The notes beneath the pieces are model-generated. The model had not been told where the DNA came from and ran no database searches. It saw only the letters and a program-made list of their open reading frames with translations. This document shows positions 1-64,000 of a DNA stretch of 64,000 bases, in pieces. Both the position numbers and the translations under genes were made by a program. This DNA comes from Burkholderia plantarii. Lineage in GTDB: Bacteria; Pseudomonadota; Gammaproteobacteria; Burkholderiales; Burkholderiaceae. The stretch lies in contig NZ_CP007213.1 in assembly GCF_001411805.1 (NCBI RefSeq), positions 806,001 to 870,000 of the forward strand, in the 5' to 3' direction. Each line of letters opens with the position of its first letter. Positions within the stretch are counted from its first letter, which is position 1.

Positions 1-77
1 TGATCAGGACTTTCATGGGTGTGTGCGTGGTTCGGTTGAGGGGCGCGCGACGGGGCGCGAAGCGTGGGCGCGGCGGC

Positions 78-854
78 TCACAGGTACGGGCGCAGCCAGC
101 CGAGGCCGGCCGAGGTGCCGGCCTTCGGCCGGTACTCGCAGCCGATCCAGCCGTCGTAGCCGAGCCGGTCGATCAGCGTGAACAGGTACGGGTAGTTCAG
201 TTCGCCGAGGTCCGGCTCGTGCCGCTCGGGCACGCCGGCCACCTGGATGTGGCCGATGCCGGCGAAGTCGCGTTCGAGCTTCCTCGCGAGGTCGCCCTCG
301 ACGATCTGGCAGTGATAGCAGTCGAACTGCACGCGCAGGTTCGGCGCGCCCACTTCGCGGCAGATCGCCTGCGCGTCGTCCTGGCGGTTCAGGAAGTAGC
401 CGGGCATGTCGCGCGTGTTGATCGGCTCGATCAGCACCTGCAGCCCGGCGCCCTGCGCGGCCTGCGCCGCGTAGGCGAGATTGCGCAGATAGGTGTCGCG
501 GTGGCGCGCGCGGTCGGCGTCGGCGGCCACCAGCCCGGCCATCACGTGCAGCTTGTCGTTGCCGATCACGCGTGCGTAGTCGAGCGCGGTGTCCACGGCG
601 CGGCGGAATTCGTCCTCGCGGCCCGGCAGCGCGGCGATGCCGCGTTCGCCGGCCGCCCAGTCGCCGGGCGGCGCGTTGAACAGCGCCTGCACGAGTCCGG
701 CGCCGTCGAGCCGCGCCTTCAGCTCGGCGGCGGGGAACTCGTAGGGGAACAGGTACTCGACCGCCCGGAAGCCGTCGCGCGCGGCGGCGGCGAAGCGCTC
801 GAGGAACGGCTGCTCGTGGTACATCATCGAAAGATTCGCGGCGAAGCGTGGCAT
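78..854 (-). CDS. otnI: 2-oxo-tetronate isomerase (hydroxypyruvate isomerase family)
   Basis: This 258-residue protein belongs to the Hyi/OtnI group of xylose-isomerase-like TIM barrels. The N-terminus [14 protein letters not shown] and the central [16 protein letters not shown] segment, with the metal/catalytic Glu in the EPIN motif, are typical of the family. In the four-carbon acid-sugar pathway the enzyme converts 2-oxo-tetronate to 3-oxo-tetronate. Plain hydroxypyruvate isomerase activity cannot be excluded from sequence alone, but the nearby otnK, otnC and ltnD genes favour OtnI. It is the last gene of the minus-strand operon, 101 bp after the MFS gene. The ATG at 854 gives a full-length family member. 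Confidence 0.85.
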
Positions 855-955
855 GGCGGCGGTTCCATCAGAAGGAGGGAGCGGCGCCGCGCTCGGGCGT
901 GCCCGGCGCGCGGCGGAGAAATGGATCAGGGTGGATCAGGGCTGCCCGGCGCGGC

Positions 956-2278
956 TCATCGGTTCACGAGCCTGGCGGGCGTCAGCCACACGGCGATCGA
1001 GCCGATTACGAGCATGCCGGCCAGCAGGTACATGCCCGACGCGGTGCTGTGCGTCGCGTCGCGCAGATAGCCGATCACGTAGGGGCTCGCGAAGCCGGCC
1101 AGGTTGCCGACCGAGTTGATGATGGCGATGCCGGCCGCGGCCGCGCTGCCGGCGAGGAACGCGGTGGGCAGCGACCAGAACAGCGGCGCGCAGGTCAGCA
1201 CGCCGCCCGCCGCGATCGACAGGAACACGATCGACACGGCGGTGTTGTGCGGGAACAGCGCGGCGACGGCGAAGCCCACGGTGCCCATCGTCGACGGGAT
1301 GATCAGGTGCCAGCGGCGCTCGCGGCGGCGATCCGAGCTGTGGCCGAACAGGTTCATCACCACGATCGCCACCGCGAACGGGATCGCCGAGAGCAGCCCG
1401 ATCACGAAGGTGTCCTGGATCCCGGTCGATTTGACGAGCGTCGGCATCCAGAACGTGAGGCCGTACTGGCCGGTCACGAACGTGAAGTAGATCAGCGACA
1501 TCCACCACATGCGCGGATCGGCGAACACGGCGCGCAGCGAATGCTTCTCGTGCGAGTTCAGGTGCGGCTGCGCGTCGATCTCGTCGATCAGCATCTGCTT
1601 CTCGCGCGCGTCCAGCCACTTCGCCTGGCGGATGCCGTTGTCGAGGTAGACCAGCGTGGCCACGCCCACCAGCACGGCCGGCACCGCCTCGATCATGAAC
1701 ATCCACTGCCAGCCGTGGAAGCCCGCGCCGCCGTGGAACTGCTGCATGATCCAGCCCGACAGCGGATTGCCGAAGATCCCCGAGACCGGGATCGCCGACA
1801 TGAACACCGCGATGATCTTCGCGCGCCGGTGGGAGGGGAACCAGTAGGTCAGGTAGAGGATCACGCCGGGGTAGAAGCCCGCCTCGGCGAGGCCGAGCAG
1901 GAAGCGCAGGACGTAGAACTGCATCGGTGTCCTGACGAATACGAACGCGGCCGACAGCAGGCCCCAGGTGATCATGATCCGCGCGATCCAGATCTTCGCG
2001 CCGATCTTGTGCATCAGCAGGTTGCTCGGCAGCTCGAACAGGAAATAGCCGACGAAGAAGATGCCCGCGCCGAGCCCGAACACCGTTTCGCTGAACGCCA
2101 GATCCTGCGACATCTGCAGCTTCGCGAAGCCGACGTTGACGCGGTCCAGGTAGGCCACCACGTAACAGAGCATCAGGAACGGCACGATGCGCCAGAACAC
2201 CTTGCGGTAGGTGGCATCGAGCGCGGCCGGATCGGCCTGGATCGTGTCGGGAGAAGCGGCGGCTTGGTACGGGGTCAT
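956..2278 (-). CDS. MFS transporter, anion:cation symporter family (sugar-acid uptake)
   Basis: This 440-residue, 12-helix permease resembles the ACS family (tartrate, glucarate and phthalate carriers). Family signatures include YLDRVNVGFAKLQM near residue 45, GLAEAGFYPGVILYLTYWFP near residue 130 and a large central loop. It sits between otnC and otnI in the four-carbon acid-sugar operon, so uptake of L-threonate or a related aldonate across the inner membrane is the likely role. The substrate is inferred from context only. The gap to otnC is about 160 bp, the largest in the operon. Confidence 0.85.
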   Translation of the reverse strand: MTPYQAAASPDTIQADPAALDATYRKVFWRIVPFLMLCYVVAYLDRVNVGFAKLQMSQDLAFSETVFGLGAGIFFVGYFLFELPSNLLMHKIGAKIWIARIMITWGLLSAAFVFVRTPMQFYVLRFLLGLAEAGFYPGVILYLTYWFPSHRRAKIIAVFMSAIPVSGIFGNPLSGWIMQQFHGGAGFHGWQWMFMIEAVPAVLVGVATLVYLDNGIRQAKWLDAREKQMLIDEIDAQPHLNSHEKHSLRAVFADPRMWWMSLIYFTFVTGQYGLTFWMPTLVKSTGIQDTFVIGLLSAIPFAVAIVVMNLFGHSSDRRRERRWHLIIPSTMGTVGFAVAALFPHNTAVSIVFLSIAAGGVLTCAPLFWSLPTAFLAGSAAAAGIAIINSVGNLAGFASPYVIGYLRDATHSTASGMYLLAGMLVIGSIAVWLTPARLVNR

Positions 2279-2438
2279 CGTAGTCTCCAGCAGGTTGCGC
2301 GCGCCGTATGGTGGACGCGTCGTCGGTCGTTCGGGGCGGCGCGGCGTGCGACGCGGATGGTCATGCCGGCGGTGTCGGCGCGCTGGACGGGCCCGCCAGG
2401 CGTGGCCGAGGTGGCGCGGTTGATGCAGATGGCGAGTG

Positions 2439-3077
2439 TCACCAGCGCGCGCCGAAGCTGCGGCGCAGGTCGTCGAGCGCGGGCTCGTCGAGCGGCGCCG
2501 GCTTCGGGTTCGTCATCAGCCACAGCCGCGCGGTTTCCTCCAGTTCCTCGAGCACCGCCGAGGCCTGTTCGACCGACGGCGCCCACACCACCGGCCCGAG
2601 CCGTTCGAGCAGCACGCCGCGCACGCGGTCGGCCAGCGCGGCCACCTCGGCCGCGACTTCCGGATCGCCGGGGCGCCGGTAGCGGATCAGCGGCACGTGG
2701 CCGACCTTCATCACGTAGTACGGGGTGATCGGCGGCAGCACGTCCTCGTCGCGCCAGACACCCGCGAGCGTCAGCGCGACGAGATGCGTCGAGTGCGTGT
2801 GAACCACGCCGCGCGATTCGGGATTGCGCGCGTAGATGCCGCGATGCAGCGCGAGCGTCTTCGAGGCCTTGTCGCCGGACACGGTGTTGCCGTCGAGATC
2901 GACCTTGGCGATGCGCGCCGGATCGAGCCGGCCGAGGCACGCGTCGGTGGGCGTGATCAGCCAGCCGTCGTCGAGCCGCGCGCTGATGTTGCCGGCGGTG
3001 CCCACCGCGTGGCCGCGCGCGAACAGGCTCGCGCCCACTTCGCAGATGGTTTCGCGCAGTTGGTGTTCGTCTTTCAT
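2439..3077 (-). CDS. otnC: 3-oxo-tetronate 4-phosphate decarboxylase (class II aldolase)
   Basis: This 212-residue class II aldolase/adducin-domain protein starts at the ATG at 3077, which overlaps the otnK stop in an ATGA arrangement. The VVHTHSTH motif near residue 92 supplies zinc-ligand histidines, and GNISARLDDGWLITPT is the usual phosphate-binding N-terminal segment. OtnC decarboxylates 3-oxo-tetronate 4-phosphate to dihydroxyacetone phosphate. The open frame runs far upstream inside otnK, but that extension is an out-of-frame shadow and the ATGA start fits the family length. Class II aldolases are hard to tell apart, so the assignment relies on the adjoining otnK and ltnD. Confidence 0.85.
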   Translation of the reverse strand: MKDEHQLRETICEVGASLFARGHAVGTAGNISARLDDGWLITPTDACLGRLDPARIAKVDLDGNTVSGDKASKTLALHRGIYARNPESRGVVHTHSTHLVALTLAGVWRDEDVLPPITPYYVMKVGHVPLIRYRRPGDPEVAAEVAALADRVRGVLLERLGPVVWAPSVEQASAVLEELEETARLWLMTNPKPAPLDEPALDDLRRSFGARW

Positions 3078-4369
3078 GCAAGGCTCTCCAGGCGTGCCAG
3101 TGCTCTGGCAAAGAAATCGACGGCGCCGAAATTGCCGGACTTCAGCGCCAGCGCGAACTTGCCGTCGAGCGTGGCGGTGGCGGGCACGCCGGGGTCGATC
3201 TGCGCGCCGATCTGCAGCGCGCGCACGCCGAGCGCCTGCACCACCGCGCCCGAGGTTTCGCCGCCCGCCACCACGAAGCGGCGCACGCCGCGCGTGAGCA
3301 GCCCGCGCGCGATCTCGGCCAGCGTCAGCTCGACCAGCGCGCCCGCGGCCTCGACGCCGAGCCGCTGCTGCACCGCCTTCACCTCGTCGGGCGTGGCGGT
3401 GGCGTAGATCAGCACCGGCTCGTCCGGATGCGCGTCGAAGAACGCGAGGGCGTCGGCCACCACCGGCTCGCCGTGCGCGATCGCGATCGGATCGAGGCGG
3501 AACGCCGGGCGGCTCGCGCGCCACTCGGCCACCTGCGCGTTGGTCGCCTTCGACGCGCTGCCGGCCAGCACCACGGCGCCGCCCTCGACGCGCGGCAGCG
3601 CCGCCGCGTCGCCGCGCCCGGGCAGCAGGCCCGCGCGGCGGAAGTTGGCCGGCAGGCCGAGCGCGATGCCCGAGCCGCCCGTCACGAGTACGTGATCGGC
3701 GCAGGCCTCGCCCACCGCGTGCAGGTCCGCGTCGGACAGCGCGTCGGTGATCGCGTAGCGCACGCCGTCGGCGCGCAGCGCGGCGAACGCCTCGCGCACC
3801 GCGCCGGCGCCGCGCGCGATCGTGTCGTAGCGCACCAGGCCGACCCTCGACGGCGTCTGCCGCTGCAGCACGCGCACCAGGTTCGCGTCCTTCATCGGCG
3901 TGAGCGGATGGTTCTCCATGCCCGATTCGTCGAGCGGCGCGTCCCCGACGAACAGGTGGCCGCGATAGATCGTGCGGCCCGTCTCGGGGAACGCGGGGCA
4001 GGCGATCGCGAGCGCATCGTCGGCGCCGAGCGCGCGGGCGAGCGCGTCGGCCACCGGGCCGATGTTGCCGGCGTCGGTCGAATCGAAGGTCGAGCAGTAC
4101 TTGAAATAGAACTGGCGGCAGCCCTGCTCGCGCAGCCACGCGAGCGCGGCGAGCGACCGGGCGACGGCGTCGGCGGCCGGAATCGTGCGCGACTTCAGCG
4201 CCACGATGATCGCGTCGGCGTCGAGCCGCGCGCCCGGTTCGGGCACGCCGATGGTCTGGACCGTGCGCATGCCGCTCTTCACGAGCATGTTCGCGAGATC
4301 GGTCGCGCCGGTGAAATCGTCGGCGATGCAGCCGAGCAGCGGACGGGCGGGGGACGGGGAATCGGTCAT
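3074..4369 (-). CDS. otnK: 3-oxo-tetronate kinase (DUF1537 family)
   Basis: This 431-residue four-carbon acid-sugar kinase carries the N-terminal signature GCIADDFTGATDLANML near residue 13 and the C-terminal nucleotide-binding region with VVAGGETSGAVVQALG near residue 365. It phosphorylates 3-oxo-tetronate using ATP before the OtnC decarboxylation. The gene overlaps otnC by 4 bp and follows ltnD by 31 bp, so the three are surely co-transcribed. Length and domain order match complete family members. Confidence 0.92.
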   Translation of the reverse strand: MTDSPSPARPLLGCIADDFTGATDLANMLVKSGMRTVQTIGVPEPGARLDADAIIVALKSRTIPAADAVARSLAALAWLREQGCRQFYFKYCSTFDSTDAGNIGPVADALARALGADDALAIACPAFPETGRTIYRGHLFVGDAPLDESGMENHPLTPMKDANLVRVLQRQTPSRVGLVRYDTIARGAGAVREAFAALRADGVRYAITDALSDADLHAVGEACADHVLVTGGSGIALGLPANFRRAGLLPGRGDAAALPRVEGGAVVLAGSASKATNAQVAEWRASRPAFRLDPIAIAHGEPVVADALAFFDAHPDEPVLIYATATPDEVKAVQQRLGVEAAGALVELTLAEIARGLLTRGVRRFVVAGGETSGAVVQALGVRALQIGAQIDPGVPATATLDGKFALALKSGNFGAVDFFARALARLESLA

Positions 4370-4400
4370 GGTGATGAGGATGAGGGCGCGGATCAGCGAT

Positions 4401-5291
4401 TCAGCGGGCCGGCGGCAGCGTGATGCCGGGGAAGGTCTTGATCACGGCGGAATCGTCCTCGCCGCCGTGGCCGGCGCTCGATGCGTTCATGAACATCTGG
4501 TGCGCGGTGGCCGACAGCGGCAGCGGGAACTTGCTGCGGCGCGCGGTATCGAGCACGAGGCCCAGATCCTTGACGAAGATGTCGACGGCCGAAAGCGGCG
4601 TGTAGTCGCCGTTCAGGATGTGCGGCACGCGGTTCTCGAACATCCAGGAGTTGCCGGCGCTGTGCGTGATCACCTCGTAGAGCGCGTCGGCGTCCACGCC
4701 CTCGCGCAGGCCGAGCGCCATCGCCTCGGCGGCCGCGGCGATATGCACGCCGGCCAGCAGCTGGTTGATGATCTTGACCTTCGAGCCCACGCCGTGTTCG
4801 GCGCCGAGCCGGTAGACCTTGCCCGAGATCGCCGCGAGCACGTCCTCGCAGGCCGCGTAGGCGGCGGCCGGCCCCGAGGTCATCATCGTCATCTCGCCCG
4901 AGGCCGCGCGCGCGGCGCCGCCGGACACCGGCGCGTCGAGCATCAGCAGCCCGGCCGCCTCGACGCGCGCGCCGAGCTGCCGGGCGAATTCCGGCGCGAC
5001 CGTGGCGCTCGAGATCACCACCGCGCCGGGCCGCATGGCCGGCACCGCGCCGTGTTCGCCGAACAGCACGGTTTCGGTCTGCGCCGCGTTGACCACCAGC
5101 GTGACCACCACCTCGCACCGCGCGCCGAGTTCGGCGGGCGTGGCGCAGCCGATGCCGCCCTCGGCCGCGAACGCGTCGAGCACGCTGTCGCGCACGTCGC
5201 ATGCATGGACGCGGAACCCGGCGCGCAGCAGCGAGCGCGCGACGCCGAGCCCCATCGCGCCGAGCCCGATGACGCCTACTTGTCGTGACAT
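4401..5291 (-). CDS. ltnD: L-threonate dehydrogenase (3-hydroxyisobutyrate dehydrogenase family)
   Basis: This 296-residue NAD-dependent beta-hydroxyacid dehydrogenase has the Rossmann motif GVIGLGAMGLGVARSLL at the N-terminus, the substrate-binding DAPVSGGAARA segment near residue 120 and the catalytic-lysine region GSKVKIINQLL near residue 170. In this pathway LtnD oxidises L-threonate to 2-oxo-tetronate. Related enzymes oxidise tartronate semialdehyde, but the otnK/otnC neighbours support threonate. It is the first enzyme gene, 46 bp after the regulator. Confidence 0.88.
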   Translation of the reverse strand: MSRQVGVIGLGAMGLGVARSLLRAGFRVHACDVRDSVLDAFAAEGGIGCATPAELGARCEVVVTLVVNAAQTETVLFGEHGAVPAMRPGAVVISSATVAPEFARQLGARVEAAGLLMLDAPVSGGAARAASGEMTMMTSGPAAAYAACEDVLAAISGKVYRLGAEHGVGSKVKIINQLLAGVHIAAAAEAMALGLREGVDADALYEVITHSAGNSWMFENRVPHILNGDYTPLSAVDIFVKDLGLVLDTARRSKFPLPLSATAHQMFMNASSAGHGGEDDSAVIKTFPGITLPPAR

Positions 5292-5337
5292 GTGAATCCT
5301 CGTATCGAACGGGTGCCCGGATGGCCGGGCGAATGGA

Positions 5338-6042
5338 TCAGCAAAGGCCCGCCTGCGCGAGACGCCGCGCGGCGTTGACCAGGTGGATGCGCGCCGCGGT
5401 GCTGGCGGCCAGCGCGTCGCCGGCGCGGATCGCGTCGGCGATCGCCGCGTGCTCCTCGCGCACCTGGCGCGAGAAATCCTCGCGCGTCGCCTCGTTGCGG
5501 CGCGTGACGATCACGCCTGCTTCGAGGTACTGGTTCAGGAAGCTCAGCGTCTTCAGGAAATAGGGGTTGCCGGTGACGGCGGCGATCGTGCGGTGGAACG
5601 CGATGTCCTCGGCCACGCCGTCGCGACCCGCGGCCACGGCCGCGTCGATCTTCGCGAGCGCCTCGTCGATGCGGCGCAGGTCGGCGTCGGTTCGGCGCTG
5701 CGCGGCCTCGGCGGCCACCTCGGCCTCGATCGCGCGGCGCACCGCGAGCAGATGCACCAGCGAGCCCGCTTCCACGGCCTCCGCGTAGTCGATCCGCAGC
5801 GGCCGGATCGCGCCGTGCTGCGCGATGAACACGCCGCTGCCCTGGCGCGGTTCGACCACGCCTTCGTTCTTGAGCCGCGAGATCGCCTCGCGGATCACCG
5901 TGCGGCTCACGCCGAACTGCTGCGCCAGCACGGATTCGGTCGGCAGCTTGCCGGTGCCGGCGAAGCTGCCGATCTCGATCTGCGTGAGCAGTTGCTGCGC
6001 GACGGTGTCACTCATCGCGCGCGCCGGGATTTTCTCGAACAT
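5338..6042 (-). CDS. FadR-type GntR regulator of the acid-sugar operon
   Basis: This 234-residue regulator has an N-terminal GntR winged helix (LPTESVLAQQFGVSRTVIRE, residues about 35-55) and a C-terminal all-helical FCD ligand domain with conserved Asp/His positions. It is the promoter-proximal gene of the minus-strand operon, 46 bp before ltnD, so it probably autoregulates and responds to an acid sugar or pathway intermediate. Repression relieved by ligand is the common mode in this family and is inferred here. Confidence 0.88.
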   Translation of the reverse strand: MFEKIPARAMSDTVAQQLLTQIEIGSFAGTGKLPTESVLAQQFGVSRTVIREAISRLKNEGVVEPRQGSGVFIAQHGAIRPLRIDYAEAVEAGSLVHLLAVRRAIEAEVAAEAAQRRTDADLRRIDEALAKIDAAVAAGRDGVAEDIAFHRTIAAVTGNPYFLKTLSFLNQYLEAGVIVTRRNEATREDFSRQVREEHAAIADAIRAGDALAASTAARIHLVNAARRLAQAGLC

Positions 6043-6065
6043 GGATCGGTCGGGTTTGTCAGGTT

Positions 6066-6085
6066 ATGTGGTCATCATACAAATT
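6066..6085. promoter_or_regulatory. candidate operator of the FadR-type regulator
   Basis: The imperfect inverted repeat TGGTCATCATACAA lies 24-40 bp upstream of the regulator start. TnGT...ACnA half-sites are typical of FadR-subfamily operators, although the 6-bp centre is wider than usual. The location suggests autoregulation of the whole otn operon. No binding evidence can be drawn from sequence. Confidence 0.35.
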
Positions 6086-6270
6086 TTGGAAGATGGGCCG
6101 TCATCGGGAATTACCCGGGGAAGGGCGATGCGTCGCGGGTGGGGCGGTGGCGGAAACAGGCGGGCACGGGCGCGGAGCGCGCGGCGTCCTGGAGGGGGGC
6201 GGTCCTGGAGCGGGTGGCGGGTTAGCTGGCCGGCGGAGGGTGTCCGCCGGCGCATCACGGCATCACGGCA

Positions 6271-6795
6271 TCACGAAAGCTTCGCGTCCGGCGTGGCCCG
6301 TGCGTCGAGCGTCAATTGCATGAACGTCAGGTCGAGCCACTGGCCGAACTTCATGCCGACCTGCCGCAGCGTGCCGGTGTTCTCGAAGCCGAGCGTCTCG
6401 TGCAGCCGGATCGAGCCGGCGTTGTTGGCCTCGATGCCGGCCACCATCACGTGCTTGCCGATCGCGCGGGCGCGCTCGATCAGCGCCACCATCAGCAGCC
6501 GGCCGATGCCGTTGCCGCGCTGGTCGGCGCGCACATAGATCGAGTGCTCGACGGTGGCGCGAAAGCCGTCGAACGGGCGCCAGTCGCCGAACGACGCGTA
6601 GCCGTGGACCTGCTGCGCGTCATCCACGGCCACCAGCACCGGGTAGCCGGCGCGGCCGCGATCGGCGAGCCACGCGGTGCGGTTCGCCGTGTCCACGGCC
6701 GTCTCGTTCCAGATCGCCAGCGTGTTCATCACGGCGTCGTTGTAGATTGCCGTGATACCTTCGACATCCTGCTGGCGCGCGTCGCGAATTTCCAT
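6271..6795 (-). CDS. GNAT N-acetyltransferase, phosphinothricin/methionine-sulfoximine type
   Basis: The 174-residue product starts MEIRDARQQDVEGITAIYND, which is typical of the Pat/MddA branch of GNAT enzymes. The acetyl-CoA loop RGNGIGRLLM is near residue 95 and the GFENTGTLRQVGMKFGQWLD block is near the C-terminus. These enzymes N-acetylate methionine sulfoximine, phosphinothricin or related amino acids. The start at 6795 was chosen because upstream in-frame residues do not resemble the family. It is divergent from the XRE-cupin regulator with only 36 bp between the starts, as is common for GNAT/XRE-cupin pairs. Confidence 0.85.
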   Translation of the reverse strand: MEIRDARQQDVEGITAIYNDAVMNTLAIWNETAVDTANRTAWLADRGRAGYPVLVAVDDAQQVHGYASFGDWRPFDGFRATVEHSIYVRADQRGNGIGRLLMVALIERARAIGKHVMVAGIEANNAGSIRLHETLGFENTGTLRQVGMKFGQWLDLTFMQLTLDARATPDAKLS

Positions 6796-6831
6796 CCCAG
6801 CCTCCCCGGGCCGTCCATTAAATTGAAACGA

Positions 6832-7401
6832 GTGTACACGATAGTAGACGATATCGATCAACGCATCGGCGCGCGAATCCGGGCCGAGCGCGAGCGCCGT
6901 GGCTGGTCGCTGACGGATCTGGCGCGGCAGTCGGGCGTGTCGCGCGCGATGATCCACAAGATCGAGCGCGGCGAGAGCAGCCCCACCGCCACCTCGCTGG
7001 CCAAGCTGGCCGGCGCGTTCAACCTGACCATGTCGGCGCTGCTGGCGCTGGCCGAGCTGGCCGAAGGGCGCCTGCTGCGCGCCGACGACCAGCCGGTCTG
7101 GGTCGATCCGCAAAGCGGCTACGTGCGCCGCCATGTGTCGCCGAAATCGGTGTCGCCGCTGACGCTGGTCGAGATCGACCTGCCGCCGGGCGCCGAGATC
7201 CCGATGCCGGCCTCGGCCTATCTGCAGATGCAGCAGCTGATCTGGGTGCTTGACGGCGAGCTGGTGTTCGTGGAGGGCGGCGAGCCGCAGCGGCTGCGGG
7301 CCGGCGACTGCCTGGAGGTCGGGCCGCCGGGCGACTGCGTGTTCCGTAACGACGGCCGGGCGAGCTGCAAGTACGCGGTGATCGTGCTGCGCAAGCCCTA
7401 G
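6832..7401 (+). CDS. XRE-family regulator with C-terminal cupin domain
   Basis: This protein of about 189 residues has an N-terminal helix-turn-helix (SLTDLARQSGVSRAMIHKIE, residues about 24-43) and a C-terminal cupin barrel (PMPASAYLQMQQLIWVLDGE onward). No ATG precedes the HTH, so GTG at 6832 is the best start; TTG at 6823 is an alternative. It probably controls the divergent acetyltransferase and itself. The short intergenic space holds the palindrome GTGTACAC exactly at the proposed start, a possible operator. Confidence 0.85.
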   Translation: MYTIVDDIDQRIGARIRAERERRGWSLTDLARQSGVSRAMIHKIERGESSPTATSLAKLAGAFNLTMSALLALAELAEGRLLRADDQPVWVDPQSGYVRRHVSPKSVSPLTLVEIDLPPGAEIPMPASAYLQMQQLIWVLDGELVFVEGGEPQRLRAGDCLEVGPPGDCVFRNDGRASCKYAVIVLRKP

Positions 7402-7910
7402 CCTTGCCGTGCCGATGAATCAGCATCGAAAGCTGGACGAGACGGACATCGTTTGGGTGACCAGCCCGGAAGGGCGACCGCCTGGACGGCTCTGCATGCG
7501 GCTGGCACGACTCGGGCAAGGGCAAGGGCACCCCGAAAACCGCAGTTTTGATACGTCGATGAAGGTATTTCAATGGCCGGATAGCCGCGAACCGCGGCGC
7601 GCTCCTGACCCGCGGTCTGCGTCTCGGCTGCAGCGCCGCGGACCGGCCGCGATACGATTGCCTCGCGGCGCCCGGGCCCCGCTTGCATGGAGGCGCCGGT
7701 GGCGCCGCCGCTCGATGCGCCGCGACGACATTCCCCGCTCGATCGAGTCGACGATCCAGCGCGCCGATCGGCCGGCGTCACGCGCGGCGGCTGCACCTCG
7801 ACGTCGTGTCTCGACGTCCGTCCCGATGCGAGTGGCCTGCCCTGAAACTGTCCGGAACGTTCGACACGAATCCGTGGACGGCCCGCCGGGGCCGTATGAC
7901 TTGCCGACCG
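7402..7910. other. gap with no supportable gene
   Basis: About 500 bp lie between the XRE-cupin gene and the convergent PLP decarboxylase. Open frames exist on both strands but show no recognisable motif, start signal or family similarity. No hairpin with a T-run was seen. Confidence 0.5.
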
Positions 7911-9305
7911 TCAAGCCGAGTCGCGGGCGCTCCGAATCAGCGCGACGGTCAGGTCGATATCGGCATCTTCGGTACGCCAGGACGAAACGCTGAGGCGGAA
8001 TGCGGGACGTCCGTCCCAGACCGCCGGACCGAACCAGGCCTGGCCCGAATGCTCCACCGCCTGGCGGATCGCGGCCGTCTGCGCGTCGTCCTTGCCTCGC
8101 ACCAGCACCTGGTTGAGAACGACGCGATTCAGCACGTCGAAGCCGGCATCGCGCAATCCCTGTGCCAATCGGGTCGCCTGGGCACAATGACGCTCCACCA
8201 TCGCGGCCACGCCCTGCCGGCCGAGCGTGCGCAGCGCGGCCCAGATCGTGATGCCGCGAGGGCGTCGGGAGAATTCGAGCGTGAGGTTCTTCTGGGCCAG
8301 GCGCGAGCCGGTGGCGTAGACGGCATCGCTGCTCAAGGTTTCCGCCAGCGCGTCGGGATCGCGGCAGATCGCCATCGCGCAGTCGTAGGGGGTATTCAGC
8401 CACTTATGCCCGTCGGTGGTCCAGCTGTCCGCGAGCTCCACACCGTCCGTATGGTGTCGCAACGCCTGCGACGCGCGCGCCCACAACCCGAACGCGCCAT
8501 CCACATGAACCCAGGCACCTGTTGCCTTTGCCTTCGGAATGAGTGCCGCGAACGGATCAAATTCACCAGTGTTCACCTCGCCGGCCTGCAGGCAAAGGAT
8601 GGTGTTGGCGTCGAGTTCGGGCAGACGTTCGGGATCGACGCGGCCGTGCGCATCGGTGGCTGCCGCAATGACCTGCTCCGCGCCGAAGCCCAGCACCCGC
8701 AACGCCTTGAGCACCACGACGTGAATCCGCGCCGATACCACCACGCGAATTCGCGGCGCCCCGTAGAGTCCCTTTGCGTCGAGATCCCACCCCGCTCGCT
8801 TGAGCAGGGAGCGCCGCGCGGCCGCGAGGCAACCCAGCCCGCATGCCGTGGCCGACGTGCCGAAGCCCACTGCACTGCCACGCGGAAGATCGAGCGCTTC
8901 AAGCAGCCAGTTACCGGCCACCGCCTCGATGCGCGCGCTGACGGGAGACGTCATGGCCAGCGGTGCGCCTTGGTCCCAGGCCATCATCAACCTCTCGGCG
9001 GCGGCCGCGCCCGGCAACGACGCCCCGACGACGAAGCCGAAATAGCGCGGCCCATTGGAGGCCACCGTGGCGGGCGACCCGACGTCGTCGAGCAACGCCA
9101 GCGTATCGTGAGCCGAATGCCCCTGTGCGGGGAGCGGTTCGTCGAACGCGGTCAAGGCCGCGATCGCATGTGGCGTGGGAAAAACTCGCCGGGTTTCGAC
9201 CGACTCGAGATATTGGGCCGCGCGCTGATCGGCGTCGGCAAGCAGGGCGATTTCGCCGGCTTTCATGTCGGCAATGCTGCCCGGGGCCGGAAGGGAAGTG
9301 GTCAT
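7911..9305 (-). CDS. PLP-dependent group II decarboxylase family protein
   Basis: This 464-residue fold-type I PLP enzyme resembles aromatic-L-amino-acid/glutamate decarboxylases. The Schiff-base lysine is in SWTTDGHKWLNTPYD near residue 290, and AWVHVDGAFGLWA is the cofactor-ring Asp/Ala motif. Members decarboxylate aromatic or acidic amino acids, but some act as aldehyde synthases or lyases, so no substrate is assigned. The gene is 48 bp downstream of the aldo-keto reductase on the same strand, which suggests the amine or aldehyde product could be handled by that reductase. Confidence 0.82.
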   Translation of the reverse strand: MTTSLPAPGSIADMKAGEIALLADADQRAAQYLESVETRRVFPTPHAIAALTAFDEPLPAQGHSAHDTLALLDDVGSPATVASNGPRYFGFVVGASLPGAAAAERLMMAWDQGAPLAMTSPVSARIEAVAGNWLLEALDLPRGSAVGFGTSATACGLGCLAAARRSLLKRAGWDLDAKGLYGAPRIRVVVSARIHVVVLKALRVLGFGAEQVIAAATDAHGRVDPERLPELDANTILCLQAGEVNTGEFDPFAALIPKAKATGAWVHVDGAFGLWARASQALRHHTDGVELADSWTTDGHKWLNTPYDCAMAICRDPDALAETLSSDAVYATGSRLAQKNLTLEFSRRPRGITIWAALRTLGRQGVAAMVERHCAQATRLAQGLRDAGFDVLNRVVLNQVLVRGKDDAQTAAIRQAVEHSGQAWFGPAVWDGRPAFRLSVSSWRTEDADIDLTVALIRSARDSA

Positions 9306-9353
9306 GTCGTCGAGGAAGCGGAAACAGGGTGGGAGGGGCGTGGGCGCCGCGCG

Positions 9354-10370
9354 TCAGGCAACCGGCGTCGTCGGCAACTCGGTATCGGCATTCGAATTGG
9401 ACACCGCGGCCACCGTGGCGGCCTTGGCCGCGGGAGCGCTGACCGCATCGAGCCGCTCGAGCTGCTCGGCGTTCAAGGTCAGATTCGTCGCACCGAGGTT
9501 GCTGACGAGTTGCGGCAGCGAGCGCGGGCCGATCAGCGGCAGGCCGCCGTGCGCCGCAACCCAGGCGATGGCGACCTGATCGGGCGTGGCCTGCAGCTCC
9601 CGAGCGACGTCGAGCACCGTATCAAGCACGTCGGTGCGCTGCCGCGAATCCTCGGCCTGGAACACGGCGCCGCCGAACGCTTCGCGTCGACCCGCTTCGC
9701 CGTTGCGATATTTTCCGGTCAACATCCCGCCGCCAAGCGGCGACCAGGTGAGCGTCGCGAGGCCCAGGGCACGGCAGGCCACGAACACGTCGGCCTCGGG
9801 TTCGCGATGCACGAGGCTGTATTCAAACTGCGCGGCCGCGATCGGCGTCGCGCGCGTGATCTCGGCAAGCGTGACTGCGCGGGCGAGGCGCCAGGCCGGG
9901 AAATTGGACAGGCCGGCGTAGAGGATTTTTCCGGCGCGGGCGAGATCATCGAGCCCGCGCACGATTTCCTCCGAGGACGTAAACACATCGGGCTGATGCA
10001 CCCACAGCAGGTCGATTCGATCCGTCTTCAGGCGCTTGAGGCTTGCCTCCACCGACGCAACCATCGCCTTGCGGCTGTTGCCGGTCGTGAGACGATCGGG
10101 CGTCGGACTCGCACCGCTCGAGAACTTGCTGGCGAGGAAGAAATTGTCGCGCTGGCCCTCCAGCAACGTGCCGATGAATTCTTCGGACTGGCCGAACTGA
10201 TAAACATCGGCCGTATCGATGAAGTTGCCGCCGGCTTCGGCGTAAGTCTGGAACAGCGCCGCGCTTTGCGCTTCGTCGGCGCCGTGGCCCCAGCGCGTGC
10301 CGAAGTTGGCCGTGCCCAAGACGATCTGCGATACGCGCACGCCAGTGCGCCCAAAATTCTGGTATTTCAT
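9354..10370 (-). CDS. aldo/keto reductase
   Basis: This 338-residue (beta/alpha)8 oxidoreductase starts MKYQNFGRTGVRVSQIVLGT at 10370. The catalytic tetrad is visible: Asp and Tyr in FIDTADVYQFG, Lys in FLASKFSS and His in LLWVHQPDV. The NADPH-binding C-terminal segment IGPRSLPQLVSNLGA is intact. Upstream in-frame residues extend the frame to 10616 but look non-family, so the start was set at MKYQ. A MarR regulator lies upstream on the same strand. Confidence 0.88.
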   Translation of the reverse strand: MKYQNFGRTGVRVSQIVLGTANFGTRWGHGADEAQSAALFQTYAEAGGNFIDTADVYQFGQSEEFIGTLLEGQRDNFFLASKFSSGASPTPDRLTTGNSRKAMVASVEASLKRLKTDRIDLLWVHQPDVFTSSEEIVRGLDDLARAGKILYAGLSNFPAWRLARAVTLAEITRATPIAAAQFEYSLVHREPEADVFVACRALGLATLTWSPLGGGMLTGKYRNGEAGRREAFGGAVFQAEDSRQRTDVLDTVLDVARELQATPDQVAIAWVAAHGGLPLIGPRSLPQLVSNLGATNLTLNAEQLERLDAVSAPAAKAATVAAVSNSNADTELPTTPVA

Positions 10371-10503
10371 CGACGTTTTCCTTTCATGAAAATACGGGTA
10401 CATGCCCGTATTGGCCAAAAACATGCCATCTGGTCGAGGTAGAAGAGGGGGCCCGTTGGGCTTCCCTTCTTGACTGGACATCGAATGCGTTTCGGAGGTG
10501 CGC

Positions 10504-10920
10504 CTAATTGATTGCCTCGCCCAGTTCGGCCAGCACCGCACGCAGCGCCCTAATTTTTCCGGCCCCGATTTTCTCGACCACCGAAACCTGGCAGCGATCC
10601 CAAGCCGGCGTGGCACGACGCAGCAGAGCCCTGCCGTCCGCGGTCAGCGACACGACACGTTCACGCTGATCGCCGGCATCGATGTCGATGTGGGCCAACT
10701 CACGGCTTTCGAGGACCTTCACGTTTCGGCCGATCGTGGAGCGGTCGAGATCGACGAGTGCGCCCAACTGAGTCAGGCTGACAGGCTGGTGATCGGCGAT
10801 GGTTCTCAACAGAAAATATTGGGCGATGTTGATGTCGAACGACTCGAGCGCGGCGTCGTAGGCCTCGGTCAGTTTCCGGGAGGCGCGGCGAAGGTCGGTG
10901 CAGATGCAGGGTGTATTCAT
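10504..10920 (-). CDS. MarR-family transcriptional regulator
   Basis: This 138-residue winged-helix protein has LTQLGALVDLDRSTIGRNVK (residues about 49-68) as recognition helix and DAGDQRERVVSLTADGRALL as the wing. It lies upstream of the aldo-keto reductase and PLP decarboxylase genes in the same direction and is their likely repressor. Two cysteines (CICTD) at the extreme N-terminus could be redox- or ligand-sensitive; that is only a suggestion. Confidence 0.87.
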   Translation of the reverse strand: MNTPCICTDLRRASRKLTEAYDAALESFDINIAQYFLLRTIADHQPVSLTQLGALVDLDRSTIGRNVKVLESRELAHIDIDAGDQRERVVSLTADGRALLRRATPAWDRCQVSVVEKIGAGKIRALRAVLAELGEAIN

Positions 10921-10980
10921 AGATGCGAGTATATACCCGTAATTTCCGAAAAGGCATTCGTATCGTGCGATTCGTTCGCG

Positions 10981-11127
10981 AACGGCAGTTTGGTCGACCA
11001 GTTGTACCGGCTATCGCCGCTCGGCGAATCGATGCTGGCGCCGCTGGCCATGCCGATCGCCTGGGACGAGCAAAGCCATGGCGAAATCAAGCAGGCGCGC
11101 GAGCGCCATCGCGAGCGTTCGGGTTGA
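10981..11127 (+). pseudogene. C-terminal remnant of an HxlR-type regulator
   Basis: The frame reads LVDQLYRLSPLGESMLAPLA, followed by a tail rich in Arg and Glu and a stop at 11125-11127. This matches the end of HxlR winged-helix regulators (Y-L-T-P-L-G-x-S-L motif plus a closing helix). The N-terminal HTH is absent and the upstream DNA is the MarR promoter region, so only a fragment survives. HxlR genes often stand divergent from oxidoreductases, which fits the setting. Confidence 0.5.
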
Positions 11128-11221
11128 GCCGTGAGACCGGCTGGACCGGCTCGGCCACCAATCGCGCCTGGACGCCGGGGGGACGACTGCCGACGCCCGC
11201 GGCGCATCGACCGGCTTGCTG

Positions 11222-12413
11222 CTATCGGCGAGGCGCCTCCTTGACGAAGGCCTGGATGCGCCGCATCGCGAGAATCAGTTGCTCGCGCGACGTACACAGT
11301 CCGAATCGCAGATGAGTCGGGAAGTCGCCGAAATCGATGCCCGGCGCCACCGACACGCCCGCCTCCTCAAGCAGGCGCTGGCAGAATCGATAGCTGTCGT
11401 CGGTGAATCGGCCGGCATCGGCGAACACGAACAATCCCGCGTCGGGCGGATAGGCGATCTCGAAGCCGCATTCGGCGAGCATCGTCAGCATCGTCGTCGC
11501 GACGTGCTTCGAGTTCGGTCCTGCGTCGCGCGGCGATCTCGTCCACCTCGTCGGTGAAGCAGGCAAGCGCCGCCGCCTGGGAAATGTCGGGCGGGGAAAG
11601 GTAAAGGTGCTGCGCCAGCATCTCGCACCGATCGACCACGCGTTCCGGCACCACGATCCATCCGAGTCGCCATCCTGTCATCGCGTAATACTTCGAAAAG
11701 CTGTTGACGACGAACGCGTCGTCGGAATGCTCGAGCGCGGAGCGTTCGCGGCTGCCGTCGTTCAACCCGTGATACAGCTCCTCGCTGATATACAGGCCGC
11801 CTCGCCGCGCCGACAGATCCATCAGCGAACGCGCCGAATCCCACGGTATGACGGTTCCCGTCGGATTGGAAGGCGAACCGACCAGAATCCCGCGGGTCCG
11901 CGCCGACCAGGCTTCCTCGTATTCGCTCGCGCTCGCCCACAGGGCGCCGGACTGCGAGGCCTTCACCCCGACGATATCGCCGTTCACCACGCTGGCGAAC
12001 ACGGGATGCGACGGATAGCCGGGCACCGCGCTCAGCAGCGTTTCGCCGGCGCCGACGAAGCCCGCCATGATCAACATCAGGCCGGCCGACGAACCGGTGG
12101 TGACGATGATGCGACGGGCGTCGATCGACACGCCATATTTCCTGCGATAGAAATCGGCGATCGCCGCACGCAGCAATGGCCTGCCGACCGCCTCGGTATA
12201 GCGGCCCGTTCCTGCCTCGATGGCCCGCCTGGCAGCGGCCAGGACCGGCGCAGGCGTTCCGAAATCAGGCTCGCCGACGTCGAGTCGAATGATGTCGCGG
12301 CCCGCCGCGATCAATTCCTTCGCCCGCGATAACAGATGCAATGTGCGGAAAGGCTGCAGTTCGGTGGCGCGTGGTGCAAACCGCAAGGTATCCAGCATGT
12401 CTGATGAACCCAT
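11222..12413 (-). pseudogene. class I/II PLP aminotransferase, frameshifted
   Basis: The N-terminal frame (12413 down to about 11500) encodes a fold-type I aminotransferase with DVGEPDFGTPAPV, VGSPSNPTGTVIP and the Schiff-base motif NSFSKYYAMTGWRLGW. Past about 11500 family similarity jumps to another frame, which carries TMLTMLAECGFEIAYPPDAG and the C-terminal small domain down to 11222. The change fits one extra base within the GACGACGA run at 11492-11500; without it the protein reads EARRDTMLTML. The full locus would be about 397 codons, normal for AspC-like enzymes. This is either a real inactivating slip in a short repeat or a sequencing error. Confidence 0.75.
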
Positions 12414-12578
12414 GTCGTGGTGGTTGGTAAGCTATGCGAATAAATTGAAGAACGAACCGGCGGAGCAGGATAGGATCGAAACAATGACGCGGCAAGGAGG
12501 CACGATCGCTGCGCCAGGTAACGTTTTGGTGACCTGGCCCGCGCTTGCCTTGTCGCTGCGCGCAGCGTCGCCGGTTCA

Positions 12579-12870
12579 TTCGAGAAAGCGCGTGACGTGG
12601 TCGGCTCGTACCCGAGTCCGTCGCAGAGCGCTCCGGTGCCGGGCGTGGACGAGCAGGGCCGATGTCAGGCGCTCGAGCGCACGCAGCCCGTGCTGCCGAT
12701 GGTCGGCTGCGTTGACGGTGTCGCTCGCGATTAGGTGCGCCACGGCACCACGACGCTGTTTGCCGCCCTGATGTGCTCGATGGTGCCGTGCTCGCTACCT
12801 GCAAGCCCCGTCGCCGACATCATGAATGTCGGTCGTTTCCGCGCGAGATCGACAACGACGATCACGATGT
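12579..12870 (+). pseudogene. IS630-family transposase remnant (central part)
   Basis: Conceptual translation gives FEKARDVVGSYP, then QALERTQPVLPM, an in-frame TAG at 12732-12734, then VRHGTTTLFAAL, and after a one-base loss VLDGAVLATCKPRRRHHE. These blocks occur in this order in IS630-family transposases around the DDE core. The last aspartates and the C-terminus are missing and no terminal repeats were identified, so this is an old, inactive fragment. It lies between the aminotransferase pseudogene and the TetR gene. Confidence 0.75.
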
Positions 12871-12915
12871 CGGGGCCGGGCCCGGCATGCGTGAGCGGTG
12901 CCGGGCGGCGTCAAA

Positions 12916-13572
12916 TCAAGCCCCGCCGCCGCGCCCGCCGGCAGGTTCGAGCAGCCCGCAGACGACCGTCTCGGCATGGCTCGCCGCCAGGGCGTCGAGA
13001 TCGGGCCGCAACGCGCTGTCGTCGGCGAACACCTCGCGGAAGAGGATCGCCATGATCATCGGTCCGACGATCGACAGCGCCTGCAGGCGCGCGTCGCCGC
13101 GCCGGACCTCGCCTCTTTTCTGCCGCTCGGTGAGCACGTCGGCCAGCAGATCGAGCACCCGGGCCACGACGTTGTCGTGCCAGATGCGCGCGAGGTCGGG
13201 AAACTTGCGCGATTCGCTGATCACCATCCGCGCGATCGCCGGCACGTCGCTGCCGGTCGCTGTCTGCGCGACCGCGCGCAGCAGCATCGGCACGAGTTCC
13301 CGCAGCGGCATTGCCGAGCCGGTTGCCGCTGCCTCCATCCCGCCGAGGTTGGCAGCGAACGCGTCGCGCGCGACCGCCCTGAACAGATCCTCCTTCGTCT
13401 CGAAATATCGATACAGGGTCCCCTTGGCGACGCCGGCGTGCCGCGCGACCTCGTCAAGCCTGGTGCCCGCATAACCGTGCCCGGCGAACACGCGGGTCGC
13501 CGCCTCGATGATCTCCGACGGGCGTGCCTCCTTGCGGCGCTTGCGCGGCGGGCGACTGGTTTCCTGTTCCAT
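12916..13572 (-). CDS. TetR-family transcriptional regulator
   Basis: This 218-residue protein has a basic N-terminus (RPPRKRRKEARP) and a TetR HTH (TRLDEVARHAGVAKGTLYRY, residues about 41-60). The C-terminal domain resembles the AefR/TetR_C type that binds small hydrophobic ligands. The start at 13572 was picked because the upstream frame runs into the divergent monooxygenase. The 159 bp between the genes holds both promoters, so it probably represses the monooxygenase and itself. Confidence 0.87.
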   Translation of the reverse strand: MEQETSRPPRKRRKEARPSEIIEAATRVFAGHGYAGTRLDEVARHAGVAKGTLYRYFETKEDLFRAVARDAFAANLGGMEAAATGSAMPLRELVPMLLRAVAQTATGSDVPAIARMVISESRKFPDLARIWHDNVVARVLDLLADVLTERQKRGEVRRGDARLQALSIVGPMIMAILFREVFADDSALRPDLDALAASHAETVVCGLLEPAGGRGGGA

Positions 13573-13731
13573 GGTGCTCCTCGTCAAGCTGGATTCGGCA
13601 TCGTCGCGTCGGGTTGCGCGCGATGCGGTGGTTTCTTTACTTTTCGAGATAATGACTCTACAGTCACTATCTCCTCGTGCCTTGCCGGGTCGATCCGTGC
13701 AGGCGTGTTTCCACGACCGAAAGGAAGCGCC

Positions 13732-15261
13732 ATGACCCAAGCTGACGTACTCATCGTCGGGGCCGGCCCCACCGGCCTCGTCCTTGCCATCTGGCTGACG
13801 AAGCAGGGCATCCCCGTGCGCATCGTCGACAAGCGTCGCGGCCCGGGAGAAACCTCGCGGGCGATGGCGGTGCAGGCCCGCACGCTCGAACTCTATCGCC
13901 AACTGGACATCGCCGACGAGGTGGTGGCCGCCGGCTACAAGACCCCGGCGATGAACATGTGGGCGCGCGGCAAGCGCAAGGCGCGGATCGCGCTGACCGA
14001 TGCCGGCGAGGATATTTCACCTTACCCGTTCGTGCTCGTGTTTCCGCAGGACAAGCACGAGCGGCTGCTGCTCGCGCGGCTGCGCAGCCTCGGCGTCGAG
14101 GTCGAGCGCGAGACCGAACTGGTCGGCTTCGAGGCGCACGACGAGCACGTCGTTGCCACGCTGAGGACGCCCGACGGGCGCGAGCAGACCTGCCAGGCCA
14201 GGTTTCTGGCGGGCTGCGACGGCGCGCGTTCGACGATACGCCACGCAACCGGCAGCAGCTTCGAGGGCGGCACCTACAAGCAGATCTTCTACGTGGCCGA
14301 CGTGGAGGCGAGCGGCGTCGAACCGGCCGGCGAAGCGCACATCGCGTTCGACAAGTCGGATTTCGTCCTGGTGATGGCTTACGGCGAGCCGAACCGGTAC
14401 CGGCTGATCGGCACGGTGCAGGGCGAACCGGCCACGGACCCGGAGCGGCTGAGCTTCGACGACGTGGGGCACCGGGCGATCGAGGGCCTCGGCCTCGAGG
14501 TCGCCGGAGTGAACTGGTTTTCGACCTATCACGTGCATCACCGCGTGACCGAACGCTTCCGCCATGGCCGGGTGTTCCTGCTGGGGGACGCGGCTCACGT
14601 CCACAGCCCGGCGGGCGGGCAGGGGATGAACACGGGCATCGTGGACGCCATCAATCTGGCCTGGAAGCTCTCGGCCGTCCTGAAGGATCAGGCGCCCGAC
14701 GCGCTGCTCGACAGCTACGACACGGAGCGGCGCGCGTTCGCCCACAAGCTGGTCGAGACGACCGACCGCGTATTCTCGTTTGCCACCGCCGAGGGCGGCT
14801 TCGCCGATTTCGTGCGGACCCGCATCGCGCCGGTGTTCGCGAGCGTCGCCTACGAGCTGGACAGCGTGCGCGACTACATGTTTCGCGTCGTGTCGCAGAC
14901 CATGCTCGACTACCGCGACGGCCCGCTCGGCAGCGGCCTGGCCGGCAAGGTCGGCGGCGGCGACCGGCTGCCGTTCGTGCGCTTCGAGGCCGGTGACAAC
15001 TACGGCTCCCTGACCCGCATCGCGTGGCAGGTGCATGTGTACGGCGCGCCTTCGGACGAGTTGCGGCACTGGTGCGACAGCCGAGGTATCGCACTGCATG
15101 CCTTCGCCTGGGTGGACGCGTTTGGCGAGGCCGGGCTGGCGCGCGACGCGGCCTACCTGCTGCGGCCCGACGGGTACGTCGGGATGGCGGTCCCGCACGG
15201 GGCGCCGCAGGCGTTGACCGCGTATGTCGAGCAGCACGGCTTGCGGTTCGGGCGCGATTGA
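13732..15261 (+). CDS. FAD-dependent aromatic-ring monooxygenase (PheA/TfdB type)
   Basis: This 509-residue class A flavoprotein monooxygenase has the GxGxxG dinucleotide motif in VLIVGAGPTGLVLAIWL, the NAD(P)H/FAD DG motif in FLAGCDGARSTIR and the GD motif in VFLLGDAAHVHSPAGGQGMN. A C-terminal thioredoxin-like tail follows. Such enzymes hydroxylate phenolic or polyketide rings using NAD(P)H and O2. AAGGAAG about 5 bp before the ATG at 13732 is a good ribosome binding site. The substrate is unknown; the divergent TetR gene suggests induction by an aromatic compound or xenobiotic. Confidence 0.87.
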   Translation: MTQADVLIVGAGPTGLVLAIWLTKQGIPVRIVDKRRGPGETSRAMAVQARTLELYRQLDIADEVVAAGYKTPAMNMWARGKRKARIALTDAGEDISPYPFVLVFPQDKHERLLLARLRSLGVEVERETELVGFEAHDEHVVATLRTPDGREQTCQARFLAGCDGARSTIRHATGSSFEGGTYKQIFYVADVEASGVEPAGEAHIAFDKSDFVLVMAYGEPNRYRLIGTVQGEPATDPERLSFDDVGHRAIEGLGLEVAGVNWFSTYHVHHRVTERFRHGRVFLLGDAAHVHSPAGGQGMNTGIVDAINLAWKLSAVLKDQAPDALLDSYDTERRAFAHKLVETTDRVFSFATAEGGFADFVRTRIAPVFASVAYELDSVRDYMFRVVSQTMLDYRDGPLGSGLAGKVGGGDRLPFVRFEAGDNYGSLTRIAWQVHVYGAPSDELRHWCDSRGIALHAFAWVDAFGEAGLARDAAYLLRPDGYVGMAVPHGAPQALTAYVEQHGLRFGRD

Positions 15262-15345
15262 GCGGCGCGCATGAGGATGAAGCCGGTTGCCGGGCGCGTC
15301 GCCGTCAAGCCGGCGAGCCAGGCTGCGAGCGCGTGCCGGCGCCGC

Positions 15346-15905
15346 GCGAATCCCATGTCGCCTCTCATGCCGCCGTTGGCCCGCAGCACCTCGCCGGTCG
15401 TGAAGCTCGCCTTCCCCGACGCGACGCAGGCGATTGCGTCCGCAATCACTTCCGGCGTTCCCGCGCGGCCGGGCGGCGCCGTGGCGAGCAACGCCGGCTT
15501 GCCCGCTTCGAAGCCCGTTATCCGGTCGAGCATGTCCGTCGGTATGGGACCCGGAGCCGCCGCCTTGGCGCGAATCCCCGACGCCGCCACCCCGAGCGCG
15601 GCGGATCTCGTGCGGCCCTCGAGCGGGCGTGCTTGCTGGCGACATGGAGCGCGTTGCGCGGCGCATCGCGAATTCCCGTCCGGAACGACACGCCGACGAT
15701 GCTGCCGCTGCCCCGGGCCGCCATGGTGCGGATCTCGTGCTTCAGCGCGAGCCAGGTGCCGCGCACGTTGGCATCGGACGGGCGGATATTGAGCGACGCT
15801 CTGTCCGGCGATGGACGCCGGATCGCCTTCGCAGCCCGCGCGGTTCACCGCGATGTCCAGACGGCGGACACGGTCGACCCCGACGGGCAGATCGTCCGCA
15901 TCCCG
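15346..15905 (-). pseudogene. short-chain dehydrogenase/reductase, multiply frameshifted
   Basis: Three SDR blocks can be read in order on the minus strand but in different frames: RRLDIAVNRAG (the NNAG motif) near 15,860; MRGTWLALKHEIRTMAARGS with GSIVGVS (catalytic-Ser strand) near 15,730; and GPIPTDMLDRITGFEAGKP with TTGEVLRANGG near 15,400-15,540. The Rossmann N-terminus is missing; in its place, from about 15,905, lies an IS3-family remnant on the other strand. The reading therefore shows truncation plus at least two frameshifts, so the gene is not functional. Confidence 0.72.
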
Positions 15906-16200
15906 CGGCACGAGCAACACGACGACACGGAGCAGACGTTCCATCGCCGGCGAAGCAAATCCGGCGGCATGGACGTGCCCGAAGTCGGTCGACTCAAGGA
16001 ACGCGAATCCGGCAATGCTCGCCTCGAGCGACTGATCGCCGGGCAACCGCTGGTGATCGACAGCCTGAAGGAATTCAGCTGAAAAAATGACGACCCCGGC
16101 GGGCCGGCGTGGCGCGCCGAGAGGTCCCGGCCCGACGAGGCCATCGCAACGCGAGGCATGTCGTTGCCCGGGGCCGAGTCGCCGAGTGCGGGCCTGTCTC
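15905..16200 (+). pseudogene. IS3-family transposase (OrfA/OrfB start) remnant
   Basis: Plus-strand translation shows EQTFHRRRSKSGGMDVPEV, then RLKERESGNARLERLIAGQP and a stop at the end of the leucine-zipper-like part. This is the C-terminal region of IS3-family OrfA (WRSKFGGM...RLKELE...NARLKRLL). The following KKMTTPAGRRG and PSQREACRCPGPSRRVRA resemble the start of the partner OrfB frame. No intact OrfB, DDE core or terminal repeats are visible. The fragment abuts the SDR pseudogene and may have truncated it. Confidence 0.6.
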
Positions 16201-16579
16201 CCGGCGCGCTGCCCCGTGTTTGCCGATCCCGTGATTTCCTCTGCTGGCTCCCGACTCGGCAGCGGCGGCAAATCCGCCATCCGCTCCCCGGGGGAGGCAG
16301 GTTTGCCTCGGCGGAGCGGTTTCACGTCGGCGCCGACACGAATCCGGCCGGTACCTTGCGGAATTACGCATTCGCCGGCCACCAGAACGCCTTCACGGAC
16401 GGCAGCGTGAAGCATCCCGGCAGCGGCGTCATTTACAGCCGATTGTGGGGAGGCGCTACGTTCCGCAGTTGAAGATCGACCATCTTTTCCGATCCAGCCA
16501 GCGGTTGGACCCGGCCATGATCTCGCCGACCGGGGCAAAGCCGTGCGATGCTCCCGTCGCACCTCGACATGCGGCACAC
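16200..16579. other. gap, no gene recognised
   Basis: About 380 bp lie between the IS3-like remnant and the hairpin after the pump operon. Short open frames are present but none shows family motifs. It may contain more decayed IS DNA. Confidence 0.4.
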
Positions 16580-16615
16580 GGCTGCTTCGCCCCGCATCCG
16601 CCAGGCGAAGCAGCC
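16580..16615 (-). terminator. 12-bp perfect inverted repeat after the pump operon
   Basis: GGCTGCTTCGCC at 16580-16591 pairs perfectly with GGCGAAGCAGCC at 16604-16615 across a 12-base loop. It lies a few bases past the stop of the outer-membrane gene. No T-run follows on either strand, so it may act as a 3'-end stabilising stem or a weak terminator. Confidence 0.45.
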
Positions 16616-16618
16616 GCC

Positions 16619-18100
16619 TCAGCGTTTCGCCACCTCGCCGTCGTTGGCGTCGGGCGGCACGTCGAGCCCGCCCGCGAACGCCGTGTACACGTCGACGACA
16701 CGACGCGACAGCGTGTAGCTCGACTCGGTGTACGCCTGCGCCGACTGCAGGCGCGTGCGCTGCACGTCGAGCCAGTCGAGCAGGTCGATGCGCCCGGCGC
16801 GATACTGCGCGTCCGCCAGCGCCTCGGCCTGGGCCGCGTCGCGATCGGCCTCGCGCAGCGCGCCGTTGCGCGCCGCCTCGTGCAGATACGCGTCGAGCGC
16901 GACGTCGGCCTCCTCGAGCGCCGCGGTCACGGCGCGGTCGTAGTCGGCCAGCGCCGCGTCGGCCCGCGCGCCGGCGGCCCGCACCCGCGCGCGCAGCGCG
17001 CCGCCGTCGAGGAACTGCCAGCTCAGCGCGGCACCGCCGCTCCACAGCTTCGAGGCCGTCTCGTACAGCTGGTTCGGCGACAGCGCGCCGAGCCCGAGCA
17101 GCCCGGACAGCGAGATGCGCGGATACAGGTCCGCGCTCGCCACGCCGATCCGCGCGGTCTGCGCCGCGAGGCGCCGCTCCGCCTCGCGCACGTCCGGGCG
17201 CCGGCCGATCAGGCCCGCCGGATCGTCGGCCAGCACGAAGCCGGGCGCGCGTACCGGCACCGGCCGCTCGAGCGCGAGAATCTCGGGCGCGTCGAGCGGC
17301 AGCGCCGTGAGTGTGGCGAGCCGGTCGCGCCTGGCGCGAACCCGCGCGGCCAGCGGCTCGAGGCGCGCCTCCACGTCGGCGGCCTGGCCGGCGGCACGCA
17401 CCACGTCGAGACGGCCGACGCGTCCGACACGCTCGCGCGCCGCCACCAGCGTCGCGATGCGCCGCGCCAGTTCGCGCTCGCGCGCAACCTCGGCGTATTG
17501 CTGCTGCGCCTCGCGCAGATCGAGGTAGGCCATGGCCACCTGCGCCACCACCAGCCGGCGCAGGTCGTCGCGCGCGTCCGCACTCGCCTGCGCGTCGGCG
17601 CGCGCGGCCTCGATGCCGCGCCGGATCCGGCCGAACAGATCGAGCTCCCAGTCGATGCCCGCGCTTGCCAGCGTCGGGCTGCCTACCTCGGGCACGCCGG
17701 TGTTGCTGGTCAGCGTCGAGGTCCGCGCTCGCGCGATCGAGGCCCCCGCCGACAACTCGGGCAGCCCGGCCGAGCGCGCCTCGGCCACGCCGGCCAGCGC
17801 GGCGGCGTAGTTCGCCTCGGTGGCGCGCAGGTCGTAGTTGGCCCGCCACGCGCGCGCGACGAAGCGGTTCAGCGCGGCATCGTCGAAGTCGGTCCACCAC
17901 CGCGTGACGGGCACGCCGGGTTGAATCGAGGCGGTGCCGCCGACGGCGCCGTTCGCCACCGCGGCGACCGGCGTGGACGACGGCAGTCGCGCGAGCCGCG
18001 CGGTGTCGGGCAGGCCGCGGTGATAGTCGGGCCCCACGGTGCAGCCCGTCAGCGTGCCGAGCAGGCCGGCCGCCGTCATGATCGTGACGATGCGTTTCAT
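16619..18100 (-). CDS. outer-membrane efflux lipoprotein (NodT/OprM type)
   Basis: This 493-residue TolC-superfamily outer-membrane factor has a lipobox (LLGTLTGC) near residue 20, the NodT start TVGPDYHR, and two OEP repeats with SAGIDWELDLFGRIRRGIEA and ALSWQFLDGGALRARV. It forms the exit duct of the RND pump encoded just upstream; the ATG at 18100 overlaps the permease stop by 4 bp (ATGA). The reading frame is intact, in contrast to the outer-membrane gene of the second pump in this window. Confidence 0.9.
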   Translation of the reverse strand: MKRIVTIMTAAGLLGTLTGCTVGPDYHRGLPDTARLARLPSSTPVAAVANGAVGGTASIQPGVPVTRWWTDFDDAALNRFVARAWRANYDLRATEANYAAALAGVAEARSAGLPELSAGASIARARTSTLTSNTGVPEVGSPTLASAGIDWELDLFGRIRRGIEAARADAQASADARDDLRRLVVAQVAMAYLDLREAQQQYAEVARERELARRIATLVAARERVGRVGRLDVVRAAGQAADVEARLEPLAARVRARRDRLATLTALPLDAPEILALERPVPVRAPGFVLADDPAGLIGRRPDVREAERRLAAQTARIGVASADLYPRISLSGLLGLGALSPNQLYETASKLWSGGAALSWQFLDGGALRARVRAAGARADAALADYDRAVTAALEEADVALDAYLHEAARNGALREADRDAAQAEALADAQYRAGRIDLLDWLDVQRTRLQSAQAYTESSYTLSRRVVDVYTAFAGGLDVPPDANDGEVAKR

Positions 18101-21100
18101 GCCGCGCCCCCGGTCGAAGCATCGCGCCCCGTCACCGGCCGCCGGCGCGCGGCGAGCTGCCTTGCCAGCAGGAAGAACAGCGGCGTGAAGACGAGCCCGA
18201 ACGCCGTCACGCCGATCATGCCGGCGAACACGGCGGTACCCATCGCCTGCCGCATCTCGGCGCCCGCGCCGGTGGCGAACACCAGCGGCACGGCGCCGAG
18301 GATGAAGGCGAGGGAAGTCATCAGGATCGGCCGGAGGCGAACCCGGGCCGCGCGGATCGCGGCGTCGGCGGCGGACGCGCCGTCGCGTTGCGCCTGCACG
18401 GCGAATTCGACGATCAGGATCGCGTTCTTGGCGGCAAGTCCGATCAGCACGATGAAACCCACCTCGGTGAGAATGTTGACGTCCATGCCGCGCAGGCTCA
18501 CGCCGACCAGGGCGGCCAGCAGGCACATCGGCACGATCAGGATCACGCTTGCCGGCAGCGTCCAGCTCTCGTAGAGCGCGGCCAGCAGCAGGTAGACGAA
18601 CGTCACGGCCAGCGTGCCGGCGATCCAGGTGGTGTCGCCGGCCAGTTTCTCCTGCAGTGCCAGCTCGGTCCACTCGTAGTCGTAGCCGTCCGGCAGCGTG
18701 TTCGCGAGCACGCGCTCCATCGCCGCGAGCGCCTGCCCGGTCGAATACCCGGGCGCCGCCACGCCCTGCACCTCGGCACCGGGGAACAGGTCGTAGCGCG
18801 CCACGCGGAACGGCGTGGTAACCGGCCGGAAGCTCGCGAGGCTGCCGAGCGGCACCATGGCGCCGCTGTCCGAACGCGTGCGCAACGTCGCGAGGTCGCC
18901 GATCTCGCGGCGGTACGCCTGATCGGCCTCGATGTCGACCTGATAGGTGCGGCCGTACAGGTTGAAGTCGTTGACATAGAACGCGCCGAGATAGCCGGAC
19001 AGCATGCTGTTGACGCGGTCGAGCGGCACGCCGAGCAGTTGCGCCCGCACCGGATCGACGTCGGCGAATACGCCGGGCGCGCCGGCGTTGTACGGCGAGA
19101 ACACGTTGGCCACTGCCGCTTCGTGGCTCGCCGCAGCCGTCACGGCCTGCACCACGTGCTGCAGCCCGGCGGCCCCATGCCCCTGGCGGTCGCGCACGAA
19201 CAGCTTGAAACCGCCGCCGGTGCCGATGCCGGCCACCGCGGGCGGCGGCAGCACCAGCACGCGCGCCGTGCCGATCGGCGCCAGCGCGTGCCGGATCGCC
19301 GCCAACATGTGGCCGCCGTCGAGCCCGCGGCTGGCGCGTGCCTCGAAGTCGTCGAACACCACGAACACCACCGCCGCGTTGGGCGCGGTCGTGAAGGTAG
19401 CGCCGTCGGTCCCCGAGATCGCCGAGGTGTGGCGCACGCCGGGCAGCACGTCGAGGCGCCGGGATACGTCGCGCGCGACGTCGGTGGTGCGTGCGAGCGT
19501 GGCGCCCGGCGGCAGCTGGATCGAGACGATCGCATAGCCGCGATCCACCGGCGGCACGAAGCCGTGCGGCGTCACGTCGAGGCGCCACACGGTCAGCCCG
19601 ATCAGCCCGGCGTAGACGAGCAGCAGGAATCCGCGGCGGCCGAACGTGAGTGTCACCAGGCGCGTGTAACGCCCGGCCAGCGCCGCGAAGCCCCGATCGA
19701 ACCCGGCCAGCGCGGCGGCGATGCGGCCCGGCCGGTGCTGGCCGTGCGAGGCGGAGAACAGCAGCGCGGCCAGCGCCGGCGACAGCGTCAGCGAGACGAA
19801 TGCCGACAGCGCGGTGGCCAGCGCGATGGTCACCGCGAACTGCCGGAAGAACAGGCCCGGAATTCCCGAGATGAACGCGGCCGGCACGAACACCGCGATC
19901 AGCACGAGCGCGATCGCGATCACCGCGATGCCAACCTCGGCCATGCCGCGATGCGCGGCGGCGCGCGGCGTCAGGCCCTCGGCGATGTGCCGCTCGATGT
20001 TCTCCACCACCACGATCGCGTCGTCCACCACGATGCCGATCGCGAGCACCATGCCGAACAGCGAGAGGTTGTTGATCGCGACCCCGAACAGCGGCATCAG
20101 CGCAAGCGTGCCGATCAGCGAGATCGGGATCGCCAGGATCGGGATGATCGCGGCGCGCCAGGTCTTGAGGAACACGATCACGGCCAGCGCCACCAGCACG
20201 GTGGCCTCCAGCAGCGTGTGCAACACGTTGTGGATGGAGGTGCGCACGAAGGCGGTGGGATTGTAGTACGCGTGATATTCGAGATCGCTCGGGAAGCGCG
20301 CCTTCATGGCGTCGAGTGTCGCGATGATCGCGTCGGCGGTGGCCAGCGCGTTCGATCCCGGCTTCTGCGAGATGCCGATGTCGACCGTCGTGCCGCCGTC
20401 GAGCAGCGTGTCGCTGCCGTAGTCTTGCGCGCCTAGTTCCACGCGGGCCACGTCGCGCAGCCGCACCACGGCGGTGTTGCCGGCGTCGTCGCGGGTGGCG
20501 CGGACCACGATGTCGGCGAACGCGTCGGTGTCGCGCAGCCGCCCGCGTGTCAGCACCTGCAGCTGGTAGGCGCCGCCCGTGCCGCTCGGCGGCGTGTTGA
20601 GCGTGCCCGGCGAGACTTGCGCGTTGGCGCGCCGGATCGCGTCGATCACGTCGTCGACGCTGATCGCGCGCTCGGCCAGCCGGCCCGGATCGAGCCAGAC
20701 GCGCAGCGCGTAGTCGCGCTGCCCGCGCAGGTACACATCGCCCACCCCGTCGATGCGTGCCAGCGCGTCGCGAATGTCGAGCGTCGCGTAGTTCGACAGA
20801 TACTGCTGGGAGAGCGTGCCGTGTGGCGAGACCAGGTAGACCACCATCATCAGGTCGGGAGAGGTCTTCCGGACCTTGAGCCCGATCTGCCGGACCTGCT
20901 GCGGCAGGCGCGCCTCGGCCACCGCCACGCGGTTCTGCACCAGCGGCGCCACCGCATCGACGTCGGTGCCGGTGCGGAACACCACGCTGATCGTGACGTT
21001 GCCGTCGCCGGTGGACTGCGAACTCATGTAGAGCATGCCGTCCACGCCGTTGACCTCCTGCTCGATCGGCGTGGCCACGGTGTCGGCGATCACCTCGGCC

Positions 21101-21264
21101 GAGGCGCCCGGATAGGACGCCTGGATCGTCACCGTGGGCGGCACGATCTCGGGGAATTCGGACACCGGAAGCCGCGTGCCGGCCACCGCGCCGACCAGCA
21201 CCAGCAGGATCGAGCAGACCGCCGCGAACACGGGGCGGTCGATGAAGAAGCTGGAGAAACGCAT
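18097..21264 (-). CDS. RND multidrug efflux permease (HAE-1, MexF-like)
   Basis: This protein of about 1055 residues starts MRFSSFFIDRPVFAAVCSIL and has 12 predicted membrane helices in the usual 1+5 and 1+5 arrangement with two large periplasmic loops. The helix-4 proton-relay motif GIVVDDAIVVVENIERH is present. It resembles MexF-type hydrophobe/amphiphile exporters; the drug range cannot be read from sequence. ATG at 21264 follows a GGGAGG site at 12 bp spacing; an in-frame GTG at 21273 would add three residues and overlap the adaptor stop. Confidence 0.92.
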   Translation of the reverse strand: MRFSSFFIDRPVFAAVCSILLVLVGAVAGTRLPVSEFPEIVPPTVTIQASYPGASAEVIADTVATPIEQEVNGVDGMLYMSSQSTGDGNVTISVVFRTGTDVDAVAPLVQNRVAVAEARLPQQVRQIGLKVRKTSPDLMMVVYLVSPHGTLSQQYLSNYATLDIRDALARIDGVGDVYLRGQRDYALRVWLDPGRLAERAISVDDVIDAIRRANAQVSPGTLNTPPSGTGGAYQLQVLTRGRLRDTDAFADIVVRATRDDAGNTAVVRLRDVARVELGAQDYGSDTLLDGGTTVDIGISQKPGSNALATADAIIATLDAMKARFPSDLEYHAYYNPTAFVRTSIHNVLHTLLEATVLVALAVIVFLKTWRAAIIPILAIPISLIGTLALMPLFGVAINNLSLFGMVLAIGIVVDDAIVVVENIERHIAEGLTPRAAAHRGMAEVGIAVIAIALVLIAVFVPAAFISGIPGLFFRQFAVTIALATALSAFVSLTLSPALAALLFSASHGQHRPGRIAAALAGFDRGFAALAGRYTRLVTLTFGRRGFLLLVYAGLIGLTVWRLDVTPHGFVPPVDRGYAIVSIQLPPGATLARTTDVARDVSRRLDVLPGVRHTSAISGTDGATFTTAPNAAVVFVVFDDFEARASRGLDGGHMLAAIRHALAPIGTARVLVLPPPAVAGIGTGGGFKLFVRDRQGHGAAGLQHVVQAVTAAASHEAAVANVFSPYNAGAPGVFADVDPVRAQLLGVPLDRVNSMLSGYLGAFYVNDFNLYGRTYQVDIEADQAYRREIGDLATLRTRSDSGAMVPLGSLASFRPVTTPFRVARYDLFPGAEVQGVAAPGYSTGQALAAMERVLANTLPDGYDYEWTELALQEKLAGDTTWIAGTLAVTFVYLLLAALYESWTLPASVILIVPMCLLAALVGVSLRGMDVNILTEVGFIVLIGLAAKNAILIVEFAVQAQRDGASAADAAIRAARVRLRPILMTSLAFILGAVPLVFATGAGAEMRQAMGTAVFAGMIGVTAFGLVFTPLFFLLARQLAARRRPVTGRDASTGGAA

Positions 21265-21269
21265 GGTGC

Positions 21270-22520
21270 TCACTTGCCTCCCGGTGCGGCCGCCTGGCCG
21301 ACCTTGACCGTATCGCCGGGCCGCACCTTCGCGAGGCCGTCGACGATCACGCGATCGTGCGGCGCGAGCCCGGCGAGCACGATGCGGCGCGTGCCGTCCA
21401 GCGCACCGGGCACCACCGGGCGCGGCTCCACCTTCGAGTCAGCGTCGACCACCAGCACGAAGCGCCGGCTCTGGTCACTGAGGATTGCCGCGTCGGGCAC
21501 GCTGGCGGCGCTCGTCGGCTGGCCGAGCGGCAGGCGCACGCGCGCGAACAGCCCCGGCAGCAGCACGTGATCGGGATTGGGGAGCACCGCACGCAGCCGG
21601 ATCGTGCCGGAATCGCGGTCCTCCTCGTTGTTGGCGAATTCGAGCGTGGCGCGGCGCGGCCAGCCCGTTTCGTCGCCGATCTCGACGGGCAGCGTCAGGC
21701 GGTGCGCCGGCAGCCCGGCGCGCGCGAGGCGCTGGTAGTCGGCCTCGGTCACGTCGAACGTGATGCGAATCGGGTCGAGCGTGACGATCGTGGCGAGCAG
21801 CGTGCCTTGTCCGCTGCCTCCGCTCACGAAGTTGCCGACGTCGACGCGGCGGTCCGACAGCAGCCCGTCGATCGGCGCGGTGACGTGGGTGTAGGACAGA
21901 TCGAGCGTGGTGGCCTTTAACCGGGCGGCCGCCACCGCCACCTCGGCGTCGGCGCCGGCGGCGTCGGCCGTGCTCTGCTGCACGGCCTCGATGCTGACCG
22001 CGCCGGCCTGGCGCAACTGGCCGTCGCGCCCGGACTTCTGCCGTGCGAGCGTCTGGCGCGCCTGCGCCGCGCGCAGGTTGCCGGCGTCGCGATCGCGCGC
22101 GGCCTCGAAGGTGGCGGGATCGAGATCGAACAGCGGCGCGCCGGCGCGCACCGGCTCGCCGTCGCGAAAGCGGATCGCCTGCAGATAGCCCGACACGCGC
22201 GCGCGCAGCATGACCTTCTGCACCGCCTCGAGCCGCCCCGTGTAGATCGACTCTGCCTGGGTCGGCGCGAACATCGGTTCGACCACCTGCACGATCGGTA
22301 TCGGCCGGCTCTCGGCCGGCGGCTTCGGCGAGCAGCCGGCCAGTAGCGCCGCGCCGACCAGCGCGGTCGCGACGTGTCGCGCGAGGGGCGCGGCGCGTGG
22401 GCGGACGCGAGCGCCGGCGCGCGGTGGCCGGCCTCGCGCCGGCGTCGGTCGGGAGGGTGCCGACGGTGCTGCCCCGTCGCCGGCAAGCGCGGCGCCGTGG
22501 CGCCGCAGGGTGGTCTTCAT
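21270..22520 (-). CDS. RND periplasmic adaptor lipoprotein
   Basis: This 416-residue membrane-fusion protein has an unusually long Arg/Pro/Ala-rich N-terminus before the lipobox (ALLAGC near residue 60), then the biotinyl-lipoyl half-motifs (LRARVSGYLQAIRFRDGEPV and YTHVTAPIDGLLSDRRVDVG), a helical hairpin and beta-barrel domains. It couples the MexF-like permease to its outer-membrane partner and is the first gene of that operon. The ATG at 22520 leaves about 60 residues before the lipid-anchored Cys; a shorter start inside this tail is possible. Confidence 0.88.
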   Translation of the reverse strand: MKTTLRRHGAALAGDGAAPSAPSRPTPARGRPPRAGARVRPRAAPLARHVATALVGAALLAGCSPKPPAESRPIPIVQVVEPMFAPTQAESIYTGRLEAVQKVMLRARVSGYLQAIRFRDGEPVRAGAPLFDLDPATFEAARDRDAGNLRAAQARQTLARQKSGRDGQLRQAGAVSIEAVQQSTADAAGADAEVAVAAARLKATTLDLSYTHVTAPIDGLLSDRRVDVGNFVSGGSGQGTLLATIVTLDPIRITFDVTEADYQRLARAGLPAHRLTLPVEIGDETGWPRRATLEFANNEEDRDSGTIRLRAVLPNPDHVLLPGLFARVRLPLGQPTSAASVPDAAILSDQSRRFVLVVDADSKVEPRPVVPGALDGTRRIVLAGLAPHDRVIVDGLAKVRPGDTVKVGQAAAPGGK

Positions 22521-23073
22521 GTTGGCTGTCTCCGGATACGGGCTCGATCGCCTGGCGGCCCGCAATGGCGCGGCACGGCCTGAAACGTCGTGGCGTGACC
22601 GGCGCGCGGCCACCTCGCGATCGGGCACCGGGTCGTTCAGTGGATTCGGTCGCGCGCGTTCGTGCGGCCGGCGATGCGTCCTGGCGCACGATGCGATGGC
22701 GGGATGTAGGGTTTTTGCTTAGTCATGCTATTCATTACACGCACTGCGGGTGATCCGCTGGATGGAAAAGAGTCCGGTCCGAGGCGGGCCGTCGGTCGAG
22801 CCGGACGAGGCGGCGTTGGCAGCGCCCGGTCCGGTCGGCTGCCGTCGTGCCTGATTCGGTCCGGTCAAGGATAAGATCGATCCGGCCGGCTTTCAATTCG
22901 CATTCGGGGTGCCGACGGCGGTGGCGCGCGGCCGCTTCCGGGGCGACGCGAAGCCTTGCGCCGCAACGCTCATGCGCGTTGCGGCCGCCGCTCGTCGGCG
23001 GCGCGCGCGGCGGCGCCCGGCGTGCCTGCTCGCATTTCCGAGGCCGGATGCGGCGCTGGCGAGGCCCGTGCCT
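22521..23073. other. divergent promoter region of pump and two-component genes
   Basis: This 550-bp gap separates the minus-strand pump operon from the plus-strand regulator genes. Near 22,700-22,740 there is an AT-richer stretch that could hold the pump promoter on the minus strand. No coding family was recognised, and no copy of the GACAT tandem element was found facing the pump operon. Confidence 0.4.
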
Positions 23074-23126
23074 GACATGATTCGACATCAAGTTTTACAG
23101 TCGCCAAATTTGGCCGCCTTCGATTC
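23074..23126 (+). promoter_or_regulatory. GACAT tandem-repeat promoter, site 1 (two-component pair)
   Basis: GACAT at 23074-23078 is repeated at 23084-23088, exactly 10 bp on. ACAG follows at 23097, and CGATTC at 23121 stands 18 bp after the ACAGTC hexamer. The same layout occurs upstream of four other transcription units in this window (27145-27197, 28004-28056, 37240-37293, 38281-38334). Tandem half-sites one helical turn apart, just before the -35, are typical of OmpR-family activator sites. Confidence 0.65.
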
Positions 23127-23261
23127 TGTGTAAGCTGCTTCCCGGTATCGGCTCGCAGTCCGTACGCCGGTCGCGCGTGGAGATCCACCCGGCCCGCGGC
23201 TCGCGGCTCGATGGCGCCGAACCATCCTGTATCGCCGCATTCGCCCGTCAAGCGCACACCC

Positions 23262-24029
23262 ATGTCAAGAGATCCGACCTCGCCTCCCGAACCACTTCGC
23301 GACCGCATCCTCGTGCTCGACGACGAAACCGAGATCCGCCAGATGCTGCAGCGCTATCTCATCGCGCAGGGCTTCGAGGTGCGCGCGGTCAAGGACGGCA
23401 TGCAACTCGACGCGTGCCTGGAGCGGCAGCCGTACGACCTGCTGGTGCTCGACATCATGATGCCGAAGGAGGACGGGTTGGCGGTGTGCCGGCGCCTGCG
23501 CGCGCAAGGTCAGACGATTCCGATCCTGATGCTGACCGCGCGCGGCGATCCCGTGGATCGCGTGATGGGGCTCGAGATGGGCGCCGACGATTACCTCGCC
23601 AAGCCGTTCGTGCCGAGTGAGCTGGTCGCGCGCATCCGCGCGATGCTGCGGCGCAGGACGCTCCTGCTGCGCCAGGCCGGGCAGCTCGGCGGCATCGTCG
23701 CCGACGCCGACGCGCCGGCGCTGCGCTTCGGTCCCTATCGGCTCGACGTGCGCCGCCAGGAGCTGTTCCGCGACGCGAGCCTCCTCGAGATCGGCTCGGC
23801 GGAAATGCGCCTGCTGTGCGCGCTCGCGTCGGCGCCGAATCGCCCGCAGAGCCGGGACAGCCTGCTCGAGCGCGCGAGGGGCCGTGAATACGGCGCGCTG
23901 TTGCGCAGCGTCGACGTGCAGGTGCTGCGCCTCAGGCAGATGCTCGAGGACGACGCGTCCAAGCCGCGCCACATTCGCACCGTGTGGGGCGTCGGCTACA
24001 TGTTGATAGCCGAATACGAGGCGTCATGA
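23262..24029 (+). CDS. OmpR-family response regulator
   Basis: This 255-residue regulator has a receiver domain with acidic pocket D20/D21 and phospho-acceptor D64 (LLVLDIMMP), a conserved Lys in YLAKPFVPSELVARI, and a C-terminal winged-helix domain ending in HIRTVWGVGYML. The ATG at 23262 gives a normal N-terminus. It overlaps its histidine kinase by 4 bp (ATGA) and is preceded by a GACAT tandem promoter. The divergent RND operon is a likely target. The 5' leader from the predicted start site is about 130 bases. Confidence 0.92.
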   Translation: MSRDPTSPPEPLRDRILVLDDETEIRQMLQRYLIAQGFEVRAVKDGMQLDACLERQPYDLLVLDIMMPKEDGLAVCRRLRAQGQTIPILMLTARGDPVDRVMGLEMGADDYLAKPFVPSELVARIRAMLRRRTLLLRQAGQLGGIVADADAPALRFGPYRLDVRRQELFRDASLLEIGSAEMRLLCALASAPNRPQSRDSLLERARGREYGALLRSVDVQVLRLRQMLEDDASKPRHIRTVWGVGYMLIAEYEAS

Positions 24030-25351
24030 GCCCGTGGCCGAGGTCCCTGCTGGGACGGAACTTCCTGCTGCTGGTGGCGCTGGCGCTGGCCAGCCAGGCC
24101 GCCGTCATCACCGTGTTCCTGACCTTCATCCAGAAGCCGCGGATCGACGATGCCGCGTCCCTCGTGGCCTCGCAGATCGTCGCCATGCAGAAGCTGCTGG
24201 CCGCCCTGCCTGAGCACGAGCGCAGCCGCGAACTGCTGGGGCTGAACGGCATCCCGCAGGAGGCGGTGCCGTTCGAGCGGATGCGCGGCGAGCCGCCGTC
24301 GGGCTATGTGCTGCACGTGTTCTTCGAGGGTCTCGAGGCGCGGCTGCCGCCCGACACGACGATTCGCTGGGAACGCGAGGGCGAGCGTCGTTTCTGGGTA
24401 CGGCTGAACGTCGGTGGCCGCTACGACTGGGTGATGTGGCATCCGGGCTCGGCGGTCGCCCACGTGCTGCCATGGGGTTTGATCTGCCTGTTGCTGACGG
24501 TGGCGACGGTACCCGTGCTCGGTGCCTATTTGATGCACCGTCCGGTGGACGCCGCATTGCGGCGCCTGGCGCGCGCGGCGGCCACCGTCGAGCGCGGCGA
24601 ATGGCCCGACGCGGTGCCCGTGACGGGACCGCGCGAGCTCGCCACGGTGGCCGAAGCGTTCAACCGGATGGTCGCCGTGCTCGCCGATCTCGAGGCTACG
24701 CGCACGGAGATGCTGGCGGGCATTTCGCACGACATCCGCACGCCGCTGACCAAGCTGCGCCTCGTGGTGGCCGCGCCGGACGCGTTCGAGGCAGCGCAGG
24801 CCAGCGCGGAGCGCTTCATTCAGGATATCGACATGATCGTGCAGCAGTTCATCGATTTCGCGCGCGGCTGGAACGACGAGGCGGTCGTCGCCTGCGACCT
24901 GAACGAACTGATCTCGCAGCTCGCCGCCGACTACACCGGTCTCGGGCATTCGTTCGAGGCATCGCTGGAACCGCTGCCGCCGATTCCGGTGCGCCAGATC
25001 AGCCTGCAGCGCCTGTTGATGAACCTGATGCAGAACGCGGTCGTGTACGGCCGCACCGGGCTCGCCGTGCGCACCCGCGCCGAGCCGGGATGGGCGATCG
25101 TGTGCGTCGAGGATCGCGGCCCGGGCGTGCCCGATGCGATGCTGCCGCTGATCATGCAACCGTTTCGGCGCGGCACGCAGGACAGCGGGAAGGGCGGCAC
25201 GGGCCTCGGTCTCGCGATCGTGGCGCGCATCGCCTCGCAACATGGCGGCCGCCTCGAACTGTCGGCCAACCGCCCGCACGGCCTGATTGCCACGGTTCGG
25301 CTTCCGCTCGCGCCGCCGCGCGCGAGCGGCGCGCGTCTGCGCGTTCCCTGA
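24026..25351 (+). CDS. sensor histidine kinase
   Basis: This 441-residue inner-membrane kinase has a membrane helix at about residues 10-32, a periplasmic domain of about 120 residues, a second helix near residue 155, a HAMP linker, an H-box with H235 (GISHDIRTPLTKLRL), an N-box (NLMQNAVVYGR) and a G-box (GKGGTGLGLAIV). It is EnvZ-like in layout and translationally coupled to the response regulator. As the only histidine kinase seen here, it may also serve the orphan regulator at 26292-27041; that is inference. Confidence 0.92.
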   Translation: MSPWPRSLLGRNFLLLVALALASQAAVITVFLTFIQKPRIDDAASLVASQIVAMQKLLAALPEHERSRELLGLNGIPQEAVPFERMRGEPPSGYVLHVFFEGLEARLPPDTTIRWEREGERRFWVRLNVGGRYDWVMWHPGSAVAHVLPWGLICLLLTVATVPVLGAYLMHRPVDAALRRLARAAATVERGEWPDAVPVTGPRELATVAEAFNRMVAVLADLEATRTEMLAGISHDIRTPLTKLRLVVAAPDAFEAAQASAERFIQDIDMIVQQFIDFARGWNDEAVVACDLNELISQLAADYTGLGHSFEASLEPLPPIPVRQISLQRLLMNLMQNAVVYGRTGLAVRTRAEPGWAIVCVEDRGPGVPDAMLPLIMQPFRRGTQDSGKGGTGLGLAIVARIASQHGGRLELSANRPHGLIATVRLPLAPPRASGARLRVP

Positions 25352-25353
25352 GG

Positions 25354-25379
25354 GCGGCACGAAGCGGGACCCGTGCCGC
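25354..25379. terminator. hairpin between convergent kinase and mipA genes
   Basis: GCGGCACG at 25354-25361 pairs with CGTGCCGC at 25372-25379 across a 10-base loop, directly after the kinase stop. It could end transcription from both sides, although no T-run is present. Confidence 0.35.
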
Positions 25380-25408
25380 GCCGCGCGCGAGCACGCCGGC
25401 GCTCGTGA

Positions 25409-26227
25409 TCAGAAGTGGTAGGCGACGCCGAATGCGCCGAACATGCTGGTGCGCCGCTCCACTATCGGGCTGTCGGCGGCGTCGCCGAGCAGCGTGCCGA
25501 CGCCGAGGCTCGTGTTCATCGACCAGTGCCGGTTCAGGCGATGGTCCCAGGTCGTCTTGAAGTCGACCTTCGAGAACCCCGACGACGGCCGGTACACGGG
25601 CAGCCCGGCCGCGCTGTTCGCCGCCTGCTCCTCGTCGATGCCGAAATACGTGCGCTCGGCCGGACCGTTGGACCAGACGGTGTCCACCCCCACCGAGATC
25701 CGGTCGCCCGCGGCCTGGTACACCGTGTAGGCCACGCTCAGCGTCACGTGATTCCCGTATCCGGCATGGGCGGACTGCAGGAACTCGAGGTTCGCGCTGG
25801 CCGGGCCGTCGTGCCAGCGCGCGAACGCGCCGTACTCGAATGACGTGGCGATGTCGCCGGTGCCGTCGAGGATCGCCGCGTCGCCCTGGTCGCGGCCGCG
25901 CTCCGCGCCGACCAGCAGGCCCGCCGACAGCGACGGCGTCAGCGCGAAGGCGACGCCGCCGTCGAACCCCTGCACGAAGAACGTGACGCGCGAGCCGGTG
26001 CCGCTCGACAGGTTCAGCACCGGCAGCGGCCGGATGCGATAGGACTTGCCGCCGTCGTAGCGCGGCACGACGGCCGCGTCGAGGCCGATGCCGTTCTCCG
26101 GCGCGGCGCTCTGCGCGAAGGCGGGCGCGCCGTGCAGCAGGGTGCCGCCGAGCACGGTGCAGGCGAACAGGGCACGGCGCGCGGGCAGCCACGCGGGAAT
26201 ACGTCGCGTGAGTCGAAATGGAGACAT
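25409..26227 (-). CDS. MipA/OmpV-family outer-membrane protein
   Basis: This 272-residue precursor has a signal peptide with an Ala-rich cleavage region (GAPAFAQS) and a beta-barrel ending in aromatic GAFGVAYHF, as expected for an outer-membrane barrel. MipA was named for binding MltA; homologues are often under two-component control and are linked to responses to cationic peptides and other envelope agents. It follows the orphan regulator by 64 bp with no promoter motif between, so the two probably form one operon. Confidence 0.85.
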   Translation of the reverse strand: MSPFRLTRRIPAWLPARRALFACTVLGGTLLHGAPAFAQSAAPENGIGLDAAVVPRYDGGKSYRIRPLPVLNLSSGTGSRVTFFVQGFDGGVAFALTPSLSAGLLVGAERGRDQGDAAILDGTGDIATSFEYGAFARWHDGPASANLEFLQSAHAGYGNHVTLSVAYTVYQAAGDRISVGVDTVWSNGPAERTYFGIDEEQAANSAAGLPVYRPSSGFSKVDFKTTWDHRLNRHWSMNTSLGVGTLLGDAADSPIVERRTSMFGAFGVAYHF

Positions 26228-26291
26228 GAGAGCGAAAGGATCGGTTGATGGAGCGGGTTGGAAGAACGGGTCCAGGCGTGGCGGCGCCGGC

Positions 26292-27041
26292 TCACACGGC
26301 GGCGAGGCGCGCGGCGTCGATGTCGTCGTGCGATTCGACGTCCGGCACGAAGATGTAGCCGAGCCCGCGCACGGTCTGGATGAAGCGCGGCATCGACGGA
26401 TTCGCCTCGAGCACGCGGCGCAGACGCCATACCGCCACGTCGATCGTCCGATCGGTCGCGGCGTCGAGGCTGGGCCCGTGCAGCGTCTTGCGCAGGCGAT
26501 CGCGCGTGAGCGTGCGCATCGGCGCGTCGACGAATACCTTCAGAAGCGCGAATTCGCTTTCCGAGATGGCCAGCCGGTGCTGTCCGGCGCGCAGCGTGCG
26601 CGCCTGGAAGTCGAGCGTGTAGTGACCGAACCGGTAGGGCGCGCGCAGCAGCGGCGCGGCGGACGGCAGTGGATGCGCGTGGCGGCGCAGCACGGCGCGA
26701 ATCCGGGCCACCAGCTCGCGCGGGTTGAACGGCTTGACGAGGTAGTCGTCGGCACCGAACTCGAAGCCGATCACGCGGTCGCTTTCGTCCGCGCGGGCGC
26801 TCGTCAGGATCACCGGCAGGTCGTCGCCGGTGTTGCGCAGGTCGCGCAGCACGCCGAGTCCGTCGAGGCCCGGCAGCGCGACGTCGAGCACCGCGAGCGC
26901 GGGGCGCCGACGCGTGATGCTGCTTGCCAGCGCGCGGCCGTCGTCGAGCAGCGCGACCTCGAAGCCGCACGCGGTGAGGTAGCTGTTCAGCAAATTCCGC
27001 AGCTCGGGATCGTCGTCGACGACCAGAATCCGATTCGACAT
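26292..27041 (-). CDS. orphan OmpR-family response regulator
   Basis: This 249-residue regulator has receiver-domain acidic residues D9-D11, phospho-acceptor D53 (LAVLDVALPGLDG), a conserved Lys in YLVKPFNPRELVARI and a winged-helix effector domain ending in TVRGLGYIFVP. No kinase gene adjoins it. It heads an operon with mipA and carries a GACAT tandem promoter about 105 bp upstream, suggesting autoregulation. Start at 27041 (MSNRILVVDDD) was preferred; 27056 would add five residues. Confidence 0.9.
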   Translation of the reverse strand: MSNRILVVDDDPELRNLLNSYLTACGFEVALLDDGRALASSITRRRPALAVLDVALPGLDGLGVLRDLRNTGDDLPVILTSARADESDRVIGFEFGADDYLVKPFNPRELVARIRAVLRRHAHPLPSAAPLLRAPYRFGHYTLDFQARTLRAGQHRLAISESEFALLKVFVDAPMRTLTRDRLRKTLHGPSLDAATDRTIDVAVWRLRRVLEANPSMPRFIQTVRGLGYIFVPDVESHDDIDAARLAAV

Positions 27042-27144
27042 AGTGATGGAAGGCATGCTCGAGTGAGACCCGCGACGCTCCGTGGCGGATCGGCGCCGAT
27101 CGTGAACCATGCCCCGCGCCGTCGTGCCCGGGGCTCCACGACGC

Positions 27145-27197
27145 AATGTAGGGAAGTCGCCCCCGCGCAGCTGTAGCAAATCATGTCGGCGCGTGTC
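27145..27197 (-). promoter_or_regulatory. GACAT tandem-repeat promoter, site 2 (orphan regulator and mipA)
   Basis: On the minus strand GACAC (27197-27193) and GACAT (27187-27183) are 10 bp apart, ACAGCT is at 27174-27169, and TACATT is at 27150-27145 after 18 bp. The spacing equals that of sites 4 and 5 between ACAGCT and the -10. The presumed start lies about 95 bp before the regulator start codon. Confidence 0.68.
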
Positions 27198-27425
27198 GCC
27201 GGTGGCGCGCGGCCTCGGCGAGCGGCGCGCCGAACATGAAACCCGCGACGCGATTCGCGGCAGGGCGCGGCCGGGAAAGCGCCGTGACGCGTCGGGCCGG
27301 TCGTTGATCGATAACGGTTCGGCGGAGGTGGAAACGCTTCGTCATGGTGATGGCGCGAACGCGAGTGGCCGCGATCAGCCTGACTCGATAAGATCGGCGC
27401 ATCACTTTCAAGCGGAGATTCGACC

Positions 27426-27974
27426 ATGCGATTTTTGTTGGCATTCCTGCCGGCCTTGTCGTTTTTCGTGATGCAGCGCATTGCCGGAGTGCATCTCGCC
27501 CTCGTCGTGGCGGCGCTCGCGGCGGCGGGGCGCATCGCGTTCTACCTGCTGGTGTGGCGCACCGGTGTCAGGGCATTCGACCTCGGCTCGCTGCTGATCT
27601 TCGGCGGGCTCGCTGCCTGGGAGCAACTGACGGGGGCCAGCCTGTCGTTCGCCGAGATCCGGCTCGTGATCGATGCCGGTCTGATGCTGGTCGCGCTGAT
27701 CTCGGTGCTGGCCGGACGACCGTTTACGCTGCAGTATGTCGAGCGCGGGACCCCGACCCACCCGCGGCTGCTCCAGGCCCACGCGGGCATCAGCGCGGCG
27801 TGGGCCGCGGCGTTCGCGGGCATGGACATGATCGACTTCGTGTGGATCGTCCATCCGGGCTGGCCGCAGGTCGCGCTGCTCGGCGCGACGGCGCTGCTCG
27901 GCTTCGCCGCGTTGCGCTTCACGCGATGGTATCCGCGCCGTCTCGGCCTGCGCGCGGCGGCCGCGCCGCGCTGA
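27426..27974 (+). CDS. multi-pass inner-membrane protein, function unknown
   Basis: This 182-residue protein is almost entirely hydrophobic, with about five or six predicted membrane helices and a short basic C-terminus (RFTRWYPRRLGLR). The overall look resembles septation-protein-A-like or small DUF membrane proteins, but no diagnostic motif was seen. It stands alone between the orphan regulator and the lipoprotein-mdtABC operon. The GACAT site 3 lies after its stop and points away from it. Confidence 0.7.
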   Translation: MRFLLAFLPALSFFVMQRIAGVHLALVVAALAAAGRIAFYLLVWRTGVRAFDLGSLLIFGGLAAWEQLTGASLSFAEIRLVIDAGLMLVALISVLAGRPFTLQYVERGTPTHPRLLQAHAGISAAWAAAFAGMDMIDFVWIVHPGWPQVALLGATALLGFAALRFTRWYPRRLGLRAAAAPR

Positions 27975-28003
27975 GCCACCGGCCGGGGCCGCCGCTTGGC
28001 AAT

Positions 28004-28056
28004 GACATGCGGCGACATCTTTCATTACAGCGCGTCATGCCTCGACGCGCGACACT
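28004..28056 (+). promoter_or_regulatory. GACAT tandem-repeat promoter, site 3 (lipoprotein and mdtABC)
   Basis: GACAT at 28004-28008 and 28014-28018 are 10 bp apart, ACAG is at 28027, and GACACT at 28051 sits 18 bp after the ACAGCG hexamer. The -10 is the weakest of the five, so activation may be needed. The site lies inside the longer open frame starting at 27996, which argues that the real lipoprotein start is 28095. Confidence 0.62.
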
Positions 28057-28094
28057 TCGGGCCCTGCTCATGGCCGCGCCTCCGGAGTTACTTC

Positions 28095-28307
28095 ATGCCC
28101 CCCGTCTCGTTCCGCATCGTGCTCGCCGGTATCGCCACCACGGCCGCGCTGGCCGCCTGCACGTCGTTTCCGCACGGCACGCCGCCTGACCAGTCGGATC
28201 CCGCCATGCACGGCTTCGACGACGTCGATCGGCACCCGACCTGGAGCAACTGCCAGAGCCGCTGCGTCGTCGACGGCCGCCCGCGGTGCTGCGAGACGGC
28301 CGACTGA
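28095..28307 (+). CDS. small Cys-rich lipoprotein
   Basis: This 70-residue precursor has a lipoprotein signal (IVLAGIATTAALAAC). The mature part is about 48 residues and ends in a cluster of four cysteines (NCQSRCVVDGRPRCCETAD). The Cys pattern may bind metal or form disulfides in the periplasm; no family was recognised. It is the first gene after promoter site 3 and 96 bp before the adaptor gene, so it is probably co-transcribed with the pump. Confidence 0.65.
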   Translation: MPPVSFRIVLAGIATTAALAACTSFPHGTPPDQSDPAMHGFDDVDRHPTWSNCQSRCVVDGRPRCCETAD

Positions 28308-28403
28308 CCGGACCGCGGACGCGGCGCCCGGCGGCCGGTGCCGCCGCGATGCCGTTCCAGGCCGCCCCGGGTTTCCTTCCTTCTTCTGTATCCCGCTCGA
28401 GCG

Positions 28404-29528
28404 ATGAAAAAGTGGTTCGTATGGTTCGGTATCCTGATCGCCGTGCTGGCTGTTGCTGTCGTGGCACGACGCTTGCATCGCATCGACCTCGCGCGGCACG
28501 AGGCGAGTGCCACGGCCTCGGCCGCCACGCCGGTCGGCGCCGTGACGGTGAGGGTGGCCGACGTGCCGGTGTACGTCGATGCGCTCGGCACGGTGACGCC
28601 GACGCGCACCATCATCGTGGTGCCGCAGGTCAGCGGCGTGCTCGAATCGGTGGAGGTGGACGAAGGGCAGACGGTGCGCAAGGGCCAGGTGATCGCGCAC
28701 ATCGATTCGCGTGCGCTCGAGGCGCAACTGCAGCAGGCGCGCGGCACGCTCGCGCACGACGAGGCGCTGCTCGCCAACGCGCGCGCCGACCTGCAGCGCT
28801 ACCGCGCGCTGATCGACGCCGGTTCGATCACGCGCCAGACGCTCGACACGCAGGCGGCCACGGTGCGCGAGGCGCAGGGCACGGTGCAGGCCGACGCCGG
28901 CAGCGTGCGCAATCTCGAGGTGCAGCTCGGCTACTGCACGATCCGCTCGCCGGTGGACGGTGCGATCGGCCTGCGTACGGTCGACCCCGGCAATTACGTG
29001 ACCAGCGCCAACGCCTCCGGTATCGCCGTGATCACGCAACTGCAGCCGGCAACCGTGGTCTACGCCGTGCCAGAGGACACGCTCGGCGCCATTCGCCGTG
29101 CCATGGCTGCGGGCCCGGTCCCGGTGCTCGCCTACGATCGCGACAGGCACACGCTGCTGGCGCGGGGCGCGTTGCTCGCCGTGGACAATCTCGTCAACAC
29201 CTCGACCGGCACCGTCAACGTGAAGGCGCGCTTCGCCGAATCCGGCGCAGCGCTCTACCCGAACCAGTTCGTCAACACGCGGATGCGCGTCGATACGCTC
29301 GCGCGGGTGCCGGTGGTGCCGAGCGTCGCGATCCAGCACGGCTCGAACGGCGACTTCGTGTTCGCGCTCGACGCGGCCGGCCATGCACGACTGCGCCGGA
29401 TCAAGGCGGGCCCCGCGCTCGGCGACGAGACGGCGATCGTCGACGGCCTGAAAGCCGGCGAGCGCGTGGTGACCGAGGGCGCCGACCGACTCGACGACGG
29501 CTCGCCCGTGACCGTCGCGGCTCACTGA
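28404..29528 (+). CDS. RND periplasmic adaptor, MdtA-like
   Basis: This 374-residue membrane-fusion protein has a single N-terminal membrane anchor (WFGILIAVLAVAVVA), lipoyl half-motifs (VVPQVSGVLESVEVDEGQTV and CTIRSPVDGAIGLRTVDPG), a coiled-coil hairpin and beta-barrel domains. No lipobox cysteine is present. It is followed 15 bp later by two different RND permease genes, the hallmark of MdtABC-type pumps, which assemble a heterotrimeric permease. Confidence 0.9.
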   Translation: MKKWFVWFGILIAVLAVAVVARRLHRIDLARHEASATASAATPVGAVTVRVADVPVYVDALGTVTPTRTIIVVPQVSGVLESVEVDEGQTVRKGQVIAHIDSRALEAQLQQARGTLAHDEALLANARADLQRYRALIDAGSITRQTLDTQAATVREAQGTVQADAGSVRNLEVQLGYCTIRSPVDGAIGLRTVDPGNYVTSANASGIAVITQLQPATVVYAVPEDTLGAIRRAMAAGPVPVLAYDRDRHTLLARGALLAVDNLVNTSTGTVNVKARFAESGAALYPNQFVNTRMRVDTLARVPVVPSVAIQHGSNGDFVFALDAAGHARLRRIKAGPALGDETAIVDGLKAGERVVTEGADRLDDGSPVTVAAH

Positions 29529-29543
29529 GCGGAGCGCTCGACG

Positions 29544-32500
29544 ATGAACGTTTCCCGTCCCTTCATCGAGCGACCGATCGCCACTTCGCTGGCGATGATC
29601 GCGCTGCTGCTGGTCGGCGTTGCCGGCTATCTGCTGCTGCCGGTCTCGGCGCTGCCCGAGGTCGACTATCCGACCATCCAGGTCTACACGCGCGATCCCG
29701 GGGCGAGCCCGGAGGTGATCGGTTCGTCGATCACATCGCCGCTGGAGCGGCAGCTCGGCCAGATGTCGGGGCTCAAGAGCATGCGCTCGACGAGCTCGGA
29801 CGGCACCTCGATCATCACCATGCAGTTCGATCTCGCGCTGTCGCTCGACGTCGCCGAGCAGGAGGTGCAGGCGGCGATCAATGCGTCGTCGAGCTATCTG
29901 CCCGCGAACCTGCCGTACCCGCCGGTGTACAGCAAGGTCAACCCGGCCGACGCGCCGGTGCTGCGCCTGTCGCTGACCTCGAACGTGCTGCCGCTGACGA
30001 AAGTCGAGGATCTGGCCGACACGCGCCTCGCGCAGAAGATCTCGCAGATCTCGGGCGTCGGCCTGGTGACGATCGACGGCGGGCAGCGGCCGGCCGTGCG
30101 GGTCCAGGCGGACATGGCCGCGCTCAATGCGCTCGGACTGTCGCTCGAGGATCTGCGCGGCGCGCTCGGCAAGGCCAACGTCAACCAGGCCAAGGGCAGC
30201 CTCGACGGCAGCCGGCAGTCGTACGCGATCGGCGCCGACGACCAGCTGACGACGGCCGCCGACTATCGCGACCTGATCATCGCGTATCGCAACGGCGCGC
30301 CGGTCCGGCTGTCGCAGATCGCCCGATCGGTCGACGCGAGCGAAAACGACGAACAGGCGGCCTGGACCAACGGCACGCCGTCGATCGTGCTCGACATCCG
30401 GCGGCAGCCGGGCGCGAACGTGATCGCGGTGGTCGATCGCGTGCGCAAGCTGCTGCCGCAGTTGAGCGCGAACCTGCCGGCATCGGTGCATCTGGCGGTA
30501 TCGACCGACCGCACCGCCACGATCCGCGCCTCGATCGCCGACGTGCGGCTCGAACTCGCGACCGCCGTGGCGCTGGTGGTGATGGTGATCTTCGTGTTCC
30601 TGCGTAATCTGCCGGCCACCTTGATTCCGGCCGTCACGGTGCCGCTTTCGCTGACCGGCACGCTGGCGCTCGCGTATGCGGCCGGCTTCTCGCTGAACAA
30701 CCTGACGCTGATGGCGCTCACGGTGGCCACCGGCTTCGTGGTCGACGATGCGATTGTCGTGATCGAGAACGTCACGCGCTTCGTCGAGCGCGGCGCGGCA
30801 CCGCTGGAGGCCGCGCTGAACGGCGCCAGGCAGATCGGCTTCACCATCGTGTCGCTGTCGGCGTCGCTGATCGCGGTGATGATTCCGCTGCTGTTCATGG
30901 GCGACGTGGTGGGGCGGCTGTTCCGCGAATTCGCGGTGACGCTGGTGCTGGCGATCGCGCTGTCCGCGTTCGTCTCGCTCACGCTGACGCCGATGATGTG
31001 CGCGCGCTTGCTCAAGCCCGGCTCGCGGCGGCACCGCGACGACTGGGTCGATCGCATCAACCGCGGCTACCTGCGCGCGCTCGATACCGTGCTCGACCAC
31101 CCGCGCGCGACGCTGGCGTTGGTGGCCGCCACCGCGCTGCTGACGCTCGCGATGCTGGCGGCGATGCCGAAGGGCTTTTTCCCGCGGCAGGACACCGGCT
31201 CGATCGAGGGCGTCGTGCTGGGGCCACCCGGCACTTCGTTCGTCGGCATGGCGGTGCTGCATCGGGAGGTCGCGGCGCGCCTCGCGCGCGATCCGGCGGT
31301 GGCCGGCCTGAGCGCGTTCGTCGGCATCGACCAGACCCGGCCGGTGCTGAACCAGGCCACGCTGTCGATCGACCTGAAGGACCGGCGCGCGCGCGACGGC
31401 ATCGACGCGGTGATGCGTCGGCTCGCGCGGGACGGCGCCGGCGTGGCGGGCGCCCGGCTGTTCCTGCATCCGGTGCAGGACCTCACGCTCGACGACTCGA
31501 CGGCGCCGTCGGCGTACAGCCTCGGCGTGCAGTCGGCCGACGCGGCGCTGCTGGCGCGCTGGAGCGGCGTGCTGGTTGACGCGCTGCGCCACGATGCGGC
31601 CTTCGCCAACGTGCAGAGCATGGCGATGCAGCGCGGCAGCCAGGTGCGGCTGCGCTTCGACCGTGACACGGCCGCCCGGCTCGGCGTGACGCCGCAGGCG
31701 ATCGACGACGTGCTGTACGACGCGTTCGGCCAGCGCCAGGTGTCGACCCTCTACACGCAGGTCAACCAATACCACGTGGTGCTGGTATCGGGCGATCGCG
31801 GCGCCGATCTCGCGCATCTGCTGTCCGGGCTGTACGTGAACACCGCGTCCGGAAAGCTCGCGCCGCTCGCGGCGATGGCGAGCATGGAGGTGGTGCCGGT
31901 GCCGGTACGCATCGATCGCCAGGCGCAGTTTCCGTACGCCGACATCGGCTTCGATCTGCCTCCGCACACGAGCCTCGGCGCCGCGATCGCCGAGCTCGAG
32001 CGCGTGAAGCGGCGCGTCGGCCTGCCCGTCTCGGTGCAGGTGTCGCTCGAGGGATCGGCCGCGCTGTTCCAGGATTCACTGAGCCGCGAGGCGCTGCTCG
32101 TGTTCGCCGCGGTGGTGGTGGTGTATCTCGTGCTCGGCGTGCTGTACGAAAGCTTCGTGCATCCGCTGACGATCCTGTCGACGCTGCCGTCGGCCGCGTT
32201 CGGCGCGCTGCTGGCGCTGTTCGCGTCGGGCACGCCGTTCGACGTGATGGGCCTGATCGGCATCGTGCTGCTGATCGGCATGGTGATGAAGAACGCGATC
32301 ATGATGATCGACTTCGCGCTGGCGGCGCGGCGCGAGCAGGGGATGTCGGCGCGCGACGCGATCCGCAGCGCGGCCGCGCTGCGCTTTCGCCCGATCCTGA
32401 TGACCACCATGGCATCGCTGTTCGGCGCGCTGCCGCTCGCGTTCGGTACCGGCATCGGCTCGGAGCTGCGCCATCCGCTCGGCGTCGCGATCATCGGCGG

Positions 32501-32612
32501 CCTGTGCGTGAGCCAGTTGCTGACGCTGTTCTCGACGCCGGTCATCTATCTGGCGCTGCAGCGCGTCGAGGCGCGCCGCGGCGCGGTGCGCCCGGTGGAG
32601 CGCGCGCGATGA
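29544..32612 (+). CDS. RND efflux permease subunit, MdtB-like
   Basis: This 1022-residue transporter starts MNVSRPFIERPIATSLAMIA and contains 12 predicted helices, two periplasmic porter domains and the helix-4 acidic motif VDDAIVVIENVTRF. MdtB-type subunits pair with MdtC and in enterobacteria export bile salts, novobiocin and other agents, often under envelope-stress control. Its stop overlaps the next gene by 4 bp (ATGA). Confidence 0.92.
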   Translation: MNVSRPFIERPIATSLAMIALLLVGVAGYLLLPVSALPEVDYPTIQVYTRDPGASPEVIGSSITSPLERQLGQMSGLKSMRSTSSDGTSIITMQFDLALSLDVAEQEVQAAINASSSYLPANLPYPPVYSKVNPADAPVLRLSLTSNVLPLTKVEDLADTRLAQKISQISGVGLVTIDGGQRPAVRVQADMAALNALGLSLEDLRGALGKANVNQAKGSLDGSRQSYAIGADDQLTTAADYRDLIIAYRNGAPVRLSQIARSVDASENDEQAAWTNGTPSIVLDIRRQPGANVIAVVDRVRKLLPQLSANLPASVHLAVSTDRTATIRASIADVRLELATAVALVVMVIFVFLRNLPATLIPAVTVPLSLTGTLALAYAAGFSLNNLTLMALTVATGFVVDDAIVVIENVTRFVERGAAPLEAALNGARQIGFTIVSLSASLIAVMIPLLFMGDVVGRLFREFAVTLVLAIALSAFVSLTLTPMMCARLLKPGSRRHRDDWVDRINRGYLRALDTVLDHPRATLALVAATALLTLAMLAAMPKGFFPRQDTGSIEGVVLGPPGTSFVGMAVLHREVAARLARDPAVAGLSAFVGIDQTRPVLNQATLSIDLKDRRARDGIDAVMRRLARDGAGVAGARLFLHPVQDLTLDDSTAPSAYSLGVQSADAALLARWSGVLVDALRHDAAFANVQSMAMQRGSQVRLRFDRDTAARLGVTPQAIDDVLYDAFGQRQVSTLYTQVNQYHVVLVSGDRGADLAHLLSGLYVNTASGKLAPLAAMASMEVVPVPVRIDRQAQFPYADIGFDLPPHTSLGAAIAELERVKRRVGLPVSVQVSLEGSAALFQDSLSREALLVFAAVVVVYLVLGVLYESFVHPLTILSTLPSAAFGALLALFASGTPFDVMGLIGIVLLIGMVMKNAIMMIDFALAARREQGMSARDAIRSAAALRFRPILMTTMASLFGALPLAFGTGIGSELRHPLGVAIIGGLCVSQLLTLFSTPVIYLALQRVEARRGAVRPVERAR

Positions 32613-35600
32613 AGCCGTTCTCGCCGTTCGTGCGCCGCCCGGTCGCGACCAGCCTGATGGCGATCGCGATAGCACTGTGCGGCCTGCTCGGGTTCCGCCT
32701 GCTGCCGGTCGCGCCGCTGCCCGAGATCGACTTCCCGACCATCAGCGTGCAGGCACGCCTGCCGGGCGCGAGTCCCGAGCTCGTGGCCGCCTCGGTGGCG
32801 ACGCCGCTCGAGCGCCAGTTCGGCCGGATCGCCGGCGTCACGCAGATGACCTCGGTCAGCTCGCTGGGCCAGACCCAGGTCACGCTGCAGTTCGATCTGG
32901 CGCGCAACATCGACGGCGCGGCGCGCGACGTGCAGGCGGCCATCAACGCCGCGCGCACCAATCTGCCGGCCAGTCTCGACGGCAACCCGACCTGGCGCAA
33001 GGTGAACCCCGCCGATTCGCCGATCCTCGTGATCGGCCTGACCTCCGGGGTGGCCACCCCGGGGCAGCTCTACGACGCGGCCTCGACGGTGCTGCAGCAG
33101 AAGCTGATGCAGACGCCGGGCGTCGGCAACGTGGTGGTGGGCGGCGCGGCCCTGCCCGCCACCCGGATCGAACTGAATCCGGAGCGCGCGAGCCATTACG
33201 GCATCGGCCTCGAACAGATCCGCTCGGTGATCGAGAGCGCCAACGTCGACCTGCCGAAGGGGTCGGCCGTGTCGGGTGCGCGGGCCTACGGCATCGGCGC
33301 CGACGACATGCTGTACGCGCCGGACGATTACGCGCGCCTCGTCGTCAGTCAGCAGAACGGGCGGATCGTGCGCGTGGCCGATCTCGGCACGGTGCGCGAG
33401 GACGTCGAGAATCTGCAGAACTACGGCCTGTCGAACGGCAGGCCCGCGGTGCTGCTGATCGTGTACCGGCAGCCGGGCGCGAACGTGATCGAGGCCGTGG
33501 AGAACGTCAAGGCCGCGCTGCCGGCGCTCGAGGCGGCCATCGTGCCGATCGCGCCGTCGGTCCGGATCGCGATCGACGTCGATCGCACCAAGACGATCCG
33601 CGCCTCGCTGCGCGACGTCGAGACCACGCTGCTGATCTCGATCGTGCTGGTGACGGCGGTCACGTTCTGCTTCTTCCGCTCGTGGCGCACCACGCTCGTG
33701 CCGGCCGTCATCGTGCCGCTGTCGCTGCTCGGCACCTTCGCCGTGATGGCCTGCCTCGGCTACAGCCTCAACAACCTGTCGCTGATGGCGCTGACCATCT
33801 CGACCGGCTTCGTGGTCGACGACGCGATCGTGGTGGTGGAGAACATCATGCGACACCGCGAGCTCGGCAAGGCGCCGCTCGACGCCGTGCTGGCCGGCGT
33901 GGCCGAGGTGGGCTTTACGGTGTTCTCGATCAGCGTCTCGCTGGTGGCCGTGTTCGTTCCGCTGCTGTTCATGGGCGGCCTGGTGGGCCGGCTGCTGCGC
34001 GAGTTCTCGGTCACGCTGTCGGTCGCGATCGCCATGTCGATGCTGCTGTCGCTGAGCGTGGGGCCGATGCTGATGAGCCGCGTGATGCGCGGCGCGGCGC
34101 CGGACGCCGGTGAGCGCGGGACGGCGATGTCCGGGCCGGTCGACACGACGGCCGTCGCGGGCCGCCTGCATCGGTTCTACGCGCGCTCGTTGCGATGGGT
34201 CGTCGCGCACCCGCTGCTGATGGGCGGCGTGACCGTGCTCGTGTTCGCGGTGAACCTCGCGCTGTTCGCGGCGGCGCCGAAAGGCTTCTTTCCGCAGGAA
34301 GACACCGGGCTGCTGCTCGGCACCCTGCAGGCCCCGCAGGCCATCTCCTATCTCGAGATGCAGCGCCAGTTCCGCCTCGTCAACGCGCGGATCGGCGCCA
34401 ATCCGAACGTCGCCTTCGTCGGCGGCGTGGTGGGCGGTTCGAACGCGCTGAACCATGCGTTGCTGTTCGTCTCGCTCAAGCCGCTCGGAGCGCGGCGCGC
34501 CGGCGCCGACGCGGTGATCGGCCAGTTGCGCGCGCAACTGGCCGGCCTGCCGGGTTCGCAGCTGTATCTGCAATCGGTGCAGGACCTGTCGGTGGGCGGC
34601 CGCCAGAGCGGCGCGCAATATCAGTACACACTGACGGCCACCGATCAGGCCACGCTCGACCGCTGGGTGCCGAAGGTGGTGGCCGCCCTGCGCGGCCTGC
34701 CCGCGCTCGCCGACATCAACACCGATCAGCAGGACGACGGCCTGCAAGTGCGGGTCGACGTCGATCGCGAGCTGGCGACGCGGCTTGGCGTCGATGTCGA
34801 TACGATCGACCAGACGCTCTACGACGCCTTCGGCCAGCGGCAGGTGTCGACCGTCTATCGCGCGGCGAACCAGTATCACGTCGTGATGGAGGTGGCGCCG
34901 TCGAACCGGACCGACCCGACCGTGCTGCGCAGTCTCTACGTGCCCGCCGGCCTCGCGCCCGCCAGCCTGAACGGTGCCGCCGCGCGAGCCGGCATGCCGG
35001 CGGCGACACCGTCCGCCGCGGCGACCGCGAGCGGCACCGCGCTGGTGCCGCTCGCCGCGTTCGCGCGTCTGGCAACGGGTCGCACCGCCATCGCCATCAA
35101 TCATCAGGCAAGCTTTCCGGCCATTACCGTGTCGTTCAATCTGCGCCCGGGCGCCTCGATTGGACCGGTGACCAGGCAGATCGAGCGCGCGGTCGCCGCG
35201 CTGAACCTGCCGGCGGACGTCGGCGGCGCGTTCGCGGGCACGGCGCAGGCGTTCGCGCAGTCGCTGTCGAGCGAGCCGTGGCTGATCCTGGCCGCGCTGC
35301 TGTCGGTGTACGTGGTGCTCGGCATGCTTTACGAGAATCTCGTGCATCCGCTGACGATCCTCTCCACGCTGCCGTCGGCTGGTGTCGGTGCGCTGATCGC
35401 GCTGCGGGCCACGCACACCGAGCTGTCGATCATCGCGCTGATCGGCGTGCTGTTGCTGATCGGCATCGTCAAGAAGAACGCCATCATGCTGATCGACTTC
35501 GCCCTGAAGGAAACGCGCGAGCGCGGCGCCACGCCCGAGGACGCGATCCTGCGCGCCGGCATCGCGCGCGTGCGCCCGATCATGATGACCACGCTCGCGG

Positions 35601-35788
35601 CGATCTTCGGGGCGCTGCCGCTGGTGCTCGGCGGCGGCTACGGCGCCGAGTTCCGCTGGCCGCTCGGCGTCTCGATCATCGGCGGCCTGCTGTTCAGCCA
35701 GCTGCTCACGCTCTACACCACTCCGGTCATCTATCTCTGGTTCGACCGCGCATCGCGGCGCCAGCGAACCCGCAGGCAGGCTTCATGA
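32609..35788 (+). CDS. RND efflux permease subunit, MdtC-like
   Basis: This 1059-residue transporter starts MKPFSPFVRRPVATSLMAIA and has the same fold as the preceding gene, with VDDAIVVVENIMRH in helix 4. A roughly 25-residue Ala/Pro/Thr-rich insertion near residue 790 (AAARAGMPAATPSAAATASG) in the second porter domain is longer than usual. It is coupled by ATGA overlaps to both neighbours. The two permeases differ enough to be true MdtB/MdtC partners rather than a recent duplication. Confidence 0.92.
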   Translation: MKPFSPFVRRPVATSLMAIAIALCGLLGFRLLPVAPLPEIDFPTISVQARLPGASPELVAASVATPLERQFGRIAGVTQMTSVSSLGQTQVTLQFDLARNIDGAARDVQAAINAARTNLPASLDGNPTWRKVNPADSPILVIGLTSGVATPGQLYDAASTVLQQKLMQTPGVGNVVVGGAALPATRIELNPERASHYGIGLEQIRSVIESANVDLPKGSAVSGARAYGIGADDMLYAPDDYARLVVSQQNGRIVRVADLGTVREDVENLQNYGLSNGRPAVLLIVYRQPGANVIEAVENVKAALPALEAAIVPIAPSVRIAIDVDRTKTIRASLRDVETTLLISIVLVTAVTFCFFRSWRTTLVPAVIVPLSLLGTFAVMACLGYSLNNLSLMALTISTGFVVDDAIVVVENIMRHRELGKAPLDAVLAGVAEVGFTVFSISVSLVAVFVPLLFMGGLVGRLLREFSVTLSVAIAMSMLLSLSVGPMLMSRVMRGAAPDAGERGTAMSGPVDTTAVAGRLHRFYARSLRWVVAHPLLMGGVTVLVFAVNLALFAAAPKGFFPQEDTGLLLGTLQAPQAISYLEMQRQFRLVNARIGANPNVAFVGGVVGGSNALNHALLFVSLKPLGARRAGADAVIGQLRAQLAGLPGSQLYLQSVQDLSVGGRQSGAQYQYTLTATDQATLDRWVPKVVAALRGLPALADINTDQQDDGLQVRVDVDRELATRLGVDVDTIDQTLYDAFGQRQVSTVYRAANQYHVVMEVAPSNRTDPTVLRSLYVPAGLAPASLNGAAARAGMPAATPSAAATASGTALVPLAAFARLATGRTAIAINHQASFPAITVSFNLRPGASIGPVTRQIERAVAALNLPADVGGAFAGTAQAFAQSLSSEPWLILAALLSVYVVLGMLYENLVHPLTILSTLPSAGVGALIALRATHTELSIIALIGVLLLIGIVKKNAIMLIDFALKETRERGATPEDAILRAGIARVRPIMMTTLAAIFGALPLVLGGGYGAEFRWPLGVSIIGGLLFSQLLTLYTTPVIYLWFDRASRRQRTRRQAS

Positions 35789-37241
35789 TTTCCCTTGACC
35801 GTTTTCGTGCGGCCCCGCGCCGCTGCGCGTTTGCCGTGATCGCCGCCGCGTCGGCGGCCGCGCTGCTGGGGGCCGGCTGCACGGCGGGCCCGGACTACCA
35901 TCGACCGGCACTGGCCGTGCCCGCGCAATTCAGGGAGGCCGGCGCGCAATGGCGGCGCGCGGCGCCCGATCCACTGAAGGCGGTGTCGAGCCGCTGGTGG
36001 GACGATTACCACGATCCGGTGCTGTCGCGGCTGGTCGACGACGCGCTGCGCGCCAATCCCACCATTGCCGCGGCGCAGGCGTCGTGGCGCCTGGCCCGAG
36101 CCACGGTGGCGGCGGACCGGGCCAGCCTGTGGCCGACGCTCGGCCTCGACGCGTCGGGCTCGCGCGGGCAGAGCACGCCGTCGTCGCGCTTTTCCGGGGC
36201 CGCCGGTCCGTTGCTGTCCGAGCAGCTCGGCGGCGTGCGAAACACGGTGTCGCTGTCGGGCAGCGCCAGCTGGGAGCCCGACCTGTGGGGCGCCGCGCGG
36301 CGTCAGCTCGAGTCGGGCAAGGCCAGTGAGGCGGGCGCCGCCGCCACGCTGGCCGGCCAGCAGCTGTCCATCGCGGCCAGCGTCGCGACCAGCTACCTGC
36401 AGCTGCGCCAGTGCGATCTCGACGTCGATCTGCTGCAAGGGCAGCGCGAGATCGACGCGCGCCTGCTGGTGATCGCGGGCGCGGCCTTCGATCACGGCAC
36501 GGCCTCGAACGACGACGTGCTCGACGCGCGCGCGAGCAGGCCGAGCACGCGCTCGCGGTGTGGACCGGCGTGCCGCCCGCGTCGTTCTCGATCGCGCCGG
36601 ACCCCGACTACGCGTTTCGCGAGCCGGCCGAGCCGGCCGCGCTGCCGTCCACGCTGCTCGAGCGACGGCCCGACGTGGTCGGCGCCGAGCGCGCGGTGGC
36701 CGCCGCCAACGCGCGTATCGGTGTGGCCGAGGCGGCCTTCTTCCCGAGCCTGGACCTCGGCGCGCAGGGCGGCTTCCAGCACGACAGCCTCGCCAATCTG
36801 CTGTCGATGCCGAACCGCGTCTGGGCGGTGGGGCCCGCTCTCGCCGCCAGCCTGTTCGACGGCGGCGCGCGGCGCGCGGCGGTGCGCGAGGCCGAGGCGA
36901 CCTACGACCAGCAGGTTGCGAATTACCGGCAGACCGTATTGAGCGCATTCCAGGGCGTGGAGGACAGCCTCTCGAACGTCAACCATCTGCGCGAGCAGAC
37001 GCGCGCGCTCGATGCCGTCTATCGCATTGATCTGCAGCTGTTCGACAGCGCGCGCGCGAAGGCCAGCGCGGGGACCGCGAGCACGCAGGCCGTGCTCGCG
37101 CAGCAGCTCGCGGTGCTCGGCGCGCGCCAGAACCTCGTCGACATGCGGTCGGCGCTCGCGCAGGGCGACGTCGCGCTCGTCAGGAACCTTGGCGGCGGCT
37201 GGGACGGCGCGGCTGCGGCGCACGCGAGCGAACGGCGCTGA
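35785..37241 (+). pseudogene. outer-membrane efflux lipoprotein of the Mdt pump, frameshifted by deletion
   Basis: The 5' part encodes a lipobox (ALLGAGC), the NodT start TAGPDYHRPA and the first OEP repeat up to GTASNDDVLDAR near 36,530. The remainder, from EQAEHALAVWTGVPPASF to the C-terminus at 37241, lies in another frame. Family members carry about 20 more helix residues at this point. The break sits in a GCGCGCGAG-like repeat, consistent with a deletion between short direct repeats whose length is not a multiple of three. The pump may therefore lack its own exit duct or use the intact duct at 16619-18100. Confidence 0.8.
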
Positions 37242-37293
37242 CATGTACCGACATGGTTTTCCAACAGCTTGTTCGAGGCCACGTCCTTACATT
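37240..37293 (+). promoter_or_regulatory. GACAT tandem-repeat promoter, site 4 (Cys-repeat secreted protein)
   Basis: GACAT at 37240-37244 and 37250-37254 are 10 bp apart, ACAGCT is at 37264-37269 and TACATT at 37288-37293 follows after 18 bp. The first half-site overlaps the stop codon of the outer-membrane pseudogene. The downstream gene starts at 37336, about 35 bp after the expected start site. Confidence 0.68.
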
Positions 37294-37335
37294 GGAAGCG
37301 TTGGGAACGTAACGTTCCCGTTCACGGAGTCGATC

Positions 37336-38247
37336 ATGAATACACGGATTTCACGCGGCACGCTGGCCGCGTGCCTGCTGCTGGCGAGCCACGTCGCGCT
37401 CGCCCACGTCGCGTCGTTCGCGACACCATGGTCACGCGGCGGCCGATACGGCTCGTGCGGCGGCGGCAGCTGCTCGCACGGCGGCGCGGTCGAAGGCAGG
37501 TACGGCGGCGTCGCGGCCGATCACGGCACGATCACGCGCACCGCGCCCGGGCAGTTTTCGAACAGCGGCACGGCCACCGGGCCCGGCGGACGCAGCTACG
37601 CGCACGGCGGGGACACGAGCTGCGGCGGCGGCACCTGCACACATACGGGCAGCGTGACCGGGCCGGACGGCCACTCGGTCAGCACGAGCGGCAGCGTGAC
37701 GCGAAACGGCGCGGGCCAGTATTCGTCGTCGGGCGCGCTCACCGGCCCGCGCGGGACAACGACGCGCAGCGGTTCGACCGATTGCGGCGCGGGCACCTGC
37801 ACGCATTCGGCCAGCGTCAGCGGCCCGAACGGCAACTCGGTGAGCCGCACCGGCACCGCCGCGCGCATCGCGCCTGGCGTCGTGGCGACCTCGCGCACCA
37901 CGACGGGCCCGCACGGCGTCACGATCGGCACCGGCGGCGTGGTGGTCGGGGCGGGTGCGGTGGCGCCGGGGCCGGCGGTCGGTCCGCATGCGGTCGTGGT
38001 GTCGCCCGGGCGCGCCCCGGTGGTGGTCGCGCCGGGGCCGGCGGTCGTGGTGGGGGCCGCGCCGCCGGTGCTCGCGCCGGTTCCGCTGCCGGTCGCCGCG
38101 CCGGTGGTGGCGGCACCGGTCGCGGTGGTGGGCGTCACGCCCGTGGTGGCCGCGCCGGCGGTGATCGTCCATGCGCCCCCCCGGCCGACCGTGTGGATCC
38201 GCGGGCATTGGGCCGGCGGGGTGTGGGTGCCCGCGCACCGCTTCTAG
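37336..38247 (+). CDS. secreted Gly/Ser/Thr-rich Cys-repeat protein
   Basis: This 303-residue precursor has a signal peptide (LAACLLLASHVALAHV). The N-terminal half holds three spaced repeats of the form C-G-x-G-x-C-[ST]-H (CGGGSCSHGG, CGGGTCTHTG, CGAGTCTHSA) separated by G-x-x-[ST]-rich stretches resembling TGPDGHSVS and TGPRGTTTR. The C-terminal half is a Val/Pro/Ala-rich tail ending PTVWIRGHWAGGVWVPAHRF. Cys pairs beside His suggest metal or disulfide sites; the function is unknown. It has its own copy of the GACAT promoter. Confidence 0.7.
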   Translation: MNTRISRGTLAACLLLASHVALAHVASFATPWSRGGRYGSCGGGSCSHGGAVEGRYGGVAADHGTITRTAPGQFSNSGTATGPGGRSYAHGGDTSCGGGTCTHTGSVTGPDGHSVSTSGSVTRNGAGQYSSSGALTGPRGTTTRSGSTDCGAGTCTHSASVSGPNGNSVSRTGTAARIAPGVVATSRTTTGPHGVTIGTGGVVVGAGAVAPGPAVGPHAVVVSPGRAPVVVAPGPAVVVGAAPPVLAPVPLPVAAPVVAAPVAVVGVTPVVAAPAVIVHAPPRPTVWIRGHWAGGVWVPAHRF

Positions 38248-38280
38248 CGCGGTGCGATCTCGCGGTCGCCGACCGGCCCC

Positions 38281-38334
38281 GACATCGGGCGACACATGTT
38301 TTCAACAGCTTGTAGCGGGCACTTTCGCTAGATT
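38281..38334 (+). promoter_or_regulatory. GACAT tandem-repeat promoter, site 5 (small envelope-protein operon)
   Basis: GACAT at 38281-38285 and GACAC at 38291-38295 are 10 bp apart, ACAGCT is at 38305-38310 and TAGATT at 38329-38334 follows after 18 bp. Between sites 4 and 5 the stretch TTTTC(C)AACAGCTTGT is nearly identical, suggesting local duplication of promoter and gene. Confidence 0.68.
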
Positions 38335-38398
38335 TGACGTGGGACGCAGGCACGAGGATCCGCCGCTCCCGAACCTCCCTCGATAGACAGGATCAGCC

Positions 38399-38671
38399 AT
38401 GAAGACACTTCGACTTGCCCTTCTTTCCGTGATCGCCACCGGCTCCGCGCTGGCCGCCCAGGGCGCCTTTGCCGGCGTCGTGGCGGTCGGTATCGGGGTG
38501 CCGGCCGCCCCCTTCGTGATGGCGCCCGCGGTGCCCGTGTATCCCGTGCCGGTGGCGGTCGCCGCGCCGGTGGTGGCCGCGCCGGTGGTGGTCGCCCCGG
38601 GCCCGGCCGTGGTGGTGCGGACCGGCTATGTGTACCGCCCGACGGTACGCGCCGCCGTGATCGTGCGCTGA
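38399..38671 (+). CDS. small secreted Val/Pro/Ala-rich protein
   Basis: This 90-residue precursor has a clear signal peptide (ALLSVIATGSALAAQGAFA). The mature part is low-complexity, built of AAPVV, APVVV and PVPV units and ending VRAAVIVR. It resembles the Val/Pro-rich tail of the protein at 37336-38247, suggesting partial paralogy. No catalytic motif is present. It heads a likely three-gene operon with spacings of 25 and 32 bp. Confidence 0.65.
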   Translation: MKTLRLALLSVIATGSALAAQGAFAGVVAVGIGVPAAPFVMAPAVPVYPVPVAVAAPVVAAPVVVAPGPAVVVRTGYVYRPTVRAAVIVR

Positions 38672-38696
38672 TGTCCCTTCGTCATCCAAAACGATC

Positions 38697-39257
38697 ATGA
38701 ACGACATCCAGAACCGGCGACGTGTTTCGCGATGGCGGTGCGCAGCCGGCCTCGCGACGGTGTTCGCGCTGGCCGGTTGCGCGGTCGAGCCGCCGAGCAA
38801 TCCGACCGTGATGGCGCTGCCCGCGAAGGGCAAGAGCCTGAACGAGTTCCAGCAGGACGACTACGGCTGCCGCAACGTCGCGAGCCGCGCGGTCCAGCCG
38901 CAAGCCGATTCGCCGGGCGCGCGCAACGGCGCGCTCGCCGCCGCGGCGCTCGGCGGCGCCGGCGGCGCCGCGGTCGGTGCCCTGATCGGCTCGGCCTCGG
39001 GCAACGCGGGGCCCGGCGCGGCGATCGGGGCCGGCGTGGGCCTGCTGGCGGGCGGCGCCAGGGGCTCGCAGCAGCGCGCGCAGACGGCCGCCTCGTTGCA
39101 GCAGCAATACGACAACGCGTACGCGCAGTGCATCACCGCGAAGGGCGACGTGATCGAGGCGCCGCAGCCGGCGCCGGTGGCGTGGGTACCCGTGGTGACC
39201 GCCGCGCCGCCGCCGGTGGTCTACGCGCCGGCGACCTACTACTACGTACCGCGCTGA
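38697..39257 (+). CDS. glycine-zipper lipoprotein
   Basis: This 186-residue precursor has a lipobox with Cys28 (VFALAGC). After LNEFQQDDYGCRNVAS comes a glycine-zipper stretch (AAALGGAGGAAVGALIGSAS, residues about 80-110) typical of YMGG/OmpA-linker-like envelope proteins, then a Gln-rich helix with YAQCITAKG and a Pro/Tyr-rich tail ending YYYVPR. The zipper may insert into or pack against the outer membrane. It follows the 38399 gene closely and is probably co-transcribed. Confidence 0.75.
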   Translation: MNDIQNRRRVSRWRCAAGLATVFALAGCAVEPPSNPTVMALPAKGKSLNEFQQDDYGCRNVASRAVQPQADSPGARNGALAAAALGGAGGAAVGALIGSASGNAGPGAAIGAGVGLLAGGARGSQQRAQTAASLQQQYDNAYAQCITAKGDVIEAPQPAPVAWVPVVTAAPPPVVYAPATYYYVPR

Positions 39258-39289
39258 ACTTCGCTTTTTCCAACTTTCAGGAGTGAACC

Positions 39290-39541
39290 ATGAAACGTCT
39301 GTCAATCATTCTCGTCGCACTGGTCGCCGCCTCGTCGGCCTATGCGCAGAGCAGCATGCAGCAGAAGCTCGAGCAGCGCTTCGCGGCCGCCGACGCCGAT
39401 CACGACGGCAAGCTCACGCTCGCCGAGGCGCAGGCCGGCATGCCGCGCCTGGCCGCCCATTTCGACGAGATCGATACGGCGCATCAGGGCTATGTGACGC
39501 TCGATCAGATCGAACAGTTCGCCGCGAGCCGACGTCAGTAA
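39290..39541 (+). CDS. small secreted EF-hand protein
   Basis: This 83-residue precursor has a signal peptide (IILVALVAASSAYAQ). One canonical EF-hand loop, DADHDGKLTLAE, follows a helix, and a second degenerate loop (DTAHQGYVTLDQ) lies near residue 65. It is likely a periplasmic calcium-binding protein. It is 32 bp after the glycine-zipper lipoprotein and precedes a strong hairpin terminator, so it probably closes the operon. Confidence 0.75.
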   Translation: MKRLSIILVALVAASSAYAQSSMQQKLEQRFAAADADHDGKLTLAEAQAGMPRLAAHFDEIDTAHQGYVTLDQIEQFAASRRQ

Positions 39542-39579
39542 GGTCGGCCCCACCGCGATCCGGTTGCGATCGCGGCGCC

Positions 39580-39607
39580 GAGCCGGCGCGCCGGCTCCGC
39601 GTTTTCC
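39580..39607 (+). terminator. rho-independent-like terminator after the EF-hand gene
   Basis: The palindrome GAGCCGGCGCGCCGGCTC at 39580-39597 forms a 7-bp G/C stem with a CGCG loop and is followed within 4 bases by TTTT. It lies 38 bp after the EF-hand stop and should end the small envelope-protein operon. Confidence 0.6.
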
Positions 39608-41137
39608 TCCAGCATCCTGCGGGTCGTCGGGCGTGCCCGCTTCCGGTCACGATCCGCCGCGGTCCTCGATCGCCGACGCGCCGTCCCGGCGCCGCATCCG
39701 CCGCGACGGCGCGAGGCCGGCGCCGACCGTGGCGAGCCGCTCCGCCGTCACGATCTGCGGCGTCCCCATCAGCGCCGCGCCGTAGGTGGACATCCAGCCG
39801 GCCTGGTTCGCGGCCCGCGGTCCGGTGTCGTGCATGAACAGCAACAGCACCGCCGGCATCCGGCGGCAGCCGGCCGCGCCGCGCGGCCACGCGTCGGTCG
39901 CGAAACGCCGGCAACGATCCGGCCAGCCCTGGCGCATCATCGTCATGGTCCGCCGCCTGCGCCGCCAGCGGCACCTGCCGCGGTTCCGGAATCCGGGCGA
40001 ACGCGGCCAGCGCGCCCGCGGCCAGAGCGCCGGTTATGCCGTGGAACATGCCGCCGAGGCGGGCGCGGCGATCGGCGCGCCACCGGCCGCGCCGGCCGCC
40101 CGTCCCCGCGCCGACGTATCCGCGCCGACGTCCCCGCGCCGACGTAACCGCGCGCCCAAGCGAAGATGTGACGGTGTCGCGGGGCGGCCACCACGTCGGA
40201 GATCACGGCGCATATGGCGGGATGCGACGCGCATTCGAACCCACCGATCATCGGCAGCACGACGGCGATCGCCGCCACGCCGCCACGCCGCCGCACGACG
40301 GCAGCGGCGGGAAGCCGCCGCCCGCGCCGAGCAGCGAGCACAGCGGCACCGGACGTCGCCCGTCATGATCCGCCGCGCCGCCGAGCCACGACGTGGCGAG
40401 CGGTTTCCTGCCAATGGCGGGCCGGCAGCGCGACCTGGCGGGAACGCAGGGGGGCCGCCAGGTCGGCCCGCAAGGCCGGAAGCGGCATGATCACGCCGTC
40501 GGCGAGGCCGACGCTCAGGCACTCGGCCATGGCGCAGCGCCGGGCGGCGGCGACAGCGAAAGGAGGGGCCGCGGAAGAAGGCTTCCCTACGCAAACCATG
40601 GACGCATGGATCGCGCCGGCAGGGTCGGACGGCGCCCGGCTGCGCGTTGATGGATCTCAACCCGCCACGGCGGCGAGCGTACGGCCGAACGCTGTCGCGC
40701 AGCGTGGCGGCGGCATTCGCGGTGTCGACGAACCCGCCACGGGCAAGCTGCGGCCGGCCGACACCAGCGGCAGCGCCGCCACGTCGCCGAATGCGAGTGT
40801 CGCGGCGCGCTCGGCGAATCGTGAGGATGGCGAAACGTTCGACGATTGCCGGGAAGGCCCGCCAGTCAAGGCTGCCGGGCCGGCTCGCCGTTCCATGCCC
40901 GCATGTTTCCCAATGCGAATGGAAAATGCGACGGATCAATCGTATTCTTGACTGCGAGGAATTCGCGGTGTCGTCGTCGCGCTTCCCGGTGCAAACGGCC
41001 TCGACGGCCAGGGCCGGAAGCCGGCGCGAGCGGTAGGAAGCCACCAGTCACGGCACCGGTCGCCGGTGCCGCGAATTCGCCCCGATGGCGCGCGCCCCGC
41101 GTGTGCCCCGTCCGCATTCACGTCGAACTTGAAACCC
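39608..41137. other. degraded region, possible MFS and regulator remnants
   Basis: About 1.5 kb contain no intact gene. On the minus strand near 40,180-40,340 the frame AIAVVLPMIGGFECA followed by VISDVVAAPRHRHIFAW, and FHGITGALAAGALAAF near 40,040 in another frame, look like pieces of a major-facilitator transporter. Near 40,720-40,820 LAFGDVAALPLVSAGR resembles part of a LysR-type effector domain. The pieces are short and frameshifted, so assignments are tentative. Confidence 0.3.
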
Positions 41138-42322
41138 ATGTCTACACCCTTGCAAACCGATTCATCGCGCACGCGGCTTCATCTGCTCGCCGCGATCCTG
41201 TTCGTTTCCTATCTCTGCGTGGCAATTCCGCTGCCGGTGATCCCCGTCTTCGTCACGCATCGACTCGGCCTCGACAACGTCTGGGCCGGCCTCGGCGTCG
41301 GCATCGCCTTCCTGAGCACCATCTTCACGCGCGGCTACGCCGGCAATGTGGCCGACCGGCTCGGCGCCAAGACGGCCGTGGTGCGCGGCATGCTGCTCTA
41401 TGCCGGCGGCGCGGCGATCTCGCTGCTGGCCGGCTTCGCCGGCGCGCCGTGGGCCGCGTTCGGCACGCTGGTGCTCGGGCGGCTGCTGCTCGGGCTCGGC
41501 GAGAGTCTGGTCGGCGTCGGCATCATCACCTGGGGCGTCGGGCTGGTCGGGCCGGCGCGCTCGGGCCAGGTGCTGGCCCTCGTCGGCGCGGCCATCTACG
41601 GTGCGTTCGCGCTGGGCGGGCCGATCGGGCTGGTCCTGCTTGAGCGCGTCGGCTTCTCCGGCACGATGGCCGTCAGTGCCTTGCTGCCGTGCATCGGGCT
41701 GGCGGTGGTGGCCGGCCTGGCCGGCATCGCGCCGCACCCGCACGGCAAGCGCCCGTCGTTCGCGAGCGTGGTCGGACGGCTCTGGTTGCACGGTCTGGTG
41801 GTGTGCCTGCAGGGCATCGGCTTCGCCGCGATCGGCGCGTTCTTCGCGCTCGACTTCCTGCACAACGGCTGGCATTACGCGGGGCTCGGGCTGACCGCAT
41901 TCGGCGTCGGCTTCGTGCTGGTGCGCGTGCTGTTCGGCCATCTGCCCGATCGTGTGGGCGGCCTGCCGGTGGCGATCGGGTCGCTGGCGGTCGAGACCAT
42001 CGGGCAGTTGATGATCTGGAGTGCGAATGATCCGGGGCTGGCGCTGGCCGGCGCCTTCCTGACCGGGCTCGGCTGCTCGATGGTGTTCCCGGCGATGGGG
42101 CGCGAGGTCGTGCATCTGGTGGCGCCGCATCTGCGCGGCGCGGCGATGGGCGCCTACGCCGCGTTCCAGGATCTGGCCTACGGCCTGACCGGGCCGGTGG
42201 CCGGGATGCTTGCCGATCGCAGCGGCTACGGCGGCGTGTTCCTCGCCGGCGGCGTGGCGGCGTTGATCGGCATGCTGGTCGTGCTGTATCTGCAGCGCGT
42301 GCGTGCGCCCGTCGCGCAGTGA
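41138..42322 (+). CDS. MFS transporter, YhhS/YfcJ-type
   Basis: This 394-residue permease has 12 predicted helices, LFVSYLCVAIPLPVIPVFV in helix 1 and the motif-A variant GNVADRLGAKTAVVRG between helices 2 and 3. It matches the YhhS/YfcJ group of putative sugar or drug exporters. The start at 41138 omits a non-family upstream extension. It is followed 16 bp later by a siderophore-interacting protein gene, so siderophore or metal-related export is possible but not shown. Confidence 0.85.
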   Translation: MSTPLQTDSSRTRLHLLAAILFVSYLCVAIPLPVIPVFVTHRLGLDNVWAGLGVGIAFLSTIFTRGYAGNVADRLGAKTAVVRGMLLYAGGAAISLLAGFAGAPWAAFGTLVLGRLLLGLGESLVGVGIITWGVGLVGPARSGQVLALVGAAIYGAFALGGPIGLVLLERVGFSGTMAVSALLPCIGLAVVAGLAGIAPHPHGKRPSFASVVGRLWLHGLVVCLQGIGFAAIGAFFALDFLHNGWHYAGLGLTAFGVGFVLVRVLFGHLPDRVGGLPVAIGSLAVETIGQLMIWSANDPGLALAGAFLTGLGCSMVFPAMGREVVHLVAPHLRGAAMGAYAAFQDLAYGLTGPVAGMLADRSGYGGVFLAGGVAALIGMLVVLYLQRVRAPVAQ

Positions 42323-42338
42323 CCAGCCGGAGCGAAGC

Positions 42339-43118
42339 ATGACGACCTTTTCCCGACCGCGCGGCCACGCCACGGGGCCGACGATCGAGCGCGTGCGTCA
42401 CGACGATCGGGTGCGCATGCTGCGGGTGGCGCGCGTCGAGCGCCTGACGCCGCACATGTCACGCGTGAGCTTCGTGGGCGAGGCGCTGGTTGGCTTTCAC
42501 AGCCTCGCGCCCGACGATCGCGTCAAGCTGTCGTTTCCCGGCGTCGGCGCCGCCGGTGCCGAGGCGCGGCGCGACTACACGGTGCGCCGCCACGATGCGG
42601 CCGCCGGCACGCTGGTGATCGACTTCGCGCTGCATGACGCGGGGCCGGCCTCGGACTGGGCGCGCACGGCGCGGCCCGGCGACACGCTCGCCGTCGGCGG
42701 TCCGAAGGGCTCGGCAGTGATCGCCGGCAGCGTGCGGCGCTGGCTGCTGATCGGTGACGAGACGGCGCTGCCCGCGATCGGCCGGCGCATCGAGGAAGCC
42801 GGTGCCGGCACGCGCATCACGAGCCTCGTGTGCGTGGCCGGCGCGGCCGAGCGACAGCAGTTCGAGACGGCCGCGAGCCTCGACGCGCGCTGGGTCCATC
42901 GGCCGCTGTCGCAGGCGCATCTGCCGGACGCACTGCTGGCGGCGGCGCGGCAGCTCGAGATCGGGCTGGACACGTTCCTCTGGGTGGCGGCCGAGGCTTC
43001 GGTCGCGCGTGCATTGCGTCGTCATTTCGTCGACGAACGCGCGCATCCGACCGGCTGGTTCAAGTTCTCGGGCTACTGGGTGGCGGGAGAGGCCAATGCG
43101 CACCGGCGCCTCGACTGA
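42339..43118 (+). CDS. siderophore-interacting protein (FAD-binding ferric reductase family)
   Basis: This 259-residue protein has the SIP-type FAD-binding barrel with RRDYTVRRHD near residue 75 and GPKGSAVI near residue 118, then the C-terminal SIP domain with LLIGDETALPAIGRRIEEA. Such proteins reduce ferric siderophores in the cytoplasm using NAD(P)H. It begins 16 bp after the MFS stop and is followed by a TetR gene, suggesting a small iron-linked operon. Confidence 0.88.
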   Translation: MTTFSRPRGHATGPTIERVRHDDRVRMLRVARVERLTPHMSRVSFVGEALVGFHSLAPDDRVKLSFPGVGAAGAEARRDYTVRRHDAAAGTLVIDFALHDAGPASDWARTARPGDTLAVGGPKGSAVIAGSVRRWLLIGDETALPAIGRRIEEAGAGTRITSLVCVAGAAERQQFETAASLDARWVHRPLSQAHLPDALLAAARQLEIGLDTFLWVAAEASVARALRRHFVDERAHPTGWFKFSGYWVAGEANAHRRLD

Positions 43119-43279
43119 AGCACGGCGGTGCGCTTGAGCGCCACGCCGCGCCTCGGTAAGATGCGAGAGGACGATCGCGTCGCGACATCCGCAAGGTTCC
43201 TCGCCGCGCCGCCGTTTTTCCCATTCCTCATATCCGCATCGGCCGTCGTTCGCCCCGGCCGCGCGGCGCCGGCCCCACC

Positions 43280-43912
43280 ATGACCCCACGCCGAACCACC
43301 CGTATTTCCGCGCGCAAGCTGCCGCAACAGGCGCGCTCGACCGAGCTCGTCGCGGCGATTCTCGATGCGGCCACCCAGGTGCTGGCGAAGGAAGGCGCGC
43401 AGCGCTTCACCACGGCGCGCGTCGCGGAGAAGGCCGGCGTCAGCATCGGCTCGATCTACCAGTACTTCCCGAACAAGGCGTCGATCCTGTTCCAGTTGCA
43501 GTGTGACGAATGGAGCCGGACCGCCGAGATGCTGCGCTCGATCCTTGATGATGCGCGTCGCCCGCCGCTCGAGCGGTTGCGCACGCTGGTCCATCGCTTC
43601 GTGCAATCGGAGTGCGAGGAGGCGGGCATGCGGGTGGCACTCGGCGATGCCGCGCCGCTGTACCGCGACGCGCCGGAGGCGAGCGAAGCCCGCATCGCGG
43701 GGCAAGGCATCATCGACGCGTTCATGGGCGAGGCGCTGCCCCTTGCCTCGAAAGCCGAACGCCAGCTCGCCGGCGATCTGGTCAACACCACGCTGCGCAT
43801 GCTCGGCAAGCGGTTTTCCGAGCATCCGCGCACGCCCGCCGAAATCAGCAGCTATGCCGACGGCATGGCCGACATGTTCTGTGCCTACCTTCGCGCGCTC
43901 GCGCGCGAGTGA
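43280..43912 (+). CDS. TetR-family transcriptional regulator
   Basis: This 210-residue regulator has the HTH FTTARVAEKAGVSIGSIYQYF (residues about 45-64, TetR signature SIGSIYQYFPNKASIL) and a TetR C-terminal ligand domain. It is 161 bp after the siderophore-interacting protein gene in the same direction. It probably regulates the MFS/SIP pair or itself; the ligand is unknown. Confidence 0.87.
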   Translation: MTPRRTTRISARKLPQQARSTELVAAILDAATQVLAKEGAQRFTTARVAEKAGVSIGSIYQYFPNKASILFQLQCDEWSRTAEMLRSILDDARRPPLERLRTLVHRFVQSECEEAGMRVALGDAAPLYRDAPEASEARIAGQGIIDAFMGEALPLASKAERQLAGDLVNTTLRMLGKRFSEHPRTPAEISSYADGMADMFCAYLRALARE

Positions 43913-44420
43913 GCGCGCGGGCGGACCTGCGCGCATCCACGCGCCGCGAGCGTCGCCAAGTCGGGACCACGGCGAGCCGGCGTCCAGCGCCCGACGAGAT
44001 CAATATCGACGGCCGCGCCGGGCGGTGGCGCCGCGGCGCCGACGCAGCTGCGAGCGGGGCAGGGCGCCGTGAAGGGCCGCGCGTTCACCGCGTTCGTCGC
44101 GGCGACGTTCGAGACGTCGGGCGGATATCGCCAGAGGGGCGGCTCGCGAATTCGGACGGCGCGATAAGGGGGCGCCCGGGGTCGAGCCGGCGATGATGCC
44201 GGCAAAGGAACCGGGAACATGACGCAGAGAACCCGACGCACGCACTCGCGGCGGTCAACGGTCAAGGCCCGGGCGGTGCCGGCGGCAGTCAAGGGCGGGC
44301 TGGCCAGCAGTCCGACGTCGATCCGAAGCGGATCACCGGATGGAAGCGGCCGTTGCAGGCGCGTGCGGCCGACGGGTCCGGCATGGCGGGCACCGTTTCG
44401 AGCGAGCCGCCGGGAGACGT
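43913..44420. other. gap with no supportable gene
   Basis: About 500 bp follow the TetR gene. Open frames on both strands are Arg/Ala-rich with no recognisable motif. They probably belong to decayed DNA next to the IS630 remnant. Confidence 0.4.
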
Positions 44421-44590
44421 CGAGACCGTGGAGGCTCGTCCGGTTCGGTCAAACAGCCGATCAGGCGAAATCGACCAATTCGTCGCCCGCTACAACGAAA
44501 ATGGCAAACCGTCCGTCTGCACCGCGTCAGCCGCTTCCATTCCCGAAAAGCTGCACTGACTTTGCCGTCGAATCGACGGAACAGGGCGCT
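44421..44590 (+). pseudogene. IS630-family transposase remnant (C-terminus)
   Basis: The translation shows RGGSSGSVKQPI in one frame, then EIDQFVARYNENGKP and CTASAASIPEKLH in another, an in-frame TGA at 44557-44559, and LCRRIDGTGR. This is the C-terminal end of an IS630-family transposase (SVKELxxKIDxFVxxYNENxKP...TADSILEKLHRLCxRIxGTGH). The TGA fits a CGA to TGA change of the Arg in KLHRLC. The core is missing, so the fragment is inactive. Confidence 0.72.
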
Positions 44591-44791
44591 GGCGGCGGAT
44601 CGTCGCGTTTTCCCGCCGAGGTCCCGCCAGGCGGCGCGGCGGCGGCATCGGCGGGACGCGGGATCCCTGCCAAAAAGCAAGCTGGCGATAGTTTTGCCCC
44701 GATGCTGACGAACTCCTTGCAATCGAGTTGGGGTAACATGCGCTACCTTTTAAACCAACCAGTCTGCCGATAACAAAGCGGAACGCGCTTG

Positions 44792-45514
44792 ATGTCTCAG
44801 CCGGATAAAGAATCGGTCCATGCCAGTTCGACCCTGTCGAACAAGGTCTTCAACGAACTGCGGCGCGATATTCTGCTCGGAATATACAAGCCCGGGCAGA
44901 AGCTGCTGCTCAACGAACTGAAGCAGCGCTACGCGGTGGGCGGTTCGCCGATTCGCGAGGCGCTGCTGCAACTGGTCTGGAAGAAATACGTGGTCACCGA
45001 ACCGCAGCGCGGCTTCTGGGTGGCGCCGGTGTCGCTCGACGAACTGCGCGAGGTGCTGATCGTGCGGCGCGGGCTGGCCGAATACGCGGTGCGCCGCTCG
45101 CTGGAGCAGGGCGACGAGGCCTGGGAGCTCGAAGTGCTGTCCGCGTACCATCGCCTGAGCCGCATGGACCCGCGCAATCCGGCCACCGATCTGCAGGAGT
45201 GGGCCGACCGGCACACCGCCTTCCACATCGCGATCATGAACGGCAGCCGCTCGCCGGTGGTCGTCGACCTGATGGAGTCGCTATACGACCGGCTCGAACG
45301 CTACCGGCACATCTGGTTCGATCCGAAATTGCCGGTCGACATGCAATACAGCGATGAAGGCGAGCACGAGGCGATCCTCCACGCGGTGCTGGCGCATGAC
45401 GTGGCGCGCACGCTCGAGCTGCTGGCGCAGCACTATTCCCATGTGATGGCGGTGGCCGAGAGCCTCACCGCCGAATCGTTCGAGACGAAGACGGCCGGCG
45501 CCGGCCGCGGCTGA
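44792..45514 (+). CDS. GntR-family (FCD-type) transcriptional regulator
   Basis: This 240-residue regulator has a GntR winged helix (LLLNELKQRYAVGGSPIREA, residues about 35-54) and a C-terminal helical FCD domain. The ATG at 44792 was preferred to TTG at 44789. It converges on tyrS with a 24-bp gap and is the regulator nearest to the tyrosine decarboxylation genes. Control of that module is plausible but not proven. The upstream 100 bp are comparatively AT-rich, consistent with a promoter. Confidence 0.85.
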   Translation: MSQPDKESVHASSTLSNKVFNELRRDILLGIYKPGQKLLLNELKQRYAVGGSPIREALLQLVWKKYVVTEPQRGFWVAPVSLDELREVLIVRRGLAEYAVRRSLEQGDEAWELEVLSAYHRLSRMDPRNPATDLQEWADRHTAFHIAIMNGSRSPVVVDLMESLYDRLERYRHIWFDPKLPVDMQYSDEGEHEAILHAVLAHDVARTLELLAQHYSHVMAVAESLTAESFETKTAGAGRG

Positions 45515-45538
45515 GCGGCCCGCGCCGGCCCGGTCGCA

Positions 45539-46825
<1,287 letters not shown>

Positions 46826-46891
46826 GTGTGTTTCTCCGGTTGAGGGATGGCTGGTGAGCGAGGGTGTGTGGGGCGCCGCTGCCTGTCGCCG

Positions 46892-48145
46892 TCAGAACAC
46901 CGGCAGGCGGCCCTGCATCACGAGGATCTGGATCACGATGATGCCGAGCCCGGCCGCCGCCACGAGCCGGTGCGCGGCGGCGCCGCCGATGACGCGATAC
47001 GCGGGCTGGCAGGCGCCGAGCCGGCGGCGGTGCGTGCCGTCCATGCGGCGCAGCTTGATGAGCGCGGTGGCCGGGAACAGCACCGCCAGAATAGTCAGGA
47101 ATATCGCCGCGGCACCGAGCGCCATGACGAAACCCTTGGGGAACAGCAACACGAACGCGAATGGCGGCAAGTAGGTGACGCACGCCGTCTGGATCCGCTC
47201 GCGCAATTGGTCGCCGCGCCGCAGGCTGCCGGCCAGCGCGTCGAACAGGCCCAGCGAGACGCACAGGTAGGACGTGAACAGCGCGATCGACGAAAACGCC
47301 GAGAGCAGCGTGGGCACGCGCGGGCTGTTCGCGAGCAGGTGGAACTGGTCGAGGAACATGCCCACCGAGCCGTGGCAGTGCGAGATCGCCGAGAAGCTGG
47401 TCGCGCCGAAGCGCGGCAGCGTGCCGAGCGTGTTGAACACCCACAGCAGGTAGACGCCGAGCGGCAGCAGGCTGCCGGCCACGAACACGTTGCGCAGCAG
47501 GCGCGGCCGTTGCGGGCCGAGATACTTGACCATGCTCGGCACGCTGCTGTGGAAGCCGAACGCGGTGAGAAACACCGGCAGCGCGGCGAGCACGTATTTC
47601 GCGGCGTCGTCGCCGGCGCGCAGGTTGGTGCTCGACACATACGGCTGGATCGTGAGGCTCAGCAGCAGGAAGATCAGGATGTTCAGCGCGAACAGCAGGC
47701 GGTTGACGCGATCGACGGCGACGGTGCTGATGCAGACGATCGAGCCGATCAGCACGGTGAAGGCGGACGACAGCAGGGTCGGCGAGGCCGAGACGCCGAG
47801 ATAGTGATGCAGGTTGGAGGCGTAGGTGGAGCCGCCGCCGGAAATGTAGGCCGAGGACAGCGAATAGAGCAGCAACAGCAGGCTGGCGTTGATCACGTAC
47901 ATGCCCTTCGCGCCGAACAGCCGCTCGGCGATCGCGTCGAACCCGAAGCCGACGGGAAAGGACAGGCAGATCTCCAGCAGCATCAGGCCGGTGTAGCACA
48001 TCAGCGCCCAGATCAAGAGCAGCGCGATGCTCGCGTATTCGAAACCCATTCCTGCCGACATCAGCGGTAAAGCCAGCATGCCGGCGCCGAGCATGGTGCC
48101 GGAGAGCAGCAGGGTGGCGCCCAGTGCCTTGAAGCCGATTGGCAT
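46892..48145 (-). CDS. aromatic amino acid permease (HAAAP family, TyrP/Mtr type)
   Basis: This 417-residue transporter has about 11 membrane helices. The start, MPIGFKALGATLLLSGTMLG followed by AGMLALPL, is the HAAAP signature (Mtr, TnaB, TyrP). These are proton symporters for tyrosine or tryptophan. It lies between tyrS and the tyrosine decarboxylase gene on the same strand, so tyrosine uptake is the natural reading. Confidence 0.88.
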   Translation of the reverse strand: MPIGFKALGATLLLSGTMLGAGMLALPLMSAGMGFEYASIALLLIWALMCYTGLMLLEICLSFPVGFGFDAIAERLFGAKGMYVINASLLLLLYSLSSAYISGGGSTYASNLHHYLGVSASPTLLSSAFTVLIGSIVCISTVAVDRVNRLLFALNILIFLLLSLTIQPYVSSTNLRAGDDAAKYVLAALPVFLTAFGFHSSVPSMVKYLGPQRPRLLRNVFVAGSLLPLGVYLLWVFNTLGTLPRFGATSFSAISHCHGSVGMFLDQFHLLANSPRVPTLLSAFSSIALFTSYLCVSLGLFDALAGSLRRGDQLRERIQTACVTYLPPFAFVLLFPKGFVMALGAAAIFLTILAVLFPATALIKLRRMDGTHRRRLGACQPAYRVIGGAAAHRLVAAAGLGIIVIQILVMQGRLPVF

Positions 48146-48308
48146 GATGAATCCTTGGGCCGCCTCGCGCCGTGGCGCGGGGTGGAGAAAAGTGAGGCGC
48201 GGCGGGGCCGCCCGCAGGGGCGGCGCGCCGGGCCGGGGAACCGCTCCCGGTGGACTGCCCGGGAGCGGTGGGGGCTCGGAATGAACTCAGGCCGGGTTCA
48301 GCGTGGGC

Positions 48309-50246
48309 TCAGGCCGGCACCAGCGGCGAGTTGAAGAGGGCGTTTTCCTTCTCTTCCATGTCGACGATCTGCCGGAGCTTGGCCGTGAACACCTCGCGCA
48401 GTTCGTCCCAGTACGCGTCGAAGTCATCGGGCTTGGCCAGACAATGCGTCATCACGGCCGCGCGCAGGATGTAGACGCTCTCGACCTCGTCCCACTCGGC
48501 ACGGCTGAAGCCGCGTTCCAGCACGTAGTGCAGCGGGGCGTGGCCGTATTCCTCGACGCTCAGCGAAGTGGACGACGTGAGGAAGTCGTTCGCGTAAGTG
48601 CGGCCCGACGCATACGAGCAGATCTCGTACATGCGCTTGTTCAGGCGGTTGTGGTCTTCCAGGCTGCCGTTGCCGATTTCCTTGAACGTGAAGTTGACCA
48701 TGTGGAAGTCGGGATGCATGACCGGGCGCACCTCGAACCGGCGCTCGCCGATCACGAACGGCGGCGCGCTGGCGAGGCGCCGCGCGAACCAGTCGGCGGC
48801 GACGATGCCGCGCGCGATCACGCGGCCGTAGCCGGAGATGTTGAGCGGCACCAGCCGGTGGGCTGCCCAGACCGCAGCGGCCGTGGCGCCGGCCTTCGAG
48901 CCTTCCATGATCGAGGAGCCGAGCACGACCTGCGCTTCGGTGTCGGCTTCCTCGGCCACTTCCTCGAACACGTAGGCGGCGTGGTACGACACCAGATCGA
49001 CGATGCGCTTGTCCTTCATGCAGATCGCGCCGGCCGAGTAGGGCACGTAGCCGACCTTGTGCGGATCGACGGTGATCGAATCGGCCTCTTCCATCGCCTT
49101 GAAGCCGTCGTACACGGCGCGCTTCGGCCAGACCACGCCGTCCGGCACGATGCCGTCGGCGCGGTAGCGGGCGATCAGCGCGTCGTATTCCATGAACCGG
49201 TCCTGCTCGTCGAGGAACATCGAACGCACGTAGCCGCCGTAGGCCGCGTCGACGTGGACGTAGAACGACACGCCGTGCCGCGCCTCGCATTCGGCGCGCA
49301 GCTTGATCACTTCGTCGACGCGGTCGATCGAGCCTTCCTCGGTGGTGCCCACCACCGACACCACGGCCAGGATCGGGCTGCCCTGCTCGATCAGCTCGAA
49401 CACGATTTCACGCATCCGCGCCACGTCGGTCCGGTAGTTCTCGTCCACCGGCAGCGGCACGATCATGTCCTGGCCGATGCCGAGCACGTCCATCGCCTTC
49501 ATCCACGAGTAGTGCTTCGATTGGGGCACCAGGATCTTGCCGAGCGTGGCCGGCTTCACGCCCGCGCCACGGCACGACAGCGCGCGCACTTCCTCGAACA
49601 GGCCGCGCTTCTTCAGCTCGTCGGTCAGGTCGAGGATCGCGGCGGGCCGCATGTTGAGCAGCTCGCGCTCGCTCATGCCGGCCACCAGGTCGCGCGCTTT
49701 TTCGTGCTGCGCGATGGCGAGCGGCATGGTCTTCAGGTTGCGGGCCACCCACACGCCTTCATAGTTCGCCACGGTGCCGCCGGAGGTGATGTGCCCCCAC
49801 GCGCGCTTCGGGTCGTAGCCGAACATCCGGCACAGATCGTTGCCGGCCTCGATCTCGAGCCCGGTGGTGGTGGGCGAGGCCTCGTGCGCGCAGTTGTTCG
49901 GGTTGTACATCATCGTCATCACGTAGGCGAGGTTGGAAACCATCAGCGTGTCGGCGTTCATGTGCCCGAGGTAGCGCGGCGAGAACCACGGCACCGAGGT
50001 GTTCTTCAGCTTCGACGAGAGCTGGCGCAGGATGCCTTCGGTGCGATACAGGGTCTGGCGGAAGTCCGGCGCGTGCTGCTCGACGGGTGTGACCAGCGCC
50101 GGATCTTCCGGATGGAAGTCGGTACGCCAGTGCATGTGCTCGCTCACGGCGTAGCCCACCATTTCCTTGAAAAACACGCTGTTTTCGGACTTCGGACCCA
50201 GGAACAGTGCGTCGACGTTGAGGTTGGATTGTTGTTTGTCAGTCAT
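48309..50246 (-). CDS. tdc: tyrosine decarboxylase (PLP-dependent)
   Basis: This 645-residue group II decarboxylase closely follows the tyrosine decarboxylases of Enterococcus and Lactobacillus across its whole length. Shared blocks include LNVDALFLGPKSEN at the N-terminus, SVPWFSPRYLGHMNADTLM, LVPQSKHYSWMKA, YVHVDAAYGGYVRSMFLDE and SITVDPHKVGYVPYSAG, where K397 binds PLP. The enzyme converts tyrosine to tyramine and CO2, consuming a proton. The start at 50246 was chosen because the upstream frame reads back into the antiporter gene. Activity on phenylalanine or DOPA is also possible. Confidence 0.9.
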   Translation of the reverse strand: MTDKQQSNLNVDALFLGPKSENSVFFKEMVGYAVSEHMHWRTDFHPEDPALVTPVEQHAPDFRQTLYRTEGILRQLSSKLKNTSVPWFSPRYLGHMNADTLMVSNLAYVMTMMYNPNNCAHEASPTTTGLEIEAGNDLCRMFGYDPKRAWGHITSGGTVANYEGVWVARNLKTMPLAIAQHEKARDLVAGMSERELLNMRPAAILDLTDELKKRGLFEEVRALSCRGAGVKPATLGKILVPQSKHYSWMKAMDVLGIGQDMIVPLPVDENYRTDVARMREIVFELIEQGSPILAVVSVVGTTEEGSIDRVDEVIKLRAECEARHGVSFYVHVDAAYGGYVRSMFLDEQDRFMEYDALIARYRADGIVPDGVVWPKRAVYDGFKAMEEADSITVDPHKVGYVPYSAGAICMKDKRIVDLVSYHAAYVFEEVAEEADTEAQVVLGSSIMEGSKAGATAAAVWAAHRLVPLNISGYGRVIARGIVAADWFARRLASAPPFVIGERRFEVRPVMHPDFHMVNFTFKEIGNGSLEDHNRLNKRMYEICSYASGRTYANDFLTSSTSLSVEEYGHAPLHYVLERGFSRAEWDEVESVYILRAAVMTHCLAKPDDFDAYWDELREVFTAKLRQIVDMEEKENALFNSPLVPA

Positions 50247-50299
50247 TTTGGACACCTTGCTAATAAAACGGGATCGGACGAATGCGGTTGCGTGCCTGC

Positions 50300-51775
50300 T
50301 TACTTGCGGTGGCGCGTGGGCACCACCACGCGGGCGGGCGCCACGTCCGGCCGGACGGCCGGTGCCGCGAGGCGGCTGCGCCGGCTCTTCTGGCCGTACG
50401 CGTAGACGAGGAACGGAATCACCAGCATCACCAGCAGGCCGATCAGCTGAAATTCCACGTACTGGCTGCGCGCGCCCTGGAACGTGCCCGGCGGAACGAA
50501 GCCGAGGTAACCGGCCAGCAGCGAGACGGCGAGGCCGAGGCCGGCGCAGATCCACATGCCGAGGTTGCCGCCCGGCACCTTGAAGCTGCGCGCCACGTCG
50601 GGGCGCTTGTAGCGCAGATGGATGGCCGCCGCGAACATGAACAGGTAGGCCACCAGATAGACCAGCCCGGTCAGCCCCATCAACATGAAGTAGAAGTTGT
50701 CGACGTTCGGCATCACCGTGATCAGCACGCCGACCAGCGTGATGGCGAATGCCTGGATCAGCACCAGCGTCACCGGCACGCCGTGGGCGTTGGACTTCTG
50801 CAGGAACGCGGGCAGCGCGCCGGAGTTGGCGGTGGCCTGCAGGCCGCGGACCGGGCCGAGCACCCACGAGTTGACCTGCCCGACCAGGCCGAGGCCGACG
50901 CAGAGCGCCATCACGGGCGCGAGCCACGGCATGCCCCACTGGCGGAAGTAGAGGTCGAAGGCCTGCATCAGGCCGGCCGTCATCGAGATCTGCTGCTTCG
51001 GGATCGCCACGAAGATGGCGGCCGAACCGATCACGGAGAGCAGCACCATGACGATCGACACGAGGATGATGGCGATCGGGTAGTTGCGGCGCGCGTCCTT
51101 GATGGACGATACGTTGGAGGCCGAGACCTCCATGCCCATCACGACGAACACGAAGCCGATGAAGAGCCCCATCGTGCCGCTGTCGCTGAAGCTGGGGATC
51201 AGGTTGCTCCAGGTCCACGAGACGTCGGTCATGATCGGATGGCCGGCCAGCACATAGGTGATGCCGCAGCCGATCAGCAGCACGCCGGGCAGGAACACGC
51301 CGAGGCTCACGCAGACCGTCGAGACCCAGCCGAGCGTCTTCACGCCGCGCATGTTGACGAGCGTGCAGCCCCACCAGATGCCGAGGATCATCGCCAGCAT
51401 GTAGAACTTGTTGCTGGCGAGCGCCGGGTCGAACACGTAGGCGAAGGTGGCCGCGATCACCATGATGATCGAGGTCATGCCGAACACCATCTGGATCCAC
51501 TGCATCCAGACGGCCACGAAGCCGATCCGCTCGCCGAACGCCTCGCGCACCCAGATGAAGATGCCGCCGTCCTGCGGCCACGCGGTGGCGAGTTCGGCCG
51601 AGACCAGCGCGGTGGGCACGAGGAACAGCAGTGCGGAGGCCAGCGTCAGGAAAAGCGTCGTCATGCCGGGCTGGGCCGTCATCGGCAGCGTGCGGACGCT
51701 GACGACCACGGCGGCCGTGATCATGACGAAGGTGAAAACCCCGATCTTGGCGGGGGGTTTGGTATCTGTCGTCAT
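50300..51775 (-). CDS. amino acid/amine antiporter (APC family, GadC/TyrP-antiporter like)
   Basis: This 491-residue APC-superfamily transporter has 12 predicted helices. TYVLAGHPIMTDVSWTW and MGMEVSASNVSSIKDARRNY resemble the glutamate:GABA antiporter branch, and clusters with tyrosine decarboxylase typically carry a tyrosine:tyramine exchanger of this type. Electrogenic exchange plus decarboxylation would give acid resistance or proton-motive force. It heads the minus-strand operon, 53 bp before the decarboxylase gene, and has the ATTTCGAAAT element about 46 bp upstream. Confidence 0.87.
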   Translation of the reverse strand: MTTDTKPPAKIGVFTFVMITAAVVVSVRTLPMTAQPGMTTLFLTLASALLFLVPTALVSAELATAWPQDGGIFIWVREAFGERIGFVAVWMQWIQMVFGMTSIIMVIAATFAYVFDPALASNKFYMLAMILGIWWGCTLVNMRGVKTLGWVSTVCVSLGVFLPGVLLIGCGITYVLAGHPIMTDVSWTWSNLIPSFSDSGTMGLFIGFVFVVMGMEVSASNVSSIKDARRNYPIAIILVSIVMVLLSVIGSAAIFVAIPKQQISMTAGLMQAFDLYFRQWGMPWLAPVMALCVGLGLVGQVNSWVLGPVRGLQATANSGALPAFLQKSNAHGVPVTLVLIQAFAITLVGVLITVMPNVDNFYFMLMGLTGLVYLVAYLFMFAAAIHLRYKRPDVARSFKVPGGNLGMWICAGLGLAVSLLAGYLGFVPPGTFQGARSQYVEFQLIGLLVMLVIPFLVYAYGQKSRRSRLAAPAVRPDVAPARVVVPTRHRK

Positions 51776-51810
51776 TACCTTACTCCATCGATTTTTTATG
51801 CTTGAACGTA

Positions 51811-51838
51811 AATTTCAAAAATTTCGAAATTCAGGAAA
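51811..51838 (-). promoter_or_regulatory. ATTTCGAAAT element upstream of the antiporter operon
   Basis: The perfect palindrome ATTTCGAAAT at 51821-51830 lies 46 bp before the antiporter start. Read towards the gene, its flanks (GAATTTCGAAATTTTTGAAA) match those of the copy upstream of the divergent porin. It is a candidate operator shared by both transcription units. Confidence 0.55.
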
Positions 51839-52386
51839 AGGATAGGCCCCTCACCGATCCGGAGCATGATCTCCGTCAAGTTTTTGAAAGGAACGGTGCC
51901 TTGCTGGCGGCCTGCCTGGACGTTCCGGAGCCGCCATGGGCGGTGAAATCGGCGCGGGGCGGGGCGATGCGGCGATGGCTGCGCGACAGGCGCTGGATGC
52001 GTGGTTGATTGCCGCAGATCCGCCGTCTGGCCGGCGGAGCGCCTCTCGACGAGGCCGCAGGCCCATGAGGCGAGCGGCTTCGGCGCGCGTGGGGGTCGGT
52101 CGCGGCTGATCGTGCCGCGGATGGGCGAGTCGTCGCCCGTTCAGGTTGGCGAGATGCGGCAATTTGCCCATTTCCGGATCCGTCGCCCGGGCAGGGTGGG
52201 CACGCTCTCGTTCATCATCTTGCGCAAATTGATGCGCAAAAACCTTCTAATTATCTGCAACGTCGGCTTTCACGCTTTTGGCTGGTCGCGTCGCGTGGCT
52301 TTTTCCCACCTTCTCCACTCGATGACGCTTCGCCGCGCGTCTTTTTCGACATTGATGCAGGTCAGCTTACAAAACGTCGACGACGT

Positions 52387-52416
52387 TACGATATTTCGAA
52401 ATTTTCGATTTCAACG
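52387..52416 (+). promoter_or_regulatory. ATTTCGAAAT element upstream of the porin
   Basis: The palindrome ATTTCGAAAT at 52393-52402 lies 61 bp before the porin start. Read towards the gene it continues GATATTTCGAAATTTTCGAT and, like the antiporter copy, reaches an ACGTT at the same distance. Same relative orientation at two divergent promoters supports a shared regulator. Confidence 0.55.
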
Positions 52417-52463
52417 TTTTATTCATAAAAATCGATCGAACCGCGATTCCAGAAGGGGGTTTC

Positions 52464-53546
52464 ATGAAAAAGTCCGTGCTCGCGCTCGGTGCGGCGCTGC
52501 TCGCCGTCTCGGCGCAACCGGTCCTGGCGCAGGGCTCCGTGACGCTGTACGGGCTCGTCGACACCGCCGTGCGTTACCAGACCCATGCCGACGCGAACGG
52601 CGGCGGCCTCGTGTCGATGCGCGAAGGCGTGGTGACGCCGAGCCGCTGGGGCCTGAAGGGCGCCGAGGAACTGGGCGGCGGCACCCGCGCGATCTTCCGG
52701 CTCGAAAGCCAGTTCAACCTGCCCGCCGGCCAGCTGTCCACGGCGGGCCTGCTGTTTCAGCGCAGCGCCTTCGTCGGGCTGTCGAACGACCGCTACGGCA
52801 CGATCACGCTCGGCCGCCAGCAGACCCCGTTCTTCGACATGATGGGCGGCGGGTACGACCCGTTGACCGTCGCCGACTACTGGCAGGACTGCTGGGTGTT
52901 CAACCCGGTCGGCCGGCACCTGTTCACGAACAGCTCGGTAAAGTACGACGGCCGCTTCGGCGCGCTGCACCTGGAAGGAATGTACGGCTTCGGCGGCGTG
53001 CCGGGCCGCGCCGGCGAAGGCAGCATGGTGGGCGTGAGCGCGGAGTACGGGTTCGGCGCGCTGTCGACGGACGTCGGCTTCGAGCAGAACGACGTGGCCG
53101 GCAAGAAGTTTCAGATCGTCAACGTGAGCGCCATCTACACCTTCACGCCGACGCTGCGCGTGATGGCCGGCTGGCTGCATTCGCAGGACAACACCGGCCT
53201 GACCGATTCCGACTCGCTGCAGCCGGGCGCCGCCGCGCTGCCGCGCGTGAGCCCGAACCGCATCGACGACAACGTCTACCTCGGCGCGAAGTGGCAGGCC
53301 ACCGCGCCGCTCGCGATCACGCTGGTCGGCTACGGCGGCCACGCGCGCAACGCGGCGCGGCGCGACGGCTCGCTCGGCAGCGGCACCAACTACTCGGCCA
53401 CGCTGCTCGCCGAGTACGCGCTGTCCAGGCGCACCGAAATCTACGGCTCGGTCGATTTCACCCATGGCAGCGGCAGCTATCGCGCCGACTACCCGGGCCG
53501 CAGCAACCAGACGGGCCTCGCCATCGGCCTGCGCAACGTGTTCTGA
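52464..53546 (+). CDS. outer-membrane porin (OmpC-type, Gram-negative porin family)
   Basis: This 360-residue precursor has a signal peptide (ALLAVSAQPVLAQ), the betaproteobacterial porin start GSVTLYGLVDTAVRYQTHAD, SRWGLKGAEELGGG near residue 55 and a final TGLAIGLRNVF with terminal Phe for BAM recognition. It forms a trimeric outer-membrane channel. It is divergent from the tyramine operon across a 690-bp region and shares the ATTTCGAAAT element with it, so it may admit tyrosine or related substrates. Confidence 0.9.
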   Translation: MKKSVLALGAALLAVSAQPVLAQGSVTLYGLVDTAVRYQTHADANGGGLVSMREGVVTPSRWGLKGAEELGGGTRAIFRLESQFNLPAGQLSTAGLLFQRSAFVGLSNDRYGTITLGRQQTPFFDMMGGGYDPLTVADYWQDCWVFNPVGRHLFTNSSVKYDGRFGALHLEGMYGFGGVPGRAGEGSMVGVSAEYGFGALSTDVGFEQNDVAGKKFQIVNVSAIYTFTPTLRVMAGWLHSQDNTGLTDSDSLQPGAAALPRVSPNRIDDNVYLGAKWQATAPLAITLVGYGGHARNAARRDGSLGSGTNYSATLLAEYALSRRTEIYGSVDFTHGSGSYRADYPGRSNQTGLAIGLRNVF

Positions 53547-53553
53547 GCGCGCC

Positions 53554-54783
53554 ATGGATACCTCGCCCTGTTCCCGGAGCCGCGCGCTCATCCTTACCCT
53601 CATGCTCGCCGCCGTGGCCGCGGCGCTGCTGGCCGGCACGCGGCCGGCGGCGGCGCAGAGCAGCGTCACGCTGTACGGCTCGGTCGACGCTGGCGTGATC
53701 TATTCGACCAATCAGCAAAGCCCCGCCGGCGGCGGCCACGGCGTGGAGATCGGCGGCGGCTACCTGATGCCCTCGCGCTGGGGCCTGATGGGCAGCGAGC
53801 CGCTGGGCGGCAGCCTGAAGGCCGTGTTCGCGCTGGAAAACCAGTTCCTCACCGGCAACGGCGCGATGCTGCAGGCCGGCTCGCTGTTCGACCGACAGGC
53901 CTGGGTGGGCTTGAGCGACAGCCGCTGGGGCACGCTTGGTTTCGGCCGCCAGTACGACTCGTATTCGGACTTCCTCGGCGTCTACGCCTCGAGCAACAGC
54001 TGGTCGACGCCGTATGGCTCGCACTTCGGCGACATCGACAACCTGAACGAGGCGTTCAACATGAACAACGCCGTCAAGTTCACGAGCGCGTCGCTGGGCG
54101 GCTTCACGTTCGGCGGCACCTTCGCGTTCGGCGGCCGGGCCGGACAGTTCGCGGCGGCGCGCGGCTATGCGGTGGCGGCCGCGTACACGCATGGTCCGTT
54201 CTCGATCGGCGCCGGCTACATGACGCAGAATGCCCCGCGCAACACGGTGCTGGGCGGCGAGAACGGCTACTTCGGCGACCTGGCCTGCTCGAATGCCGGC
54301 GCGATGTTCTGCCGGCTGCAGGACGCGGCGACCATCAAGGCCGCCGGCATCGGCGCCTCGCTCGCGATGGGCAAGGCCAACGTGGCGCTGGTCTACACCC
54401 ACACGAAGCTGGAGGACAGCGCGTATTTCGCCAGCGCCGCGCGGCCCGACGGCCGGTCGGTGGCGTTCGACAGCGCGGAGCTGAACGCCACCTATGCGCT
54501 GTCGAGCGACTGGAGCGTGGGCGCGGCCTACATCTTCAATCGCGCGCAGGTGTCGGACGGCGGCACCACGCTGATCCACCAGATGAATCTCGGCACCACC
54601 TACGCACTGTCGAAACGCACCGCGCTGTACGGCGTGGCGATCGGGCAGGTCTCGGGCGGCGCGGGGCTCGGCTACGACGGCGCGACCGGACGCAGCGTCA
54701 ACTACGCGCAGATCCCGAACCTGCAGAACAGCGGCTCGCGCCGGCAGCTGGCCGTGATGGGCGGGATTCGCGTGGTGTTCTGA
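53554..54783 (+). CDS. outer-membrane porin, second copy
   Basis: This 409-residue precursor has a signal peptide with an Ala-rich end (RPAAAQ), SSVTLYGSVDAGVIYSTNQ, the porin SRWGLMGSEPLGGSLKAVFA block and a terminal VMGGIRVVF. It begins 7 bp after the first porin stop, so the two are co-transcribed. They are different porins of the same family, with the second about 50 residues longer. Confidence 0.88.
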   Translation: MDTSPCSRSRALILTLMLAAVAAALLAGTRPAAAQSSVTLYGSVDAGVIYSTNQQSPAGGGHGVEIGGGYLMPSRWGLMGSEPLGGSLKAVFALENQFLTGNGAMLQAGSLFDRQAWVGLSDSRWGTLGFGRQYDSYSDFLGVYASSNSWSTPYGSHFGDIDNLNEAFNMNNAVKFTSASLGGFTFGGTFAFGGRAGQFAAARGYAVAAAYTHGPFSIGAGYMTQNAPRNTVLGGENGYFGDLACSNAGAMFCRLQDAATIKAAGIGASLAMGKANVALVYTHTKLEDSAYFASAARPDGRSVAFDSAELNATYALSSDWSVGAAYIFNRAQVSDGGTTLIHQMNLGTTYALSKRTALYGVAIGQVSGGAGLGYDGATGRSVNYAQIPNLQNSGSRRQLAVMGGIRVVF

Positions 54784-56353
54784 GCGCGCCGTCGGTGGCA
54801 ATTGGCTTATCGAGTCTCTCTCGAACGGCTCAAGGAAATGAGTGTTTCCGGCGCCGCCTGGCCAGTTTCGGGAAAGCGTCGTGAATCGACGCCGGGCACT
54901 CGAAACCGATCAGCATGCCGCGGCTCGCCGGGATCGCCCGAAGCCGGCGGGGCGAGCAACCGGACAGCAGGCGCAGCGGGTGCCGCCGATCGACGGCAGG
55001 AGCCGGTTGCGCTCGGAGCTTGCCGAACCGGGGCGGCCAGGCGGTGCCCGCGTGTCATCGAAGTCCCCCGGCCCACCGCAAATGAGCGGATCCTGGCAAG
55101 GCACCCCGAGCCACTACTCAGTGGTCCGAGCTATCGATGACCGCAGGCTCCGGACCGCGCGAAACAACCCGCGACTGCCGGGGCAAGCAGCGCTTCCCGA
55201 GAAGGCGGGATCAGGATGCCGAGCTCCTGGACCGGCGCCGAATGGTAGGTGGGCTCGCCGCGTTCCGCAGCCGTCCTCCAGGCTGGAAACTGTCTGAAGA
55301 AACGATGCAGGCTGGAAGAAATGCAGGAACTCCTCGTGAACTGCATTGGGATCTCCGCCTGAAAGCGATTGCGCTGGTGCGGCATCCAAAAGCCCGATTC
55401 CGTTTCACCAAACGGATTGTCGAAAGGTTCAATGTGGTTTTTGAGCTTTGATGCCTCTGCTGCGAGCCGCCCTCGCTGAACCATACCGGCTCATCCGAGC
55501 GAATGGTGGCTTCGATTGCCTGAACCGGGGGCTGCACCTGTCAGTAGGCGTTTGCGATGCATGTCGGCGTCGACGATTGATATGGGTGAATCAACTGATT
55601 ATTGAATCTGATCCCCGCTGCTAAAGCTGGCGACTTGCCAACGATCGAACGCCTTCGTATGCCGGCCCTCTCCTAGTCTGGCTCGGCGAATCCTTACATA
55701 ATGCCGAACCATCCAATACGGGAAATAATCCGGACCCGCTGCACCTGAATCGATCCTGGCGAAATTGCATCGGCATACATTAGTTCGCCGCCGAAAAAGA
55801 TCAAGGCACGGTGATGACAAACAGCCGATCCCGCGTCGCTGGAAAACAAAAATGCATAGCAGGATCGACCTTGCGACATACGAGAAAAATTCGCTATTGC
55901 ACCGCTATAAAACCGAATCATTTCAGGACAATGGCGTACGGCGCTCATTCGTGCTCCCGACGCGCTCCGGGGCGTGCCGACGCGCGCGAAAAAGCAGCGT
56001 GCTCAAGCATTTTGCACCGTTGATGCACGGTGACCTGTCGATTCGTATCGAGCGAAAAACTTCGGCGAGCCCTTAACCTATCCAGTCGGCATGCATCGTG
56101 CTTGCCGTGCCAGTCGATCATGATGCGCCGAGGTAACCCGCCGTAAGGAAATCCGTGACGACGATCAATGCGCTCGGCCCGCCAATCCTCGGATCGCATG
56201 CAATCACGCCCCGAATCCCGTCAATTGGTACCCCGCTACGCCCTTGACTAATTCCGTCAACAGCAAGGTGAAATCAGACGCCGACAACTTGAAGTGCAAT
56301 TTAGACGAATATGATGCGCCAAAGAAAATGTAACAAATTGTCAAAAGGCAGCG
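54784..56353. other. 1.6-kb gap, comparatively AT-rich, no supportable gene
   Basis: No intact gene was recognised on either strand. Sequence from about 55,300 to 56,350 is visibly richer in A and T than its surroundings, with many short open frames that lack family motifs or good starts. This could be a decayed foreign insertion or a long regulatory region ahead of the AraC-type gene. Confidence 0.45.
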
Positions 56354-57421
56354 ATGATGCACTCAATGTCGGACATATCGAAAACGGGGTTGAACGTGAG
56401 CCGTGGTCGGGGGATAGAGGTCCGCCGCGAGCGAGAGAGCGTCATCATGCTGCTGCTCGACGGATTTTCCGTTATGCAAATGGGTAAGCTGGCTGCGTTG
56501 TTCGAATACGCAAACCAGTTGAGCCGCGCCAAGTTCGCATTCGCCGATCGTTACGAACTGAGCCTGTATTCGGCGCGTGGTGGCCCGGTCCGGTCGTCGT
56601 CGGGCGTGCAGATCTGGACCGACGCGCCGCATATGCCGGATACAGGCGTGATTCGCGCGATGTTCGTGCTCGGTGGAGAGGACACGACACCCCCCCATGA
56701 CAGCGGCTTGGTGGCGTGGCTCCATAACGCGTATCGATGCGCGAGCGTGGTCAAGGGCGCGAGCGGCGGCTGCAGATTACTGGCGAGCATCCGGTTGCAT
56801 GAGAAGGGGCTGGGAGCGGCACCGTTGGCATCGTGCATGCTGCGTGCCTTGCCGGGTGCGAACGCGCGTTCCGTCACGACCGCCGTGGACGAAGGCGTGC
56901 TGTCCACCGCGCTGTCGATCGTCGCGCACGACATGGGATACGAGATCGCGCAGAAGATCGTCACCAACCGGATGCCCGGCGTGGCGGGACAACTGACGGG
57001 TGCCGCGTTCGGACCACGCGAAGCACGGGCGAGCGAACTGATTCGCGCGGCCACGCATCATCTGCGTGTCAACAGCGCGAACCGAATTTCGATTGCGGAC
57101 GCCGCTCAGGCCGCGGCCATGAGCGAACGGAATTTTCTCCGGCGCTTCAAGAACGAAATCGGCGTGACGCCGACTGAATTCGTGCTGCGGGTCCGACTCG
57201 AGAAGGCGTGCTGCATGCTGGTCGAGACGGATCTTCCTGCCGACAAGGTCGCGCGGCGCACCGGCCTGGGCAGCGGCGACCGGCTCGCGAAGGTGTTCCG
57301 CCAGCACTTGTCGATGTCACCGACGGAGTATCGGGCGGCTGCCCGCAGGGGGATGTACACGCCGCCGGACGACGAGATGGTTGCGGGCGTGGCGAACTGG
57401 ATGAACGGCTCGATCTCGTAG
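56354..57421 (+). CDS. AraC/GlxA-type transcriptional regulator
   Basis: This 355-residue protein has an N-terminal class I glutaminase-like (DJ-1/PfpI) domain (SVIMLLLDGFSVMQMGKLAA onward) and a C-terminal AraC domain with two HTH segments (ISIADAAQAAAMSERNFLRR and ADKVARRTGLGSGDRLAKVF). The DJ-1 elbow reads VVKGASGGCRLLA rather than the common xCTGAFxLA, so the nucleophile region is altered; these domains are usually sensory, not catalytic, in such regulators. It lies upstream of the exopolysaccharide operon and may control it. Confidence 0.87.
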   Translation: MMHSMSDISKTGLNVSRGRGIEVRRERESVIMLLLDGFSVMQMGKLAALFEYANQLSRAKFAFADRYELSLYSARGGPVRSSSGVQIWTDAPHMPDTGVIRAMFVLGGEDTTPPHDSGLVAWLHNAYRCASVVKGASGGCRLLASIRLHEKGLGAAPLASCMLRALPGANARSVTTAVDEGVLSTALSIVAHDMGYEIAQKIVTNRMPGVAGQLTGAAFGPREARASELIRAATHHLRVNSANRISIADAAQAAAMSERNFLRRFKNEIGVTPTEFVLRVRLEKACCMLVETDLPADKVARRTGLGSGDRLAKVFRQHLSMSPTEYRAAARRGMYTPPDDEMVAGVANWMNGSIS

Positions 57422-57739
57422 TGGAACTGCCGGCCCGGCTGGCGCGGCACGACGTCGTGGTCCATGAGCGTCACCCTTCGCAAGCCGCTCTCGCCGCCAA
57501 GCAGGTTGCGGACACAACGAAAAATCGATGCGGCTCCTGACAATGACCTCGGATTCGGCGAGCGGCGTGCCTGGGAGCGTCGCCTCGTCGTCGGCTCGTC
57601 GGCCGGTGCGGTGCGTTTGGCATCGCATCCGGGTGCCGTCCGCGTTCATGTTCCACGGCGACACGTGCCCCGGCCATGAGCGCGGCCGCGACCGCCACGC
57701 ATGCGCGACGACGTCTCGCGCAGCGCCGATCTCCTGACT

Positions 57740-57816
57740 GGTCTTTCGAGGAGCTGTACCCCCGATCTCCTCGGAACCTTGCCTGCGCGCAGTCATGCGC
57801 GCAGGCCTTTTTATTT
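57740..57816 (+). ncRNA. candidate small RNA ending in a strong terminator
   Basis: Two stem-loops are adjacent. The first pairs CGAGGAG with CTCCTCG across a loop that exposes ACCCCC. The second, GCCTGCGCGCA (57781-57791) and TGCGCGCAGGC (57796-57806) with a GTCA loop, is a perfect 11-bp stem followed by CTTTTTATTT, a textbook intrinsic terminator on the plus strand. The terminator lies 360 bp past the AraC-type gene, far for its own 3' end, and no coding frame fits the interval, which supports a separate small RNA. A long untranslated 3' end of the AraC-type gene is the alternative. Confidence 0.5.
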
Positions 57817-58527
57817 CGTCGGCGCCGGTCATGAACGACGCTCCGGCACGAAGGGCATCGCGTGTCCCGCAGGAACGCGGCATCGCATGCGGCTCCTTCC
57901 GCCCGAGCGGCGGTCGCGCCGGATCCGCGGCCTGCGGGAGGCGGCGCGAGCCCGCAGAGCGGGACGGATGGCGCAGTCTCGAACCGTGGTGGTGTCGCCG
58001 GTGATCGCGTCGTTCATCCCGGGTACTGCATTGTCGCAACGGTGCCGTGCATGCGTCGGTTACGTGGGCGCTCGCGGTATGCCGGTGCGTGTTCTTTTCC
58101 GGCATTCGCGCTGTCGCGCGATGACCCGGACCGCGCGAGCGAGCGCAGGAAGGAACGTCGACTCGGGAAATCCCGCAGGCAAATCGGACGACAGCTAGTT
58201 CGAATCAGCCAGCCATATTTCTGCACGCAGCCGGCTGAGTATGATGCGACGGAACAGGAAGGGGCGGTCGTGAGTGCCGCGACGGTGTCGTCGGGATCGA
58301 TGGATTCTCGCCACTCGGAGCAGGGGCCGCGATGGCGGCATTCAAGGTCGCGAGCGATCTCCGTGCGCGCGCCGGCACGATCCGACGCGCCGGAACGCGA
58401 CGCCGAATGGCGGATGCGGGCGAGAGCGAAGGACGCGGTAGAGGACGCGCAGCGGGGATTCGGTTCCGGGTCGATCAGGCATTGCCGTGCGAGCGGATTC
58501 AAGTCGCTCTGACAAATAGGAGTCCAA

Positions 58528-60048
58528 ATGACAGGTGATTCGATCGAAACGCTGCCTCCGGGCAGCGAGCATGCCGAACGGCGGCCGGGCGACCTCGTCG
58601 AGTCGCGTGTTCGCGTCGCCCCTGTCGTGCTGGCAGGGGGGGCGGGGTCGCGCCTGTGGCCGATGTCGCGCGAGCAGCACCCGAAGCAGTTGATCGGCGT
58701 GCTCGGCGCCGATTCGCTACTGCAGGAGACCGTTCAGCGCATGAAGGGATTCACGTCGGGGATCCATCAGTTGGCCGCGCCGATCGTCGTGTGCGGCGAC
58801 GAGCATCGGTTCGTGACCGCGGAGCAACTGCGTGCGAGCGGCATCGATGCACGCATCGTGGTGGAGCCGGTCCGGCGCGACACGGCGCCGGCACTGACGC
58901 TGGCCGTGGCCGCCGCGTGCGCCGAAGGCGAGGACGCAGTGGTCATCGCGATGCCGGCGGATCACGCGATTGCCGATACCCGCGCGCTCCATCATGCGCT
59001 GCGGGTTGCGATCGCACATGCGGAGCGCGGTGCCGTCGTGATGCTCGGCATATCGCCCACGCGGCCCGAGGCCGGATATGGCTACATCAGGCTGGGCGAC
59101 GGGCTCGGCGGGGGCGCGCGCCGTATCGAGCACTTCGTCGAGAAGCCCGCGGCCGAACTGGCCGGGCAATACCTGGAGTCCGGCTCGTACTGGTGGAACA
59201 GCGGCATTTTCGTCTTGCGCGCGAGTGTCTGGCTCGACACGTTGCGTGCGTTGTGCCCCGACATGCATGCGGCCTGTGTGGCCGCATACCGGAACGGCGC
59301 ACAAGACGGTCCGTTCTATCGGCCCTGCGCGCAGGCATTCCGCGCGTCGCCGTCGGACTCGATCGATTACGCGGTGATGGAGCGGCTGAATTCCCGCGGC
59401 GACCTTGCCGAGGGCGTGGTGATACCGCTGAACGCGGGTTGGTCCGATCTCGGCTCATGGGATGCCGTGTGGGAAGCACTCGACAAGGACCCCGACGGAA
59501 ACGTCGGGCGCGGCAAGGTCGTATTCGAAGGCGCCACGTCGAGCTTCGCCCATTCGGAGGGAAGGCTGGTCGCCTGTGTGGGCGTGACCGACGTGATCGT
59601 TGTCGAAACCGCCGACGCGGTGCTGGTCGCGGACCGATCGCGCGTGCAGTGCGTGAAGGGGCTCGTCACCCGGATTCGTGCGCAGCAGGCGCAGGAGGCG
59701 GACAGGCATCGGAAGGTGCGACGTCCGTGGGGATATTACGACTCGATCGACCACGGCGATCGCTTCCAGGTCAAGCGCATCGTCGTTCAGCCGGGCGGGC
59801 GCCTGTCGTTGCAGCTGCATCACCACCGCGCCGAACACTGGATCGTCGTGAGCGGGACTGCGCTCGTGACCCGCGGCGACGAGCAATTCATGCTCGCCGA
59901 AAACCAGTCGACCTTCATTCCGCTCGGCATCGCGCACCGGCTCGAAAACCCCGGAAAGTTGCCGCTCGAGATCATCGAAGTGCAATCGGGCTCGTATTTC
60001 GGCGAAGACGACATCGTACGGTTCGATGACATCTACGGGCGTCACTGA
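58528..60048 (+). CDS. bceA: mannose-1-phosphate guanylyltransferase/mannose-6-phosphate isomerase
   Basis: This 506-residue bifunctional type II enzyme has the pyrophosphorylase signature VLAGGAGSRLWPMSREQHPK near residue 34 and EKPAAELAGQY near residue 205. The C-terminal cupin isomerase domain holds the zinc ligands in LQLHHHRAEHWIVVSG. It makes GDP-mannose from mannose-1-phosphate and interconverts fructose-6-phosphate and mannose-6-phosphate. It leads the exopolysaccharide operon. The start is supported by TAGGAGT 7 bp upstream. The symbol follows the cepacian bce clusters and is inferred by context. Confidence 0.9.
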   Translation: MTGDSIETLPPGSEHAERRPGDLVESRVRVAPVVLAGGAGSRLWPMSREQHPKQLIGVLGADSLLQETVQRMKGFTSGIHQLAAPIVVCGDEHRFVTAEQLRASGIDARIVVEPVRRDTAPALTLAVAAACAEGEDAVVIAMPADHAIADTRALHHALRVAIAHAERGAVVMLGISPTRPEAGYGYIRLGDGLGGGARRIEHFVEKPAAELAGQYLESGSYWWNSGIFVLRASVWLDTLRALCPDMHAACVAAYRNGAQDGPFYRPCAQAFRASPSDSIDYAVMERLNSRGDLAEGVVIPLNAGWSDLGSWDAVWEALDKDPDGNVGRGKVVFEGATSSFAHSEGRLVACVGVTDVIVVETADAVLVADRSRVQCVKGLVTRIRAQQAQEADRHRKVRRPWGYYDSIDHGDRFQVKRIVVQPGGRLSLQLHHHRAEHWIVVSGTALVTRGDEQFMLAENQSTFIPLGIAHRLENPGKLPLEIIEVQSGSYFGEDDIVRFDDIYGRH

Positions 60049-60094
60049 AAAGTCGGGACTTCATGTGTCGCGGATCGAGGCGGAGGACGGAAAA

Positions 60095-61474
60095 ATGATC
60101 GGGCTGCAAGGATTACTGGCGCGACTGCTCGACGTCGGGCTCATCATCGCGGGTTCGCTCGTGGCTTCGCAGTTCCGGTTCTACCGGGCAACGGACAGCC
60201 ATTTCGACAGCGCGGTCGTCACGTTCGGCATCGCGTTCTCCCTCGTGCTGTTTCCGGCCTTCGGCGTATATGAGTCGTGGCGCGGTCGTTCGATGCCCAG
60301 GCTGATCGGGAGGACCTCGCTTGCGTGGCTCGTCGTGCAGGCATGCGGAATCACCCTGATGTTCCTGTTGCATCGCGCGGACGCCATTTCACGGCTCTGG
60401 TTCGTCTACTGGAGCGCGATCACGGGCGGAGCGCTGATCGCATCGCGCGTCGCCACCCACCTCGCGCTGCGTGGCGTGCGACGCGCCGGCCTGAACCTGC
60501 GCAGCGTGGCCGTGGTCGGCCATGGGCCGCATTGCCGTCACGTCGTGCGCCGGCTCGACGAATCTTCCGCAAGCGGCTTCCGGGCGGCTGCGGTATACGA
60601 ACTGCGCCCGGCGATGGAATCCGTGCATTCGGGCGTGCCGACGTTCCGCGATTTCGACCGATTCGCCGCCCATGTGCGCGAAACCGGCGTCCAGGAGATC
60701 TGGCTCGCCTTGCCGCTCTCGGAAGAGGCGACGATGCTGCGCGTCGTCCGCGAATTCAGCGAGGAACTGGTGAACATCCGCTTCATTCCAGACGTGCGCG
60801 GCGTTGCACTGTTCGACGGCGCGATGACCGACCTGGTCGGGGTTCCCGCGATCAACCTCGTCGCTTCGCCGCTGCCGAGCCGCGCGATGCTTCAGAAGGA
60901 AATATTCGACCGCCTGTTTGCCGCCCTGGCGCTCCTGGCACTGCTGCCGTTGATGGTGGTGATCGCGATCGCGGTGAAGCTGTCGTCACCGGGGCCCGTG
61001 TTCTTCAAGCAGTTCCGCAAGGGGGCGGACGGGCGCGAATTCAGGATCCTGAAGTTCCGCACGATGCGGGTGCATGTGGAGGCGGCGGGCGTGGTCACGC
61101 AGGCCACCAAAACCGATGCCCGCATTACGCGCGTCGGACGCTTTCTCCGGCGCACGAGCCTCGACGAACTGCCGCAATTCCTGAACGTGTTGCGCGGCGA
61201 CATGTCGGTCGTCGGGCCGCGGCCTCACGCGATCGAGCACGACCGTCTTTACCAGAAGGTGGTCGATGGCTACATCCATCGCTATCGCATCAAGCCCGGC
61301 ATTACAGGGTGGGCGCAGGTGAACGGGTATCGCGGCGAAACGGATCGCCTCGAGAAGATGCAGAAGCGCGTCGAGTACGACCTTTATTACCTGCGGAACT
61401 GGTCGTTCGCGCTGGACATGCGGATCGTCGTCGCGACGATCGTGAACGGCTTCGGCGGCCGCAACGCGTATTGA
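60095..61474 (+). CDS. bceB: undecaprenyl-phosphate glycosyl-1-phosphate transferase (BceB-like)
   Basis: This protein of about 459 residues has four or five N-terminal membrane helices, a soluble Rossmann-like middle part and a C-terminal bacterial sugar-transferase domain with FKQFRKGADGREFRILKFRT, RTSLDELPQFLNVLRGDMS and VVGPRPHAIEHD. It starts lipid-linked repeat-unit assembly by moving a hexose-1-phosphate to undecaprenyl phosphate. ATG at 60095 follows GGAGG at good spacing; an upstream in-frame ATG at 60026 would overlap bceA by 23 bp but lacks a ribosome site. Confidence 0.88.
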   Translation: MIGLQGLLARLLDVGLIIAGSLVASQFRFYRATDSHFDSAVVTFGIAFSLVLFPAFGVYESWRGRSMPRLIGRTSLAWLVVQACGITLMFLLHRADAISRLWFVYWSAITGGALIASRVATHLALRGVRRAGLNLRSVAVVGHGPHCRHVVRRLDESSASGFRAAAVYELRPAMESVHSGVPTFRDFDRFAAHVRETGVQEIWLALPLSEEATMLRVVREFSEELVNIRFIPDVRGVALFDGAMTDLVGVPAINLVASPLPSRAMLQKEIFDRLFAALALLALLPLMVVIAIAVKLSSPGPVFFKQFRKGADGREFRILKFRTMRVHVEAAGVVTQATKTDARITRVGRFLRRTSLDELPQFLNVLRGDMSVVGPRPHAIEHDRLYQKVVDGYIHRYRIKPGITGWAQVNGYRGETDRLEKMQKRVEYDLYYLRNWSFALDMRIVVATIVNGFGGRNAY

Positions 61475-61542
61475 GCCGGCGGTTTCAAGGGCCGGCGAGT
61501 GCCGGCCACGACACAACAACATGTCATCGGGGTGAAACAGGC

Positions 61543-62109
61543 ATGAATGCAGTCAGGATCAGCGTCGCATTGCTGACGCTATCGGTCGCGCCAGGGGCGC
61601 ATGCACAGTTCCTGTCAGGCGACGCGCTCGCAACCGGCGCGCCGATGCTCGACAACGCCGCCACCACGACGGTGCCGTCGGTGATCCGGCCGATCGTCGG
61701 TTCCGGCACCCACCGCGTGCGGTTGGGCGTGAAGGTGGCGCGCAGCTACGAAACACGCCAGGTGACCGATCTGGAGAAGGCGTGGGGCAGCGCGGGGCCG
61801 GGGACGCTCGCCGGCACCGTCACGACGCGCGATTCGGGCGGCACGCCGGGCAATCTCGACGGGATCGCGGCCGCTCTCCCGACCCTCGGCCTCGCGCCCG
61901 GCCGCGCGCCCGGTTCGGCCGGCGCCGTTGGCGTCGCGGGTATATCCGGCTTCTCCGGCGGGATGGAGGCGATGGGGACGATGGGCGCGATCGGCATGAC
62001 GAGCGCGACGGGCACGCCTCGATCACTGGATCCGGGGGCGCGGCTGCTTCCGTCCGGCAGCTCGCTCGCGGCACCGCTGCGGTCGTCCGTGTCCGGCGAC
62101 CTGAACTAG
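61543..62109 (+). CDS. secreted protein of the exopolysaccharide operon, function unknown
   Basis: This 188-residue precursor has a signal peptide (LLTLSVAPGAHAQFL). The mature part is Gly/Ala/Ser/Thr-rich with long GAV-type runs (GSAGAVGVAGISGFSGGMEA, MGTMGAIGM). No family was recognised. It takes the place of the UDP-glucose dehydrogenase gene (bceC) that follows bceB in known cepacian clusters. The small gaps (68 and 18 bp) suggest co-transcription with bceB and the export lipoprotein. Confidence 0.65.
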   Translation: MNAVRISVALLTLSVAPGAHAQFLSGDALATGAPMLDNAATTTVPSVIRPIVGSGTHRVRLGVKVARSYETRQVTDLEKAWGSAGPGTLAGTVTTRDSGGTPGNLDGIAAALPTLGLAPGRAPGSAGAVGVAGISGFSGGMEAMGTMGAIGMTSATGTPRSLDPGARLLPSGSSLAAPLRSSVSGDLN

Positions 62110-62127
62110 TCCGGTCGAGGCCCATCA

Positions 62128-63246
62128 ATGAGTTCATTACGTGTCGTATCGGTGTTGTCCATCGCGTGGTGCCTGAGCGCCTGCACGATCGCACCTGGGA
62201 TGTCGTTCAGCGACGAGCCGAATGCGCGAGCCCACGCGCAGCCGGGTGTCCCGGTCGTGCCGATCACGAGTGCGCTGATCGATACGCAGGGGCGCGAGCA
62301 CGCGGCCGACACGCGCCGCCTCGCGCTCGAGCCGTTCGTCGGCCGGCCGGCCGAGTACCGGATCGGGCCGTCGGACGTGCTGTCGATCATCGTCTGGGAC
62401 CATCCCGAACTCGTGCTGCCGAGCCTGAGCTATTCGCTCGTCAGCGCGAATGCCGGCGCGACGCCGTCGGGGCTGCCGCAACAGACCCTGCCGGGCTACG
62501 TCGTCGACGGCGACGGCGACATCCAGTTTCCGTACGTGGGGCGCTTCCGCGTCGTGGGCATGACGGTCGGCGACGCACAGAAGCGGTTGTCCGCGGCGCT
62601 GGTGCCGTACATCTCGCGCCCGCAACTCACGCTGCGCGTGGTCGATTTCCGCAGCAAGCGCGTCTACGTCGACGGCGAAGTGCGTGATGCGGGCGTGAAG
62701 CCGATCACGGACGTGCCGATGACGCTGGCGGAGGCGCTCAGCCAGGCGGGCGGCATCGCGCCGTCCGGCGACGCGAGCAACGTCTTGCTGAACCGCGGCG
62801 GCGTGCAGTATCGGCTGGGCATTCCCCAGTTGCTCGCGGCCGGGCTGAATCCGTCGCAGGTCCTGCTGCGCGACGGCGACGCCGTCAGAGTCGTGTCGCG
62901 CGACGAATCGAAGGTGTTCGTCGTCGGCGAGGTGACGAAGCCGGTGTCGCTGACGATGCACGACTCCCGGTTGAGCCTGAACGAGGCGCTCGGCGAGGCG
63001 GGCGGTGTCAGCGTCGCGACGAGCGACGCGAAATCGGTTTTCGTGATCCGGGCGGGCCGCGACGGCGCGACCCCGTCGGTATTCCAGCTCGACGCCCGCT
63101 CCCCGGTGGCGCTGGCGCTGGCCGAGCAGTTCCAGCTCGAGCCGAAGGACGTGGTGTTCGTCGACGCGACCGGTTTCGCGCGCTTGAATCGGGTCGTCAG
63201 CCAGATCCTGACGGGTTCGGGCGTCGTCTACAACCTGACGCGCTGA
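62128..63246 (+). CDS. bceE: outer-membrane polysaccharide export lipoprotein (OPX, BceE-like)
   Basis: This 372-residue precursor has a lipobox (AWCLSAC near residue 19), the polysaccharide-export domain (EYRIGPSDVLSIIVWDHPEL near residue 79, then YVGRFRVVGMTVGDAQKRL) and SLBB-type repeats (VYVDGEVRDAGVKPI and VFVVGEVTKPVSL). The protein is a Wza-type exit channel, fixed in the outer membrane by its lipid and working with the tyrosine kinase/copolymerase encoded two genes on. The frame is intact to the C-terminal helix (VSQILTGSGVVYNLTR). Confidence 0.9.
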   Translation: MSSLRVVSVLSIAWCLSACTIAPGMSFSDEPNARAHAQPGVPVVPITSALIDTQGREHAADTRRLALEPFVGRPAEYRIGPSDVLSIIVWDHPELVLPSLSYSLVSANAGATPSGLPQQTLPGYVVDGDGDIQFPYVGRFRVVGMTVGDAQKRLSAALVPYISRPQLTLRVVDFRSKRVYVDGEVRDAGVKPITDVPMTLAEALSQAGGIAPSGDASNVLLNRGGVQYRLGIPQLLAAGLNPSQVLLRDGDAVRVVSRDESKVFVVGEVTKPVSLTMHDSRLSLNEALGEAGGVSVATSDAKSVFVIRAGRDGATPSVFQLDARSPVALALAEQFQLEPKDVVFVDATGFARLNRVVSQILTGSGVVYNLTR

Positions 63247-63251
63247 TTGTC

Positions 63252-63686
63252 ATGATCCATTCGATTCTGGTCGTCTGCGCGGGCAATATCTGCCGCAGCC
63301 CGATGGCCGAGGGCATCCTGCGCGCACGGCGTCCGGACAAGACCGTCGCCTCCGCCGGCCTGTGCGCGGTCATCGGCCACGAGGCCGACACGCATGCGGT
63401 CGGCCTGCTGGGGTCGCGAGGCATCGACATCAGCGCGCACCGCTCGCGCCAGCTGGTGTGGCGGCAATGCCTTCACGCCGACCTGATCCTGACGATGGAT
63501 CGCGAGCAGAAGGCCGCGATTCAGGGGCGGCTTCCGCATCTGCGGGGCAAGGTGTTTCGCGTGGGCGAATTGATCGACATCGACATCGACGATCCGTATC
63601 GCAAGGGCAGTCAAGCATTTGAACACGCACTCGAACGAATCGACATCGGCCTGAACGCCTGGCTCTCGAAACTGGAAACCCTCTAA
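63252..63686 (+). CDS. bceD: low-molecular-weight protein tyrosine phosphatase (BceD-like)
   Basis: This 144-residue phosphatase has the CX5R(S/T) loop VCAGNICRSPMAEG with nucleophile C9 and R15, and the general-acid loop IDDPYRKG near residue 118. It removes phosphate from the C-terminal tyrosine cluster of the partner BY-kinase and so adjusts polymer length and output. It follows the OPX gene by 5 bp and ends directly before the kinase start. In cepacian clusters phosphatase and OPX stand in the opposite order. Confidence 0.93.
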   Translation: MIHSILVVCAGNICRSPMAEGILRARRPDKTVASAGLCAVIGHEADTHAVGLLGSRGIDISAHRSRQLVWRQCLHADLILTMDREQKAAIQGRLPHLRGKVFRVGELIDIDIDDPYRKGSQAFEHALERIDIGLNAWLSKLETL

Positions 63687-64000
63687 ATGAAATTCGACGC
63701 TGTGAACCGCGCACCGCAACGACCCGGCGGTGACTCGCCGCCGGAAGACGGGGCCGAGCTGGGCGCGCTGGTCGACATCCTCCTCGATAACCGCAGGATG
63801 ATCGCGATCGTGACGGCGGTTTGCCTTGCCCTCGGTGGCCTGTACGCGCTGCTGCGGCCGCGGGTGTATGAGGGAAACCTGCTGATCCAGGTGGAAAACA
63901 GCATCGATTCCGCGGCGAACAGCCTGCTTGGCAGCGTGTCGTCGCTATTCGACGTCAAGTCGACGGCCGACGCGGAAATCGAGTTGATCCGCTCGCGCCT
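63687..64000 (+). CDS. bceF: tyrosine kinase/chain-length regulator (BceF-like), 5' part only
   Basis: The first 104 codons are present and run off the window. The N-terminus shows a short hydrophilic start, ALVDILLDNRRMIAIVTAVC as the first membrane helix and the Wzz-type segment RPRVYEGNLLIQVENS. This is the polysaccharide copolymerase part of a BY-type kinase that partners the OPX channel and is dephosphorylated by the preceding phosphatase. The ATP-binding domain lies beyond the window. The ATG directly abuts the upstream TAA. Confidence 0.85.
   Translation, partial: MKFDAVNRAPQRPGGDSPPEDGAELGALVDILLDNRRMIAIVTAVCLALGGLYALLRPRVYEGNLLIQVENSIDSAANSLLGSVSSLFDVKSTADAEIELIRSR

Follow-up and report, generated by a model that had tools for sequence, protein, structure and literature searches.

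Genes at the RR1-HK locus

The window analyzed here is a 64 kb stretch of Burkholderia plantarii DNA that carries a two-component gene pair, RR1 and HK, close to genes for predicted envelope proteins and an efflux pump. RR1 (23262..24029, + strand) is an OmpR/PhoB-family response regulator with Response_reg and Trans_reg_C domains and the helix RSVDVQVLRLRQ, while HK (24026..25351, + strand) is an EnvZ-like sensor kinase with HAMP, HisKA, and HATPase_c domains. The combination of a receiver and a winged-helix Trans_reg_C domain in one protein and of HisKA and HATPase_c in the other is that of an OmpR/PhoB two-component system. Similar to E. coli EnvZ/OmpR, the two proteins score best against the OmpR (NF007005) and EnvZ (NF007004) models, but both fall under the equivalog cut-offs (288.6 bits versus 331 and 241.8 bits versus 415, respectively). 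Many homologues of RR1 have solved structures. The RR1-HK system is widespread in Burkholderiaceae, and the helix RS[VI]DVQ[VI]LRLRQ is present in 55 of 62 RR1 proteins. Among the matches listed from the open-licence literature, judged on title and the start of the abstract, no study of RR1-HK or of the GACAY box described below was found; PMC10197871 proved to be unrelated. RR1-HK is apparently an uncharacterised two-component system of a known type.

A second, orphan OmpR-family regulator, RR2, is encoded on the opposite strand (26292..27041, − strand; NF007005 253.0 bits, under the cut-off of 331) and is followed by a MipA-family outer-membrane protein (25409..26227, − strand; PF06629, 141.6 bits). 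On the + strand, a small lipoprotein-like open reading frame with no Pfam match (28095..28307) precedes three genes for an RND pump. These encode an MdtA-like periplasmic adaptor (28404..29528; TIGR01730 224.2 bits, above the cut-off), an MdtB-like subunit (29544..32612; PF00873, best NCBIfam model MdtB NF007798), and an MdtC-like subunit (32609..35788; PF00873, best NCBIfam model MdtC NF007905). The components match the general RND adaptor and ACR_tran models, and all three score below the MdtABC equivalog cut-offs (MdtA NF008589, 342.7 against 391 bits; MdtB, 1300.3 against 1584; MdtC, 1225 against 1774). Further downstream on the + strand lie a secreted Gly/Ser/Thr-rich protein (37336..38247) that belongs to no Pfam or NCBIfam family and has homologues at many RR1 loci, a small Pro/Val-rich secreted protein with no Pfam match (38399..38671), and a glycine-zipper lipoprotein-like protein (38697..39257; PF13488, 31.5 bits). 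By eye, the small Pro/Val-rich protein resembles a protein encoded at the RR1 locus L061, relatives of which face boxes at L062 and L095.

Five promoters with a common box

Five promoters in this cluster contain the pattern GACAY-N5-GACAY followed by ACAG 23–24 bp from the start of the box. The sequences, read directly, are GACATGATTCGACAT at 23074 (+), GACACGCGCCGACAT at 27197 (−), GACATGCGGCGACAT at 28004 (+), GACATGTACCGACAT at 37240 (+), and GACATCGGGCGACAC at 38281 (+). Box 1 (23074..23100, + strand; GACAT-N5-GACAT, ACAG at +23) lies in the RR1-HK promoter with a weak −10 near 23121–23127. Box 2 (27171..27197, − strand; GACAC-N5-GACAT, ACAG at +23) lies in the RR2-mipA promoter with a −10 of TACATT, and box 3 (28004..28030, + strand; GACAT-N5-GACAT, ACAG at +23) lies in the lipoprotein-mdtABC promoter with a weak −10 of GACACT. 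Box 4 (37240..37267, + strand; GACAT-N5-GACAT, ACAG at +24) belongs to the promoter of the secreted Gly/Ser-rich protein (−10 TACATT), and box 5 (38281..38308, + strand; GACAT-N5-GACAC, ACAG at +24) belongs to the promoter of the unit that begins with the small secreted protein and includes the glycine-zipper gene (−10 TAGATT).

The −10-like hexamer starts at offset 47 in boxes 1–3, where ACAG starts 23 bp past the first base, and at offset 48 in boxes 4 and 5, where ACAG starts at 24 bp; consequently, the distance from ACAG to the −10 is constant. The tandem GACAT/GACAC sites and the fixed ACAG-to−10 spacing described in an earlier note on this DNA are thus present at all five promoters, with the qualification that two of the five −10 elements are weak (−1.4 bits at 23074 and 4.9 bits at 28004, compared with 8.1–8.5 bits at the other three).

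Rarity of the box in the window and the genome

The exact pattern GACAYN5GACAY occurs in the 64 kb window at these five sites and nowhere else. In a genome-wide search of the kind proposed in the earlier note, GACAYN5GACAYN{6,11}ACAG has six matches in the whole 8.08 Mb, five of which are the boxes, while the reversed control has one. The probability that five of six matches fall inside 15.2 kb of 8.08 Mb under random placement is approximately 8e-11, a value that is partly post hoc as the pattern was drawn from the same five sites. A weight matrix trained on 42 non-window sites, taken from other genomes only, independently ranks the five boxes as the top five sites of the window, with scores of 21.1, 33.3, 32.1, 35.1, and 31.7 bits for boxes 1 through 5; the next site scores 5.0 bits and the best of 10 shuffles 18.1 bits. 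The plain core with one mismatch is not striking, as it occurs 11 times in the window versus 5.8 expected and 5 of 100 shuffles reach 11. This modest excess is what a chance likeness of the five promoters would have in its favor; the genome-wide rarity, the independent matrix, and the comparative conservation described below already contradict such a reading and leave it a vanishingly small probability.

Two further matches in this genome were considered as signs of a wider regulon and rejected. At C1:1167371, the sixth ACAG match is embedded in long open frames and reaches 3.7 bits, and the one extra match to GACAYN5GACAYNNNTT (C2:3725217) has no visible −10 at 48. Together, the searches point to a regulon that, by the exact pattern, is not genome-wide and is packed around its own regulator.

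Conservation at the loci of RR1 relatives

The box has also been probed at 62 loci of RR1 and its relatives (1.10 Mb). These hold 139 strict boxes, that is, direct pairs at a period of 10 bp, compared with approximately 7.3 in shuffles, and every other period from 7 to 17 bp gives at most 28 direct pairs. Furthermore, at least four of six positions of TATAAT are matched at offset 48 in 33 of 78 non-redundant boxes, and no other offset between 30 and 60 gives more than four such cases. A matrix site of at least 20 bits is found at 59 of the 62 loci, a set that partly overlaps the training data of the matrix, and one locus (L077) carries ten half-sites consecutively. The ACAG element is typical of the window's subgroup only; a larger subgroup has different letters at this position. 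Boxes are absent from three loci: L096, which has the most diverged helix (RIVDMQVWRIRQ), L108, despite an ordinary helix, and L098, where the contig is only 6.3 kb long. Genes behind boxes at other RR1 loci also include one for an EF-hand protein.

Control loci contain few boxes or none. Regulator-region DNA from 16 other regulator loci holds 3 exact boxes in a total of 326 kb. At 27 OmpR-like loci outside the RR1 family, no exact box occurs up to 1.5 kb away, or as far as the contig reaches; two RR1 loci trimmed in the same way hold three and one. Operators of the OmpR/PhoB type characteristically have half-sites in direct repeat, spaced by about one helical turn and upstream of the −35, and the box has this arrangement, with its 10-bp period and a −10 at 48. 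The suggestion in the earlier note that tandem half-sites near the −35 mark the operator of an OmpR-family activator is therefore supported by the period, by the fixed −10 register, and by conservation at loci in other genera that encode relatives of this regulator.

An alternative sigma factor that recognizes the box as part of the core promoter could likewise account for its fixed distance to the −10, or the box could be the site of an unrelated factor carried near RR1 by chance. Both are very improbable, as the half-sites form pairs one helical turn apart and stand ten in a row at L077, the location of the box is tied to RR1, and the −10 elements resemble the ordinary TATAAT.

Confinement of the box to genomes with RR1

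In the 65 genomes of the genus, 59 of 67 matches to the variant GACAYN5GACAYAWTT lie at the RR1 locus. A match occurs in 19 of 22 genomes having RR1 versus 2 of 43 without it (Fisher 2e-11), and the window's own genome has zero matches to this variant. Beyond the genus, 27 of 70 genomes with RR1 have a match versus 9 of 148 others (Fisher 8e-9), and 7 of the 29 matches in RR1 genomes are located away from RR1. The AWTT variant was derived from the loci where it was then found; consequently, independent testing is limited to the other genera and to the lack of matches elsewhere. An initial search of the genus with the ACAG pattern, own genome excluded, placed only 6 of 40 matches at RR1 loci, and the remaining 34 were scattered.

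RR1 as the probable reader of the boxes

The box is a likely docking site for RR1 because it is shared by the five promoters and is found beside nearly all RR1 relatives examined. The most likely role of GACAY-N5-GACAY is that of an operator for RR1, which is the predicted activator of all five units; we assign this reading a probability of roughly 0.83.

RR2 is an OmpR-family protein with receiver and DNA-binding domains whose gene lies inside the cluster, and it might be thought to read the boxes, alone or in competition with RR1. This is unlikely. Across 64 other genomes of the genus, RR2 has a best match of 61%, and nearly all of these genomes hold a relative at approximately 59%, as does the host on its largest contig, where the locus of that nearest relative has no exact box. 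RR1 loci without a visible RR2-like gene above 50% still hold boxes. Additionally, the recognition helix of RR2 (RTIDVAVWRLRR) is not that of RR1. As no match in the genus exceeds 61% and the recognition helix differs, RR2 looks like a target of the box, not its reader. The earlier note did not choose between the two OmpR-type regulators; the comparative evidence points to RR1 rather than RR2 as the one that would bind this DNA.

The direction of control by RR1 is a separate matter. Activation and repression are both possible for OmpR-family regulators, and the position of a box is by itself no proof of activation. RR1 acting on the boxes mainly as a repressor is nevertheless quite unlikely, as the boxes would stand approximately 46–60 bp ahead of the inferred start, beyond the −35 and off the core promoter, and the −35 elements are poor, a geometry that suggests activation.

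Comparison with known systems

The OmpR target is 20 bp long with two tandem 10-bp half-sites, according to the accessible text of PMC7380067. In contrast to E. coli EnvZ/OmpR, the exact RR1 sites are local, and RR1 has L-R-L-R-Q in its helix where 25 of the 27 out-of-family OmpR-like loci have S-R-L-R-[KR]; of the other two, one has L-R-L-R-R and one was unmatched by the search expression.

In the accessible text of PMC4682146, Pseudomonas aeruginosa BqsRS has the operator TTAAG-N6-TTAAG, with pentamers about one turn apart and one copy overlapping the −35 in a promoter that was studied. Similar to RR1, BqsR is a response regulator with a paired-pentamer operator, but both pentamer and spacer differ, and GACAY-N5-GACAY does not fit the BqsR pattern. 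The same text gives 432 BqsR operators, with up to two mutations allowed, versus five of six exact GACAY matches at the own locus of RR1, although the two counts were made differently.

In the accessible text of PMC9426598, Burkholderia thailandensis BesRS is an envelope-responsive pair that controls efflux genes and a gene of the MipA family, features that resemble those predicted here. However, its cis element (TGCGGCCACAAATTTGCACGCA) differs from the GACAY box. The reported location of besRS is chromosome 2, whereas two genomes (G017 and G021) carry their RR1 loci on the largest contigs. Identity of RR1-HK with BesRS was set aside on the published replicon and cis element, a comparison by description rather than by sequence. 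Cupriavidus metallidurans AgrR is, like RR1 as predicted, an OmpR-family activator; it functions in silver resistance and is thought to take a type II position (accessible text of PMC7380067). Its core box is an ATTACA inverted repeat, while that of RR1 is a GACAY direct repeat.

Proposed mechanism and significance

These results suggest a mechanism in which HK would phosphorylate RR1. Two RR1 DNA-binding domains would then occupy the half-sites in head-to-tail order, spaced by one helical turn and just upstream of the −35, and bound RR1 would aid RNA polymerase where the −35 is poor. With RR1-HK downstream of box 1, the control loop would feed back on itself, and with RR2 also downstream of a box, its outputs would include the activation of a second regulator. 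The cluster is predicted to act as an autonomous regulatory unit that governs envelope proteins along with a drug-efflux pump. The predicted targets, namely secreted proteins, MipA, a lipoprotein, and the RND pump here and an EF-hand protein elsewhere, suggest a response to envelope-disturbing compounds.

More tentatively, and at clearly less than even odds, the locus may be a portable regulon cassette. RR1-HK and its operator would together act as an address label with hardly any effect outside their own locus. Capture next to this label would bring unrelated envelope genes under envelope-stress control; examples would be the RND pumps, which differ among genera, and, in this genome, a second OmpR-type regulator.

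RR1-HK now has a predicted operator, a promoter geometry, and a target list, all derived from sequence. Consequently, the signal of RR1-HK and the part it plays in efflux and in defence of the envelope become testable, and the RR1 regulon can be read in related genomes via the predicted operator. An operator nearly confined to one locus would offer a clean case for the local growth of a regulon by gene capture.

Tandem boxes in the window and the genome

The five promoters that the earlier note had placed within 15 kb, each bearing a pair of GACAT/GACAC half-sites at a 10-bp distance, are as described when the sequence is read directly (boxes at 23074, 28004, 37240 and 38281 on the plus strand and 27197 on the minus strand), and an ACAG 23–24 bp from the first half-site with a −10-like hexamer 18 bp beyond is present at all five sites. 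These are the only exact matches to GACAYN5GACAY (the box) in the window; with one mismatch allowed in the core, the window alone yields 11 matches versus 5.8 expected, which is unremarkable. The genome comprises 8,081,051 bases in three contigs (window, C2:806001–870000) and contains six matches to GACAYN5GACAYN{6,11}ACAG, five of which are the window sites, while the reversed control gives one match. The placement of five of six matches within 15.2 kb has a probability of ~8e-11 under random placement, for a pattern that was itself derived from these sites. A further exact GACAYN5GACAYNNNTT is located at G000:C2:3725217 in the same genome, directly before a long open frame that resembles an RND exporter by eye; a −10 at 48 bases from the box start was looked for here and none was seen.

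Other genes of the window also deserve mention. At the end of the mdt operon, the gene for the outer-membrane factor (35780–37243) occupies two reading frames, starting in one and ending in another with a switch near 36.41–36.5 kb, and may be interrupted or carry a sequence error. A second RND efflux operon (16619–22628, minus strand) lies beside the OmpR-like regulator RR1 on the opposite strand and has no exact box of its own.

RR1 relatives and the distribution of the box

Relatives of RR1 were found in 22 of 65 genus genomes (E up to 1e-70) and 78 of 249 family genomes (E up to 1e-84). The ACAG pattern has 46 matches across 24 of the 65 genus genomes; leaving aside the own genome, 40 remain, of which 34 are scattered and six are paired beside RR1 orthologues in three genomes (G014, G017 and G021). 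The boxes in these genomes adjoin orthologues of RR1 (66–68%), its EnvZ-like kinase HK and MipA, with an orthologue of the secreted protein also present in G017 and G021, and the promoters have kept their −10 elements (e.g., TACAGT, TACATT, TACTTT).

The loci compared were all 21 non-own genus loci and 40 of 75 extra-genus matches picked to span identity and genera, which with window positions 18–42 kb gives a set of 62 loci (1.10 Mb). This set contains 139 exact boxes; resampling each locus three times under a Markov model predicts ~7.3. For each of the other periods between 7 and 17, the count of direct half-site pairs ranges from 3 to 28. Pairs in divergent orientation (RTGTC-N4/5-GACAY) are frequent too (42 and 38 at 9 and 10 bp), and perhaps arise from back-to-back boxes. 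After filtering to under 80% identity, 78 non-redundant boxes remain, a set that still has overlapping frames of the L077 array (described below) and some copies probably due to chance. In 33 of the 78, at least four of six TATAAT positions match at offset 48 from the box start, and no other offset reaches this in more than four boxes. A weight matrix built from 42 non-window sites ranks the five boxes as the best five in the window (35.1, 33.3, 32.1, 31.7 and 21.1 bits); sixth place scores 5.0 bits, and ten shuffled windows reach at most 18.1 bits. Sites of at least 20 bits occur in 59 of the 62 loci, although locus sites are partly the training data; L096, L098 and L108 have none. Three other loci (L111, L118 and L127) lack an exact box but carry strong variants whose −10 is at 48.

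Specificity was examined using several controls. Across 326 kb, sixteen other regulator loci contain three exact boxes; the locus of the nearest own-genome relative of RR2 (the orphan regulator before mipA) contains none. No exact box occurs at a distance of up to 1.5 kb (or as far as the contig extends) from 27 extra-family OmpR-like regulators, including two that are 57–58% identical to RR1; two family RR1 loci trimmed in the same way have three and one. The motif GACAYN5GACAYAWTT was drawn from subgroup loci, so as independent tests only the other genera and the lack of matches elsewhere can serve. The genus genomes that carry it number 21 of 65, made up of 19 of the 22 with RR1 and 2 of the 43 without (hand count; Fisher test applied); the motif is absent from the RR1-bearing G000, G017 and G021. 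By hand count, 59 of its 67 genus matches are at an RR1 locus; four of the other eight are on other contigs in G027 and G051, two genomes whose RR1 lies close to the end of its contig, and the last four are elsewhere. Outside the genus it occurs in 27 of 70 RR1 genomes versus 9 of 148 others, and 22 of 29 matches in the RR1 genomes lie ≤8 kb from RR1 (hand counts).

Two locus subgroups

In the subgroup that includes the window, RR1 identity is 63–71% and ACAG or ACG is mostly kept after the box. In the other subgroup (59–66%), the box sequence is GACAY-N4-C-GACAY-ATTT, CGTGG often replaces ACAG, and a −10 TACAGT is still 48 bp from the box start at promoter-like copies. In two genus loci of this subgroup whose genes were read one by one (L063, L075), the operon encodes a secreted protein, an EF-hand protein, RR1 and HK; the start of the EF-hand gene also appears in each of the six upstream stretches examined. 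A further, strongly conserved box (36–40 bits, CATACT at 48) lies 2.1–2.4 kb past the RR1 start in each of the 18 loci that the genus contributes to this subgroup (L063–L080), preceding a small lipoprotein-like gene located after HK. At L077 (G037:C4), ten GACAT half-sites, mostly GACATACCGC, stand in a row at successive 10-bp steps ~1.9–2.0 kb upstream of RR1, far above the need of one dimer.

At L101, L123, L126 and L129, a box is upstream of a segment that contains an EF-hand gene and an RND pump and ends at RR1. Because these pumps share just 28–35% identity with that of the window, an RND pump seems, on sequence grounds, to have been paired with the RR1 system more than once. A small secreted gene, labeled EF-hand-like by eye, precedes RR1 in several loci (9170–9442 in L061; −366 to −61 from RR1 in L063), and none was seen before RR1 in the window. 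Its position beside RR1 hints at a link to divalent cations.

Recognition helix and proposed mechanism

The helix RS[VI]DVQ[VI]LRLRQ is present in 55 of 62 RR1 proteins. The most diverged helix, that of L096 (RIVDMQVWRIRQ), belongs to a locus without a box, a natural control with n=1; five of the remaining helix variants do have boxes. At L108 the helix is ordinary yet a box is lacking, an exception that speaks against a perfect helix–box rule. The RR2 helix is RTIDVAVWRLRR, and RR2 falls in a group with the regulator of the largest contig rather than with RR1.

Taking the transcription start as 12 bases from the −10 start, the box would be at about −60 to −46, adjoining the −35, and start codons would lie ~30–130 bases past the inferred transcription starts in all five units (hand count). 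The OmpR target has been described as 20 bp comprising two 10-bp half-sites (PMC7380067). RR1 likely binds head-to-tail on the two half-sites and touches polymerase at −35. At a few loci, a number too small for a test, the −10 is near 58, one turn further than 48, which fits a helix-face rule. We infer that RR1 is phosphorylated in response to a signal and activates the box promoters.

Taken together, the loci comparison, the matrix and the specificity for RR1 support the proposal of an OmpR-family regulon behind the five boxes and narrow it to RR1, with the box as predicted operator. The main oddity of the RR1 system is how local the exact sites are. Based on these comparisons, the system is an OmpR-like two-component pair with a conserved tandem predicted operator, a new member of a kind already known.
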